Source of the DNA: Beroe forskalii
Lineage: Eukaryota > Ctenophora > Nuda > Beroida > Beroidae
DNA: 64,000 nucleotides
Assembly (NCBI GenBank): GCA_011033025.1
Contig: WFMF01000036.1
Location: forward strand, 372,001-436,000
Direction: 5' to 3'
Shown: positions 1 to 64,000 of the stretch, piece by piece
Layout: each line of letters opens with the position of its first letter
Position numbering within the stretch: position 1 is the first letter of the stretch
Position numbers and translations under genes: made by a program
Notes under the pieces: model-generated
What the model saw: only the letters and a program-made list of their open reading frames with translations
What the model was told of the DNA's origin: nothing
Database searches by the model: none

Positions 1-1280
1 ATTCATGAAACCACTAACATTCCTGACACCACTTACATTCCTGACACCACTTACATTCCTGACACCACTCACATTCCTGACACCACTTGCATCCCTGACA
101 CCACTTACTGCCCTGACACCACTCCCTGTGCCGACACCACTTAGATTCCTGACACCACTTAGATTCCTGACACCACTTGCATTCCTGACACCACTTACAT
201 TCCTGACACCTCTTACTTTCCTGACACCACTTACATTCCTGACACCACTTACTTTCCTGACACCACTTACATCCCTGACACCACTTACATTCCTGACACC
301 ACTTATATTCCTGACACCACTTGCATTCCTGACACCACTCACATTCCTGACACCACTTGCATCCCTGACACCACTTACTGTCCTGACACCACTAACATTC
401 CTGACACCACTTATATTCCTGACACCAAGTTAACATTCCTGACACCACTTACATTCCTGACACCACTTACATTCCTGACACCACTCTCATTCCTGATACC
501 ACTTACATTCCTGACACCACTTACATTCCTGACACCACTTACATCCCTGACACCACTTGCATTCCTGATACCACTTACATTCCTGACACCACTTACAATT
601 CTGACACCACTTTCATTCCTGACACCACTTAGATTTCTGACACCACTTCGATTTCTGACACCACTTACTTTCCTGACACCACTTACTTTCATAACATCAC
701 TCACTTTCCTGACATCACTTTCTTTCCTGACACCACTTACTTTCATAACATCACTCACTTTCCTGACATCACTTTCTTTCCTGACACCACTTACTGTGCT
801 GACACCACTTACATTCCTGACACCACTTACATTCCTGACACAACAATTACATTCCTGACACCGCTTACATTCCTGAGACCACTTACATTCCTGACACCAC
901 TTACATTATTGACACCACTTACTGTCTTGACACCACTTACATTCCTGACACAACTTACATTCCTGACACCACTTACATTCCTGACACCACTTACTTTCCT
1001 GACACCACTTACTTTCCTGACACCACTTACATTCTCCTGACACCACTTACATTCCTGACACCACTTACATTCCTGACACGACTTACGTTCCTGACAACAC
1101 TTACTGTCCTGACACCACTTAGATTCCTGACACCACTTTCATTCCTGACACCACTTACATTCCTGACACCACTTTCTTTCCTGACATCACTTTCTTCCCA
1201 GACATCACTTTCTTTCCTGACATCACTTACCACCCTGACATCACTCACTTTCCTGACATCACTGTCGTACACTGTCTGAC
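1..1280. repeat. 18-bp minisatellite in NIPBL intron
   Basis: About 70 tandem copies of an 18-bp unit, consensus ACATTCCTGACACCACTT, with point variants and a few indels. The array runs from the window edge to within about 50 bp of the NIPBL exon at 1330, so it fills the visible part of the preceding intron. The unit length is a multiple of three, so long open frames appear on both strands, but they only restate the repeat. The core TGACACCACTT recurs in other arrays of this window. Confidence 0.95.
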
Positions 1281-1329
1281 ACCAGTCCGTTTTTTATGAA
1301 TCAGCCTGTCATTCCTCTCCTTTCCTCAG

Positions 1330-4300
1330 AATGAGTTACGTTTGGGAGTACACGGGAGGATCATGGACCAGGCAGCGTCAGTCCGTGAGGCTGCGGTGGA
1401 CTTGGTGGGTAGGTTTGTGCTGGACAAACCCCAACTTACCCTGCAGTACTACCCCATGTTGAGTGAGAGAATACTCGACAAGGGAGTCGGTGTCAGGTAA
1501 TTGAGACATGCCTTGTACATGAAATGTTTGAGATATGCTTAGAATTTCCTCTGCTGAAATTGGCATAATTGTTTTCCGATGCTCAGACGTAGACATCGTG
1601 AACTCTATTTTATCGCACAACTCTATTTCATTTACTCATGTTTTCTAGGAAACGTGTTATCAAGATCCTGAGAGATATCTGTGTGCAGCAGCCTGACTTC
1701 CCCAAGCTAACGGAGATCTGTATCAAACTTATCCGTAGGATAAACGACCAGGATGGTGGGTCTGAGGTCTTCTTACTTCCTTCGTTCGTGTATAATCTGC
1801 AGAAAATAACACTCTAATTCAGCATCTTGCTATCTTAGACTTATCTTTAAAACGTATTCTGAAACTACGATTTTTCAAGTTGACAATAATTCGGTCATTT
1901 GACTAAATTATATACCTCTCAGGGATCAGAGAGGTGGTTGCCAAGGTCTTTATGGACCTCTGGTTCACGGAGCAATCCGAGGAGACCCCTGACGGGTTGA
2001 TAAAACGGGTGGTTTCCATTACTGAGGCTGTGGCTGAGAGTCCCGATCAGAACTGCGATTGGTTCAAGCTACTGCTTAATCAGTACTTGAAGCCTGGGGA
2101 CGAGGTGAGATAACACTAGGCAGGTCTGAACTACAATTAGGGGGGGGGGGGCTTGATTAGCACGCACTTATTTAGTGCGATTTTCCTATTGAGTATCCAC
2201 TTGATGTTCTACACCATCAATCATCATGTTCATCAGTGCTGAGAAAAAAATCATAAAGAAGGAGCAATCGAATTCACCCTCCTTTCCCTCAGAACACAAC
2301 GGACAAAGACGAAGACCAACGAGTCCGGATCACCGCCCAGAGCAAGAAGATGATCGACTGTCTGGTGGACAGTGTCCTGAAGTTAGAAAACTTCAGTGCA
2401 GGAAGTTCTGAGAACTCCTCTCGGCTGGTGTCGTGTCTCCACACGATATACCTGTTCGCGGAGGCTGTACCGCACTTAGTAGCCCGACATTGTACGACCC
2501 TGCATCCGTATCTTAATATGAAGTGTTCCCAGCAGATTGATTACCTGGTGCTATACCATGTGACACAGTGAGTGGAGTCCTGTTATTCGAATTGAGTGGT
2601 AATGATGTTAAATGAGCTTAATGGTTCCAAACATAGTCTAAATTTTTGTCGATCCTGTCTTGAATTCCCAGAGATTCGTTGTAAATTCTTGAGCTCTTCA
2701 CAAATTTTGAATTGGTCCGTTTCCATACAGACTGTCTGACTCCATTCCTCCGCAGGACTCTGGAGATAGTGCTGCCGCTGATGGAGCACCCGTCAGATGA
2801 CTTCTTAGCTTCACTTGAGGAGGATATGATAACCCTCGTTATGAAATACGGTCAATTTATTGTACAGGTCAGTGCGGAGTTGTGTGGCAAAAATCTGAGT
2901 TAATGATTTAACTCTGGCAACTCTGCTCATGATTCTTGGTAGATGAATTCGAATTATCGGGAATCCTTTCTTTTTTATACTTTTTTGTACCACTTTGAAG
3001 AAATACCCAATCATTCTACTCTGCAGGCGTGTATCAGTTGTCTTGGAGTGATCATCAACAACATGACCCACAACTTCAAGCTGGCTCAGGAGTGCTTCAG
3101 AACCTTCTTCATGCGGCTGGTCCGGTACAAGAAGCAGTACACAGAAAACCCTGAAGAGTCGAGTCTGGAAGCTCTGAAGGGTCCTGTCATGCGGTCCCTC
3201 TTTACTGTGGGGCTGCTGTGTCAGCACTTCGAGTTTGATCAAGGAAAGGAATAAACGAATGGCTCTTCTGCTGTGAGAATCTGTGTGTGCTGACTGCTGA
3301 TGTTCGGGTATATTTCAAATTTGTTATCCTAAATTTCTAAACTAGAATTCGGTGTTGTAAAGAATCCCCTATAATTCCTCGCCACTCAACCTACCTTTCC
3401 ATCCCAGGAAAGCACAACTCGAGCAAAGCGGTGAGCAGCATCCAGAACCAAGTCTACGAGATCCTCATGTTCTTTGCTGGCTTCCAGGAGGAAGAGATCC
3501 GGAACCGAGCCATCTGCGGACTCGGTTTCTTCTTCATCCGTTACGATAAGATGATGCTCAAGGAGCAGTCTCGCCAGCTCTACATCGACATCCTCAAGGG
3601 TTTCGACGCCCCCACCAAACTCAAAGTTCAGGTGTTGAAGAACCTCCAACTTCACCTTCAGTCCGATGAAAAGCGGCTCACGCAACAAAACCAAGCCATG
3701 CGACAGGAACTGAAACGAGACGGAATAACCGATCTTAAAACGTACGGCGATGAGAAATCTTCAGTTTCCGGTGCGGTGGCTCAAATGCTGCTCGAACCGA
3801 TCCACCATTGCTTCTTCCACAAACTCACGCAAGTGCGCTCGGCTGCGGTTCACGTGGTGTGCCAGGTCCTTCACCAGGGTCTACTCCACCCCATCTCCTG
3901 TATCCAGTATCTCATCGCTATCTGCACGGACATCGACGAAATCAACCGCATCAAAGCGGAGCAAACCCTGATCGAACTGGACGGCAAATACCCGCTCTTC
4001 CTGCACAGTCAGTTCTTCCCCGGGCTGCGGGAAAGTTTCAAACTCCAAACAGCCCTGTTCAGTACGTACCCCGTGCGGGGTTTCCGGAACAACCCCCCTA
4101 TCTCCCTGCTATCACACGTTTACGCGCTCATCAGGAACTCTAAGGCTCACCGACACTCGCAACTCGTTACCATGATCAAACAGTTCGATGATTACAAGAA
4201 GACTGATATTAATCTGCTGCTCTACATTGCGGATAACCTGGCTCACATGTCTTATCAGGTATACAGATCTGTCAATTCATTATACTGCCCATGCCCGCGC

Positions 4301-7300
4301 TGTGAGAGACAAATTCAATGACTTACTCATACAATTTCAAATCACTTAATTTTTACGAAGCGTGACTGATCAAATTTTGTCTCAACTGGCATTTTAATTT
4401 TTGAGAAAAGTACATAACATGATACGTTTCAGCGTGACATTTAAGTTTAAATCTTAACAGTTTCCCGCGTGATCTTTCGCAACTCTCGTGTTTTTTTCGC
4501 GTAGTTTCTCGAGTGTTTTCCGCGTTATCTCTCGCGTAATTATCTCTTGCATTATATCAGGTGGTTGAGGAGCCTCTGTTCGTGATCCACCACGTGGCCC
4601 TGCTGATCTCCACGTCAGGAACCACCTACCTGGAGCAGGCTAAGGATGCCGTGTACGGCAAGGATATAGCCGAGACCATCAAGGATGAGGACGAGGAAAA
4701 CATCGATGAAATCGGTGAGGATATTTCATAACTTAATAAGATGATGAAGACATCAGAGGGGGGCGGTCGCCTAGTACTGCGACATGGCGCAGCCAGTCTC
4801 AGTCAGACCGTCTCGTGCAAGCCCTTGTCGTAGCAGATGATTGAGAGTCCCTGCGGGCTCCCCATCGTCGATCTCTGGTAGGTAGACTGGGTATGGGAGT
4901 TGGCTCCCCGTACCCAGTGGGGTCCCTCTGCGGCGGGACTGCTGCTGATGTCCCATGGCAGCCGGAATGCCCCAGATACAGCCTAGTCCATAGCGGACAT
5001 AGCACCAAGCGTGCACCAGAGTCCAGATCTGGACTCTGGCCAGACAACCTTGCCATAGCGGCAATAGTCCCGAGTGGACAACTTCCATATTCCATAACCC
5101 CTTGCCATTGCGGCAAAACGGATTGATACCCATCTGATCCACTTAAAAACACATAATTCCCAATAGACATCAACTCATCACATCAAATTGCCACATCAAC
5201 TCAAAGGTCACACTCAAGGGATCTGAAGCCCCATAGCGGGATACCAGTCCCACCCTTACCAAGGGTTCTGAAGCCCCAAGCGGGATACCAGTCCCTCCCT
5301 TACCAAGGATCTGAAGCCCCAAGTGGGATACCAATTACCAGTCCTTACCTTTATCAAGGATCTGAAGCCCCAAGGGATACCAGTCATTCCCTTACCAAGG
5401 ATCTGAAGCCCCAAGCGGGATACCAGTCATTCCCTTACCAAGGATCTGAAGCCCCAAGTGGGATACCAATTACCAGTCCTTCCCTTACCAAGGATCTGAA
5501 GCCCCAAGCGGGATACCAGTCCCACCCTTACCAAGGGTTCTGAAGCCCCAAAAGGATACCAGTCCCTCCCTTACCAAGAATCTGAAGCCCCAAGTGGGAT
5601 ACTAATTACCAGTCCTTCCCTTACCAAGGATCTGAAGCCCCAAGCGGGATACCAGTCCTTCCCTTATCAAGGATCTGAAGCCCCAAGCAGGATACAAGTC
5701 CATCTCTTATCAAGGGTTCTGAAGCCCCACAGCGGGATACCAGTCCCTTAGTCTGACTCTAGCCTCAGTTAAGATGCTTAAAATCCTGAAACTTTTTCGG
5801 GTATATGCTTACAATGTTGACACTTGTCCCACGTTTTTTTTTCTTCAAATACACTCTGTTCTGCTTTCTGAAGCAAATACCAGGCATCGTACGGATATTG
5901 CATCATTAAATACACTTTCTAAAACATATCTTACAATTATTTGAGTACCTAAGACCGCCTTGGAGCCGTCATAAATGCCAAAAAACAAGCATAAACGTGT
6001 GGAAACCTGACCCTAACAACCTATCAACAATGTCAATTCATCGTCAAGACATACCTATAACAACTTAATGACTGTCCTGGTTAACTCTGGCCTCAGTTAA
6101 TATGCATATTATGCAATCTTGACACTTTTAACGCATATGCTTACAATCTTGACACATTTTAAAATACACTTGGTTCCACTTTCTGAGGCGATTACCACAC
6201 TTCGTACGGATACTGTATGATTTGATATACCTCCTAGAACATTATATAGCAACATTTGAGTACCTATGACTTACTTGGAACCGTCAGAAACTCCCAATTT
6301 GTGGCATAGACTTGTTTATCAATTCAATGTCTCTATACATCTATAGTCTATATATCTATATCATCATAATCATGAATTTAACCCAGATCTAAATCTGGCC
6401 TCAGGTTATATGCTTACGACCCTCACTCTGTTTCGCGTATATGAGTATATTATTGACATTTTTACTCCTTTTTTGTGGCGGCACCATAGGGGCAGCCTGA
6501 GCCTAAAATCTCCAAACCTATGTGAGAAGGAACATACATGTCTACAAACCAGAACTGCCTAATTAACAGCAAGAGCAAGAGGGACCCAAACTCCTCCCCC
6601 CTTTATTTTAACACTGTCCCGGAGTTAAGGAGACCTTAGATCACTTCTGTGGGGAGTGCCTTGCTTACTCCCATACTAGCATAAAAGGCAGCTGATTTTT
6701 GGCATCCTATGCAAAAAGCCTTACACGCAGAAATAGGACCAAGCAGTCATTCACTAAAGATTTTACCTCCCTATAGTCATATTATAGTGTCAGGACATTA
6801 TGATCCCCCATCCTGCCATGATGTAGTCATGATGACCGTCATGATGTCATTATGGCCATCCCATGGGGACATATCATTCTGTTCTCACTAAGTTTCTCAG
6901 CAGGCACCACAAACTCTGGAGTAGATAGCAACCCACCTATCAAGAGATAATTGACATGACAATCAGCTGACCCCGAATCAACAAGTCCCATCCCAGCTCA
7001 ACAGAGTCGTGCCACTGAGCGCAGGCGCACATTTATTTTCTAAACTAAATAACACCACACGAAGCAGGAAGGAGACGCCCTGCCGTAGATTGTAGAAAAC
7101 CAACTCTTCTGTAATAAAAATGAGTAAAAACACACCAAACTATTACAACATATATACATACTACAAACACAAGTTAAAAGCCGGTCCCACCGCTTCTCAA
7201 CAGAGTAGTGCCATGGAACATTTTAAAGCACATCACATAAGCAGGAAGGAGAGGCACACGCGGCACGTGCGCCGGCATATAACTAACTCCTCCGCAACAA

Positions 7301-10300
7301 ACGACGGTACGAACATACAAACCCAACACACCATACAAATACTCTACAACAACAATAAATCTTAAACCAGCACAACTCGCCATCAGAGCCATAGAAGTCG
7401 ATGGTTGTAGGTTAAGGCCCAGGAGGCCACTTACCACAGGGACCAAGGTAGTCAATCTCCGGAGGGGCGCCCCCGACTCAATTGGCATCTGTAAAGATGC
7501 CATCATCTGGCATCCCAGGTAAGGGGTACTAGTCAAACTAGTAGTGCATGCCAGGTGGGTTCCAGCAGAGCTCTCTGCCATGGAGAGCTGCCAACTCCCC
7601 ACGCGTGGCGGGGGAGGCGGACAGTGAACATTGCAACAAAAAAAAAAATGATACTCCTCAAGAAACATCTCATGACCCAGTACAATTTAACAGGTTCGTA
7701 TGTTTTTAACCCAGATTGGACAGCTTTTTTGTTTCTCGAAAAAAATCGATGAAATTTTAGTCAGTAGGTGCCATTGGTCTAACTTAGAAAATAAATCAGT
7801 ATTTTTGAGTATATGTTTTACCGTTCTCGAGAAATCGATGGGGTGGAAATCCACCCCTTTGTCCAATAAGCCAGAGGTCGTCCGAAAAAAAAGTTTCATA
7901 AAATTTCAATCCGAGTGATTTATTTTACTTTTTATATGGTTTGGTACGGTGAACAAAACTCCTTTTTCGAAAATATTTGTTCGTTCAGGATTTTGGGGTG
8001 GAAAATCACCCCTTTGTCCAATATGAAGTATGAAATTTCAGATGATTAACAAATATGTTTCCATTGAAAGAATAACATGCCAAGGTGTTTTTTGGCGATT
8101 TCTGTGACAAAATATTCATGCTAGAACTGATTTTACTTACAAAAATGGTATATTTTGGGGATTTGGGGTGGAAAATCACCCCTTTGTCCAATATGTGGGT
8201 ACAGGTCGAAATGACGAAAATCGATCTGAGGGTCATAAAACTGAATTGTACGTAATTTTTTCATTATTTCGGCATTGTATAGACGCCTTTGAACAGAATT
8301 TACAAGTTTGGAAAGGTTTGGGGTGATGTTCCACCCCTTTGGCACCCGAGACCCTGGTTTTTGAAGGCTGAAATCTTGAATATAAGAATTCATCAAAAAC
8401 ACTTCGGTTACTGACAATAAGTTTTTATGCGCAAAAATTATAGTTTTGGTGTCATATTTACGTTGTTGTCATTGCTCTTATTCTGCGAATAAGAGCATTT
8501 GAGGCGTTTGAGGATACAAAAAAATGAAATGAGAAGGATTTCCGAACCTCTGGGATGAGTCAGACCAAAAATTTCTAGAAGGTAAGCTGTTTGGGTTCTC
8601 TTCAATGGCTATTGCTCTGGGAGACTTACAGTAGCGGCTTCCCAGATGTCAGGGCACCCCGGTCATCTCTTCGGTACTTAGCAGTACCACAGCAGTTCTG
8701 TGGCAGAGCCATGGTGCTGTTGGAACATATCCAAACTACTATTTGATATGACAGAAGATGTGCATAGTGCTGTAAAACGGCAGCTTCATGATAGTCTTAC
8801 AGCAGTGTCACGGCAGTTTAATGTAGTATCAGAGCAACGCCATAGTTATCTTATGGGCCAAGGCAGTTCCATATGGCAGTGCTACTGCCATTTCTATGAT
8901 ACGGCAGTAACTCAGAAATAAGAGAATAAGATAGAGGGTACAATGGCAGCTTCATCTTTCAAGTAAGCATGTATCATGGCAAGCCCCAGCAATACTATAA
9001 GAATACTAACATACTGGAGATTGGATGTGCTACGGCAGTAAAATGGCAGTATCTGGTCGTTTTTCAGCTTTGCTGCACATACTAATATGCAGCTTCACAG
9101 ACGTTTAATGGCAGTGCTCATGAAAGACCATGCCATTCTTATTTGAAAGTAATAACAGTATCACTGAAGAGCCACTCTGAAGTACCAGGACTACAACAGC
9201 ATTGCTGCGGTAGCAGCAGTGACATAACACAACGGCTGTGTCACGGAGGTTAAGTACTGCATGCAAGGGCAGCACCGTTATTCCGTTGCAGCTACTACTT
9301 TTATAGCAGTGCCAGTATGGCGTCGGAATGTAGGTGAATTGCTAATCCAATAGATTTATGGAATTACTGAGGTATACGATATACAGTCGACAATAAAACT
9401 ATTGCCGCTTTACTACCAGACCAGCTTCGCAGTGATATTAGATATAGCACTTAGGTGCCCTGTTTCAAAAGTGTTTTTAAGTGCCTTATTGTCAATCGAA
9501 TTGTCATGATATAACATCGATGATGCAGTTGCATTATTGAAATAAAGCTATAGCACTGCTTAAGCACCACCGTAGCCCTCTGGCAGTGACGGGTTCTTCT
9601 CAAGATCTGCCTGCTGAATTATTAACCCAGTGGTTCTCAGTGACGTGATATGTGATGTTGCTACTAGCGTTTGAATACTATCAGACAACCATAAAGACTG
9701 AAGCTTGAATCTGCCATTGTAGATTCTGTCATATCGCGGTGCTGTGGTGAATACAATGTACCAGCAGTTAGCTGTACCATGCTACCATAGCATTACTGCG
9801 TTGGCCTGCCACATAACTGCTGTGGTACTGCTAAAGTGCCAAAGTGATGTCGGGGTACTGCATTGGAATGTATCAGGGAGGGCAATACTAACAGTCTGCG
9901 ACAGCAATCACTACTTAGATGACCAAAACAGCTAACCTCCAAGAATTCTTGGGCCGACTCTCCCCAGAGGTTCGAAAATCCTTCTCATTACCTTTTTGTT
10001 CCACAAATATCTTTAAATGCTCTCATTCGCAGAATAAAAGCAATGACAATGACGTAAATGACACCAAAACTATAAATTTTGAGCACATAAACGTATCTTC
10101 CATGTAATTTGTCGGTAACCGAAGTGTTTTTGATGAATTCTGATATTCAAGATTTCAGCCTTCAAAAACCAGGGTCTCGGGTGCCAAAGGGGTGGAAAAT
10201 CACCCCAAACCTTTCCAAACTTGTAAATTCTGTTCAAAGGCGTCTATACAATGCCGAAATAATGAAAAAATTACGTACAATTCAGTTTTATGGCCCTCAG

Positions 10301-11916
10301 ATCGATTTTCGTCATTTCGACCTGCACCCACATATTGGACAAAGGGGTGATTTTCCACCCCAAATCCCGAAAATATACCATTTTTGTAGGTAAAACCAGT
10401 TCTAGCGTGAATATTTTGTCACAGAAATCGCCAAAAATCAGTTTGGCACGTTATTCTTTCAATGGAAACATATTTGTTAATCATCTGAAATTTCATACTT
10501 CATATTGGACAAAGGGGTGATTTTCCACCCCAAAATCCTGAACAGACAAATATTTTCGAAAAAGGAGTTTTTTCACCGTACCAAACCATATAAATAGTGA
10601 AATAAATCATTCAGATTGAAATTTTATGAAACTTTTTTTTCGAACGACCTCTGGACAAAGGGGTGGATTTCCACCCCACCATATTGCCCAGGTTATAGGT
10701 CTCAAATTTGAGCTCCACATGAAGTGAAAATTGGTACTATGAAAATTTAATCTTTCTGCTACAAAAAGCAACCATTTTGACGTCATATAAGTCGAAATTA
10801 TGAGTACAGTGGCACGTCAAAGTGATCGAATTGAAATTTCGGATTTTCACCATTTTTGGGGCCACCGTGCAGCAAAACTATTTTATAAAATCCTAAAATT
10901 TTTTCTATTCTGAAAAATTTGATCCTTCTTCTAAGCATAAAAATAGTTTCCAGCACTAGAGAAGTTACCAGCTCAACAGAATAGCGCCATACTCTGAGGG
11001 TCTATTTTCCACCCCTTTGGCATATCTGGGTTAATTTATTCATTAGATTTTTCATCATCGCAATTTGTTCGCATCGTTTTCCGACATGCTTCCAATTCTA
11101 ATTTTTCACATTTTTGAATTCTCATTTAACCATGATATTCTCCTACGTTTGACTCACTTATCTCTGTCCTCAGACAAGCGTTGCCACGAGTTCTCGCCCC
11201 TGGAGTCTGCCAAGATGTACGACAAGCAGATCTCACGACATTCAAACCTAGCCTACGACCCGTCCCCTGTCCTCTCTGCCGTCCAGCAGCTGACCCTGGA
11301 CGTGGACTATGAGAGTGAGGAGTTCGAGAAGAGCGCCCTGCTCTACTACAAAGAGGTACGATGGCGTGTCGAATTTCCTACGTGCGCGGCTCTTCCATGC
11401 GCGGCGTAATCGTGCGCGGCTCACTGCCTGAATTATCTGGATGAGATGGAAAATGAATGAACTTTAAAACATTATCTTGTGTTCCAGTTCCGCGATCTCA
11501 TGACACAGCAAGACCTGGCTGAGTTCAAGTGCAGTGATAGTGAGAATGAAGACGCAGAGAAATCAGTCAAATACGTAAGTAACCCTATTTAATACAATAC
11601 ATTACGATACAATATAAGAAATATAAAAAATATAGAAGTTTACTGAATGTCTCATCAAATACCTACCTAAATTCTTAAACTTTTTCCCTTCCAGTACGAA
11701 CGGCGTAAAGAACTCCCAGTCAAAGTCCGGAAGGAGCGGAAACCGCGGGTTTCTAAGACTCCCTCCAAAGACGCCGCCAAAAAGCGGAAGCTCTCCAAAA
11801 CGCCCGCCAAAAAACCGGCCAAGAAGCGTCGACGTCGCTACGTCGTGCGGTCGGACTCCGAGTTCAGCGAGCAAGATGACGACGAGGATGAGGATTATGA
11901 CGGAGATGGACGGTGA
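1330..11916 (+). CDS. NIPBL: Nipped-B-like (NIPBL/SCC2) cohesin loader, 3' part
   Basis: The subunit that, with MAU2/SCC4, loads cohesin onto chromatin in the nucleus. Visible exons: 1330-1496, 1649-1755, 1923-2104, 2293-2567, 2756-2867, 3027-about 3253, 3408-4258, 4561-4714, 7649-7693 (5'-truncated), 11174-11355, 11488-11574 and 11695-11916. Apart from the 3027 and 7649 exons, all join in phase at GT/AG. Family-typical stretches are GVHGRIMD, SVREAAVDLVGRFVL, VRKRVIKILRDIC, PLMEHPSD, RSLFTVGLLCQHF, LLYIADNLAHMSYQ, EEPLFVIHH and FSPLESAKMYDKQI, covering the HEAT repeats and Nipped-B C-terminal region. The last exon encodes a lysine/arginine-rich nuclear-localisation-like stretch and an acidic DDDEDEDYD tail ending in TGA. 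The start lies upstream of the window. Oddities: the frame closes at TAA in the 3027 exon before a donor, and a conserved exon is broken by a mobile element. It may not end at 11916 (see 13409-16135). Confidence 0.93.
4756..7648 (+). mobile_element. SVA-like composite non-autonomous retroelement, copy 1
   Basis: It starts GAGGGGGGCGGTCGCC and ends in an A-run after ACAGTGAACATTGCAAC. In order: a GC-rich 5' part (to about 5200), a 43-bp VNTR of about 12 units (5214-5748, core GATCTGAAGCCCCAAGCGGG), a unique AT-rich part, then a 3' part with paired CAACAGAGT sequences. No reverse transcriptase is visible. A near-identical copy lies at 21894-25808. The 5' GC-rich/VNTR/3' unique/poly-A order resembles hominid SVA, by analogy only. 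It lies in sense orientation inside NIPBL. No clear target-site duplication flanks this copy, consistent with loss of target DNA. Short open frames in it overlap on both strands and look non-coding. Confidence 0.8.
7649..7693 (+). pseudogene. NIPBL: NIPBL exon with 5' half missing at element junction
   Basis: Directly after the A-tail of the composite element, the frame reads MILLKKHLMTQYNLT, ending one base into a codon at a GT donor (7694). It joins the 11174 exon to give YNLTDKRCHEFSPLESAK. Vertebrate NIPBL has an LLLLKQHLKNLYGF-like stretch just before its YSPSESAK motif, so this is the 3' half of that exon. The 5' half and its acceptor are not seen on either side of the element. No acceptor inside the element gives the right phase from the exon ending at 4714. 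Skipping from 4714 straight to 11174 keeps the frame. Confidence 0.75.
7710..11030. mobile_element. piggyBac-like TTAA element with about 0.9-1.1 kb inverted repeats
   Basis: It begins CCCAGATTGGACAG after TTAA (7706-7709) and ends GCATATCTGGG before TTAA (11031-11034): termini starting CCC with a TTAA duplication, as in piggyBac. The left arm (to about 8590) and right arm (from about 9935) are inverted copies that contain several blocks of CAAAGGGGTGG (or its complement). The central 1.35 kb is rich in GGCAGT/ACTGCC words and has no transposase-like frame. It begins 16 bp after the donor of the truncated NIPBL exon. Removing one TTAA gives a plausible empty site in the NIPBL intron. Confidence 0.8.
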
Positions 11917-13408
11917 TCATGTGATATGTCATATGGTGGCGTCATCATTATACAGTTGTACCGCACGTATATATTCCGTAACTTATTGATCAGATATTCT
12001 CCCAGATTATTGATAATATCGTTTCCACAATTCACAAGATACCAGAGTGTACAGAGCCGAGAGTAGAGCTCCCAATATCTTCTAACAGAAATCATGCCAA
12101 TGTGAACCGAGCAGGGATGAGAATCTCTCATGGAATCGTAGAGTGATGTAATGTTATTAACGGCCGGCCACATGGCATTTGATCTGCACAGTTGGCGGTC
12201 AGACAAAATTCCTGTGCCATACATAATTCAGGAACTGAATGGCGACTGTTTGTCTAAATGTACAATATATGACGATGACAGGTCAGATGACAGCATTCAA
12301 AAGTAATCAGGTTTCCATCCAACAGAACATTATCTGTAAAACCGTTATCTCATATGAACAATATATATTATCTGAACCTATTTTCCAGTGTATTTTTAGT
12401 TATTTGATTTTCCAACATTATTGAACTGCTGTTACCATTAAATTTTATGTTATTCAAGTTAATTTTCGTAAATTATTTATATATTACGCGTATGAATTTT
12501 TACAACTTTCGTTTTCATACTGAAGACAAACATTCAGGATCAATTAAATGAGTCTATCATCATACTTTGTTTCACAAAACTTATATTATATTGTTTGCAA
12601 TGTCTTACACCACGAGTTTTCTATGAACTTCATTCAAAATCTGAGATTTTATGGAATGTAGACAGAAATAATAGACAGACAGTTTCAATATATCTGATTC
12701 ATGGTGCCCTGATTTTTACAGTCGTTTGCGCTGTTTCTGAGAAAAAGCCTCCTAAGCACCATTGGGATTTATTTTTAACTTACGTGGCAGTTAAATCTTA
12801 ATTTGTGTTGAACCAAGTAATGATGAAGTAGTGATCACTGATCAGAAAATGGTCAAACGGTTTTCCTATTATTAAGGATTAATTTGATATAAACAGTTTA
12901 CAAATGCCATTTTCAATAAGTTATGGGATTTAACTGGTTTACGTTAATCCTCCGTAATTCCGTAGTTGATAATCCAATAGTTCATTTTCTATATGATAGT
13001 TTTTATGAATTAATTTAATTTCGAAAGTCAAAGAATGCTTACGTTTAATATAATTAAAATTAACGAGAAATGTGAAAAAGTTTCTTGATTGCCTTCAATA
13101 ATTTGAACTGTTGTACCATATATATTATTTTAACTCTATTCTTAAAATGTAAGATATTAATAATTTGATAACTTCTGTTCGAATGTGTATAACATGTTTT
13201 ACTAACTATCTCATGTTGTTGTTTCTTTATTTAAATTGATTGAATTCCTTGCCTAGATCCTACCTCTATCTAAGCAAGCTGATTTTTGGAGATTTTTTCG
13301 TAGTTTAAACAACTTTTGCTTCAAGTTTCTTTTTGACTCCCTCGAATTAATTTTTAGAATTTCCTGCTATTCAATTAACTTCCCCCACTAACTACTACCT
13401 ATCTTTAG
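11917..13408. other. AT-rich DNA after the NIPBL stop
   Basis: The NIPBL 3' UTR if translation stops at 11914-11916, otherwise an intron to the exon at 13409. I see no AATAAA; ATTAAA occurs near 12438 and 12545. No coding region, RNA gene or ordered repeat is visible. Confidence 0.5.
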
Positions 13409-16135
13409 CAAGGTAAATGTGAGCAACACATCACCCACCCACAACTTTGGCAAGAATCTTATGGGAGATAAAGGTATGATCCTGTTTTTGTTTTTTATTT
13501 TCAACTCAGAGCCATTATATTTGTATTAGTGAAGTTCGGTGGGAAATTTCATTTTGTTTTTCATGTGAAAATCCACTGTTATAATGGTAGATTTGATTGT
13601 AGATCAACTATTTATTTGTCAATTATTTTGAATAAATTAATTAATCGCCATTAATTTCAGTGTCACAACGCATGAAACTACTAGAGGATTTACAAAACCA
13701 CAAGATGCAGCTTCAAGGAAAGATCGAGCCCCCCAGAAACGGTGGGTTCAATTTGACTATAACATACGAAATTGATGGAGAACTTGATGAAGACGCAATT
13801 TTGCTTTACTTTCGATAGCACGTACGTCGAAAGTTGACGCCCGAACAGTAAATTTGCGCGTCTTTATCAATATCAAGCTTCCATCAATAGAGCGATCTGC
13901 ACGCATATATACGTAATAGCCTGTTTCATAAACGTAACATAGAATTCTCCATTCGAGTTGACCGTTCGTTAAGTCCCATCCATTGCAGGATCACCCCAGA
14001 AACCAGCCAAATTAGAGGAGCCTCTGGAAAGAACTCCTGCCGAAGCGAACAGACTGCACGCCGGCAAGCAACTTGCCCTGCAGGTACCGAGTTACAGGGT
14101 GATATTTAGTAGCTATTTCCCAATTCCCTTGCTAACCCATATGTGTGCGCACTGCGCATTAGTCCAGGAGATAAGGTCAAAAGAATGCCATACGTTTGCA
14201 AGCGATTTTCGAGAGGTCCTTGAGAGCTATGGAGCCTTTTTATTTTTCCACAAAGATGACCACGGGTAGTGGAAGGAACAGAGAATTAGCAGCACTGACA
14301 ACAGAACAATGATGCCCAAAAGAAGTGAAATGTTTGGTGTAGTAAGGATTTCTTTGGTTTTCTTCACACAAGCTTTGGGGTTAATGTCCTTCGAACATGT
14401 TAGCCATTGGTAGTTTGTAATGTTATCTCCTTTTACTTGATATCCTTCTTTGCATCGGATAATAACTGTGCTTCCTTCAATGAAGTAAGGAACTTGTCCA
14501 CTATTTACTATTTCACTGTGTTTCACTGATAGGTCCTTTAATGAGCATTTCCACACAGTAATTGGTTTCTCCAATTTAATCTCTTGCAAACTTCCGCCAA
14601 TGTCATCATATCCGAATTCATGAAGTTTTGTAAAAAGTATCTGTCCGTATGGTTCATTTGCTGTCAGACTATATCCACAGTCACGGATTTCTTTCATCAG
14701 CAATATTTCTTGTCTTGATACATTCTTTGTCTTTGTCAAATAACCAACTGTGAAGGGGTTTCTATCATCATAGAAATTGCTTTCCAGACTCCACTCTGGG
14801 TTCCCATACAGAGAAACTCTGACAACTGCTCGTGTATCCCCTGTCAAATCATCTGTTATGTCATCTGTTTCGTTTCTGAACGATCTTAGAACCCAGCTGT
14901 CAGCTTTGGAACAGGAAACCATACTCAGTTTGTACCCCAAGGTATGATTCTTGGCACTGATAGCGTGTTTGGTTGTTGCAGATAAACACTTGCCATGAAT
15001 CAGTTTGATCTTGACACTTGGCGTTTCAACTATTTCCTTTATAGTGTCTATGCACGCCAAACAAGCCATATCCCCCGTTGCCTGATTCAGACCTGACAAT
15101 CTTGGTGCCCTCTTAATTGCTATGCGAGTGCTTTTGTAGAGGTAGCAGTTGGAATCTGTGAAGTGGAATGTAAAAATACTGCAGCCCTGTGTTACTTTGC
15201 AGTAGTTCCAGCACTCTGCCATACTCTTCACTTGGAATGAAGAAGTTGGTTCTGTGACAGGGTGAAGGACCCCTGACATGTCAATGCAATTGGGTTGTTT
15301 TAAAATATCCCGGGAATCTAACTTAAGCATTGGTGCTGTTCTTGCTTCTGTTGTTTTAACGATATTTCGGTCAAAGATCGTGACTTGAGTGCCAAACTTT
15401 GGGGTGGCTAAATCATCGGTATCAAGCGGTTGGGGATTCATCGGGAGAATTAATGAAATCCATTGCCAGAAACGCAGCATGTTCAACTAGTGCGAGCTAT
15501 GGGTCGGAACTGAATTTAGAGCAGCGTACCACAAGCCAAAATGCTGTAAAAATTTTAATGTTCCTACGTAAATGTAATATTATTATTAATGCATATATTT
15601 CGATCTATGCAGATTTTCTTGTCGCAGTCAATTGTTCAAACTTCACTTTCATCACTGAAAACTATTGTATGTATGCCCTCTAAAGTGTCCAAAATTGGTA
15701 TTATTAGTCTTTAAAAAATTCATCGCTAGCTGAGTCGTTGACAAACGATAAAAATTCGTAAATATACTGTACTTTCAAAAAAATAACTATGAAAAATAAA
15801 TTGCGCGCATTGTTTTATGCGCGTCTTTGTCAATCCCTTCATGGATCGATGCATGTGCACACATATGGGTTACAGGTTGCAGTTGCACTTCCCCCTGTTA
15901 AACCCTCTTTTCACGTTTTTAATCTTTCCCTGTGCATTGTGTGTTCAATATCCATGCACATGGTACACTGTGAAGTAAAGATACTAATCTGCACCCCTTT
16001 CAGCAAAGCAATCAGCAATCGGACGGTTTCTTCATCACCCAAGACAGTAACTTCGGTAACCTTGTCATGTCAGTGGTACCCAGATTCAACCCGGACGGGA
16101 GTCTGGCAGCCGGTAACCTACCCAGGACACTGTGA
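13409..16135 (+). CDS. Four exons: alternative NIPBL 3' end or separate gene
   Basis: Exons 13409-13473, 13661-13741, 13989-14083 and 16004-16135 have good GT/AG sites and matching phases, giving about 124 residues that end ...GNLPRTL then TGA. Visible sequence includes SNTSPTHNFGKNLMGDK, SQRMKLLEDLQNHKMQLQGK, PLERTPAEANRLHAGKQL and SDGFFITQDSNFGNLVMSV. The second stretch looks helical; I do not recognise the family. The first exon starts one base into a codon behind a strong acceptor (CTATCTTTAG), so an upstream exon must exist, yet 11917-13408 offers none. The last NIPBL exon contains GGACG|GTGATC at 11912, a moderate donor two bases into a codon, which would join this exon exactly in phase. 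So these may be alternative terminal exons of NIPBL. A separate gene with an unseen first exon is the other option. The final intron hosts the 14227-15480 gene. Confidence 0.6.
14227..15480 (-). CDS. Intronless PAN/apple-sushi single-pass membrane protein
   Basis: An uninterrupted frame of 417 codons. I chose the ATG at 15480 (MLRFWQWISLILPM); the in-frame TTG just upstream is not a usual animal start. The N-terminus may be a weak signal peptide. Residues about 85-165 carry a PAN/apple-like cysteine pattern (AECWNYCKVTQGCSIFTFHF, then SNCYLYKS and GDMAC). Residues about 325-375 resemble a sushi/CCP module (GSTVIIRCKEGYQVKG, WLTCSKD, PKACV). A hydrophobic segment follows (ISLLLGIIVLLSVLLIL), then a short basic tail, giving a type I cell-surface or secretory protein with an extracellular binding region. 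Its ligand is unknown. It lies antisense in the intron 14084-16003. The lack of introns suggests a retrogene or a naturally single-exon family. No poly-A tract or target duplication was seen. Confidence 0.7.
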   Translation of the reverse strand: MLRFWQWISLILPMNPQPLDTDDLATPKFGTQVTIFDRNIVKTTEARTAPMLKLDSRDILKQPNCIDMSGVLHPVTEPTSSFQVKSMAECWNYCKVTQGCSIFTFHFTDSNCYLYKSTRIAIKRAPRLSGLNQATGDMACLACIDTIKEIVETPSVKIKLIHGKCLSATTKHAISAKNHTLGYKLSMVSCSKADSWVLRSFRNETDDITDDLTGDTRAVVRVSLYGNPEWSLESNFYDDRNPFTVGYLTKTKNVSRQEILLMKEIRDCGYSLTANEPYGQILFTKLHEFGYDDIGGSLQEIKLEKPITVWKCSLKDLSVKHSEIVNSGQVPYFIEGSTVIIRCKEGYQVKGDNITNYQWLTCSKDINPKACVKKTKEILTTPNISLLLGIIVLLSVLLILCSFHYPWSSLWKNKKAP

Positions 16136-16830
16136 CCTTGACATCCTGACACCCCCTGACGTATAGGAGTATGTAGGATGTACATGTTACACTTTGTAAG
16201 AATGGGGTCAGATATATCTGAGACTCCCTGATATCAGTACCACATGATTGTAAGAGTGGGGTCAGATATCTGATACTCCCTGATACCTGATACCACTACC
16301 ACATGATCGTCGAGAATGAATGTATCGCCAGTACTCAGTCAGTGAGCCATGAGGAGCAGACTGCTAACTACCACCTGTATCCTCCAACCTGGATCAGTAT
16401 CAGACTTCACACCATCACCGTGTTGGAACCTTGGCAGACCGGCTGCTTGGAAATTATGAGGAAGTTATTGCAGAGTCGTGAATTAGGAGGAACTTTTGTT
16501 TGTACTTAATTGAGTAGATCTGATTATCACTCTTAATTGGTTAACATCGGAATTGTTTATCCTCCACTATCAGAAGTGAGTGAAAACTTAATGGAATGGT
16601 AAATTTCATAATTTTATCAGAGATTTTGCGTACATTACTTAATGTGGATCCCCAGACTCCTGCAAGTGTTTGTCATTCAATAACGATTTCAGTATTTTTA
16701 CTTAGATTGTCTTGTGGGGCCATCCAGAAATGAGCTCATCACTTGGGTATGTACGTAGGTTTGTGAAATGATGAGCTCATCATTTTATCCTCAAGTTTTG
16801 GAAACAAAATTTCAGAAAATCTGAAACCGC
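16136..16830. other. Intergenic DNA with a short tandem duplication
   Basis: At 16196-16310 a segment of about 55 bp (GGGGTCAGATATCTGATACT-like) occurs twice. At 16768-16787 there is a perfect palindrome centred on GAGCTC, with a shorter related ATGAGCTCAT near 16730. No gene is visible; the first part is probably 3' UTR. Confidence 0.5.
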
Positions 16831-17325
16831 CTCTCTACCTTGACACCGCTTTGGTACCGCATCACAACCTTGACATCACCTGATACTACCTTGACACCTA
16901 ACTACCTTGACACCACCTCGCTACCTTGACACCACTTTTCTACCTTGACACAATCTACCACCTTGACACCGCATCGCAAACTTGACGCCGCCTCACTACC
17001 TTGACACTGTCACCGCCTCACTACCTTGACACCGCCTTTCTACTCTGACACCACCTTTAACTACATTGACAGCGTCTCACTTCCAGTTCCTTGACACCAC
17101 CTTCCTATTTTTACATCGCATCACAACCTGGAAATCACCTTACTACCTTGACAGCGCTTTTCAAACTTGATGCCACCTTACTAACTACACCATCTACCAC
17201 CTTGACACCGCATCTCAAACTTGACCCCACCTTTTTACCTTTACACCGCTTTTCAACCTTGGCACCACCTCACTACCTTGACACCACCTTTCTATTCCTA
17301 CACCACATCATTACCTTGACTGGTA
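16830..17325. repeat. Degenerate ~20-bp minisatellite (CTTGACACCGCC)
   Basis: About 24 diverged copies of a unit near ACCTTGACACCGCCTCACT. The core TTGACACCRC matches the array at 1-1280 and the SR-locus arrays, in the same strand sense as the first. Confidence 0.85.
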
Positions 17326-18151
17326 TGTGTGCTCATCGGTCAATAAGGGTCGTCAATAAGGGTAGTATATAAGAGTGGTCGAACGAGCCGCGCAGATTAA
17401 TGCGCGTTCCCTCATTAAATGTTGTTCGCGCGTTACGCAGACAAATGCGTAACGCGAAAAATTTGTGACAGAAAGGCCGAAAATAGATACGCAGTACTTC
17501 ACATCATTACTTCTCTCAAATGGCCAACAATGACATTATTAAATGCGTGGAGACGGTTATACCTGTCCTTTCGACACAATCCCAAGTCACCATAAACGAT
17601 TTCGATTGAAATAGACAGTGTCAGTGTAGCTCGGTGTGCTCATTTAACTTTTAAATTATTGTGAAAAAGGAAACTGATATCATAACTGAAATTCAAATGA
17701 TAATATATCCTACCTGTTTACAAATCCATATTCTAAAAACAGCCCGATCTCTGTTACGGAATTGCCTCTGAGAAACAGAAAGATCTCATCCGAACGTTGC
17801 TGATATGAATTCTACCGCCATATTGCAAAATATAAATATGGAGGAATTAGAACTATGAAACCGAGCACTTCTACCAAGGACATCATACGGAAGTTGGAGA
17901 TTTCCTTACATCACACCGTTACAGAGCCTATTCTTAATGAAAGCAATATATTCATGATGCAGTTCAATGTCTACTAATAGGTATTTTGCTACCTGTACTC
18001 AGTGTCTTGGTAGCCCACATCCTAGGTCTTTGTCTATCCTTGGTGTTGAGCTTTACACCAAGCAAAACCATAGTTAAATGGGTAGAAGGAGGAGAAAGCG
18101 TGGCCAAAAGGAGCCAGGTTAGTCAGCGGGTAAGAGATATCTTCAAAGTTT
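17326..18151. other. Unassigned DNA left of the scaffold gap
   Basis: Mostly AT-rich DNA with no recognisable gene. A short frame at 17986-18151 (starting MLPVLSVLVAHILGLCL, hydrophobic) runs into the N gap. It could be an exon fragment, but no splice context or family match supports it. This DNA does not match the right palindrome arm, so the arm's visible extent stops at the gap. Confidence 0.4.
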
Positions 18152-18251
18152 NNNNNNNNNNNNNNNNNNNNNNNNNNNNNNNNNNNNNNNNNNNNNNNNN
18201 NNNNNNNNNNNNNNNNNNNNNNNNNNNNNNNNNNNNNNNNNNNNNNNNNNN
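18152..18251. other. 100-N assembly gap
   Basis: Exactly 100 N, the usual placeholder for a scaffold join of unknown size. The left palindrome arm starts at the first base after it, so order and orientation across this join are not proven by sequence. Confidence 0.99.
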
Positions 18252-18347
18252 ACCCTGGAATTTCCTGTTCAAATTTATGTCCAAGTTGATTGCTGTGATA
18301 ATTGATAATTTGTTGTCTGACAAATAATTTGATATTGTGTATTTCAG

Positions 18348-19062
18348 AGAAACGAAACAGCACTTCTACGCCAGTTCCGTCTGAATAAGAGCAATGAGGC
18401 GGGTGCCAGACAAATGTTGTCTACGGTTAGGAAGTGCCAAGTGGTCTGCAGACAGATGGACGAGCAGCGGGAACTTATGCCCCCTGAACTCTGGTTCTGG
18501 CCAAACACATTGGAGGAGGATGACGAGGTTTTTACCTTTGCATGATTTTCTGTGTGAAATGTTTTACCGTTTAATTAAGTGTTGTACTTGAATTGTTTCT
18601 TTTCAGAATTAAGCCATTCTCCATGCAGTCTTGGACAATCCCGATACCGCCAGCTAACTGTGCGACTGGCCAGCAACCCTTCTAGCCGGTTGGCTGGCCA
18701 GTGGTATCGATTTATTTCAAGACTGCCCTCACATCTACTTGTACTACGCATTGTCAAGTCTCAAGTGTATATCGAATATCAGTTTCAAACCATACAACTC
18801 GATTATTTGCAAGCCTTGACCCTTTAATGTTGATTACATAGCCAATGCATCATCTCAGGAGTACTACGAGCCCGAACCCCAAGACATCCTGCCTCACCTG
18901 GCTCAATACCTGCGTGCTACGCATCACTACTGCCTGTGGTGTGGTGTCAAGTACCACAGTGACTCCGACCTGTCTGACAACTGTCCGGGAGAGCTGCAAT
19001 CACACCACGATGCTTCACAGCACGACGATTTCGCGGATGATACGGACTTCACACTAGACTGA
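18348..19062 (+). pseudogene. GPATCH11: GPATCH11 copy, last two exons only
   Basis: Exon 18348-18527 (RNETALLRQFRLNKSNEAG... to NTLEEDDE) and exon 18859-19062 (EYYEPEPQDILPHLAQYL..., WCGVKYHSDSDLSDNCPGE, ending TDFTLD and TGA) match the two last exons of the complete gene at 39897-42476 almost residue for residue, in the opposite orientation. Splice sites are intact. Exons 1-3 would lie in or beyond the N gap, so this is a copy cut by the assembly or by the duplication border. Whether it is expressed cannot be told. Confidence 0.9.
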
Positions 19063-19550
19063 CGGATACCTATTAATTTGTGCGTTTAATTACCATATTA
19101 TATTATTTAAATTTTAATCTTTTCAACCCATTTCCCTTTACATCTAAGGCCGAGTCAGGATCTTCATGCTTTTCAAATGCTATGATGACATCAATTTTAC
19201 ATTTATATCTTCTGTTATATGAACATTTTCGTAATACGTTGTCGCACTTTTTGAAACTCGAAGATTGCATTGTATTGGGGAAATGGTCTAAATACGGCGA
19301 TAGTTCCAAATGCAGTTTGCGCGTCTTCTGTAAACGTGGCTTCAGTTTGCGCGGCGAACAGACATTTAATTGATTGTAAATGTTTATAGTTGTATGCCAC
19401 ATACACATTAAAGACGCGCAAACTGCATAAAGTCAAAGTGCACTTCAAACTTATTTGAACTGACCAACTGCACCTGTTCAAGATTTCCACATTGGACAAT
19501 GGACATACGTGTGGCTCAGACAGCTCGATAACCGGAGGGCTCGGAGCTAA

Positions 19551-19997
19551 GGGATCGTTCACATATTACGTAATCAATTTTTGGCCATTTTCAACCCCCC
19601 TCCCTCCCCCTCGTAATCAAACGTAATCAAAGCCCAAGCCCCCCTCTCTTGAGGAGAATATTACGTAATCATGGCTTAACCCCCCCCCCCCACCTTTTGA
19701 GTAGAAAATGAAGAAAATAGACAGTGTAAATTGATTATGTTTCAACTTTGGAAAAATTTATGAAAATATTGAGGTAAGTTTTAAAAAATGGTGCTGAGAA
19801 ATGGTGCTTTCGAGTTGGTTTTCTGAAAATTTTGCTAAAAATACCGATAATTTGTGGCAAAAAATGTCAAAAATTGTGCCAAAAATTGCAAATTTTGATT
19901 ACGTAATCAACCACCGAACCCCCTCCACGTAATCAAACGTAATCATTTGAAAACTCCCCCCTCCCCCTAGGTGATTACGTAATATGTGAACGATCCC
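19551..19997. mobile_element. PIF/Harbinger-type MITE (TAA duplication)
   Basis: 447 bp with terminal inverted repeats starting GGGATCGTTCACATATTACG, flanked by TAA at 19548-19550 and 19998-20000. The right arm keeps the empty site (GAGCTAAAGAG on the matching strand), proving a clean insertion with a 3-bp duplication. There is no coding capacity; the interior has C-rich and A-rich parts. Older relatives sit in the SR intron at 30714-31034 and 34925-35089. Confidence 0.92.
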
Positions 19998-19999
19998 TA

Positions 20000-20420
20000 A
20001 AGAGCCGCGCGGATTTACTGTTCGAGTGCTCACAATTTGCGCGTCTTTTTCGAGCCCTCCGGTTATCAAGCGGTCTGCACACATATGACGCAAACATGTG
20101 CACTTGCAGATCGCTCGATTGAAATATTGTTTGTCAGACCCCTTCACGAGCGACCCTACTCGCAGACCGATTATTTTAATTTAATTGGAAATAAATTTGC
20201 CAAAATAGGGATCGATAAAGAAGCGCAAAATTGTGTGCTTTCGATGGATTTATGTAGAAAGTTGAAGAGCGAAAAGGAAATCCTCACGTCTTTTTGAGCC
20301 CTCCGGTAATCGAGCGATCTGTACACAATTTGAGTACGTGCTGTCCCTGATGCATTTTTCAGCACTCAAAGCAGAATTGGCTGGCATTTCACGACACAAA
20401 CTACATAGCTTAACTGCGAA
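20000..20420. repeat. Dispersed GCGCGTCTTT / CCCTCCGGTTATC motif
   Basis: The pair GCGCGTCTTT...GAGCCCTCCGGTTATC, followed by GATCTGCAC-like sequence, occurs near 20037 and, partly, 20288, and in the right arm near 38690, 38880 and 38930. Shorter relatives lie at 13857 and 15822. The motif is always close to GCGC-rich DNA. The nature of the repeat is not recognised. Confidence 0.5.
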
Positions 20421-21109
20421 AACATAAAAATTTAAACACATTACATGTTACAGAAATGTGAGCATAAATAAGAAATAATACTCCTGAGAAATTAGGATTA
20501 TCAAGGGAAATATTGTCATATGGTTTTTGATTTAAAATGGGGAACATTTTTTTACATGGAAGCTGGAAATCGGAAATTCGCAAATATCAAAATAAAATTT
20601 TTATGCAAGCCTTGTTTTAGTTCGTAATTCATATACTGTTGGTATATCGATGCAACATCCATAATCCATAATAGCATAATGCACACTGCAGTCTGTACAG
20701 TGTATCATACACGGAACGGCGATTTGCTAAACACTTATATCCCTGTGTGTACGTACACCTATGCAGGCTCAGGAAAATTGCGATTACTCCCGATAATCTT
20801 GTCCTTGAAATTATCGGTAGTCATCGTACTTTGCACCAACACCACTTCGTCCAGGGCTGAAAATGGATTCAATGATAATTAAGTATGCTAGTTTCTGCTA
20901 ACACTGATGTAAATTTAATTTAATCATTCAATTAATTATTGCGCGCGCGGCGCGCGAAATCACAAAGAAATAAATGTTGGAGTTATGGTCTTCTGTACTT
21001 TGGTAAACCTTTCGCGCGTTCCATACCAGACGGTGATTTAGCATCTACAGGTCAATGCTATTGTGCAAGGTATCAAGCCCGAATCCGGTGTCAAGTCAGA
21101 ATGGTGCCG

Positions 21110-21385
21110 AGGAAAAGTGGTGTCAAAGAAGAGTGGTGTCAAGGAAAAGTGGTGTCAAGGAAAAGTGATACCAAGGAAAAGTGGCGTCAAGGAAAAGTGG
21201 TGTCAAGGAATAGTGGTGTCAAGGATGAAGGAATAGTGGTGTCAAGGAATAGTGGTGTCAAGGAATAGTGGTGTCAAGGAAAAGTGGTGTCAAGGAAAAG
21301 TGGTGTCAAGGAAAAGTGGTGTCAAGGAAAAGTGGTGTCAAGCAAAACAGGTGTCAAGCAAAAGTGGTGTCAAGCAAAAGTACGG
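21110..21385. repeat. 16-bp minisatellite (GTGTCAAGGAAAAGTG)
   Basis: About 17 copies of a 16-bp unit. This is the inverted counterpart of 37530-37830 in the right arm and shares the core GTGGTGTCA (TGACACCAC) with the arrays at 1-1280 and 16830-17325. It is flanked on both sides by a repeated GCGCGCGAAATCACAAAG segment. The open frames through it are repeat artefacts. Confidence 0.9.
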
Positions 21386-23358
21386 TACTACGCGCGCGAA
21401 ATCACAAAGAAATAAATGTTGAAGTTATGGTCTTCTGTACTTTGGTAAACCTTTCGCGCGTTCCATACCAGACGGTGATTTCGCGATATTCAGTAGATCC
21501 TAACGACCCTTGCCACACTGCCACATTGCCACACTGCCACACTCGAGTGTGTGGCAAATATAGTGTGGCACTGTGGCAGTGCGGCAGATTTTCGAGTTCT
21601 GCCACACTATTTACGCTTTTTGCCACACTGCCGCACTGCCACACTCGAAATCAGTGTGGCAGCCACACTGCCACACTCCGTTGTCCGACCTTACGAAGAG
21701 TGTGGCAGCCACAGTACTCCAAAAGAATAAAATTATCTGATTGATTATGTTATTTCATTACTACGGTTAAGAGTCATCTGTTGAGATGAACCAGTTGCTG
21801 AGCATATTATCCTATGACGGGCTTACTACCCCTTGCCTGAAGATAACAGAGCACCAAAATTTAAGCGTTATACAAATTACATAACAACTTACAGAGGGGG
21901 GCGGTCGCCTAGTACTGCGAAATGGCGCAGCCAGTCTCAGTCAGACCGTCTCGTGCAAGCCCCTGTCGTAGCAGATGATCGAGAGTCCCTGCGGGCTCCC
22001 CATCGTCGATCTCTGGTAGGTAGACTGGGTATGGGAGTTGGCTCCCCGTACCCAGTGGGGTCCCTCTGCGGCGGGACTGCTGCTGATGTCCCATGGCAGC
22101 CGGAATGCCCCAGATACAGCCTAGTCCATAGCGGACATAGCACCAAGCGTGCACCAGAGTCCAGATCTGGACTCTGGCCAGACAACCTTGCCATAGCGGC
22201 AATAGTCCCGAGTGGACAACTTCCATATTCCATAACCCCTTGCCATTGCGGCAAAACGGATTGATACCCATATGATCCACTTAAAAACACATAATTCCCA
22301 ATAGACATCAACTCACCACATCAAATTGCCACATCAACTCAAAGGTCACACTCAAGGGATCTGAAGCCCCATAGCGGGATACCAGTCCTACCCTTACCAA
22401 GGGTTCTGAAGCCCCAAGCGGGATACCAGTCCCTCCCTTACCAAGGATCTGAAGCCCCAAGTGGGATACCAATTACCAGTCCTTCCCTTTATCAAGGATC
22501 TGAAGCCCCAAGCGGGATACCAGTCATTCCCTTACCAAGGATCTGAAGCCCCAAGCGGGATACCAGTCATTCCCTTACCAAGGATCTGAAGCCCCAAGTG
22601 GGATACCAATTACCAGTCCTTCCCTTACCAAGGATCTGAAACCCCAAGCGGGATACCAGTCCCACCCTTACCAAGGGTTCTGAAGCCCCAAAAGGGATAC
22701 CAGTCCCTCCCTTACCAAGAATCTGAAGCCCCAAGTGGGATACTAATTACCAGTCCTTCCCTTATCAAGGATCTGAAGCCCCAAGCGGGATACCAGTCCT
22801 TCCCTTATCAAGGATCTGAAGCCCCAAGCAGGATACAAGTCCATCTCTTATCAAGGGTTCTGAAGCCCCACAGCGGGATACCAGTCCCTTAGTCTGACTC
22901 TAGCCTCAGTTAAGATGCTTAAAATCCTGAAACTTTTTCGGGTATATGCTTACAATCTTGACATTGGTCCCACGTTTTTTTTCTTCAAATACACTCTGTT
23001 CTGCTTTCTGAAGCAAATACCAGGCATCGTACGGAATACGGATATTGCATCATTAAATACACTTTCTAAAACATATCTTACAATTATTTGAGTACCTAAG
23101 ACCGCCTTGGAGCCGTCATAAATGCCAAAAAACAAGCATAAACGTGTGGAAACCTGACCCTAACAACCTATCAACAATGTCAATTCATCGTCAAGACATA
23201 CCTATAACAACTTAATGACTGTCCTGGTTAACTCTGGCCTCAGTTAATATGCATATGCAATCTTGACACTTTTAGCGCATATGCTTACAATCTTGACACA
23301 TTTTAAAATACACTTGGTTCCACTTTCTGAGGCGATTACCACACTTCGTACGGATACT

Positions 23359-23880
23359 CCCAGTGGAATAATTTTAAAAAGTGGCTGGGAATCTGTAACT
23401 AAGAGTAAAAAGAGGCTTTTTCAGCTTTGGGTAAAGACTAGCTGGTTTTGACATGTTTTCACTAAAATGACCGAAATTTTAAAAAATAAGTTCAATTGCT
23501 GGCTAGAGAAACAATAGAAACGTGCAAAAATGTTTTTCATTGAATATGGTAATTATTTTAAAATGTTTATGATGGCTATTTAGATAGTTTTCACTAAAAA
23601 AGTTTGACCAAAGTCAAACACAAGGAAATACCGCGGCTGGTTTGGGAATGTGATGGCTGGTTTGGGAATGCGGTGGGAATGCAGCTGCTGGATTCGGATT
23701 AGGCACCGGGAAAGGTCGATTATGGTATTCAGCTCTATGAATTTCATGATTTTGAGTTCATCAATTACAGAATGTGTCCAGAAAAGCTTATTTCGTTCGA
23801 ATTTAAGCTTTTTTTCGATTTCGTATTTGGAAATTTGACTGGGAATCTAATTCCTAAATTCCCCATATTATTCCACTGGG
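23359..23880. mobile_element. hAT-like MITE nested in composite element
   Basis: 522 bp. It begins CCCAGTGGAATAAT, ends ATTATTCCACTGGG, and is flanked by the 8-bp duplication CGGATACT (23351-23358 and 23881-23888). Copy 1 of the composite element has the empty site at about 6199-6206, so both ends are exact. No coding capacity. The 8-bp duplication suggests the hAT superfamily, and the terminus resembles that of 31600-32915 (CCCGGTTGGAATAA). Confidence 0.93.
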
Positions 23881-24946
23881 CGGATACTGTATGATTTGAT
23901 ATACCTCCTAGAACATTATATAGCAACATTTGAGTACCTATGACTTACTTGGAACCGTCAGAAACTCCCAATTTGTGGCATAAAATTGTTTTTCAATTCA
24001 ATGTCTCTATACTCTATAGTCTATATCTATATCATCATCATGAATTTAACCCAGATCTAAATCTGGCCTCAGGTTATATGCTTACAACCCTCACTCTGTT
24101 TCCGTATATGAGTATATTATTGACATTTTTACTCCTTTTTTGTGGCGGCACCATAGGGGCAAGCCTGAGCCTAAAATCTCCAAACCTATGTGAGAAGGAA
24201 CATACATGTCTACAAACCAGAACTGCCTAATTAACAGCAAGAGCAAGAGGGACCCAAACTCCTCCCCCTTTATTTTAACACTGTCCCGGAGTTAAGGAGA
24301 CCTTAGATCACTTCTGTGGGGAGTGCCTTGCTTACTCCCATACTAGCATAAAAGGCAGCTGATTTTTGGCATCCTATACAAAAGCCTTACACGCAGAAAT
24401 AGGACCAAGCAGTCATTCACTAAAGATTTTACCTCCCTATAGTCATATTATAGTGTCAGGACATTATGATCCCCCCATCCTGCCATGATGTAGTCATGAT
24501 GACCGTCATGATGTCATTATGGCCATCCCATGGGGACATATCATTCTGTTCTCACTAAGTTTCTCAGCAGGCACCACAAACTCTGGAGTAGATAGCAACC
24601 CACCTATCAAGAGATAATTGACATGACAATCAGCTGACCCCGAATCAACAAGTCCCATCCCAGCTCAACAGAGTCGTGCCACTGAGCGCAGGCGCACATT
24701 TATTTTCTAAACTAAATAACACCACACGAAGCAGGAAGGAGACGCCCTGCCGTAGATTGTAGAAAACCAACTTCTGTAATAAAAATGAGTAAAAACACAC
24801 CAAACTATTACAACATATATACATACTACAAACACAAGTTAAAAGCCGGTCCCACCGCTTCTCAACAGAGTAGTGCCATGGAACATTTTAAAGCACATCA
24901 CATAAGCAGGAAGGAGAGGCACACGCGGCACGTGCGCCGGCATATA

Positions 24947-25425
24947 CCTTACTACATGAAATTAAGAAAGCAGTTTATTAAGAAACCGGGCAAAAAAGTT
25001 TCTTAATAAACTGCTTCTTAATTTAATGTTTCTTTAATTATATGTAGATTAATTTTATGTACCTTAATTTCGTGACTCTTATTTTAATGTAATATTAATT
25101 TTACATTAATATTAGAAAAATTGTACTTCGAAAGCCAAAATAGACTCAAGAGACACCTCGGTTGACTTACTTTTATATTCTTTTGCCGGGTTGAGCACGG
25201 AATTTGAATATTTTACAAACTTAAAGGCATAAATTGCTCGTCTGAGAAAAAATTTTCAGTAACAATTTATATTCACATTCTATGGAGCCATGAAAGTTTC
25301 TTAATTTATTCCAGTTCCAAAAAAGTTTCTTAATTAATTTTCAGCCTTAAAAAAGTTTCTTAATTTGCTGCTTTCTTATTTTCCTGCGGATTGATTAGTT
25401 GCTTACTAAATTTGTTACAATAAGG
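24947..25425. mobile_element. Tc1/mariner-type MITE nested in composite element
   Basis: 479 bp between two TA dinucleotides (24945-24946 and 25426-25427). It begins CCTTACTACAT and ends TTGTTACAATAAGG. Copy 1 has the unoccupied TA site near 7282. The interior has a strong hairpin (TTTATTAAGAAAC with its complement at about 24975-25015) and repeated TTTCTTAAT words. It is non-coding. Confidence 0.88.
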
Positions 25426-25816
25426 TAACTAACTCCTCCGCAACAAACGACAGTACGAACACACAAACCCTACACACCATACAAATACTCTACAACACCA
25501 ATAAATCCTAAACCAGCACAACTCGCCATCAGAGCCATAGAAGTCGATGGTTGTAGGTTAAGGCCCAGGAGGCCACTTACCACAGGGACCAAGGTAGTCA
25601 ATCTCCGGAGGGGCGCCCCCGACTCAATTGGCATCTGTAAAGATGCCATCATCTGGCATCCCAGGTAAGGGTACTAGTCAAACTAGTAGTGCATGCCAGG
25701 TGGGTTCCAGCAGAGCTCTCTGCTATGGAGAGCTGCCAACTCCCCACGCGTGGCGGGGAGGCGGACAGTGAACATTGCAAAAAAAAACAAAAAAAAAACA
25801 AAAAAAAAAACTTACA

Positions 25817-28260
25817 ATTGCATTTAAAACACCGGGCAATCACGTGTGAATTGTGATGCTAAACAAAAAATACAGAGTAGAGTTCACTCACGTTCCATGA
25901 TGGCACAGCTTACCAAATATCAAATGATCGATCCGATACAATCTTACATAGTTCATATTATCATTATTGCGGTATGACAACAAATTAAGTATAAGCTGAA
26001 GTGCATATTCACGATGTCAAATCCTAATTCAATAAACCCGCCTATTGCAATATCCAATATGAATTTAGTTACTACTCTTCAGATTATTATTACAGGAAAA
26101 CTGAAATACATGCAACTAGCAAGAACCACGTTCGTTTGTACGATTAACTTCCTTATTTTTCGCTCCGTTGGCCGTGCCTGCCACGTGGTAGCCACCTAAA
26201 GGTCACGTGGTGACCACGTGACGAACCTTGTGGTAGGCTGTTACCACGTGAACGTGTCACCTGACCGTGTCACGTGACTAAGACTTGACCTGCCCCAGCA
26301 GAATAATCAGATTCAAACTTACTATAGCAATTCTACAAATATCCACGCACGGAAAATAGGCGGTCGTATATTTATCAACTTGCTACTTTGATACCTGATC
26401 ATGAGCTCATTTCAAAGAAAAAATTGTACTGCACCCATGTACGTGAATCATGATATCTATTACCTATGGAGTAAAAAAACATGGATGAGGGCCAATATGA
26501 ATATTCTGGATGCCCACGAGAGGAAGAGCATAATTGCGTCATAGGAGAATCTCGAAACGCTATACTTAGAATTTTTCGTCGGCGGGTTATGAAAACGTAT
26601 CGAAATTAAGACTTAGTGATCACGTAGGGATTGCTTTTAAAAACACCCTAATTCCTAATCCTTTGACGTCATAATTGGAACTTCATTCATTCATGGATAC
26701 GATCATAGGCGTTGCGAATGGTGTAGATGACCGAAATACTACAATAGACATGAGACAAATAGATTTTTAATTGGCATGTTTTGTTCTATCAAACGAGTTA
26801 TGTAAGTATGTAGTTGAGCGCACATGATTGATACTATCTGTGAACGTTGGTGTCGAAAATTATTAAAACACTAGAAAAGCCCACTGGGCCTGCTAGATAA
26901 TACAGAACCAAATAATAAGCTCAGAAAATGTTTATGAAGGAGCAAAATTTAACATTATTCGTTGGTTCCTTTTAGTAATGGTGGACCGGGCAAGTTTTGA
27001 TTGTTATCATTTGCTCTTGTATGATGAAGTTAAATCTGAAAATTAAAACCGAGTATCGTACTCATACCGAAAGCCAAGATTCACACCAAGAGCAGTATTC
27101 CAAAATCGCAATGTGCTATTCCCAAATTCGATTCAATTTGATTTTGCTTTTGTTCAATTTTTAATTGCTCTAAATTCACATTTTTCCCTTACCATCATCT
27201 CAGCATTAATCTAAATCGATCCACGTCTGCCACAGATTTATGAAGAGATGCTATCGGAAATAGCCTCCACGATGCCAGCCAAACCTGTCCTCGATCTTCA
27301 AATCTTGAATTTCAAATGAAAACATTGAACAGGCCGTTCTTTCAAACGCTACAATGCAGCAGTCAACAACGTATCAGAAAGCACTCGCATAGAACTGATC
27401 ATAATCTGCACGTGCAGAATACGTGTATCCATAGCAACGGCGCGACTTAGCCTAGCTTAGCCTTCGTTTTCCTTGATAATTTCTTGGCAAGCTCAAATTT
27501 AAACTGTGCGCCCGCACAAACAGACATTATTCACGTGCTCTTACGAAATTATATATAAGAGATAAGTAGTCAACAGCAAATGTGAAGAGCAAGCGTAAAA
27601 AGTGACTGCATTTACTTCCTATCAATTACAAATACCGCGGCTGATACTCCTGAGTTTACCGTTCCATAAATCTCGTATTTTCTCCTCCATTCAACCTGAC
27701 CGGTCACGTGTTCTAGAGTGAATTATGCGTAGCACGTGGAACTGACGTGTCAGACATATCAGCCAGTAATGTAGCAGCATTGAAGTCACTAGTAGAAGCA
27801 CAAATGCCACGAGACACGGTCAGGGGAGGTCCGTAGTGGACTGCTATTGGTGCACTAAGTCACGTGAATGAAAATGCATGAATGCATGCATTTAGGTCAA
27901 CTTTTTTTGACGGCAATCGATCCCTCTTATCTCCATAGCGAAAAATAAGAGCGTTATTGGTCGTGTAACATCGTGTCGTGCCTTCGGCACTCCACTCTGT
28001 TACACGACCAATAACTACTCTTGTAGGTACATATCTTGTAACTTGTTTAAGGATGAGGATTATACATTCTAACTATTTGACGTCGCCAGTAATTAGTAAT
28101 AGTGTTATGTAATCAATTATTCAAGATGGACTAAAATTTGCAACTTCATAAGCACTATACGTCAACACTCAACATACTTGAATCTAATCTAATCAGCCAA
28201 TACAATTACGCTACGTAATTTCATCAAAAGTAACATGTACGGTTATAAATCTAATCATAA
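25817..28260. other. Unique interior of the foldback element, with CACGTG cluster
   Basis: No coding region is recognised. Five CACGTG sites occur within 26182-26276 (E-box/G-box type, bHLH-ZIP targets in general), and more CACGTG lies near 27704 and 27737. At 27947-28022 an inverted repeat (TTATTGGTCGTGTAACA arms) surrounds GTGCCTTCGGCAC. The rest is AT-rich and featureless. Confidence 0.55.
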
Positions 28261-28629
28261 TGTGGCAGTCATGACTCGTAAGGTCAACATTGCCACACTA
28301 TCTCATTAGGCGTGCTGACCTTACAGCGAGTGTGGCAGTGTGGCAATAAAAAGGTTGCCACACAGTGTGGCAATGCGGCAGTGTGGCAAATGAGTGTGGC
28401 AGTGTGGCAAACGAGTGTGGCAGTGTGGCTGCCACACTGCTCGTAAGGTCTACTCGCAATATTTCGACATTTGGGACTGTGTACTGCGCAGCGGGAAGTA
28501 GTTTTCAATTCTCGGTACACCGCGCGTCTCATTATCACCCAAGTGGTGTCATTTCGCGCCCTTTCCAACGTATCCTGTGATCACATCTATTACCATCTAC
28601 AGGTCAATGCTATTGTGCAAGGTATGGAT

Positions 28630-31348
28630 TTAACCTAAAATTACAGATAATGCTTGGTTGGTATGTAAATAACCAAACCTTCTGGAGTCTCTACGGCGTG
28701 GGGACGGGGATCTTCTGCGCGGGGAGGGGGATCTTCTACGAGGGGATCGGGGAGAGGGGGATTTCCGTCTAGGCGACGGAGAACGCCGTCTGGGTGAAGG
28801 GGATCTACGCCTGGGCGAGGGGGATCGGCGCCGAGGGGGCGGCGATCGTCTCCTGCTTCCACCGCCGCTTCGTGGAGGGCTGCGGGATCTGAGAGAGGGA
28901 TTGGTGTGAGAGGGATTGGTGTGAGAGGGATTGGTGTGAGGGGATCTGAGAGAGGGATTGGTGTGAGGGGACCTGAGAGAGGGATTGGTGTGAGGGGATT
29001 TGAGAGAGAGATTGGTGTGAGGGGACCTGAGCGAGTGATTGGTGTGAGGCGACATGAGAGAGGGATTGACGTGAGGGGATCTCAGAGATTGGATGAGGGA
29101 TCAAAAAAGGGATTGGTGCGAGAGGATCTCAGAGAGTGATTGGTGTGAGAAGACAAGAAAAAGGGAATGAGACTTCTATTCCGTGAGGGGATTGCAGTGA
29201 ATTCAAGATGAGGGGAATGAAATCAGGATGTAAGGAGGGTCAGAGGGAAGGCCGATCGTGAAGGAATCGTTGGGAAAGAGGTATTAAAAAGGTAGCTATC
29301 GCAAGGAAAGTGGCAAAGGGCCATGGGGAGAGAACTAAGTTAGGACTAAGATAGCGATAAAGCATTCAGATCAAAGCCTGAATTAACAAAATCATGACAA
29401 TTGTCAAAATATTAACCGATAATCGGTAAAACTTAGCTTCATCTTACCATAGCAGAAGCTGATGGTTCGCGTGATGTGCTGAACTAAATACTAAGAATGC
29501 GAGGATTTCGGTGGGTGGCGTTGAAACAAGCTGCCAACTGTTCGGAGGCCGCTATGGTGGCGCTGAAACAAGCTGCCAACTGTTCGGAGGCCCTTATGGT
29601 GGCGCCAACTGTTCGGAGGCCCTATGGTGGCGTTGAAGCGATGTGACGATGGGTGGCGCAGCCGAATTTGTACCGCGGAATTACTGCCGATGTTGAAGTG
29701 TAGCTAGTCACTACAATGCGATGTCGATGTTTTGGTGGCCGTTAAAACACCTTCACAAACGATGTTAGTAGATTGCGATGTTAGTAGATTGCGATGTTAG
29801 TAGATTTCGATGTTAGTAGATGGCGATGTTAGAAGATGGCGATGTTAGAAGATGGTGAAGCTAGACGATGTAAGAAGGGTGCGAAGTTAGACTTGTACGA
29901 TGTAAGTAGCGGTGTAAAACGATGCGGGGGTGATGCCCTAGTACAATACGATTGTTAATTTAAATACAAAAGTACTCGAAATATAATTTGAAATCGTTTT
30001 GATACCGTGGTGTCCCGACTCTTTTGTGCGCGGCGTATTACGACGCACCCTGGGCATTTTCTACGCAGCACAAAATTGCTTTTGGCGGCGAGTGATAGCG
30101 CGCAAATGTACTTTTCATGCAAAAAAGCATCAACACAAATTTGCGACTTGCGTGCAGCAAAAAAGCACATCGCGCGTCGTAAAAAGCCGCGCACGAAACA
30201 GTTGGGACACCACTGATATAATGAAAAACTACTATTCTACCAGATGATATTATTATCTTATCCATATAAAATCAAATTCCCAAAGGACAGATATTTCCCT
30301 ATTTATTTGAAAGAAAGTGTGTATCGTGAAGTAGATTTAGGTATTGAATAGATGGCCAGTGACCATGATGCGTAATGAAGTTTACTATACGCTAAAGAGC
30401 TGCTCTAGAGCAAGATTCACAAGACCAATACAGTACATTATATGCCACTACAGGTCACTGAATAATGAATACAGCTGTCCACTGAGCCTGTACATTCGTT
30501 TCTAAAAGCTGTGATCGAGGATTATTTTCAAGAGCAATTCATTGCTTTCATTAACTGACAGACACATCGTACCTGCGTCTTGAGTCAGATCGGGGAGCTG
30601 GTTTGCGTCCTGTAGATCGAGCCCACTCTACTCTGATCCGACTGCCACACACGTTCTTGTCGTCCATCTCCCGGATTGCATCTTCAGCGTCCCTGTTAGG
30701 GCGAGGTTCACTAGGATCGTTCACATATTACGTAATCACTTGGGAGGGGGGGCGAATGATAACGTTACATATTACTGTAACAAATACAACTAAGGGATCG
30801 TTCACATATTACGTAATCAGATAGGGGGGTCCGAATGATAACATTACATGTTACTGTAACAAATACAACTTAGGGATCGTTCACATATTTAACGTAATCA
30901 CTTAGGGGGGTCTGAATGATTACGTCGGAATGTTGCTATAACAAAATATATAACTACAGTAAACTTGATTACGAGGGGGAGGGGTGGGGGTTAAAATTGA
31001 CCAAAAATTGATAACGTATGATGTGAACGATCCCCTAGGAAAAGATCAAAATAAGGAACTGCTTCAAGAGAATGGTTACTGCAGATTTCATTCCAACAAA
31101 TGTTTCAGGTACATCGTATTACATAGTGTACGTTTTGGCGGATTATTGCATTAAATATACCATTTTGTTAACGTATTTACGTAAATAAGACAACACACGT
31201 CCCTTTCATCTTCAAACTCGACGAAAGCAAATCCAGGCGGGTGTCTGGCGACCCAGACCTCCCTAAGAGCTCCAAACTTCGCAAACTCGCACTCCAGCTC
31301 CTTCTTGTCCGTGCTCTTGTCGACATTTCCAATGTACAGTTTAGCCAT
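28630..31348 (-). CDS. SR splicing factor (RRM + RS domain), left-arm copy
   Basis: Exon 1 (31348-31197, ATG in a GCC ATGG context) encodes [19 protein letters not shown]..., with RNP-like LYIGNV and [11 protein letters not shown] as in SRSF3/SRSF7. Exon 2 (30692-30573) completes the RRM ([19 protein letters not shown]). Exon 3 (28879-28679) is an RS domain of RRRSPSP units; one unit reads RRKSPSP. SR proteins bind exonic enhancers and recruit splicing factors in the nucleus. No zinc knuckle is seen. The donor of exon 1 (GT|GTGTTG) is weak. No terminal exon is found downstream in this arm; reading through the last donor adds about 16 residues to a stop at 28630. Intron 2 carries minisatellites and intron 1 a MITE cluster. 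It is close to a duplicate of 34598-37195, so only one may be active. Confidence 0.85.
28890..29150 (-). repeat. 27-bp minisatellite in frame with RS exon, left arm
   Basis: About 9 units of TCAGATCCCCTCACACCAA plus CCCTCTC (27 bp), abutting the RS exon acceptor. The gene-strand frame RSPHTNPSL repeats and runs open into the RS domain. Confidence 0.88.
29515..29945. repeat. GTTCGGAGGCC and GATGTTAGTAGATTGC repeats
   Basis: At 29520-29640, four units of about 38 bp contain CAACTGTTCGGAGGCC. At 29760-29870, a 15-bp unit GATGTTAGTAGATTGC-like repeats about seven times. Both recur inverted in the right arm (36120-36300 and 35935-36020), so they predate the duplication. Confidence 0.8.
30007..30213. 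mobile_element. Long-hairpin MITE in SR intron 2, left arm
   Basis: It begins GTGGTGTCCCGACTC and ends GTTGGGACACCAC, with about 40-bp imperfect inverted ends rich in GCGCGGC. The matching copy at 35592-35789 lies in the right arm. It overlaps the TGACACCAC-type core at its tips. Superfamily unclear. Confidence 0.6.
30714..31034. mobile_element. Harbinger-type MITE cluster in SR intron 1, left arm
   Basis: Ends GGATCGTTCACATATTACG and GTGAACGATCCC, flanked by CTA on both sides. The 5' end is present three times in tandem (30714, about 30792 and 30873), while the right arm (34925-35089) has it once. It belongs to the same family as 19551-19997. Confidence 0.8.
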
Positions 31349-31599
31349 GGCGGGGGAGCTACGTGGATAGCACGGAGTTAGAGAGTTTTAGAGAGCATGG
31401 AGTGATAGAGGCAGGGTTGATCATATTACAGCAACTCTGTACTGTACAGTATGAAGATGAAAATACAATCAGTTATATGTGCTAATTACTCACGATGCTG
31501 ACAAGTAGAGTGCAGACTGTATTATATAATATACATCCATGATACAATGCAGTGGGTGATAGTTTCATGTACTGGCAATTTTATAGAATATACAATCGG

Positions 31600-32915
31600 C
31601 CCGGTTGGAATAAAGGTTAGGCTGGTTGCCAATCCTGTGCGAGCGAAGCGAGCACGGTAGCTTTTCGTTGCGAGCGAGGTGCCGCGAAGCGGCGCCGAGC
31701 GAGCTGTAGGGTCTGGGGGCGCAGCCCCAGCGGGGTCCAGGGGGCGAAGCCCCGGAAATTTTTGCTAAAATGTATAATTTTGCAGGGTTTTCCTTCATTT
31801 GAGCAAGAAAATATCCGAGATTTAAACAGCGTGTTTCATTCAAAAATCTCTAATTTTTTGATTCAGAAGCCCCAGTAGGCTACACATTATGTAATTCATA
31901 ATTATTTCACCTGACAGACAAAATTTGAATCACTTACTCACTGCTCACTATTTTTTACTCAACCAATTGATGAATTGTAAAAGTAAATGTTCATGTTTCA
32001 AAGATCAATTGTGTGTCAGGCTTATAACTTAATAACTAACAAATATAATCAGCTAAAGGCTGTCGTTTGATATATTACTATCCTAAAAAAATGGAAGCAC
32101 AGATTTTTGTTTGATAAGCGAGTCAAAATGTCACCTTTACTCATACACAGGAGTTCGAAAAAACAAATTTCAGGCTGAATATTGATCATGATTTAATATT
32201 GTCTATGTGTCGCTGTATCTTGAATACGAATATTAGATATACTCCTGGTTTTTATTTCCAATTGGATTTTTGTTTTTGTTAAAATTAAGTCCACTCCTGA
32301 AAAGTTAAAACTCGATCAGATCATGCCGACTGGAAGTGCAACCACCGCTTTAGAGAGCTTTCAAGTTGCTGCTCTCAGCAGCAGTGTTTTAATACAGCTC
32401 ACCCTTACAATAATCTAATCAGCTGCAACCAGGATCGCAACCAGGATTGCTAGAGAGCCTCCAGGATTGTAAGCGGGGCTTACAATCCTCCGAAAAAAGT
32501 AACAAGTTGGGTTGCTCTGGTTGTGCTAGCATGGTCCATGGAATTCTGGATATATGCTGGATATTATGAGGGAAGTAGATAGACTACGCATATCCCTTCT
32601 GCAGTAATTATTAAAGCGAGAAGGTGTAATATCATAATATGAATGATACCAACGTAGTATGTACGTTATTCAGTGTTTCTAATCTGACTAGTGCTAAGAA
32701 TAAAATGGGAATTTTATGCATTGCATACTGATGGTGATACAGTGAGTAGCAAACTATGATTGCACGTTTCACTCTCCATTTTGAAAACTGACTGATGTAG
32801 TAAAAATTAGCTGCACACCTAATTTTAAGTCGTTAAATTCTGAAATTTCATGGTTGCTTTAACAAATAATGTTGCCCAGCTAGGATTGCCAGGATTGCAG
32901 GTTATTCCAACCGGG
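31600..32915. mobile_element. hAT-like 1.3-kb element carrying GAA-loop hairpins
   Basis: It begins CCCGGTTGGAATAA and ends TTATTCCAACCGGG, with the 8-bp duplication ACAATCGG at 31592-31599 and 32916-32923. The right arm has the empty site (GTACATGCGG on the matching strand), so the element arrived after the duplication or is heterozygous. No transposase frame. At 31640-31760 it carries GC-rich hairpins with GAA loops such as GCCGCGAAGCGGC and GGGGGCGAAGCCCC. Confidence 0.9.
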
Positions 32916-32919
32916 ACAA

Positions 32920-33290
32920 TCGGAGATGACGTCATAGAATATACATTGAAACTGATAATTAACGTCGGTTAGACAGACTAATTACATGCTATGTACATTA
33001 TCGCATGTAACATGAGGTCAATAATAACACAACGAAACACATGACAGTGATGTAGACCTGACAAGGTCAAGTTGTGCGCATCATTATTCAATGTCAGCAT
33101 TGTGAAAATTGCGGCATTTCATGATACACCATGCTGTGTAGAAAACTGTAATCATAGTACACCATTCAATGAAAATATCAGCTTGTAACCATAAAACATT
33201 TCTCTTAAAATATTCAATATAGATTCACAACATCTGGCTTAAATTCAGGGAAATCAAGAAACACATCTAGTTCACTTTTTAAATAACATT
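32920..33290 (-). promoter_or_regulatory. SR-gene upstream region, copy 1 (inverted)
   Basis: Upstream DNA of the left-arm SR gene with a CRE-like TGACGTCA at 32927-32934. It is interrupted by the hAT-like element, which separates it from the left-arm ATG by about 1.3 kb. Related copies are 33291-33718 and 34116-34565. Confidence 0.5.
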
Positions 33291-33718
33291 ATGATAACAG
33301 TTTTCACATAGCATGGTGCATCATGAATGCCGCAATTTTCACAACACAAATGCTAACAATGAATAATGATACGCACAACTTGACGTCTTCTTGAATCATG
33401 TTTCCGTTGTGTAATTAACCGTGTATCTCACCTCATGTTACATGCGATAATTAATGTACATAGCATGTAATTAGTCTTTCTAACCGACGTTAATTAACAG
33501 TTTCCATGTATATTCTATGACGTCATCTCCGCATGTACATTCTATACAATTGCCAGTACATGACACTATCACCCATTGCATTGTATTCTAGATTTGTACA
33601 TACAGTCTGCACTCTACTTGTCAGCATCGTAAGTAATCAGCACACAAATCTGATTGTATTTTCATCTTCATACTGCACAATACAGAGTTGCTGTAATATG
33701 ATCAACCGATGCTCTCTA
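33291..33718 (+). repeat. Direct repeat of SR promoter/5' UTR region
   Basis: Matches 34116-34565 in direct orientation (shared TGACGTCATCTCCGCATG, GTCTGCACTCTACTTGTC). The match stops at CTCTAC, where this copy jumps into an RS exon instead of an SR start codon. CRE-like TGACGTCA lies at 33518-33525 here and 34345-34352 in the other copy. Confidence 0.88.
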
Positions 33719-33723
33719 CCCAG

Positions 33724-33793
33724 ACGCCGCAGTATGTCTCCCAGAAGAAGCAGTGCTTCGCCACAGAAAAGCCGGACACCCAGTCCACGATAA
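33724..33793 (+). pseudogene. Orphan terminal RS exon of an SR gene
   Basis: After an acceptor (CTCTACCCAG) the frame reads RRSMSPRRSSASPQKSRTPS, then PR and TAA. It starts one base into a codon, exactly the phase left by the RS exons ending at 37195 and 28679, so it looks like exon 4 of this SR gene. It stands upstream of exon 1 of the right copy, directly behind a copy of the SR promoter. This suggests a third gene copy that lost exons 1-3. No equivalent exon was found downstream of either RS exon. Confidence 0.75.
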
Positions 33794-34597
33794 TGATGGG
33801 AGTTTTAAGGATTGGTTAAGGAGAGACATTTGGAGGAATAATGAACATTATTGGAATTATTGCTACAGTTTTTGTCGTCTTCTGGCAATAATGATGTTAT
33901 CAGGAAATATTCGATACCTCGTATATTTTTTCAAAATTGATTGTCATTTCATCTAGACCGAAACTGTCTTTTCTAGGGCTGATGTTATTTAAAAAGTGAA
34001 CTAGACGTGTTTCTTGATTTCCCTGAATTTAAGCCAGATGTTGTGAATCTATATTGAATATTTTAAGAGAAATGTTTTATGGTTATAAGCTGATATTCTC
34101 ATTGAATGGTGTACTATGATAACAGTTTTCTACACAGCATGGTGTATCATGAAATGCCGCAATTTTCACAACACAATGCTGACAATGAATAATGATGCGC
34201 ACAACTTGACGTCTTCTTGAATCATGTATTTCGTTGTGTAATTAACCCTGTATCTCACCTCATGTTACATGCGATAATTAATGTACATAGCATGTAATTA
34301 GTCTTTCTAACCGACGTTAATTAACAGTTTCCATGTATATTCTATGACGTCATCTCCGCATGTACATTCTATACAATTGCCAGTACATGACACTATCACC
34401 CACTTCATTTGTATTCTAGATGTGTATTGTTTGTCCATACAGTCTGCACTCTACTTGTCAACATCGTGAGTAATCAGCACAAATATAACATTGTATTTTC
34501 ATCTTCATACTGTACAGAATTGCTGTAATATGATCAACCGTGTCTCTATCACTCCATGCTCTCTATAACTCAATGCTATCATCGTAGCTCCCCCGCC

Positions 34598-37280
34598 ATG
34601 GCTAAACTGTACATTGGAAATGTCGACAAGAGCACGGACAAGAAGGAGCTGGAGTGCGAGTTTGCGAAGTTTGGAGCTCTTAGGGAGGTCTGGGTCGCCA
34701 GACACCCGCCTGGATTTGCTTTCGTCGAGTTTGAAGATGAAAGGGACGTGTGTTGTCTTATTTACGTAAATACGTCAACAAAATGGTATATCATCAATCC
34801 GTATCAATGCATGTTATCTGCCAAAACGTACACAGTGTATTACGATGCACCTGGAACATTTGCTGGACAGTGAATCTGCAGTAACCGTTCTCTTGAAGCA
34901 GTTCCCTATTTTGATCTTGTCCTAGGGAATCGTGTAATTATTACGTGATCAATTTTTGACCAATTTTAACCACCCTCCCTCCCCTCGTAATCAAGTTTAC
35001 TGTAGTTATATTTGTTATAGTAACATTCCGACGTAATCATTCGGACCCCCTCCTAAGTGATTATGTAATATGTGAAGTGTGAACGATCCCTAGTGAACCT
35101 CGTCCTAACAGGGACGCTGAGGATGCTATCCGGGAGATGGACGACAAGAACGTGTGTGGCAGTCGGATCCGAGTGGAGTGGGCTCGATCTACTGGACGCA
35201 AACCAGCTCCCCGCTCCGACTCAAGACGCAGGTACGATGTGTTTGTCAGTTTAATGGACGCGATGAATGCTCTAAAATGATCCTTGATCACAGCTTTTAG
35301 AAACGAATGTACAGGCTCAGTGGGCATGCTATATTCATTATTCAGTGACCTGTAGTGGCATATGTACTGTATTGGTCTTGTGAATCTTGTTCTAGAGCAG
35401 CTCTTTAGCGTATAGTAAACTCCATTACGCATCATGGTTACTGGCCACCTATTCAATGCCTAGATCTACTACACGATGAACACTTTCTTTCAAATAAATA
35501 GGGAATTATCTGTCCTTTGCGAAATTGATTTCATATGGATAAAATAATAATTAATTGTCATCTCGTAGAATAGTAGGTTTTCATTATATCAGTGGTTTCT
35601 CGACTGTTTCGTGCGCGGCTTGTTACGACGCGCGTTGTGTTTCTTGCTTCACGCAAATTTGCGTTGATGCTTTTAGCATGAAAAGTACATTTGCGCGCTA
35701 TTACTCGCCGCCAAAAGCAAATTTGTGCAGCGTAGAAAAAAGCACAGCGCGTGTCGTAATACGCCGCGCACAAAAGAGTCGGGACACCAAGGTATCAAAA
35801 CGATTTCAAATAATATTTCGAATAAATTTAGTATTTAAATTAACCATTGTATTGTACTAGGGCATCACCCCCGCATCGTTTTCACCTCTACTTACATCGT
35901 ACAAGTCTAACTTCGCACCCTTCTTACATCTACTAACATCGCAATCTTCTAACATCGCAATCTTCTAACATCGCAATCTACTAACATCGCAATCTTCTAA
36001 CATCTCAATCTACTAACATCGTTTGTGAAGGTGTTGTACGGCCACCAAAACACCGACATCGCATTGTAGTGACTAGCTACACTTCAACACCGACAGTAAT
36101 TCCGCGGTACAAATTCGGCAGCGCCATCCATCTTCACATCGCTTCAACGCCACCATAGGGCCTCCGAACAGTTGGCGCCACCATAGGGGCCTCCGAACAG
36201 TTGGTGGCTTGTTTCAACGTCACCATAGGGCCTCCGAACAGTTGGTGCCACCATAGAGGCCTCCGAACAGTTGGCGGCTTGTTTCAACGCCACCCGTCGA
36301 AATCCTCGCATTCTTAGTATTTAGTTCAGCACATCACGCGAACCATCAGCTTCTGCTATGGTAAGATGAAGCTAAGTTTTACCGATTATCGGTTAATATT
36401 TTGACGATTGTCATGATTTTGTGAATTCAGGCTTTGATCTGAATGCTTTGTCGCTATCTTAGTCCTAACTTAGTTCTCTCCCCATGGCATTTTGCCACTT
36501 TCCTTGCGATAGCTACCTTTAGCCTATATCCTTTTTACTACCTCTTTCTGAACGATTCCTTCACGATCGGCCTTCTCTCTGACCCCTCCCAACCTCCTGA
36601 TTTCAATCCCCTTTTCTTAAGTTCACTGCAATCCCCTCACGGAAGTCTCATTCCCTTTTTTGATCCCTCTCACACCAATCCCTCTCTGAGATCCCCTCAC
36701 ACCAATCCCTCTGTCAGATCCCCTCACACCAATCCCTCTCTCAGATCCCCTCACACCAATCCTTTTTTGATCCCCTTACACCGATCCCTCTCTCAAATCC
36801 CCTCACACCAATCCCTCTCTCAGATCCTGACACAACAATCCCTCTCTCAGATCCCCTCACACCAATCCCTCGCTCAGGTCCCCTCACACGAATCCCTCTC
36901 TCAGATCCCCTCACACGAATCCCTCTCTCAGATGCCCTCACACTAATCCCTCTCTCAGATCCTCTCACACCAATCCCTCTCTCAGATCCCGCAGCCCTCC
37001 ACGAAGCGGCGGTGGAAGCCGAAGACGATCGCCGCCCCCTCGGCGCCGATCCCCCTCGCCCAGACGTAGATCCCCTTCACCCAGACGGCGTTCTCCGTCA
37101 CCTAGACGGAGATCCCCCTCTCCCCGATCCCCTCGTAGAAGATCCCCCTCCCCACGCAGAAGATCCCCGTCTCCACGCCGTAGAGACTCCAGAAGGTTTG
37201 CTTATTTACATAATAGTACCAACCAAATCGTTATCTGTAAATCCACACCTTGCGCAATAGCATTGACCTGTAGATGCTAA
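34598..37280 (+). CDS. SR splicing factor (RRM + RS domain), right-arm copy
   Basis: Exons 34598-34749, 35112-35231 and 36995-37195. The RRM at residues about 3-75 has LYIGNV (RNP2-like) and [11 protein letters not shown] (RNP1-like), closest to SRSF3/SRSF7. The RS domain is [19 protein letters not shown], then repeated RRRSPSP, ending RRRDSRR. It would bind exonic enhancers and recruit splicing machinery. The ATG is in a good context (CCGCCATGG) and a CRE-like site lies about 250 bp upstream. The last exon either splices at AGAAG|GTTTGC to an unseen exon or reads on 28 codons to TAA at 37280. Intron 2 ends in a 27-bp minisatellite that stays in frame with the RS exon. It is the more regular copy, since its promoter is not interrupted. 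Confidence 0.87.
34925..35089. mobile_element. Harbinger-type MITE in SR intron 1, right arm
   Basis: Starts GGGAATCGTG and ends GTGAACGATCC, flanked by CTA on both sides. It is the same insertion as 30714-31034, so it predates the arm duplication. It ends about 20 bp before the exon 2 acceptor. Confidence 0.75.
35592..35789. mobile_element. Long-hairpin MITE in SR intron 2, right arm
   Basis: Counterpart of 30007-30213, with ends GTGGTTTCTCGACTG and GAGTCGGGACACCA and GCGCGGC-rich arms. Shared position shows it was present before the duplication. Confidence 0.6.
36650..36994 (+). repeat. 27-bp minisatellite of 3'-splice-like units before RS exon
   Basis: About 12 units of CCCTCTCTCAG plus ATCCCCTCACACCAAT (27 bp). 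Each contains a pyrimidine run followed by CAG. The last unit changes to TCTCAGATCCCGCAG, the real acceptor of the RS exon at 36995. Read in the exon frame, each unit is RSPHTNPSL without stops. Confidence 0.9.
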
Positions 37281-37529
37281 TAGATGTGATCACAGGATAC
37301 GTTGGAAAGGGCGCAAAATGACACCACTTGGGTGATAATGAGACGCGCGGTGTACCGAGAATTGAAAACTACTTCCCGCTGCGCAGCGCACTGTCCCAAA
37401 CGTCGAAATATTGCGAAATAACCGTCTGGTATGGAACGCGCGAAAGGTTTACCAAAGTACAGAAGACCATAACTTCAACATTTATTTCTTTGTGATTTCG
37501 CCGGCCGCGCGCGCGTAGTACCGTACTTT

Positions 37530-37830
37530 TGCTTGACACCACTTTTGCTTGACACCATTTTTGCTTGACACCTGTTTTGCTTGACACCACTTTTGCTTCA
37601 CATCACTTTTCCTTGACACCACTTTTCCTTGACACCACTTTTCCTTGACACCACTTTTCCTTGACACCACTTTTCCTTGACACCACTATTCCTTGACACC
37701 ACTTTTCCTTGACGCCACTTTTCCTTGACACCACTTTTCCTTGACACCACTCTTCTTTGACACCACTTTTCCTTGACACCACTTTTCCTTGGCACCATTC
37801 TGACTTGACACCGGATTCGGGCTTGATACC
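37530..37830. repeat. 16-bp minisatellite (TTGACACCACTTTTCC), right arm
   Basis: About 19 units, inverted counterpart of 21110-21385. The two flanking GCGCGCGAAATCACAAAG segments are also present (37490 and 38080). Confidence 0.9.
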
Positions 37831-39454
37831 TTGCACAATAGCATTGACCTGTAGATGCTAATAGATGTGATCATAGGATACGTTGGAAAGGGCCTAAAAT
37901 GGTATCACTTGAGTGATAATGAGTCGCGCAGTGTACCGAGAATTGAAAAACTACTTCCCGCTTCGCCGCGCACTGTCCCAAATGTCCAAATATTGCAAAA
38001 TCACTGTCTGGTATGGAACGCGCGAAAGGTTTACCAAAGTACAGAAGACCATAACTCCAACATTTATTTCTTTGTGATTTCGCGCGCGCAATAATTAATT
38101 AAATGATTTAAATTAAATTTACATCAGTGTTAGCAGAAACTAGCATACTTAATTATCATTGAATCCATTTTCAGCCCTGGACGAAGTGGTGTTGGTGCAA
38201 AGTACGATGACTACCGATAATTTCAAGGACAAGAGTATCGGGAGTAATCGCAATTTTCCTGAGCCTGCATAGGTGTACGTACACACAGGGATATAAGTGT
38301 TTAGCAAATCGCCGTTCCGTGTATGATACAGACTGCAGTGTGTATTATGGATGTTACATCGATATATCTATAGTATATGAATTACGAACTGAAACAAGGC
38401 TTGCAGTTTGATATTTTGATATTTTTGAAATTCCGATTTCCAGCTTCCATGTCAATGTTTCACATTTTAAATCAAAAACCATATGACACAATATTTCCCT
38501 TGATAATCCTTATTTCTCAGGAGTGTTATTTCTTATTTATGCTCACATTTCTGTGACATGTACTGTGTTTAAATTTTTATGTTTTCGCAGTTAAGCTTTG
38601 TAGTTTGTGTCGTGAAATGCCAGTCAATTCTGCTTTGAGTGCTGAAAAATGCATCACGTACTCAAACTGTGTACAGATCGCTCGATTACCGGAGGGCTCA
38701 AAAAGACGTGAGGATTTCCTTTTCGCTCTTCAACTTTCTACAATTCTACATAGATTCCATCGAAAGCACAAAATTTTGCGCGTCTTTTTCTCGTGAAGGG
38801 GTCTGACTAACAATATTTCAATCGAGCGATCTGCAAGTGCACATGTTTGCGTCATGTGTGCAGACCGCTTGATAACTGGAGGGCTCGAAAAAGACGCGCA
38901 AATTGCGAGCACTCGAACAGTAAATCCGCGCGTCTCTTTAGCTCTGAGCCCTCCGGTTATCGAGCTGTGCTGTCTGAGCCACACGTATGTCCAAATCCAA
39001 TGTTAAACACGTATATCCCTGTTATCGTCGCGCGGCCTCGTCACTCGTAGGGAAGCGCCGCGCGCTTACACACACCTATGCGGGCTTAGGAAGGAAGCGC
39101 CGCGCGCGTACACACACCTATGCGGGCTTAGGAAGGGATGGGTGGAATCCATCTAGTCCAGTAGTCCAATGTGGAAATCTTGAACAGGTGCAGTTCAATT
39201 AAGTTTGAAGTGCACTTTGACTTTATGCAGTTTGTGCGTCTTTAATGGGTATGTGGCATACAACTATGAACATTTTAACCATCAATAAAATGTCTGTTCG
39301 CCACGAAAACTGAAGCCACGTTTATTTTACAGAAGACGCGCAAACTGCATTTGGTTGCCAGGTTGCAGGTGTTGCCTGGCCCCCTGCGCGCGCGAAGGGA
39401 CAGACAACGTCTGGCAAGCATTTGGAACTATCGCCGTATAGAATGCAATCTTCG

Positions 39455-39696
39455 GTATCTCTCCCATATAAACGGCTCTGAGTGACGTCACAGATCTAAA
39501 CGTCAATTTTTCTGTATCCTAAACCTAACCATAACCCTAACCAAAACCCTAACCTTAATCCTAACCCTGACAAATCTTGACCCTAATCCTGACCCTAACC
39601 CTAGTCCTTAAAGCGCTAGGTGCGCTTAATTATATTTTTCTGAGTGACGTCATTGTCATAGATAATGAAGGCTCCCGTTTATATGGGAGACCTACC
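39455..39696. mobile_element. MITE with telomere-like CCCTAA repeats
   Basis: 242 bp starting GTATCTCTCCCATATAAACG and ending CGTTTATATGGGAGACCTAC plus C, flanked by the 9-bp duplication CAATCTTCG (39446-39454 and 39697-39705). The left arm keeps the empty site (GCAATCTTCGAG on the matching strand). At 39520-39605 it holds about ten degenerate CCCTAA/CCTAAC units. A 9-bp duplication suggests a Mutator-like mobiliser. Confidence 0.88.
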
Positions 39697-39896
39697 CAAT
39701 CTTCGAGTTTCAAAAAGTGCGACAACGTATTACGAAAATGGTCAGATAACAGAAGATATAAATGTAAAATTGATGTCACCATAGCATTTGAAAAGCATGA
39801 AGATACTGACTCGGCCTTAGATGTAAAGGGAAATGGGATGGAAAAAATTTGGAATTTAAATAATATGGTAATTAAACACACAAATATCGGTTTCCG

Positions 39897-42476
39897 TCAG
39901 TCTAGTGTGAAGTCCGTATCATCCGCGAAATCGTCGTGCTGTGAGGCATCGTGGTGTGATTGCAGCTCTCCCGGACAGTTGTCAGACAGGTCGGAGTCAC
40001 TGTGGTACTTGACACCACACCACAGGCAGTAGTGATGCGTAGCACGCAGGTATTGAGCCAGGTGAGGCAGGATGTCTTGGGGCTCGGGCTCGTAGTACTC
40101 CTGAGATGATGCATTGGCTATGAAATTAACATGTTAAGACCAAAGGGTCAAGGGCCAAGGCTTGCAAATAATATGGTTTGAAGCTGATATTCGATATACA
40201 CTTGACAATGCGTAGAACAAGTAGATGATAGGGCAGTCTTGAAATAAATCGATACCACTGGCCAGCCAACCGGCTAGAAGGGTTGCTGGCCAGTCGCACA
40301 GTTAGCTGGCGGTATCGGGATTGTCCAAGGCTGTATGAAGAATAGCTGAATTCTGAAAAGAAACAATTTAAGTATAACACTTAAACGGTAAAACATTTCA
40401 CACAGAAAATCATGCAAGGTAAAAACCTCGTCATCCTCCTCCAATGTGTTTGGCCAGAACCAGAGTTCAGGGGGCATAAGTTCCCGCTGCTCGTCCATCT
40501 GTCTGCAGACCACTTGGCACTTCCTAACCGTAGACAACATTTGTCTGGCACCCGCCTCATTGCTCTTATTCAGACGGAACTGGCGTAGAAGTGCTGTTTC
40601 GTTTCTCTGAAATACACAAAATCAAATTATCAATTATCACAGCAATCAACTTGGACATAAATTTGAACAGGAAATTCCAGGGTTTCTGATTCAATACGAG
40701 AAAATGCATACTTTGTACGACTCTAAGCGATCTTGCTCCAGTTTCAACTTCTTAGCAATCCTCTCTTTCTGCTCTGACTCCTTTCCGAGTCCTGATCTGT
40801 CCTTGAATGGATCAACTGCAATTGGTTCCGCTCTTCCCTCGCCTGTAAAATGTATGCAGAATGGTAGAGGCCAAAAATAAAATCTTCCATTAAATCCATA
40901 TCAGATAGGTGACACCCTCGTCGGTCAATTTTTTGGAGCTGAATTTTCCGAAATGAGTACGAATCTAAAATCTGAAATTAAGCCGCAAAACGAGTACAAG
41001 AATGTGATTTCATTATCATGGTGTAGAATACATATAGTTGTCACTGGTCAACTGATAAGACGATGCATGATCACATAAATTTCACAAGCAATGCATGCGC
41101 GCGACAAACTTGATTAATGCTGGAAGGACAGCTACAGTGCGCGTAAAATATACGCACGTTTCACCTGAAAAGTGGGTTTTGTAACATTAAAATTGGCTTC
41201 GCGCGTTCCGCGTATTTGAAATTTCTGGGAATATTCGGGAGATGATCTGGCACGAAATTGTCATGAAATTTTAACGATGGGTCCTCGACAGAACATGCTG
41301 CGCGCAGGTACGCTCTGTCGCTCCTAAAAATCATTGGAATCTGTCAAGATTTCAAGAGTGAAAAGGTTTTATAGCCAACGGCAGTGGTGAAAGCAATCCA
41401 GTGACAAAAATAAATGTCACAAACGCAGTTAACCGTGTGTGGTAAAGTATGTGGTGACAACGTCACATTTACTGGCATTATGAAAATGTCAGAAGGATTT
41501 AGCCAAATCCTCTGTTCCATGAGTTAGATAATAGATATATGGTAACAGAGTTGGTTGCTGTAAAATGAATCACATTGATAGCCTGCCGATCATTGATCAA
41601 TTTCGAATAGGTACCGAACCGCAGATCTGTGATAGCAACTGATAGAGTCATGGAACCGTCAGTGCATAGTTTTGAACTTGACAAATACTTTGACTGGGCA
41701 CAAAGAGGAAAAGTAATAATTTGTGTGATATAATCCTCTTTGAGAATTACCTACCCACTACTGGTGTATTTCTGAATTCAACCCGAGGAAGTGCAGGGCA
41801 AAAGCAGTGCGTCTCGTTAAAAGCAGGGCAGTTCGGCAGCTGTGACCTAAATACCTATAGACTTACACCTCATATCATATTACACGTAGCTGCACACGGC
41901 AATAATAGACATCAGTGGGCCATAACAAATCAACATGTACCGATGTGATTTGACCAATCAATAATAGCGTACCACAATATACGCATTTCCTCACCTTCTT
42001 TTCCCAGTCCAGTGCCTTCCTTGTAGCCCATCATTTTCATCATCTTGAACCCGGGATTATCCTCGCTGATGACATTGGTATGTAGTCCTTTCAGTAGCTT
42101 GTCTTTAGCAGAGTTCTTACGGGCCTTGGATTCTTCTTTAGCTTCCTGTTGCAAAATTTTAAAATGTAAAGGAACGGTTTATTACTTCAAGAGGCTTACA
42201 CAAAATGTCAAGGAATACTTTATGACTGCTTTGTGAAAAGCCAACTGTCTATTAAATTGCTCCAAAATAAAATTCCATCTCAATTTTTCCACCAAAACAC
42301 CAAGCAAGATATATCTACCCACTCAATTGATGAGACGAAGTTTACCCACCTTCCCTAACAGAATGCAGGTGTCGTTTGTGGGCCTCCAGCTTCCTTTTCC
42401 CCACGCCACGAACCAGTCCAGGCCGTACATCAGAGATCTCTTGCAGGAAACTATCGGACATGTAATCCTCAGCCAT
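39897..42476 (-). CDS. GPATCH11: GPATCH11 (G-patch protein, CCDC75), complete
   Basis: Five exons: 42476-42350, 42141-41995, 40842-40712, 40606-40427 and 40100-39897, all phase-matched, giving 262 residues (human about 285). The N-terminus MAEDYMSDSFLQE matches the family start. The G-patch lies across exons 2-3 (GFKMMKMMGYKEGTGLGKEG, then PIAVDPFKDRSGLGKES). A basic, coiled-coil-like stretch follows (KERIAKKLKLEQDRLESYK), then the C-terminal YCLWCGVKYHSDSDLSDNC with CxxC-like cysteines. G-patch proteins usually activate DEAH-box helicases; the human protein is reported at kinetochores. The exon 2 acceptor is AGGAAG|CT, chosen because it alone keeps phase. The last two exons are duplicated at 18348-19062. 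Confidence 0.93.
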
Positions 42477-42717
42477 GGTGAGCTAACGGAATGAAGTGTG
42501 TGGAGATGGCAAGGAATGCAATTGTATATTGTTTTGTAACTACAATCTAAATAACAAAACATTCAATCAGAATTATGAGCAATAAACGCGTTATAGATGC
42601 AAACTCAACTCAAGGGCTGAAATAATCATAAATAGAATATGAATCACAATAATAAGATAAGAGTGAAATTGAGAATTTGAAATGAAATAATTATTCATTT
42701 TTATTACAACAATTAAG

Positions 42718-45700
42718 TTAAAACATTTTTGACTTGAAACTTTCGCCCAATGACGTGGCAAACTTATTCATATTCTGTATAAACCTCCACATTTTAGAAG
42801 CCAGTCTCTTTTTGTGCGTGATGTTCAAACAGTGCCAGCGTTTCCTTGTGCCACCTGAGTCAAAACAGTGTTTAATGAGCTGAATGAAATCAATTTATTA
42901 TTATCTACGCGGCATGATACAGTGTATGTTTTAAAAGTTTAAATGTACAAGTGAGTGTAGATTGTAGAAAACAAAATGAAAACTATATGATGAAAGCTGG
43001 TTATGTCAAAAGATGAAGTTTGACTTCCAAGAGAATATCTTACCTTTTTCAAGCAGAAGAGTGATACCATTTCCGATGCTCAACAGGTCATTGCCTTTAT
43101 AGCAGTTTATCATGAAAAGTGACTGCTTGGTTTCATCAGGTTCTGTTGGGTTTGGGGTTGAGGAATGGTATGGCATTCTGATTTGAATGCCTCGATCGGA
43201 TGTTTTCCAATCATAACGACACCAGTTATCAAGAGTAAACGCGACCAGGCTTCACAGGTTTCAGCCGTACAGCTGCTGTCAAGGTTCTGAGTAACATGCC
43301 ATTACTTTTCAGGTATTCTTCTGCTTCTGGAGACACATCAACCCAAGCCCAGAGTCTTCGAGTGGGGGCATTCTTCTGAGGGGCTGTACTGACCCCTCGG
43401 ATAGAATGATCCGGAATACCATCTACTCCATTCCCTCTACTCACCTCACTAACTTCATCTCCCTCAATCTTATCAACCACTCCGATAGTCCTATTCTCGC
43501 CATCCGCACAACTCATTTCACCAGACCCACTCGATCCGCCTTCTCCACTCGACTTACGGCTCTTATTACGAGACAAGAGCAGTTCCACGAGTTTCTCAAG
43601 ACTCATATCGTGGAAATCAGGTGGGATTACGAAGGAGTACCGATTCCAGAACCTGGATTGTGACACGATCCACCCTTCAGACTCGAGGACTTCCCTCACT
43701 GCCCTCACGGTCGCCTCGTCCTCAACTTCAAATACTGCACCATCAGGCTGGTCCCGGAGGTTACGAGCGAATATGATTGGGTCGGTTTCGGCCAAGAAGA
43801 GTATCCCAAGAATGTCTGTCTTTGCACTATCACCGGCACCCTCACGGGAAACAGACAGGGTGAACCTGGGGGTGAATTTTCCGTAAACTTCGTCTATGGT
43901 ACGAAGTCTCGGTTTAGCAGGTTCTGATGACTTGGCAGAGGACACCACTTTAGCTTGGCGTCTAGATTCTGCTGCTGCTTGTCTTTTATTGCTCCGCCTT
44001 TCCTTCTTCCTTTGACGTCTAGCTTCTTTGGCTGCCTCAGATTGTAGCGGTCTCACTCTCTTCACTTTAGGCAGAACATCTTCCCCGCTTTGCTCGGTGA
44101 GTGGAATACTATCGGCACCAACTGATTTCACCTCTGTAGGTGGAATACCATCGACTCTATCCGACCCTGCAACTGGAGGTTCCATTTCCACTGGCTTTGC
44201 CTCAGAAATGCTAAGTTCTGAAGCCAGAACATCCTTCACGATGTCTGACCCTTCCACAGACCTGATGTGTTCAGTATCCTCAGTAGCCGGAACAGTATCG
44301 AGTAGATCTGATTCCTGCTCAGAAATGCTGTCTTTTGCAGAGGGAACAGGCTGTAGTTCATCAGATTCCTCCTCAGAAATATTATCCTCAGTTTGCTCCA
44401 TTTCAGCTGAATCTACATCAGAACTGCTTTTCTCCGAAGCTGGAACATCTTCCATGTCAGCTGACTCTGCCTCAGAAATACAACCCTCAGTAGCTGGGGC
44501 AAGCTCTAGTCCATCTGAATCTGCCTCAGAAATACTACCCTCAGTGGCTGAGGCAGGCTGTAGTTCATCTGATTCCTCATCAGAAATACAACCCTCAGTA
44601 GCTGAGGCAGGCTCTAGTTCATCTGATTCCTCATCAGAAATACAACCCTCAGCAGCTGGCACAGGCTCTAATTCATCTGAATCTGCCTCAGAACTGCTTT
44701 TCTCCGAAGCTGGAACATCTTCCATGTCATCGGACTCCGTTTCCAAATCACTGTCATCTGATTCCACCCCAGGAAATATTTCTCCAGTAGGAGGAGCAGC
44801 AGGATTCAATTCATGATCTGATTCAGCCTCAGAACCGCTATCTCTGACTATAGCATCAGGAAGAGTTGGCTGTTCACTCCTTGGAGACGGTTCATTTCCC
44901 GCAGGAGGTATACCTTGACTTGGTCTTGAAAAGCAAGCAGAAATGGGCAGTTTAGGGTCGAAGTTTAGCAATGCACTCTCTGGCATAGTGAGGTCTAAAT
45001 ACAGCCTTCGTTTGCATTTCTTTCCTCCACGACTTCGTTTACCTCTTTTTCGCTTAGGTTTGGGATGTACACAAGTGCTAATTCCAGCGTCGTTCTCAAC
45101 ATTTCCTAAGTTTTCAGGGATATGTGCAGCATTTCCGGTATTGAGAGAAATACTTTTTCCACTTTCTCTGCTGCTAGGGTTTGGGTTCGGAATACAGGGA
45201 CTATTTCGGGTATCAGGTTTCGAATCGTTTAAATTGCTACAGGTGTTGCTATTTTCAGTATCAGTATCGAGAGATTCAACATTAGCGAAAGATGGAGTGG
45301 TTTTAACAGTGTTTTTTAAGTTCTCTGACTGAGATGTAGTGGGTTGAATGGGAGTACGTTGAGTGGGAGTAGATTGAGCGGGAGTAGATTGAGTGGGAGT
45401 AGATTGACTGGGAGTAGATTGAGTGGGAGTAGGTTGAGTGTGAGTAGGTTGAGTGTGAGTAGGTTGAGTGGGAGTAAATTGAGAGGGAGCAGGTTGAGTG
45501 GGAGTAGGTTGAGTGGGAGTAGATTGAGTGGGAGTAGGTTGAGTGGGAGTAAATTGAGAGGGAGCAGGTTGAGTGGGAGTAGATTGAGTGGGAGTAGGTT
45601 GAGTGTGAGTAGGTTGAGTGGGAGAAGGTTGAGTGGGAGTAGGTTGAGTGGGAGTAGGTTGAGTGGTAGTAGATTGAGTGGGAGTAGATTGACTGGGAGC

Positions 45701-45790
45701 CGTATTTCCGGGGGAATCAAGCTGAGTGGGAGCGGTCTTTTCCTCCGAAACGCCTGCAGAGGTTCCAGTATCTTCTTCGATATCAGACAT
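42718..45790 (-). CDS. Unrecognised low-complexity acidic protein, apparent frameshift
   Basis: ATG at 45790 opens a frame of 853 codons to TGA at 43229. From the N-terminus: MSDIEEDTG, then about 25 QPTPT units (residues about 30-150; DNA minisatellite of 15 bp), a basic patch (KPKRKRGKRSRGGKKCKRR), Ser/Glu/Asp-rich repeats such as SDEEESDELEPAS-like units (residues about 320-560), a basic helix (KEARRQRKKERRSNKRQ), then an ordered-looking part (DILGILFLAETDPIIFARN, FWNRYSFVIPPDFHDMSLE). Just past the stop, a +1 frame continues coding-like (AFTLDNWCRYDWKTSDRG, LLSIGNGITLLLEK) to a donor at 43044 and joins in phase to exon 42854-42718, which ends SFKSKMF and TAA. A 1-bp indel in 43231-43250 would explain the break. 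It ends about 240 bp upstream of GPATCH11. No family recognised. Confidence 0.65.
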
Positions 45791-46662
45791 ATTATGACAA
45801 AGCTACCTGAGACGTAGACATCATTACATGCGAGCTGAAATACCTTATAATATGCGTCACTGTTGAGACTTACGTCACATGTTTGGTTCCGAATGGTCGT
45901 TTGATGACGTCAAACTAATAGATCCGTTTTTTGACGCGCGCACGCCTTTTTGTATTTTGGCAATGAAAAGATAATTGTGCTGACGTTATTCGTTCGGAAT
46001 TTAATATGTCAACGTTCAAAATGACGGCATTTATCAGTGTGCGTTGACTTGAATATTATGAATTATGTATTTATTTACTTATTTAGAAATCAACATCAGG
46101 CTCTGTAAACTTCAGTAAACTTCAAACGAAAGAGAAACAAGCAATTATTGTTTGTTACATATAAGATAAACTTCGTGAATTAACAGAGTCAAATAGCCAA
46201 CATAATATCAATATCAAGCGTTCCGATTGAAAATCATTAAAATGTAACGGCGTATTTAGCTTAAGATCCCGAAATCGTCATGATGTTTATAAATATGAAT
46301 AGTCAGTTTATGGTCATTTCACACGCTGATTGGCCAAGTTCAATTGATCAACTGACCTATGGGTAAGCTAATACGCCGTCGACATTAGACAACACTATAG
46401 TACTCTAAAATATACACTCAATATTACACTGAAAGTTGCTGAAACTTCTGAATGATATTTACTAAATCTCCCAATACTACATACTAACTCGCGATAAATT
46501 GTTATGCGATTCACCCCATTTGATCACTGGTCTTGAGATGATAAGGAATTAAACGTATCTGCTATCAAAGGATACTTCATCAATGATTATCAAAGTATTA
46601 ACCCGCAAGGTGAAGCATGCACAGGAAGTCTCTACTCACTACTGACAATTATGTATCACGGG
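45791..46662. other. AT-rich intergenic DNA, probable promoter of 45790 gene
   Basis: No coding region or ordered repeat seen. It contains several ACGTCA half-sites (for example 45880 and 45908), but no recognisable core promoter. Confidence 0.4.
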
Positions 46663-46750
46663 TGGAGTGATGACGTCATTATCAGGGTTTAGAGTGGTGA
46701 ATAGATGACGTCATTATCAGGGGTTAGAATAGTGGAGTGATGACGTCATT
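46663..46750. promoter_or_regulatory. Three CRE palindromes at exact 35-bp spacing
   Basis: TGACGTCA at 46671, 46706 and 46741, each within a GATGACGTCATTATC-type 35-bp unit. The context does not show which gene they would serve. Confidence 0.6.
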
Positions 46751-46836
46751 ATTGGTAACAATGGATATCTGCAGATCGCAAATGGAGATCGACACTTTTT
46801 TTCGAAAAGTGAGTGGCACCATTGTCACGATTAAGT

Positions 46837-46870
46837 GGGGCTGGCAAGTACGGGAGCCCCGAAAAAAACG
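46837..46870. mobile_element. Remnant terminus of GC-hairpin MITE family
   Basis: GGGGCTGGCAAG, then GGGAGCCCCGAAAAAAACG, resembles the left end of 47546-47928 (GGGGGCTGGCAAGC ... GCGGCG and a T-run). A degraded or solo end. Confidence 0.45.
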
Positions 46871-47149
46871 CAAATCTGAAGCCTCAAATACTCAGGATCC
46901 TTCAAATATAGGGTTATCCCAAGGTGTGAGATCCATCATTCTTTAGGGCTATGATTGGAGGCAAGGTCATGCCTAGGATACACCAATACCAAGAATCAAT
47001 GTGATGGCAAACTTCTATATCTACAGTATAACTGTAACAACCTTCAGAAAGTTTCTCTTTGAACGAGCTCGCATTCTCAAGAACTTTATCTGTTGTACAA
47101 ATGCCGTAAAAGTGAATATCACAAACAGTCACAGAAGGACCATAAACGG

Positions 47150-47290
47150 TCAACAGTTGCAACCTGAAGGAACAGAAATGAGCATGATGGCTAACCATCC
47201 CGAGGAGAAGCCTGAAGGAACAGAAATGAGCATGATGGCTAAACAACCCGAGGAGCAACCTGAAGGAACAGAAATTAGCATGACTAGCAA
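47150..47290 (+). repeat. 48-bp repeat encoding EGTEMSMMAKQPEEQ
   Basis: Three units of CCTGAAGGAACAGAAATGAG... (48 bp, 16 codons) in an open frame from 47001 to 47378. A related, stop-broken pair lies at 51615-51720. It could be an exon of a repeat protein or a plain minisatellite; no splice context decides. Confidence 0.5.
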
Positions 47291-47545
47291 AACCCGCGAC
47301 CTCCGGTCGGGTGCTCGAATTGGGTTGCGAGTGATGTCAGACCGGACAGACTGGGTCCTGCTAGAAAGCAGTACCTGAGACCTCATATCAAAACATTCAT
47401 AACATACTGTGAATTTGCTGATGAGACAGTGCTTTACAATCCATATAGTCTAGTTAACCAGTGTCAAGGATCTAATTTCACGTCTTCTGATACATAACGG
47501 AGTGGTGTCAGACCGGACAGACGCCAGACAAACATAATTACATCA

Positions 47546-47928
47546 GGGGGCTGGCAAGCCCCCGCGGCGTTTTTTCGGAGAACCAACTTTGCTCGGGCCG
47601 AAGGCCCGAGCGCTCACCCGAGGCCCCGAAGGGGCCGAGGGTGAGCTCGTGACGGCGTCACAACTTTGCTCGGACCGAAGGCCCGAGTGCTCACCCGAGG
47701 CCCCGAAGGGGCCGAGGGTGAGCTCGTTACGGCGCCCACTTTTGCTCGGGCCGAAGGCCCGAGCGCGAGCCCGAGGACCCGAAGGGTCCGAGGGCGAGCT
47801 CGTTATACGGCAGTCCTAACGGTAGACGAGCCTCCGAGGGCCCGAAGGGCCCTCGGAGGCGAGTCCGTTACGGCCGAATGTCCGGAGGGCCTGAGGACAA
47901 GTTTCCGTAACTTTGCTTGCCAGCCCCC
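47546..47928. mobile_element. MITE built of GAA-loop GC hairpins, copy A
   Basis: 383 bp with inverted ends GGGGGCTGGCAAGC and GCTTGCCAGCCCCC. The interior is a chain of hairpins whose loop is GAA closed by C-G: 47591-47611 (9-bp stem), 47613-47645 (7+6 bp stem with GA opposite GA), a repeat of the pair at about 47668-47722, another at about 47750-47804 with two GA/GA steps, and 47825-47865 (14 bp, GA/GA, 3 bp). No coding capacity. Target duplication not evident. Confidence 0.8.
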
Positions 47929-48160
47929 AACTATATGTTTTCATGGATTGGCCATATTTCACGTTAAAATTTGGGCAAGTTCCCGTGGCCGAAATCACAC
48001 CAAAATTTGAACATCGCATGTTTAGAGGTCAAAGGTGCAACTGTCAAAATTTCAGATTGATTGGATTTAAAATGGCCGAGTTATGACAACTTGAATATTG
48101 CCAAAATCGAGGGTGTTCTTGTTAAAATGGGTTACGACCATATATATACATAGGTATATC

Positions 48161-48473
48161 AGGGCGCTGGCAAGCGCCCGCAGCCACGGAAAAAAAACCC
48201 GAGGGCATCTGCCCGAAGGGCAGATGCCCTCGGCCCGAGGGGCCGAGGGCATCCGAAATAGCATCCCCGGCCCGAAGGGCCGGGGATGCTACCAGCATCT
48301 GCCCGAGGCAGATGCCCTCGGCCCGAAGGGCCGAGGGTAGCCCAGCAGTCCCGGTCCGAAGGGCCGGGACTGCTGGCCAGACACTCCTAACAAGCCAGTA
48401 GTACCAGCATGAAGTGCTAAAAGTGGTAGCGGAACCGTTTTTCAAGTATTGAAAAATACGTTTGCCAGCGCCT
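48161..48473. mobile_element. MITE built of GAA-loop GC hairpins, copy B
   Basis: Ends AGGGCGCTGGCAAGC and GTTTGCCAGCGCCT, related to copy A. Hairpins with GAA loops: 48199-48233 (16-bp perfect stem), 48260-48290 (14 bp), 48315-48337 (10 bp) and 48344-48374 (14 bp, one mismatch). The stem sequences differ from copy A; only the architecture and the end motif CTGGCAA are shared. Confidence 0.8.
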
Positions 48474-48814
48474 ATTATATAAAAATACAGTAAATCGCGA
48501 AAATCGCGATTTTCGAGTCGCGTTTTTTACATGTTAATTTAATATGTTGGTCATGAAAATTTGCACAGACATAGTCCATGACATTAATAACAAACCCTGT
48601 AAATTTCATGAAAATCGACCGCGTCGTTTCGTCACAATAAATTATCAAAAAACGCTATTTTATCAAAAATTAGAACATGGACTACGACCCGATGATAAAA
48701 ATTATGTTTGAGTGTTCTCGAGAACTATTAAAGATAGAATTATAATCTAAACGGCATATGAAACTTCAGAATAGTGTGCGTGCACTAGGCCATATTAAAT
48801 TTTAAAATGATAAT

Positions 48815-49480
48815 TCCTTAATTGGTTAATTGGCCAATTAAAGTAATTATCGCGTATAACTCAAAAAGTAGAACTGATAGCGTCTGAATTCCAACGACAT
48901 CATTAACTTACGTCAAAATTACGATTTATTCGTTTAATTTAAGTACCGGTTGCTAACCGTTTAATTAATTAATTGGCCAATTAAGGTAATTATCGCCTAT
49001 AACTCAAAAAGTAAGAATGATAGCGACTTAATTCCAACGGCATCACTAACTCAAGCCAAAATTACGATTTGTACGTCTTATTTAAGTACCAGTTGCCCGC
49101 CGCTTAATTAGTTAATTGGCCAATTAAAGTAATTATCGCCTATAACTGAAAAAGTAAGAATGATAGCGACTTAATTTCTATGGCATCAGTAACTTACGTT
49201 GAAATTACGATTTATTCTTTTAATCTAAGTTCCGGTTGCCCGCCGCTTAATTAGTTAATTGGCCAATTAAAGTGATTATCGCATATAACTCAAAAAGTAA
49301 AAATGTTAGCGTCTCAATTTCAACGGCATCATCAATTTAAGCCAAAACTACGAATTATTCGTTTAGTCGAAGTATCGGTTGCCAGCCCCTTAATTAGTTA
49401 ATTGACCAATTAAAGTAATTATCGCATATCACTTAAAAAGTCAAAATGATAGCGACGTAATTCTCTCGTTTAGTGCATGA
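48815..49480. repeat. 143-bp tandem satellite, five units
   Basis: TTAATTGGCCAATTAA-type palindromes recur at about 48832, 48974, 49118, 49261 and 49404, spacing 142-144 bp. Between them lie conserved TAATTATCGC and AACTCAAAAAGTAA blocks. Confidence 0.88.
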
Positions 49481-49627
49481 AAGTTCTTGGCAGTAGCAAT
49501 TATCACAACTTGAACTGATTGTCGTACGTGTTATGCCAAAAAAGAGTGATATGGATAGCCAAAAACAATTGAAAATTGTTTGGGTTACGCAGCCACTCCA
49601 GTACCTAAAATTATACGATTAAAACTA

Positions 49628-50690
49628 TTGATATGAGTTTAAATCGCAGCCTGTCCGTGGCGGTGTGCTTTGGTTACAAAGAAATATCTTGGTCACGCTT
49701 ATGATGTGAGCTTATTACACAGTACACCCGTAACAACGTTCTACTTCATTCTTGTCGAATATCTTCACAATCGCGATGTTGTAACTCCAACCATAATAAG
49801 TGTGACTTGGTGTTTCCTAACGGCATTATTGAAGTAGTGGACTCATTTTTTACATTGCAATCGCCCTCAAAGTCGCTAAAAGATGACGATTTCAATCATC
49901 AAATAGGGATGAACGTACGATTAATTTCAGCATGAGTTCAAGCCTTTTCACGTGCAAACACACTTCAAAGAACGGGGGGGGGATCATGGATTAAGTGCAA
50001 GACACGAGGGGTACTAAGTGATTTTTTGCCCAATTTTGAAATACCACCCACCACCCCTTCAGATAATCCCATGAACTAAGTGATATTTGACACTATTTGT
50101 AGTGACCCACCCCAAAATTAGCATAAAAACCTATCCAAGCGGCAGATTGTCCCCTGTACTAACTGATATTTGTCACTATTTGAAGGTACCCACCCCTAAA
50201 TGAGCATAAAACGCTGCAGATTGTCCCATGTACTAACTGAAATTTGTCATGTTTTGTAGGGACCCACCCCAAAATGAGCAGTTTGTCCCGTGTACTAACT
50301 GAAATTTAATACAATTTGTGGGGACCCACCCCAAAATTATGACGTCATCTGGCAAAAAAGTGCCCAAATATGGAAAAATATGCTATTTGGACTAAGTGAT
50401 TATGATTTTCCCATAAGGTGACCACCTCAGTTAGTACAGTGGACTAAGTGATTTCGCCAAGGGCCAAACACCACCCACCCCGGCCTCGTGTCCTGCACTT
50501 AGTCCCTGATCCCCCCCCGCAATGAATGCTAGAAATTATAGGTACTTTCTTTACGCGTCCACTCACGCTTAATTAGTTAACTGAAGGAGATTGAGTTGAC
50601 GGCAGTGAGTTTATGAATGTTAATTCTGCTTATTTCTTAGTAACCAAAGCACACCGCCACGGACAGGCTGCGATTAAAACTCATATCAGC
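49628..50690. repeat. Inverted repeat pair around a MITE
   Basis: About 60 bp at 49628-49690 (containing CCTGTCCGTGGCGGTGTGC) is repeated inverted at 50634-50690. The interval includes the 49974-50519 element. The pair may be ends of an older element. Confidence 0.65.
49974..50519. mobile_element. MITE with G-run ends and internal ~90-bp repeats
   Basis: Inverted ends of about 40 bp: G-run, then GATCA, then TTAAGTGCA and GACACGAGG; the right end is the complement. Inside, TGTACTAACTGAAATTTGTC-type units repeat at about 60-90 bp with ACCCACCCCAAAAT. No coding capacity. Target duplication not clear. Confidence 0.75.
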
Positions 50691-50819
50691 CATATCTCGA
50701 AAACCATAGAAGATACATGGCTCATCGACCCAGCGTTGGAAAGAAGAAAGATAGTACTTACAAATAGTGCACTTAAAAAGTGTCTAACGTCATGTTTATG
50801 ACGTCATTATGACGTCACA

Positions 50820-51305
50820 AAATCAAGATTTTCAAACTTCAATTTCCGAAAAATGGCCGTTTTTCAGCGCGTTTTTTCGATATAAAGCTTTCAAGATAGG
50901 AAAAAATGTTCCTTCTAGCTCCGGAAGGAAATTTAATTTAGTTTCCAAAGCTGTGCTTAAAAATTTCCGGGCTCACAGGCATCATTGAGATATTTGCGAT
51001 TGTTTAAACCATGGTGACGCAAAAAATCGCGAAAAAATAGCCAAAACGGTAGAGCTTAGTGTGAGAGAACGGGGCCATCCCTGGTCTTCATCTTTAGATA
51101 TGTTGTCGGTCATAGTCCCAAGTTTGCCGTAAAATGGGTCTCATGTGGTTGCTACAATATTATGACGTATTTATGACGTCATCAGTGGTATGCGGTAATC
51201 AAAAATTTACATACGTTACAACAGCTGCTTTCTTTGTATTTGTTAAGCTAGACTTAGCATTCATTTGAGTTTGAGTGCTTCAAATAAGCACTGAAAAAGG
51301 GTGAT
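50820..51305. other. AT-rich non-coding DNA
   Basis: No gene, ordered repeat or splice-supported exon seen. CGCGAAAAA words near 51020 resemble those near 48500. Confidence 0.35.
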
Positions 51306-51574
51306 ATTTTTTCCAAAAACCAAAATGGATTTGGTTGTGTTGGGCGCGGCGTTTTTTTGCTGAAAAACCAATGATATGAGAAAAAGCGACCGTTTAAACG
51401 GCCGCAACGTCACTTCAAGTGCCCAGTTTTATTTTATTAAAGCAACAAAATGAAAAAGCACTTCGAAGTGAGTTGTAGCCGTTTAAACGGTCGCTTTTTC
51501 TCATATCATTGGTTTTTCAGCAAAAAAACGCCGCGCCCAACACAACCAAATCCATTTTGGTTTTTGGAAAAAAT
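51306..51574. repeat. Perfect 97-bp inverted repeat with 75-bp loop
   Basis: 51306-51402 and 51478-51574 are exact reverse complements by eye (ATTTTTTCCAAAAACC... to CCGTTTAAACGGC). The outer loop is also partly complementary (CACTTCAAGTG and CACTTCGAAGTG). It is a young foldback MITE or a hairpin RNA source; no target duplication is evident. Confidence 0.9.
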
Positions 51575-52103
51575 AGATAAATATATATATATGATGAAGA
51601 ATTATATATAGTAAGATGGCTAACCAGCTAGAGGAGTAACCTGCAGGAACAGCAATGAACAGGATGGCTAAACAACCTGACGAGCAACCTACTGGAACTC
51701 AGGATTCTGACACTACAGTGTAATACTGTAATTAAGCATGTTTATTTGAAAAGACACTTGAGTTCTAGGACTGACAGGACACAAGTTTACTAAGTACTGA
51801 GGTTTATGTCCAACAAAATAAAGCTTAAAGCCACTACTCCAATGTAACGGTACTGCCAATAAAATAATATGTGGTGTAATATTTATTCAATGAACTGCAA
51901 AGATGTATATCACTGTTCATAATATCAAATCTAAGACCTGTGAAAACGAGCTAAATTCAAGATACATTTGGCCACAATACTTATAGCTTTATAGTTCTGT
52001 CCACTTTAGATAACATTAATGAGTTACTGGGATTATTCATCAATAGTTGAATAATAAATGAATTGAAAGCATCTCACAAACATCCACTCTTGTCTCTCTC
52101 ACT

Positions 52104-55100
52104 TCACCTGTCCTTCTTCTTATTACTAGGTCTGGAGAACTGTAATTTAGTCCCGCCAGCCGTGGCATGGAACTTCGTGTTCATCTGGTTAGTCTGAGCC
52201 CAAGGCGACTCAGCGTTAGTCGTATCCTGATCCAACAAATGGGTGTACTTTGTCCGACCACTCCGACCAAAGTTCTTGACTTGCATGACTTTGGGCAGGA
52301 TCGACTTGTCAAAGTGGTCCTCGAGTGTCGGTTTGGAGAAGTCCTGTTTAAGGGTCGTATCGTCTTTGTCGAGGTAGAACGCTCCACGGTGGTAGTATTT
52401 CTGGAGGAAACGGTACTTTCCTTTCTCGATTTTGTTCGTGACTTGTTTGGGGTTCATTCGTTGCCACAATCGTCTTTCTTCGTCCGTCATGTTCCGGACT
52501 TTCTCTAACTCGAGAGACTGAAAAATACATAGACACTATTATAGAAATGCAATTTACAAGATTTTAAGGTTATTGCTTTATTGCGATGGTTGTCAACGAA
52601 TTTTATCAATTCAACTGGATACTTTATCGAGAAAATTCTCTGAACGCAATAACAAACGTTGTCCGTTGGTTATAAACTGAAGTACTTTTTAAAAACAATA
52701 ATCTGGTGATAATATTGTTTAGTTAATAAAATGATAATAAGTATTGACACCCCACCTCCTTCTCCCTGGCCTCCCGTTCCTCCCTCACTGTCTTGATCCT
52801 CCGGAGTTCCCGCACTTTCCAAGCCTCGTATTCTTCCTCCTCGTTCTCATCATCTGTCTTTATAGCATCGCCTGGTGACGTCATTATCAAGGCTCGAAGC
52901 AGTGGGTTGGTGACGTCTAACTCATTATTAAAAGTATTATTTACGAATTACAAATCAAACGTGGACGAGTGCCGCACAAACCACATGGCAATGAAATTTT
53001 CCTTCGAAAATATGGGCATCTCTGTCGTAAAATCCCCAAATTTCGTTCCACATGGATATGTCTCGTGAGGTATCCCACTACCCAAAGATCCTACGTCTCA
53101 CATGGCAGCTTACCATCGTCGTCGCTGTCTGCAGCCTGGTTCTTGAGTTGTTCTGCTGTCAGCTCCTCCTTGATGATCTGCTCCACCATCTGATGCGTTT
53201 CCTTCTTACGGGACTCCTTCTTAGCTTTATCCACCTGGAACCAGGAAGGGTTATTTACAAGATATTGTTTGCTGAAAGCGTGTTATCAGGGTTATTTACA
53301 AGACACTGTTTAATGCGTTTGTTTGAAGCGTGTTATCAGGGCTTTTTACAAGATACTGTTTGTTTAATGCGTGTTATCAGGGCTTTTTACAAGATATTGT
53401 TTGTGTAAACCGTGTTCCTTAGAAGTTTTACAATCATACTATTCTTTACTTCTTCTCTCATTAGATCTTTAGAAGTTTTACAATCATAGGTACTGTTATA
53501 GTTTCTTCTTATCACATTCGCTTTTTAGAAGTTTCACTATCAAACCGGTCTATTTACTTCTAATCTAATTAGCTTTCTGGGAGTTTCACTATCAAACCGT
53601 TCTATTTACTTCTAATCTAATCAGCTTTTTGAAAGTTTCACTATCAAACCGTTCTATTTAGGGGGGGGGGGGCCAACCTCGAAAAACCCCCTTAAACCCC
53701 GAAAAATTAAACCCCTATTTGGCTTTTTTCATATCCACTTTGGGGTTTTTGGGGGTTTAAATTAGAAGATACTGGGTACCATTTCAAAATAGGGCCAAAA
53801 ATCGTCAACAAAAAGGGTACCATTTCAGAAAAGTTCCAAAATTGCTCACCAAAAGTGGTACCATTTTAGAAAAGGGCAAAAAATCCTGTAAAAAAATGGT
53901 ACCATTTCAGAAAAAGGCCAAATATCATCATCAAATATGGTACCAAAAATCCTCAACAAACATAGTACCATTTCAGATGAGGGTCAAAAATCGTCAACAA
54001 AAATGGTACCATTTCAGAAAAGGCTAAAAGGGTCACAATTCCTCAACAAAAATGGTACCATTTCAGAAAAGGGCCAAAAATCGTCAACAAATATAGTACC
54101 ATTTCAGATGAGGGTCGAAAATCGTCAACAAAAATGGTACTATTTCAGAAAAGGGCAAAAAATCGTCAACAGATATGGTACCATTTCAGAAAAGGGCCAA
54201 AAATCCTCAACAAATATGGTACTATTTCAGAAAAGGGTTGAAATTCCTCAACAAATATGGTACCATTTCAGATGAGGGTCAAAAATCGTCAACAAAAATG
54301 GTACCATTTCAGAAAAGGGCCAAAAATCGTCAACAAATATGGTACCATTTCAGATGAGGGTCGAAAATCGTCAACAAAAATGGTACTATTTCAGAAAAAG
54401 GCAAAAAATCCTCAATAAATATGGTACCATTTCAAAAAAGGGTTGAAATTCCTCAACAAATATGGTACCATTTCAGAAAAGGCCCAAAATTCCTCAACAA
54501 AAATGGTACCATCTCAGAAAAGGGCCAAAATTCCTCAACAAAAATGGTATCATTTCAGAAAAGGGCCAAAAATCATCAACAAAAATGGTACCATTTCAGA
54601 AAAGGGCCAAAAATCCTCAACGAATATGGTACCATTTCAGAAAAGGGTTGAAATTCCTCAACAAATATGGTACCATTTCAGAAAAGGGCCAAAATTCCTC
54701 AACAAAAATGGTACCATTTCAGAAAAGGGCCGAAAGTCGTCAACAAAAATGGTACTATTTCAGAAAAGGGCAAAAAATCTTCAACAGATATGGTACCATT
54801 TGAGAGAAAAGCCGAAAAAACACAACTTAAGTAGTACCATTTTGTAAGAAAATCGATATTTTCCAACCGAAAAACGGCTATTTTCGTCAGTTTAGCCTCC
54901 TTTTACCCCCATAAACCCCGAAAAATTAAACCCCCATTTGCCAATTTTTATATCCACCCGGGGTTTTTCGAGGTTGGCCCCCCCCCCCCTATTTACTTCT
55001 AATCTAATTAGGTTTGTCTGCCTTACACTCAGGCCCCAGGGAAAGAGGGCCTTTGCAAGGAACTTGACTTGGCTAAGAGCTAACCTTTGTTTATTTGACA

Positions 55101-58100
55101 CACAAAGAGGATACAAAGAACTCAGTGTTCGGTAGTGGAAGATAATGAGAAATGTATAGACAGAGCAATAGAGTTGCATGCAGTAAGAGAAGGACTTTTA
55201 TTTAACCCGTTAAGTAGCACAATGAACCTTAAATTCCCGTAATTTCGACTCACACGAAGAACTAAAAACCTACCTCCAATTTCTGGTCCTCCATGAGCTG
55301 TCTTGCGTCGCGTTCTTGTAGAGTAACTCGGTCAGATTTCCTCACGAAAACCGGCTTCAGCCTGAGAAAAAAAATCTCAAAAATGTAAAAAATCATAGGA
55401 TAAAAAACCTCGAACCGTTATGAAAGTATGAAATCATTGAGAATCAAGCAAAGCGACATCTACACAATCCAATTCATAGCATAAGCATGCAATTCAATTT
55501 GCTCGGAATAGATATATACGTATAACAAATTAATTAGATCACGATGTTATCGTTGATTATTAAAAGTCGCACACGATAAGTGTACATCAGAGACTCATAT
55601 AGTACAATGTACGAAAAACAATAAATATTCTTGTTATGGAGAGAAAAATCATAGAATGTTCTATAATCACTTAAAAGAAAAATCTTTGAATTATCTTGGT
55701 ACTAACCCTGATGAACTATATCCCTCAGCCACATTGGTCCTTACCCTGATGAATCACCCTAACCTAACCCCAAACCCTTGCTTTAATTCTAATCCTCACC
55801 CACCTGGGTCCCACTTCGTCCTCACTGTCGCTGTACTCCTCGTATTCGGAACTGTCCTCCTCACTTCCCTGTTCCTCTTCCTCCTCCACGTCTAACAAGT
55901 CCTTCTCAGCTTCCTGGCGCTCCTTGGCTCGTTCCAACACCAGCTTCCGCCTTCGCTCAACCTGGAAGAGCAGTGGTGTCAAAGTGGAGTGGTGTCAGGA
56001 TGGAATAGTGTCAAGTTAAAATAGGTAATGTAGTTCCAGGGGGAAGTGGTGTCAAAGGAAAATATTAAGTGATGTCAGCGATAAGTGGTATCAAAGACAG
56101 CTGCTAAGAAGTGTCATGCAAACTGTTGTCACCATAGCATGTAAATTGTTGTCAAAATGGCATGTAAACTGTTGCCACCATAAATTTTAACTTGACACCA
56201 GGCTGCAGACGTTTCCTTACCTCGTCATCTTCTAGCTCTGCCTCGCTGTCAGACGAGTGTTTACCCTCACTCCCTTCCTCGCTCTCTGCATCGGACACTT
56301 CACCTCCGATAATCTCAGGTTTTATAATCTCCCGCTCCCTTCCTGAACACAAGGAAATGTTTTCTTCAAAATATATCATTCATTTCTCCCATGTTCCTTA
56401 TTACGAACCATGTCGCAAATTTCGGACCCATGTCCCCTATAACGACCCATGCCTCCTATTTCGGACCCGTGCCCCATTTTTCGGACCCATGCCCCATTTT
56501 TTCGGGCCCATGCCCCCTATTGTGGACCCACCTCTGCTGGTTTCCCCGCCCTGCCTCTCTCTCATCCGTTCCAGTCTCCTATCCTTGACAGAGCTCTCCT
56601 GTACCCGTGTCACGTGATCTGATGGGTCCCCCGTCTCATCAGGAGGCTTGCCTGGTCCTGCGGGGAAGGAATGGGGGTGTTAAGTGGGGAGGGAATGGGG
56701 TGCTAAGTGGGGTAAGAATGGGGGTGTTAAGTGGGGTATGAATATTTAGTAGTATTGAATAGTATTGAGTAGTATTGAATGGTATTGAGTAGTCAACATT
56801 CAACAAAAGTCCAATGAAGCGGTACTTCTAGCTCATCGTTCCTACTTCCTATTCCAAGGCCCAAGTACATCATATTTTCTATTATTAATTTAAAATATTC
56901 CAATCATCATTTACTGCAGTAGCTGAGGGCAAGGTCGTGTACCCTTCATTGTCGAGAAGGTTTCTCAACGGTTTTCAGTACTTTAGACCATGCTGAACAA
57001 AACGTACTTGCTGGCGTTTGATGAATCGACGTCAGGAGGGGTGATATGGCCACGCCCAATTTTGCCCTCAGGCGGTTATATAAGACCGGATTATTTCGAC
57101 TTCTGATGGTCACAGAGACTTCGGAATTGAACCAGGATGTTTATCTCATCGAGGGGAACAACTTTTTCTCTGACAACTTTTTTGTCAGATAATTAGTTAA
57201 TTGACCAATTAGCTAATTGGTTATTTTTCAAAAAATCGAAAAAACTTGTTTGGCTTAAAATGATTACAATTACATGAAACGTGTAAAAAAAGTGGTTTTT
57301 AAGAATATTTTGAAAAAATTTTCACTTGAAAAATTTTCTGGACTTAGAAAAATTTTGAGCAAAAAAAATCGCAATTTTCATTTTTTGCATCCTCTAACTT
57401 TGTCCAACAATGTTTGACTGCTAAAAGTCACTCTGAGACTGTGGCTGTTTTTTGCAATTGCTGAGTGTGCCCTCTTCAGAACGTGTTGTAGAGCCAGGAT
57501 CACCACAGTTGAGTGTTTGCAAGCAACTGACCACCCCTGTTCTTGACCAATCCAACAATGGTGCTCAGAGAGCTGCCTCGGCCGTTAACCTGCGGAAGCA
57601 GGAGCTGAAGACCAAAGCTGTGAAAACTGACCTCCGAAAATAAGTGTCTTGCTGCTGAAGTCAAGATGGGCTGCCCCATCCTCCTTTCTCAGGATAGCCA
57701 GATGGACCTGTCAGGCTGCCCTGCAAGGAGAACCCCTGTTATCCCCAAGAACTGTAATGACCATCATCCTTTCTGACTAAATTCTCTCTCACAACAACAA
57801 GTGCCTCCTTCTGTGGGACTCTAGTCCTGACACACTGAACAGACACAAATGCTGCTGGCATGGTGGACTACAATCACTGTATCATGGATGACACCCAAAA
57901 GTCCTTCCTCACCCAACCTCTATAAACAGCTCTCCACCGTCATACTACTTCCCAGACGTACTGCCCCTCCTTCTTGTCTTCTTCTAACTTTGTCCATCAA
58001 TCACTCAATGTTTAAATGCTAAAAGTCACTGTTGTCTTTTTGTTGTTCTGACAGCATATTTTGACTGTTCATATTGGAAATGTGCCCTCTTCAGAACTTG

Positions 58101-61100
58101 TTGCTGGGCCACGATCAGAGAGTCAGAGGAAAGCTATGGCAGAGAAAAGCTTTGGCAACTGACTTCCCCAAAATATTATTTGGGGAAGTCAGTGGAGGCA
58201 TCATAGGTAAGGCCATTAAAGCCTCCACTGCACTTGATTTGAAGCCAAGGCCAAAATGGGATGCCTTCCTCCTCCTCCTTACTGGATGAGTGCTCTTTTC
58301 AGAACTGGTTGTAAAGCCACTGTTGAGTGCTGACCACCCCGGTTCCTGATCACTCCAATCATGGTGCTCAGAGAGCTACCTCCGCCTTCACCATGCGGAA
58401 GCAGGAAGGAGCTGCCTCCCCTCCTCCTCCTTTGCCAGATCGATAGCCAGATGGACCTGCCAGGCTGCCTGGAGAACTTCTGTTCTCCCAATACAGTACC
58501 TGGAAATTTGGAAAACCCATCCTCTCTCTCTCACACACTACAACCAGTGCCTCCTGCCATGGGACTCCTGAATCACTGTACAGACACCTATGCTGCATTG
58601 CTGCTACCATGCTGGACTGTACTTCACTTCTACAACCAATTGCTGGATGAGTACCAGATTGAGAACTCGCCAATCAGAAAGGACTTCGCCGAGAATGGGG
58701 CCATCTCCTTCAGACAGAGTAAGGAGAACCCTCAAGCCCTTCTCCCTGTAGACATAACTGCCTTCAGCTCCTACTTTAGTAATTTGAGACTACCTGAGCT
58801 GGATTGGGACCTGTTCCAAAACACCCATCTTCAGCTTCGACGTGTGGAATCAGCATGTAGCACGGTGCTCGATTACGGTTGCCCATTATTGCTGAAGGCT
58901 GCCACCACGGCTCCCACTCCATGGCCATTCGAGGGCCATGGCCCTCGAATGCTCCAGCTTTATCCTGTGGAAGCTTCTGGGTGTCCATCATGGCTTAAGT
59001 TTCAAGACCATTCCAGGCATCAGCAGTACAGCGCTTTTTGGGGTGGTGAAGACAAGGAGGAGGGGCTTGAGGGTCCTCCAAACACTTTCAGGATCACCAA
59101 ATGAAAGGAATGAAGGAAATGGATTCAATCTTTGCGAAGTCCTGACTTTTGAAGCTTTGATTGGTGAGTTCTTAATCTAACACCGACTCATCCAGAGTTG
59201 AAGGGGGACTGTGTAAAGTGGAAGTTGCAAAAAGTTGGTAGAAGAACACACCATTGTGGATTGCCAGCTCGTAATCCAATCAGGAAGGAGGAGGGTTGTT
59301 AGTAACCCCAGGTGTCAACCTCCTCCAAGTATGGCTTGTAGAGAGTCGTGCCTGTTATGGTCTAGATCTTGCTGCAGGGCAGAGTCCTTAGAAGAAGAAA
59401 GGGCAGTCCGTCTGGGAAGAGGTTATGGATGCCGGATGGTGAAGAGCTGCTTACAGAAGTTGGGTGAGGAAGGATTTTTGGGTGTCATCCATGATACAGT
59501 GATTGTAGTCCACCATGCCAGCAGCATTGGTGTCTGTTCAGTGTGTCAGGACTAGAGTCCCACAGAAGGAGGCACTTGTTGTTGTGAGAGAGAATTTAGT
59601 CAGAAAGGATGATGATCATTACAGTTCTTGGGGATAACAGGGGTTCTCCTTGCAGGGCAGCCTGACAGGTCCATCTGGCTATCCTGAGAAAGGAGGACGG
59701 GGCAGCCCATCTTGACTTCAGCAGCAAGGCACTTATTTGTGGAGGTCAGTTTTCACAGCTCTGGTCTTCAGCTCCTGCTTCCGCAGGTAGGTTAACGGCC
59801 GAGGCAGCTCTCTGAGCACCATTGTTGGATTGGTCAAGAACAGGGGTGGTCAGTTGCTTGCAAACACTCAACTGTTGTGATCCTGGCTCTGCAACACATT
59901 CTGAAGAGGGCACACTCCCAGTAGGAGCTGTAAAATATGCTGTCAGATCAGCAATTGCAAAAAACAGCCACAGTCTCAGAGTGACTTTTAGCAGTCAAAC
60001 ATTGTTGGACAAAGTTAGAGAATGCAAAAAATGAAAATTATGATTTTTTTGCTCAAAATTTTCTAAGTCCAGAAAATTTTTTAGTGAAAAATTTTCAAAA
60101 TAATCTTAAGAACCACTTTTTACACGTTTCATGTAATTGTGATCATTTTAAGCCAAAAAAGTTTTTCGATTTTTTGAAAAATACCCAATTAGCTAATTGG
60201 TCAATTAACTAATTATCTGACAAAAAAAGTTGTCAGAGAAAAAGTTGTTCCCTCGATGAGATAAACATCCTGGTTCAATTCCGAAGTCTCTGTGACCATC
60301 AGAAGTCGAAATAATCCGGTCTTATATAACCGCCTGAGGGCAAAATGGGCGTGGCTATATCACCCCTCCTGACGTCGATTCATCAAACGCCAGCAAGTAC
60401 GTTTTGTTCAGCATGGTCTAAAGTACTGAAAACCGTTGAGAAACCTTCTCGACAATGAAGGGTACACAACCTTGCCCTCAGCTACTGCAGTAATTCTAAT
60501 TCGTACCAAGTGATAATTGCAATCATTGAAGGTTGATATCTATAAATCTATGCAAGTTAGGGGCTCAGTGCAATGAATTGTCAAATTGGGTTTACTCCTC
60601 TTCTGGTAAGATTCTGTGATAAACTTCAGTACATTGAGGACCTTTCTCATGACATAACCACTTTTAGCACAGCTCAATGTTTGCAAGGTCAATGGTCAAA
60701 TGACCTACATCTCAAGAACTCACACTAGGAACGGTCTCATTGAACCTTGAATACTGAATGATTCACGCCTGATTATCACCTATTAAGGTATTATGAAGGC
60801 CGGTCTTTTGACAAATCTACACTATTGTGATAAGAGAGCTCACTCTTACAACACATGCAAATCGTTGGGACATGTAGGCATAGGCAATCATTATCATGGA
60901 TTGCATAATTTAGCATACCTATTATTGATGGGGGCTATTAATTGTTCATAAAACCGTTATGTGGCTATATGGATTGCTCGTAAATACTGCAACTATAGCC
61001 ATACACTCAGTTTGATTATGTAATTTGCGGATTAACTTATTTTCATGAAATTTCTAATCTACACTTTCGCGACAAAATTAAACGGCTTTCTAAGGAGGTT

Positions 61101-61810
61101 AAAATTTACAAGCACACATCATCATCATTGCATTTCTCAATTTTTTTGTACAAAGTAGTGTTGTAAGTAAATTAGATACCTTAGCACGAAAAATAATTTT
61201 AAGCAAGTACCTTAAATTTTTGTTAAGAAATCTTAACTGTTATCTAAAGTTTTTCATTAGATTTTGAATGAACCATGTGCAGAAAATAGCTTCAAAGTTT
61301 GTGCATGCATCTGGGTGGATCAAGAATATCAAGCTATGGTGAATACCTGCGTTGTCGTTGTAGAACACAGGTTCATCATCCTCGTCACTGCTCTCCTGAG
61401 CATAGTCGGGGCGCTTACCACACACATACCTGGTTTGAATAGGGGTCACGTGATAGAATATTTAGGTCATGTGATAGAAATACTTGGGTCATGTGATAAG
61501 AAATACCTGGGTCACGGGAATATGGAAGAATTTAAAAGCGAAACTCAAACTTTGATTTTTGTTGAAGTCTAATGTCCATGGATTGGATCAATAATTTCAC
61601 AAGAGTCCAGATATAGATATAAGAGTCAGTTATAAAGTGATGAGCGAGATCACCCCAATTGATATTTACCTACCTCTGGACCTTGACTTTGGTCATGGTG
61701 ACCTCTCCTTTGTCGTTTATCTCAGGGATAGCTCCGGCAGTGCTCATCACCCCCTGGGGACCAGGGTTCCGGTAGTCGTGAGCATAATACTCGTGCAGGT
61801 CAAAGTCCAT
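52104..61810 (-). CDS. MFAP1: MFAP1 (microfibrillar-associated protein 1), complete
   Basis: Despite its name, a nuclear component of the spliceosomal B complex needed for pre-mRNA splicing. Nine phase-matched exons: 61810-61674, 61429-61347, 56657-56532, 56342-56221, 55961-55804, 55361-55274, 53234-53114, 52871-52756 and 52517-52104, totalling 454 residues (human 439). Start MDFDLHEYYAHDY, then family motifs STAGAIPEINDKGEV, YVCGKRPDYAQESSDEDDE, an acidic middle (SEYEEYSDSEDE), RLKPVFVRKSDRVTLQERD, TDDENEEEEYEAWKVREL and the conserved C-terminus GKYRFLQKYYHRGAF, ILPKVMQVKNFGRSGRTKY, THLLDQDTTN. The C-terminal exon is the most conserved part of the family. Intron 2 (4.7 kb) holds the 56913-60491 element; intron 6 holds the 53661-54989 element and minisatellites. 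Intact throughout. Confidence 0.96.
53241..53660. repeat. Two ~52-55-bp tandem repeats in MFAP1 intron 6
   Basis: 53241-53420 repeats GTGTTATCAGGGCTTTTTAC-type units. 53440-53660 repeats TTTCACTATCAAACCGTTC plus TATTTACTTCTAATCTAAT about four times. The second array is split by the element at 53661 and resumes at 54990. Confidence 0.8.
53661..54989. mobile_element. TIR element filled with a ~41-bp GGTACC minisatellite
   Basis: Inverted ends: G-run, GGCCAACCTCGAAAAACCCC at the left and the complement at the right, with further inverted homology for about 90 bp. TATTTA flanks both sides (possibly CTATTTA). Inside, about 25 units carry AATGGTACCATTTCAGAAAA plus GGGCCAAAAATC and CAACAA, each centred on the palindrome AATGGTACCATT (KpnI site). 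Open frames through it are repeat artefacts. Confidence 0.85.
55970..56205. repeat. Degenerate GTGGTGTCA repeats in MFAP1 intron 4
   Basis: About ten scattered copies of GTGGTGTCA or TGTTGTCA in 230 bp, the same core as the TGACACCAC arrays elsewhere, much decayed. Confidence 0.6.
56913..60491. mobile_element. 3.6-kb element with ~1-kb terminal inverted repeats
   Basis: Begins ACTGCAGTAGCTGAGGGC and ends with its complement. The left arm (56913 to about 57935) and right arm (about 59455 to 60491) are inverted copies. The centre contains a third, diverged piece of the same sequence (58081-58650). A frame of 247 codons at 58361-59104 has no recognisable domain and no codon-level support. It lies in MFAP1 intron 2. 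Target duplication not clear. Confidence 0.82.
60492..61346. other. Rest of MFAP1 intron 2
   Basis: AT-rich intron DNA with no recognisable feature. Confidence 0.4.
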
Positions 61811-62029
61811 TGCAGACATGACGGAGTCGGGTTATTCTATAAGGTATTCGAGGGTTAAGTCAAAACAAGTGAGGGAGAAAGAACTTTAACAAGGATTAAA
61901 GAGGATTTAAAGAGGATTAAACTACATCCCAGAGTTTAGTTATATTGAAGGAGAAAAAACTCTTGAGCGGATTATTAAGAGTTGATTCATGAGTGAGTGA
62001 GTCATGAGTGAAAGAGAAATAACATACTA
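61811..62029 (-). promoter_or_regulatory. MFAP1 5' flank
   Basis: The sequence directly upstream of the MFAP1 ATG. It is purine-rich on the plus strand, with no TATA box seen. The 5' UTR border cannot be placed. Confidence 0.35.
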
Positions 62030-62960
62030 GGGCGTTCGGAAATGATTGTCACTACAAGCATAAAATGACAAATATGACCAAAAATATCAAAATTTCAACA
62101 TAGTCGAGTACTAGGGTCTCTACCAGACTGAATTGCAAATTTTCAGTGTTAACGAAGATTTTTGAGTGGGCCAACTAGCTTGTTTTTTGATTGTTTTCAG
62201 GTGCTCCGCTGTATGGCGAATTCTACATCTTCTAGGCCATGTTTTCATGGTCCGATTTCACTATTCAGGACATATTCAGGGCCTTCAGGTCCAAAACTAA
62301 AGAATAGGATGATTGGTTGACATCCGGGGCAAATTTCTGTACAATTTAACCCTGCATTATTGATAATGAGTAGAGCTAAAAAGTGGCAAATTTAACAGTT
62401 CAGTAACCGATAATGCAGTACATATCTTATACACGCGTTTCTGAAGTTAAAACAATAACTCAAAATCTTAAAAATGGTTGTCCTGTGTACAAAAGGGTCT
62501 GAACTAATAGCCTAACACGATAACAGAACGTATCAAGTTATTTAAATGTTAAATTTCTGGGCAATTGTCAGAGCAAAAGTTTCACTTTTCCTATCTGGAG
62601 CATATCCTTTTTGAGGTCAAGCACCCCCTTAAGATTATTTCAACTCGACGAAAAACAGTTCATTTGTTCCAGTAAGCATCCACGTATGCTGCAACAGCCT
62701 CATTTTGATTATCTCGCACTTCCTGGGTCCGTTGATAGGGTGTTTTCTTTGACAACGAAATTTGTGGTCAGTTTCGTACAGCGGAGCAAATAATTAGAAA
62801 TTTGAATCTGCTGTAGAATGGACTAAGAAAACTTAGTTATCGGTAAAACCCGATTATCTTAATCCAAAAATGTCTGAAAAAAACGAATATCACATCAAAA
62901 AGTCACTCCCGGCAGCCGTTTCTCCAGAAAATTGTAAGTGACAATCTTTTCCGAACGCAC
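62030..62960. mobile_element. Tc1/mariner-like MITE upstream of MFAP1
   Basis: 931 bp between TA dinucleotides (62028-62029, 62961-62962). Begins GGGCGTTCGGAAATGATTGT and ends ACAATCTTTTCCGAACGCAC, a TIR of about 25 bp. No transposase frame. Confidence 0.82.
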
Positions 62961-62962
62961 TA

Positions 62963-64000
62963 TTATTATTAAGAATTTAAAGGGGATTATTAATTAAGTG
63001 TTGATTTTATTAATTATTAACACAGCTTTGCTTTGAACTGGGTTTCGTCGTTTACTGAATGGCTTTTGAATTATAATTGAAATTTACACAGTAAAGCAAC
63101 ATTAATTAACAAAATCAAATAAAAGAAATACAGGAGTTAAAGTGTATAACTATCGTTCTTACAACCCAAACTTTTGAGCGATCGGAAATGAAACCCTCCA
63201 TTATATAATGTACTGCTGATTATCAGTAGAAACGAAGTTAAAACTTTTAGTTTCTGACTTTCTGGAGCATATCACGAAAGATCTTCAAATTCATAAGATA
63301 TGCTTGTTGACTGTTGCCTTAATAACTGCTGTTTTAACTCACGTACAATGGCTGACTTCAACTAAGAGTTAAAACTTATAAATAATGAACATTGCTAAAA
63401 ATTACACGACGTAATATATATAATATTTTATAATCAATGATACGATAATATTCGGTCAATGACTAGTCGCCCGAATCACCCTCAACGCACCTTAAATGCA
63501 CTCTAAAAGTTTAGCGTACATAATTATGGGCACTCAAAGTGTACGCCCGTCGCCCGCGTGATGTAGGGTGCTTTTTGGGTCATTCGGGCAAAGTTGGCCA
63601 TTGACCTAACATTCATTTTCATTTATTAACGAAAAGAAACTTCAGAGTCGATAAATGATGAGAGTTCCTGTAAACAATAATCTACGTACAGATGATAAAA
63701 TAATAGTGACATCCAACCATTACAGCCATTATAAAACACTCAGCAGGCCATCCATTCTGTTTATAAGATGAAGTCTTAGTTAATCAATAATTTAAAGAAT
63801 TTAAAGAGGATGTAATTACAACAATAAGTAGGTACTTTATATTAAAGTGTTACTCGTCAACAGAAGTTAATATCGGCCGACACACAATGCTTTCCCGGCA
63901 GGGGCGGGCCCCACGCCTTAACTGTGACGAAATGGCAGGATCCCCACGGCAGAAGAATCTAACTCATGGCTGATAACTATCATATGATACATATAATGCT
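62963..64000. other. AT-rich DNA with no gene seen
   Basis: Apart from the small MITE at 63454-63606, nothing coding or repeated was recognised up to the window end. Confidence 0.4.
63454..63606. mobile_element. Short hAT-like MITE
   Basis: 153 bp. Begins GGTCAATGACTAGTCGCCCG and ends with a related inverted GGGCAAAGTTGGCCATTGAC plus C. Flanks TAATATTC and TAACATTC match at 7 of 8 bases, fitting an 8-bp duplication. Confidence 0.65.

Follow-up and report, generated by a model that had tools for sequence, protein, structure and literature searches.

Hairpin-chain modules as 5' ends of nested, non-autonomous, probably Helitron-like transposons in the ctenophore Beroe forskalii

The window analysed here, a stretch of 64,000 nucleotides of Beroe forskalii DNA, contains two GC-rich modules made of chained hairpins, A at 47543-47928 and B at 48159-48472, each bounded by 14-bp inverted repeats. 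The initial annotation treated the two stretches as elements in their own right; neither is a whole element, and both are 5' modules, with which elements of two non-autonomous Helitron-like families, here called A and B, begin. In the window, B is nested in A, having been inserted into a TA-rich tract of A, and both copies are damaged: the damaged B joins the A tail near 50687, and A ends at 51567-51573. The parts of the nested pair are as follows.

47543-47563, plus strand: 5' terminus of element A, TCA followed by the hairpin GGGGGCT-(GGCA)-AGCCCCC, inserted after A
47563-47575, plus strand: 5' asymmetric terminal inverted repeat (ATIR) of A, CGCGGCGTTTTTT
47591-47865, plus strand: hairpin chain of A, seven C-GAA-G-tipped hairpins, of which four have GA/GA steps; hairpins one to six form three tandem units of 76-77 bp
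47915-47928, minus strand: inverted copy of the A 5' end, GCTTGCCAGCCCCC, closing the chain
47929-48158, plus strand: body of A up to the TA-rich tract that holds B
48159-48179, plus strand: 5' terminus of element B, TCA followed by the hairpin GGGCGCT-(GGCA)-AGCGCCC, after an A of the TA-rich tract
48179-48187, plus strand: 5' ATIR of B, CGCAGCCAC
48199-48456, plus strand: hairpin chain of B, mostly GAA tips, with GAG, CGA and ACC once each
48438-48456, plus strand: last hairpin of B, AT-rich, with a GTA tip
48459-48472, minus strand: CGTTTGCCAGCGCC, which repeats the B 5' end in inverted orientation and closes the chain
48818-49463, plus strand: 143-bp minisatellite within B
49553-50688, plus strand: remainder of B to its damaged 3' end, with the outer arm and the terminus GGCTATCC missing
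50687-51573, plus strand: resumed tail of A, comprising a big 3' inverted repeat, the ATIR, a hairpin and the end GG plus an A-run before T
51523-51535, plus strand: 3' ATIR of A
51544-51562, plus strand: 3' hairpin of A, AACCAAA-TCCAT-TTTGGTT

Within B, positions 49970-50520 are probably a further inserted element with the ends CGGGGGGGGGATCA... and ...TGATCCCCCCCCG, flanked by CAAAGAA and CAATGAA, a possible target duplication; this insert is missing from the B copy in L056. Downstream of the nested pair, on the minus strand at 52104-52490, lies an exon of a homologue of the spliceosomal protein MFAP1 (PDB match 1.5e-50), which shows that this is an ordinary eukaryotic nuclear locus; with the exon nearby and a contig of 846 kb, the bacterial contamination for which the initial annotation had allowed is excluded. 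Elsewhere, the window holds a large inverted duplication (18252-31594 against 34361-40683, in pieces of 0.75-2.5 kb with 87-91% identity), centred near 33 kb at its inner pieces and carrying minisatellites in both arms, as well as a direct repeat (4754-7288 against 21892-24953) in two pieces of 1.5 and 1.1 kb with 98% identity that includes a 43-bp minisatellite. A long array of an 18-bp minisatellite occupies positions 1-1263, with a GC skew of -0.68 in the first kb, and a minus-strand open reading frame at 14227-15486, with PAN and sushi-like matches (sushi just under the cut-off) and a C-terminal hydrophobic stretch, is possibly that of a receptor.

In copy A, GAA-tipped hairpins are centred on 47601, 47629, 47706, 47754, 47782 and 47845, accompanied by a mismatched one near 47678 and a weak non-GNA hairpin, GTGAC-GGC-GTCAC, at 47649-47661. 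Copy B has GAA tips at 48216, 48275 and 48326, a one-mismatch GAA hairpin at 48342-48376, a GTA tip at 48447 on an AT-rich stem, and three non-GNA tips, namely, GAG at 48238 on a 14-bp stem, CGA at 48305 on a 9-bp stem and, in a weak hairpin, ACC at 48292. By these coordinates, the hairpin chains that had been described in both stretches are real. Their description as almost wholly C-GAA-G hairpins needs the qualification that B also carries GAG, CGA, ACC and GTA tips and that the approximately 230 bp between the modules (47929-48158) are free of hairpins. The GA/GA sites stand where they had been placed at 47613-47645, 47690-47722 and 47825-47865; the remaining one, assigned to 47772-47804, really lies at about 47765-47799, in a hairpin with two GA/GA steps. 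Folding of the plus strand with DNA parameters yielded z scores of about -11 for A and -12 for B relative to 60 dinucleotide shuffles per module, every one of which was weaker, so that the hairpin content of the modules is far beyond chance.

When the host assembly (216 Mb in 1134 contigs) was searched with window positions 47500-48500, the best 40 of 1001 candidates gave 77 match rows, and the copies, aligned with their flanks, displayed a sharp, conserved 5' end at A|TC, with TCAG following the flank. The assembly carries this 5' end as TCAGGGSGCTGGC; the pattern TCAGGGSGCTGGCAAGCSCCC has 612 exact genomic matches (290 + 322; none for the reversed control), of which 600 are preceded by A and 12 are not. 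The pattern was found once in bacterial and archaeal genomes, on a Planctomycetota contig lacking a hairpin chain, which we rejected as a sign of bacterial origin, and had no match in viral contigs. We collected 68 modules, 26 of family A, 24 of B and 18 of a C type that is a relative of A; with a pattern that admitted only TC or TA, 66 start with TCAG and two with TAAG, and the preceding base is A in 65 and G in three. At the other side, the end of family A is GG(A)0-7|T in all 10 copies that have it, and that of family B is CTATCC(A)|T in all 13 copies with an intact end, out of 20 loci of which one (L060) is damaged and six have no end in view; T directly follows all 23 intact 3' ends. Elements of family A are 1.49-1.74 kb long in nine copies, the tenth, of 2.18 kb, spanning a tandem pair, and those of B are 1.89-2.72 kb long in eleven copies, one of which (L063) begins at a doubled module.

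Two empty sites were recovered. In the first, a C-type element on contig C847 (L073 position 2428 to L074 position about 480) interrupts a Helitron Rep-helicase gene within its open reading frame, and a sister copy of the gene continues without a break at that point (CAACAA|TCCCTT). In the second, the sequences on either side of the B copy in L057, once joined, match 40 scored places, spanning bases 1-148 in 38 of them and 2-148 and 3-148 in the others. Neither site needs a target duplication, and there is no clear one, with a duplication of 1-2 nt possible in TA-rich sites. The host sequence around several A and B copies (L012, L019, L020, L057 and L062) is similar, as would result from insertions into one TA-rich host repeat at closely spaced positions, and the TA-rich tracts of A have themselves been hit repeatedly, leading to nested chains as in L021.

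In 21 of 22 elements, the two ends are linked by a 9-13 bp inverted repeat: from 5' position 21 onward, the sequence pairs with one lying 30-35 nt before the 3' end, a distance that in family A leaves out the terminal run of 0-7 A. The exception is L030, in which a mismatch cuts the ATIR to 8 bp. The letters of the ATIR are family-specific and match within the element: CGCGGCGTTTTTT in A, CGCAGCCAC in B and CCGCGGCGGT in a C-type copy whose sequence stops a few nucleotides before its 3' end. An ATIR of equal length was reached in 0-8 of 500 shuffles, and in 20 of 500 for L030. The 3' ATIR is followed by a hairpin of 7-8 bp in the three elements folded, one per family, at 3-10 nt from the element end. 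At the 5' end, a variable base pair of the terminal hairpin and the inner inverted copy covary (G/C/C in 44 and C/G/G in 24 of the 68 modules), and copies with this pair mismatched number 2 + 2 genome-wide, one of which also fits the pattern with 612 matches. One A element compared with one B element shares 26 bp at the 5' end (88%), a 21-bp match and scraps; the two being otherwise dissimilar, the hairpin chain is an architecture found in two dissimilar families.

The loops of the chain were counted in 66 non-overlapping modules, as L021 and L063 each contain a second module. Among triloops on stems of at least 6 bp, 277 of 289 are GNA (251 GAA, 25 GTA, 1 GGA and 12 non-GNA), and all 68 modules give 288 of 300; elsewhere in the window, the corresponding count over the 20 commonest loop types is at least 5 of 47. 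The loop of the terminal hairpin is GGCA in the 66 of 68 modules that fit the strict pattern. GNA and GNNA are the loop classes found in DNA mini-hairpins of very high stability (PMC4686876). Of the two-by-two internal loops with pairs on either side, 155 of 165 are GA/GA; by family, A has 72 of 76, C has 83 of 87 and B has none of 2; GA/GA steps are confined to A- and C-type modules and occur in no B module, and in a count limited to GNA hairpins all 166 GA/GA have the context C[GA]G. The GA/GA hairpin pattern GAGGNCCCNNNGGGNCCGAG, in which the loop is free, has 911 genomic matches (444 + 467; none for the reversed control), and among the approximately 94 matches listed, the exceptions are three loops (TGA, TAA and GCA) and one A/C pair. 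Equally with the loop free, the inner pair of GG.CCC...GGG.CC is A-T in 45, C-G in 41, G-C in 32 and G/G in 1 of 119 cases in the 66 modules.

These counts bear directly on a purely mutational origin, in which template switching perfects palindromes while slippage and unequal exchange multiply them, the hairpins having no function. Tandem organization is what such processes would produce, and it is seen in the three 76-77 bp units of A and the 143-bp array of B; moreover, one tip core, CCCGAAGGG, is present in most stems, so that most GAA tips may share one ancestor. Correction of one arm by the other, however, should turn these internal loops into GA/TC, yet they are overwhelmingly GA/GA, and TC/GA and GA/GA versions coexist in two hairpin types. 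GNA also prevails across three different closing stems (counted at 5 or more pairs), CCC in 208 of 211, GCC in 83 of 85 and CAA, the AT-rich GTA hairpin of B, in 22 of 22, to which the rarer TCC (4 of 4) and CGA (3 of 3, loop GCA) can be added. A GAC closing stem, by contrast with the GNA rule, bears a GGC loop in 11 of 11 instances, a recurrent 5-bp hairpin of A that favors the mutational origin, and TCG bears GCC in 4 of 4. On balance, we consider it unlikely that mutation alone has kept the hairpins.

The initial annotation had suggested selection for shape rather than for sequence and had proposed covariation in the stems as the check. Among the 17 hairpin variants with at least four copies (some of which differ in their flanks only), relatives differ mainly by paired changes, such as C-G, A-T and G-C at one position and A-T to G-C at another, with several more between B stems, provided that these are homologous, or by switches from TC/GA to GA/GA in two hairpin types; changes involving G-T and A-C are seen as well. 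In rare variants, 133 Watson-Crick pairs have changed: 99 are broken on one side, 29 have become G-T, 4 are compensated and 1 is broken on both sides, so that 128 of the 133 were altered on one side only, in a count that leaves out 16 variants too distant from the common ones and that, by requiring a GNA loop and 5 or more tip pairs in every unit, hides broken tips. Thus, the suggestion of selection is supported by the common variants, whose differences are largely compensated (Watson-Crick to Watson-Crick, or TC/GA to GA/GA), with the qualification that the rare ones carry mostly uncompensated stem changes, as expected of dead copies. The pattern appears to fit a constraint on pairing in source copies combined with decay of dead copies; since many hairpins are tandem duplicates, the independent events are few.

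The host genome encodes Rep and PIF1-helicase genes, and a search with Helitron_like_N gave 20 matches. Around these 20 places (1.5 kb on each side and further pieces) no matching element end that would reveal an autonomous partner was found, bar one, and this sole end belongs to the C-type element inserted in the Helitron gene; nor, in the surroundings examined, is any of the 20 a RepHel of the Helitron2 clade linked to these ends. Among the first 100 of the 612 5' ends (contigs up to C202), two contigs, C110 and C199, hold both an end and a Rep match, tens of kb or more apart, and a further variant of the 5' end searched by pattern occurs in 15 places, none of them on contigs with Rep matches. 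We attribute isolated CTGGCAAG words in L036/L049 and L050 to chance, and a 54-bp similarity between one A copy and L072 to a different repeat.

Taken as a whole, the observations are best explained, with a probability of roughly 0.6, by a nested pair of non-autonomous Helitron-like rolling-circle transposons whose hairpin chains are 5'-subterminal modules. That the hairpins act as single-stranded DNA in transposition, a role put forward in the initial annotation, gains strength from the Helitron-like ends; it is something that we still infer, and consider only slightly better than an even bet. A Rep-helicase supplied in trans would nick at A|TC and peel off the strand beginning with TC; on this displaced strand, with G-N-A at most tips and GNNA in the terminal hairpin, the chain could fold at once and might then provide the enzyme with repeated docking or pause sites recognized by their loops, or else a shield for the single strand. 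Under such a scheme, the loop and the capacity to fold would be retained while the letters of the stem drifted. Several features speak against this explanation: no autonomous element with these ends turned up around the Helitron_like_N matches, the 3' end is devoid of CTRR, insertion is at A|T instead of a T-rich target, the 5' ATIR begins 20 nt from the terminus, non-GNA tips recur, B is devoid of GA/GA, tandem duplication leaves few independent events, and the rare variants are mostly uncompensated.

The same end can also be read in the opposite polarity, with TCAG as a Helitron 3' end (hairpin plus CTGA|T) and the hairpins as stacked terminators presenting TTC loops on the transferred strand. 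The reversed end indeed reads as a hairpin plus CTGA before T, in agreement with CTRR. The other end, however, would then lack TC and start with TTTTTTCC or GGATAGCC, and, with its 0-7 terminal A's, it is the less precise of the two, when in Helraiser the TC end is indispensable and the opposite end is loose, its loss being tolerated with lower activity (PMC4778049). Furthermore, on the 3' side the ATIR precedes the hairpin, an order in keeping with forward polarity. We regard reversal as improbable.

Selection on an RNA structure, in which the folded transcript would undergo processing or protect the element, seems less probable still. The same stems would be strong in RNA, which can likewise adopt C-GAA-G tips and tandem GA. 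Against this, the chain sits at the transposition end beside the presumed nick site, the loops are of the DNA mini-hairpin types, and a search of the window against Rfam gave no match at curated thresholds, none of which is decisive. Finally, cut-and-paste MITEs bounded by the CTGGCAAGC repeats, as the initial annotation identified them, would account for the 14-bp inverted repeats at the module bounds and are very improbable, given that the bounded pieces are 5' modules of longer elements with a TC start, an A|T target and subterminal repeats, that among the scored places (the best 40 of 1001 candidates) there is no solo A module and none of the 77 rows stops at the inverted copy inside A (a single row, on contig C628, stops 8 nt beyond that of B, where another element has inserted), and that A precedes TC in nearly all exact 5' ends with no clear target duplication.

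Returning to the rolling-circle explanation, it is conceivable, if rather doubtful, that the GNA tips of DNA hairpins form a shape code for Rep-helicases of the Helitron2 type, with one 5' hairpin in fungi and an array here, including sheared GA/GA steps in A and C, where selection would preserve the loop and the ability to fold and leave the stem letters free; the recurrence of a non-GNA tip in the unfiltered census weakens this idea. If true, it would mean that the end of a eukaryotic transposon is recognized as a shape of single-stranded DNA. How Helitron-like enzymes recognize and process ends as single strands is only partly known, and the hundreds of natural variants available here, in which stems differ and most loops stay the same, along with GA/GA in two families, make the reading of loop shape directly testable by binding or transposition. 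The division between stem and loop among these variants is that of the stem-swap and loop-swap experiment on Helraiser, in which the 3' hairpin with a foreign stem kept about 90% of activity and a change of its loop and closing pair was like deletion of the hairpin (PMC4778049). The ends described here also give search criteria for overlooked rolling-circle elements with non-canonical termini.

Among known systems, those outside the Helitrons resemble these elements only in part. Terminal inverted repeats at both ends with a target duplication, the hallmarks of MITEs, are not what is found here, and Replitrons, with short direct terminal repeats and target-site duplications (PMC10741241), do not fit. 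The early promoters of phage N4 include a GAA-tipped DNA hairpin (the P1 oligonucleotide ends in GTTGCGAAGCAAC) that is bound by protein as a single-strand structure (PMC12633501), but the protein is a phage RNA polymerase and the hairpins are single, so that this likeness, as that to REP/RAYT hairpins (PMC2817692), is an analogy only.

Within the Helitrons, Helitron1 as represented by Helraiser (PMC4778049) shares the 5' TC, insertion at A|T, a 3' hairpin and the absence of a clear target-site duplication, a comparison that allows for 1-2 nt in TA-rich sites; it differs in having a 3' CTRR and a hairpin about 11 nt from the 3' end, whereas here the end is GG(A)n or CTATCC(A), with the hairpin at 3-10 nt, and hairpins are at the 5' end. 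HINE and DINE-1, the non-autonomous Helentrons (PMC4067079, PMC7492417), are likewise non-autonomous, with tandem repeats (in B, of 143 bp), an internal inverted copy, a 3' hairpin and a variable end homopolymer (in A), and their palindromic subTIR 2-4 nt from the 5' end has its equivalent here; they differ in the TT target, compared with A|T here, whereas our elements have the inner inverted copy about 1-2 kb from the 3' end and, in addition, the hairpin array. Helitron2 (PMC3627910) comes closest, with a T/TC start as here, asymmetric terminal inverted repeats of which the 3' copy lies upstream of the 3' hairpin, and a 5'-terminal hairpin, represented here by GGGSGCT-GGCA-AGCSCCC at 3 nt from the end in 612 exact copies; compensatory changes at the ends have been reported there as well (PMC3627910, PMC5148889), and Bao and Jurka suggested that, by pairing with each other, the two ATIRs open this 5' hairpin and thereby define where the process ends (PMC3627910). 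The Helitron2 ATIRs, of 8-15 bp, have the 5' copy 0-2 bp from the end, unlike the 20 nt here, and the Helitron2 target is T-rich (TTTT|T/C), in contrast to A|T. The Fusarium elements FoHeli1/2, which belong to Helitron2, start with TCAG and have a 5' hairpin with a GAA loop (PMC5148889), whereas here the terminal loop is GGCA and is followed by an array of mostly GNA hairpins with GA/GA in A and C, an array of a kind for which we found no printed case in the open-licence literature. Given that Helitron2 departs in target and 5' ATIR offset, Helitron1 in CTRR and HINE in the TT target, these elements are very probably Helitron-like, closest to Helitron2, and represent a variant with a 5' hairpin array.
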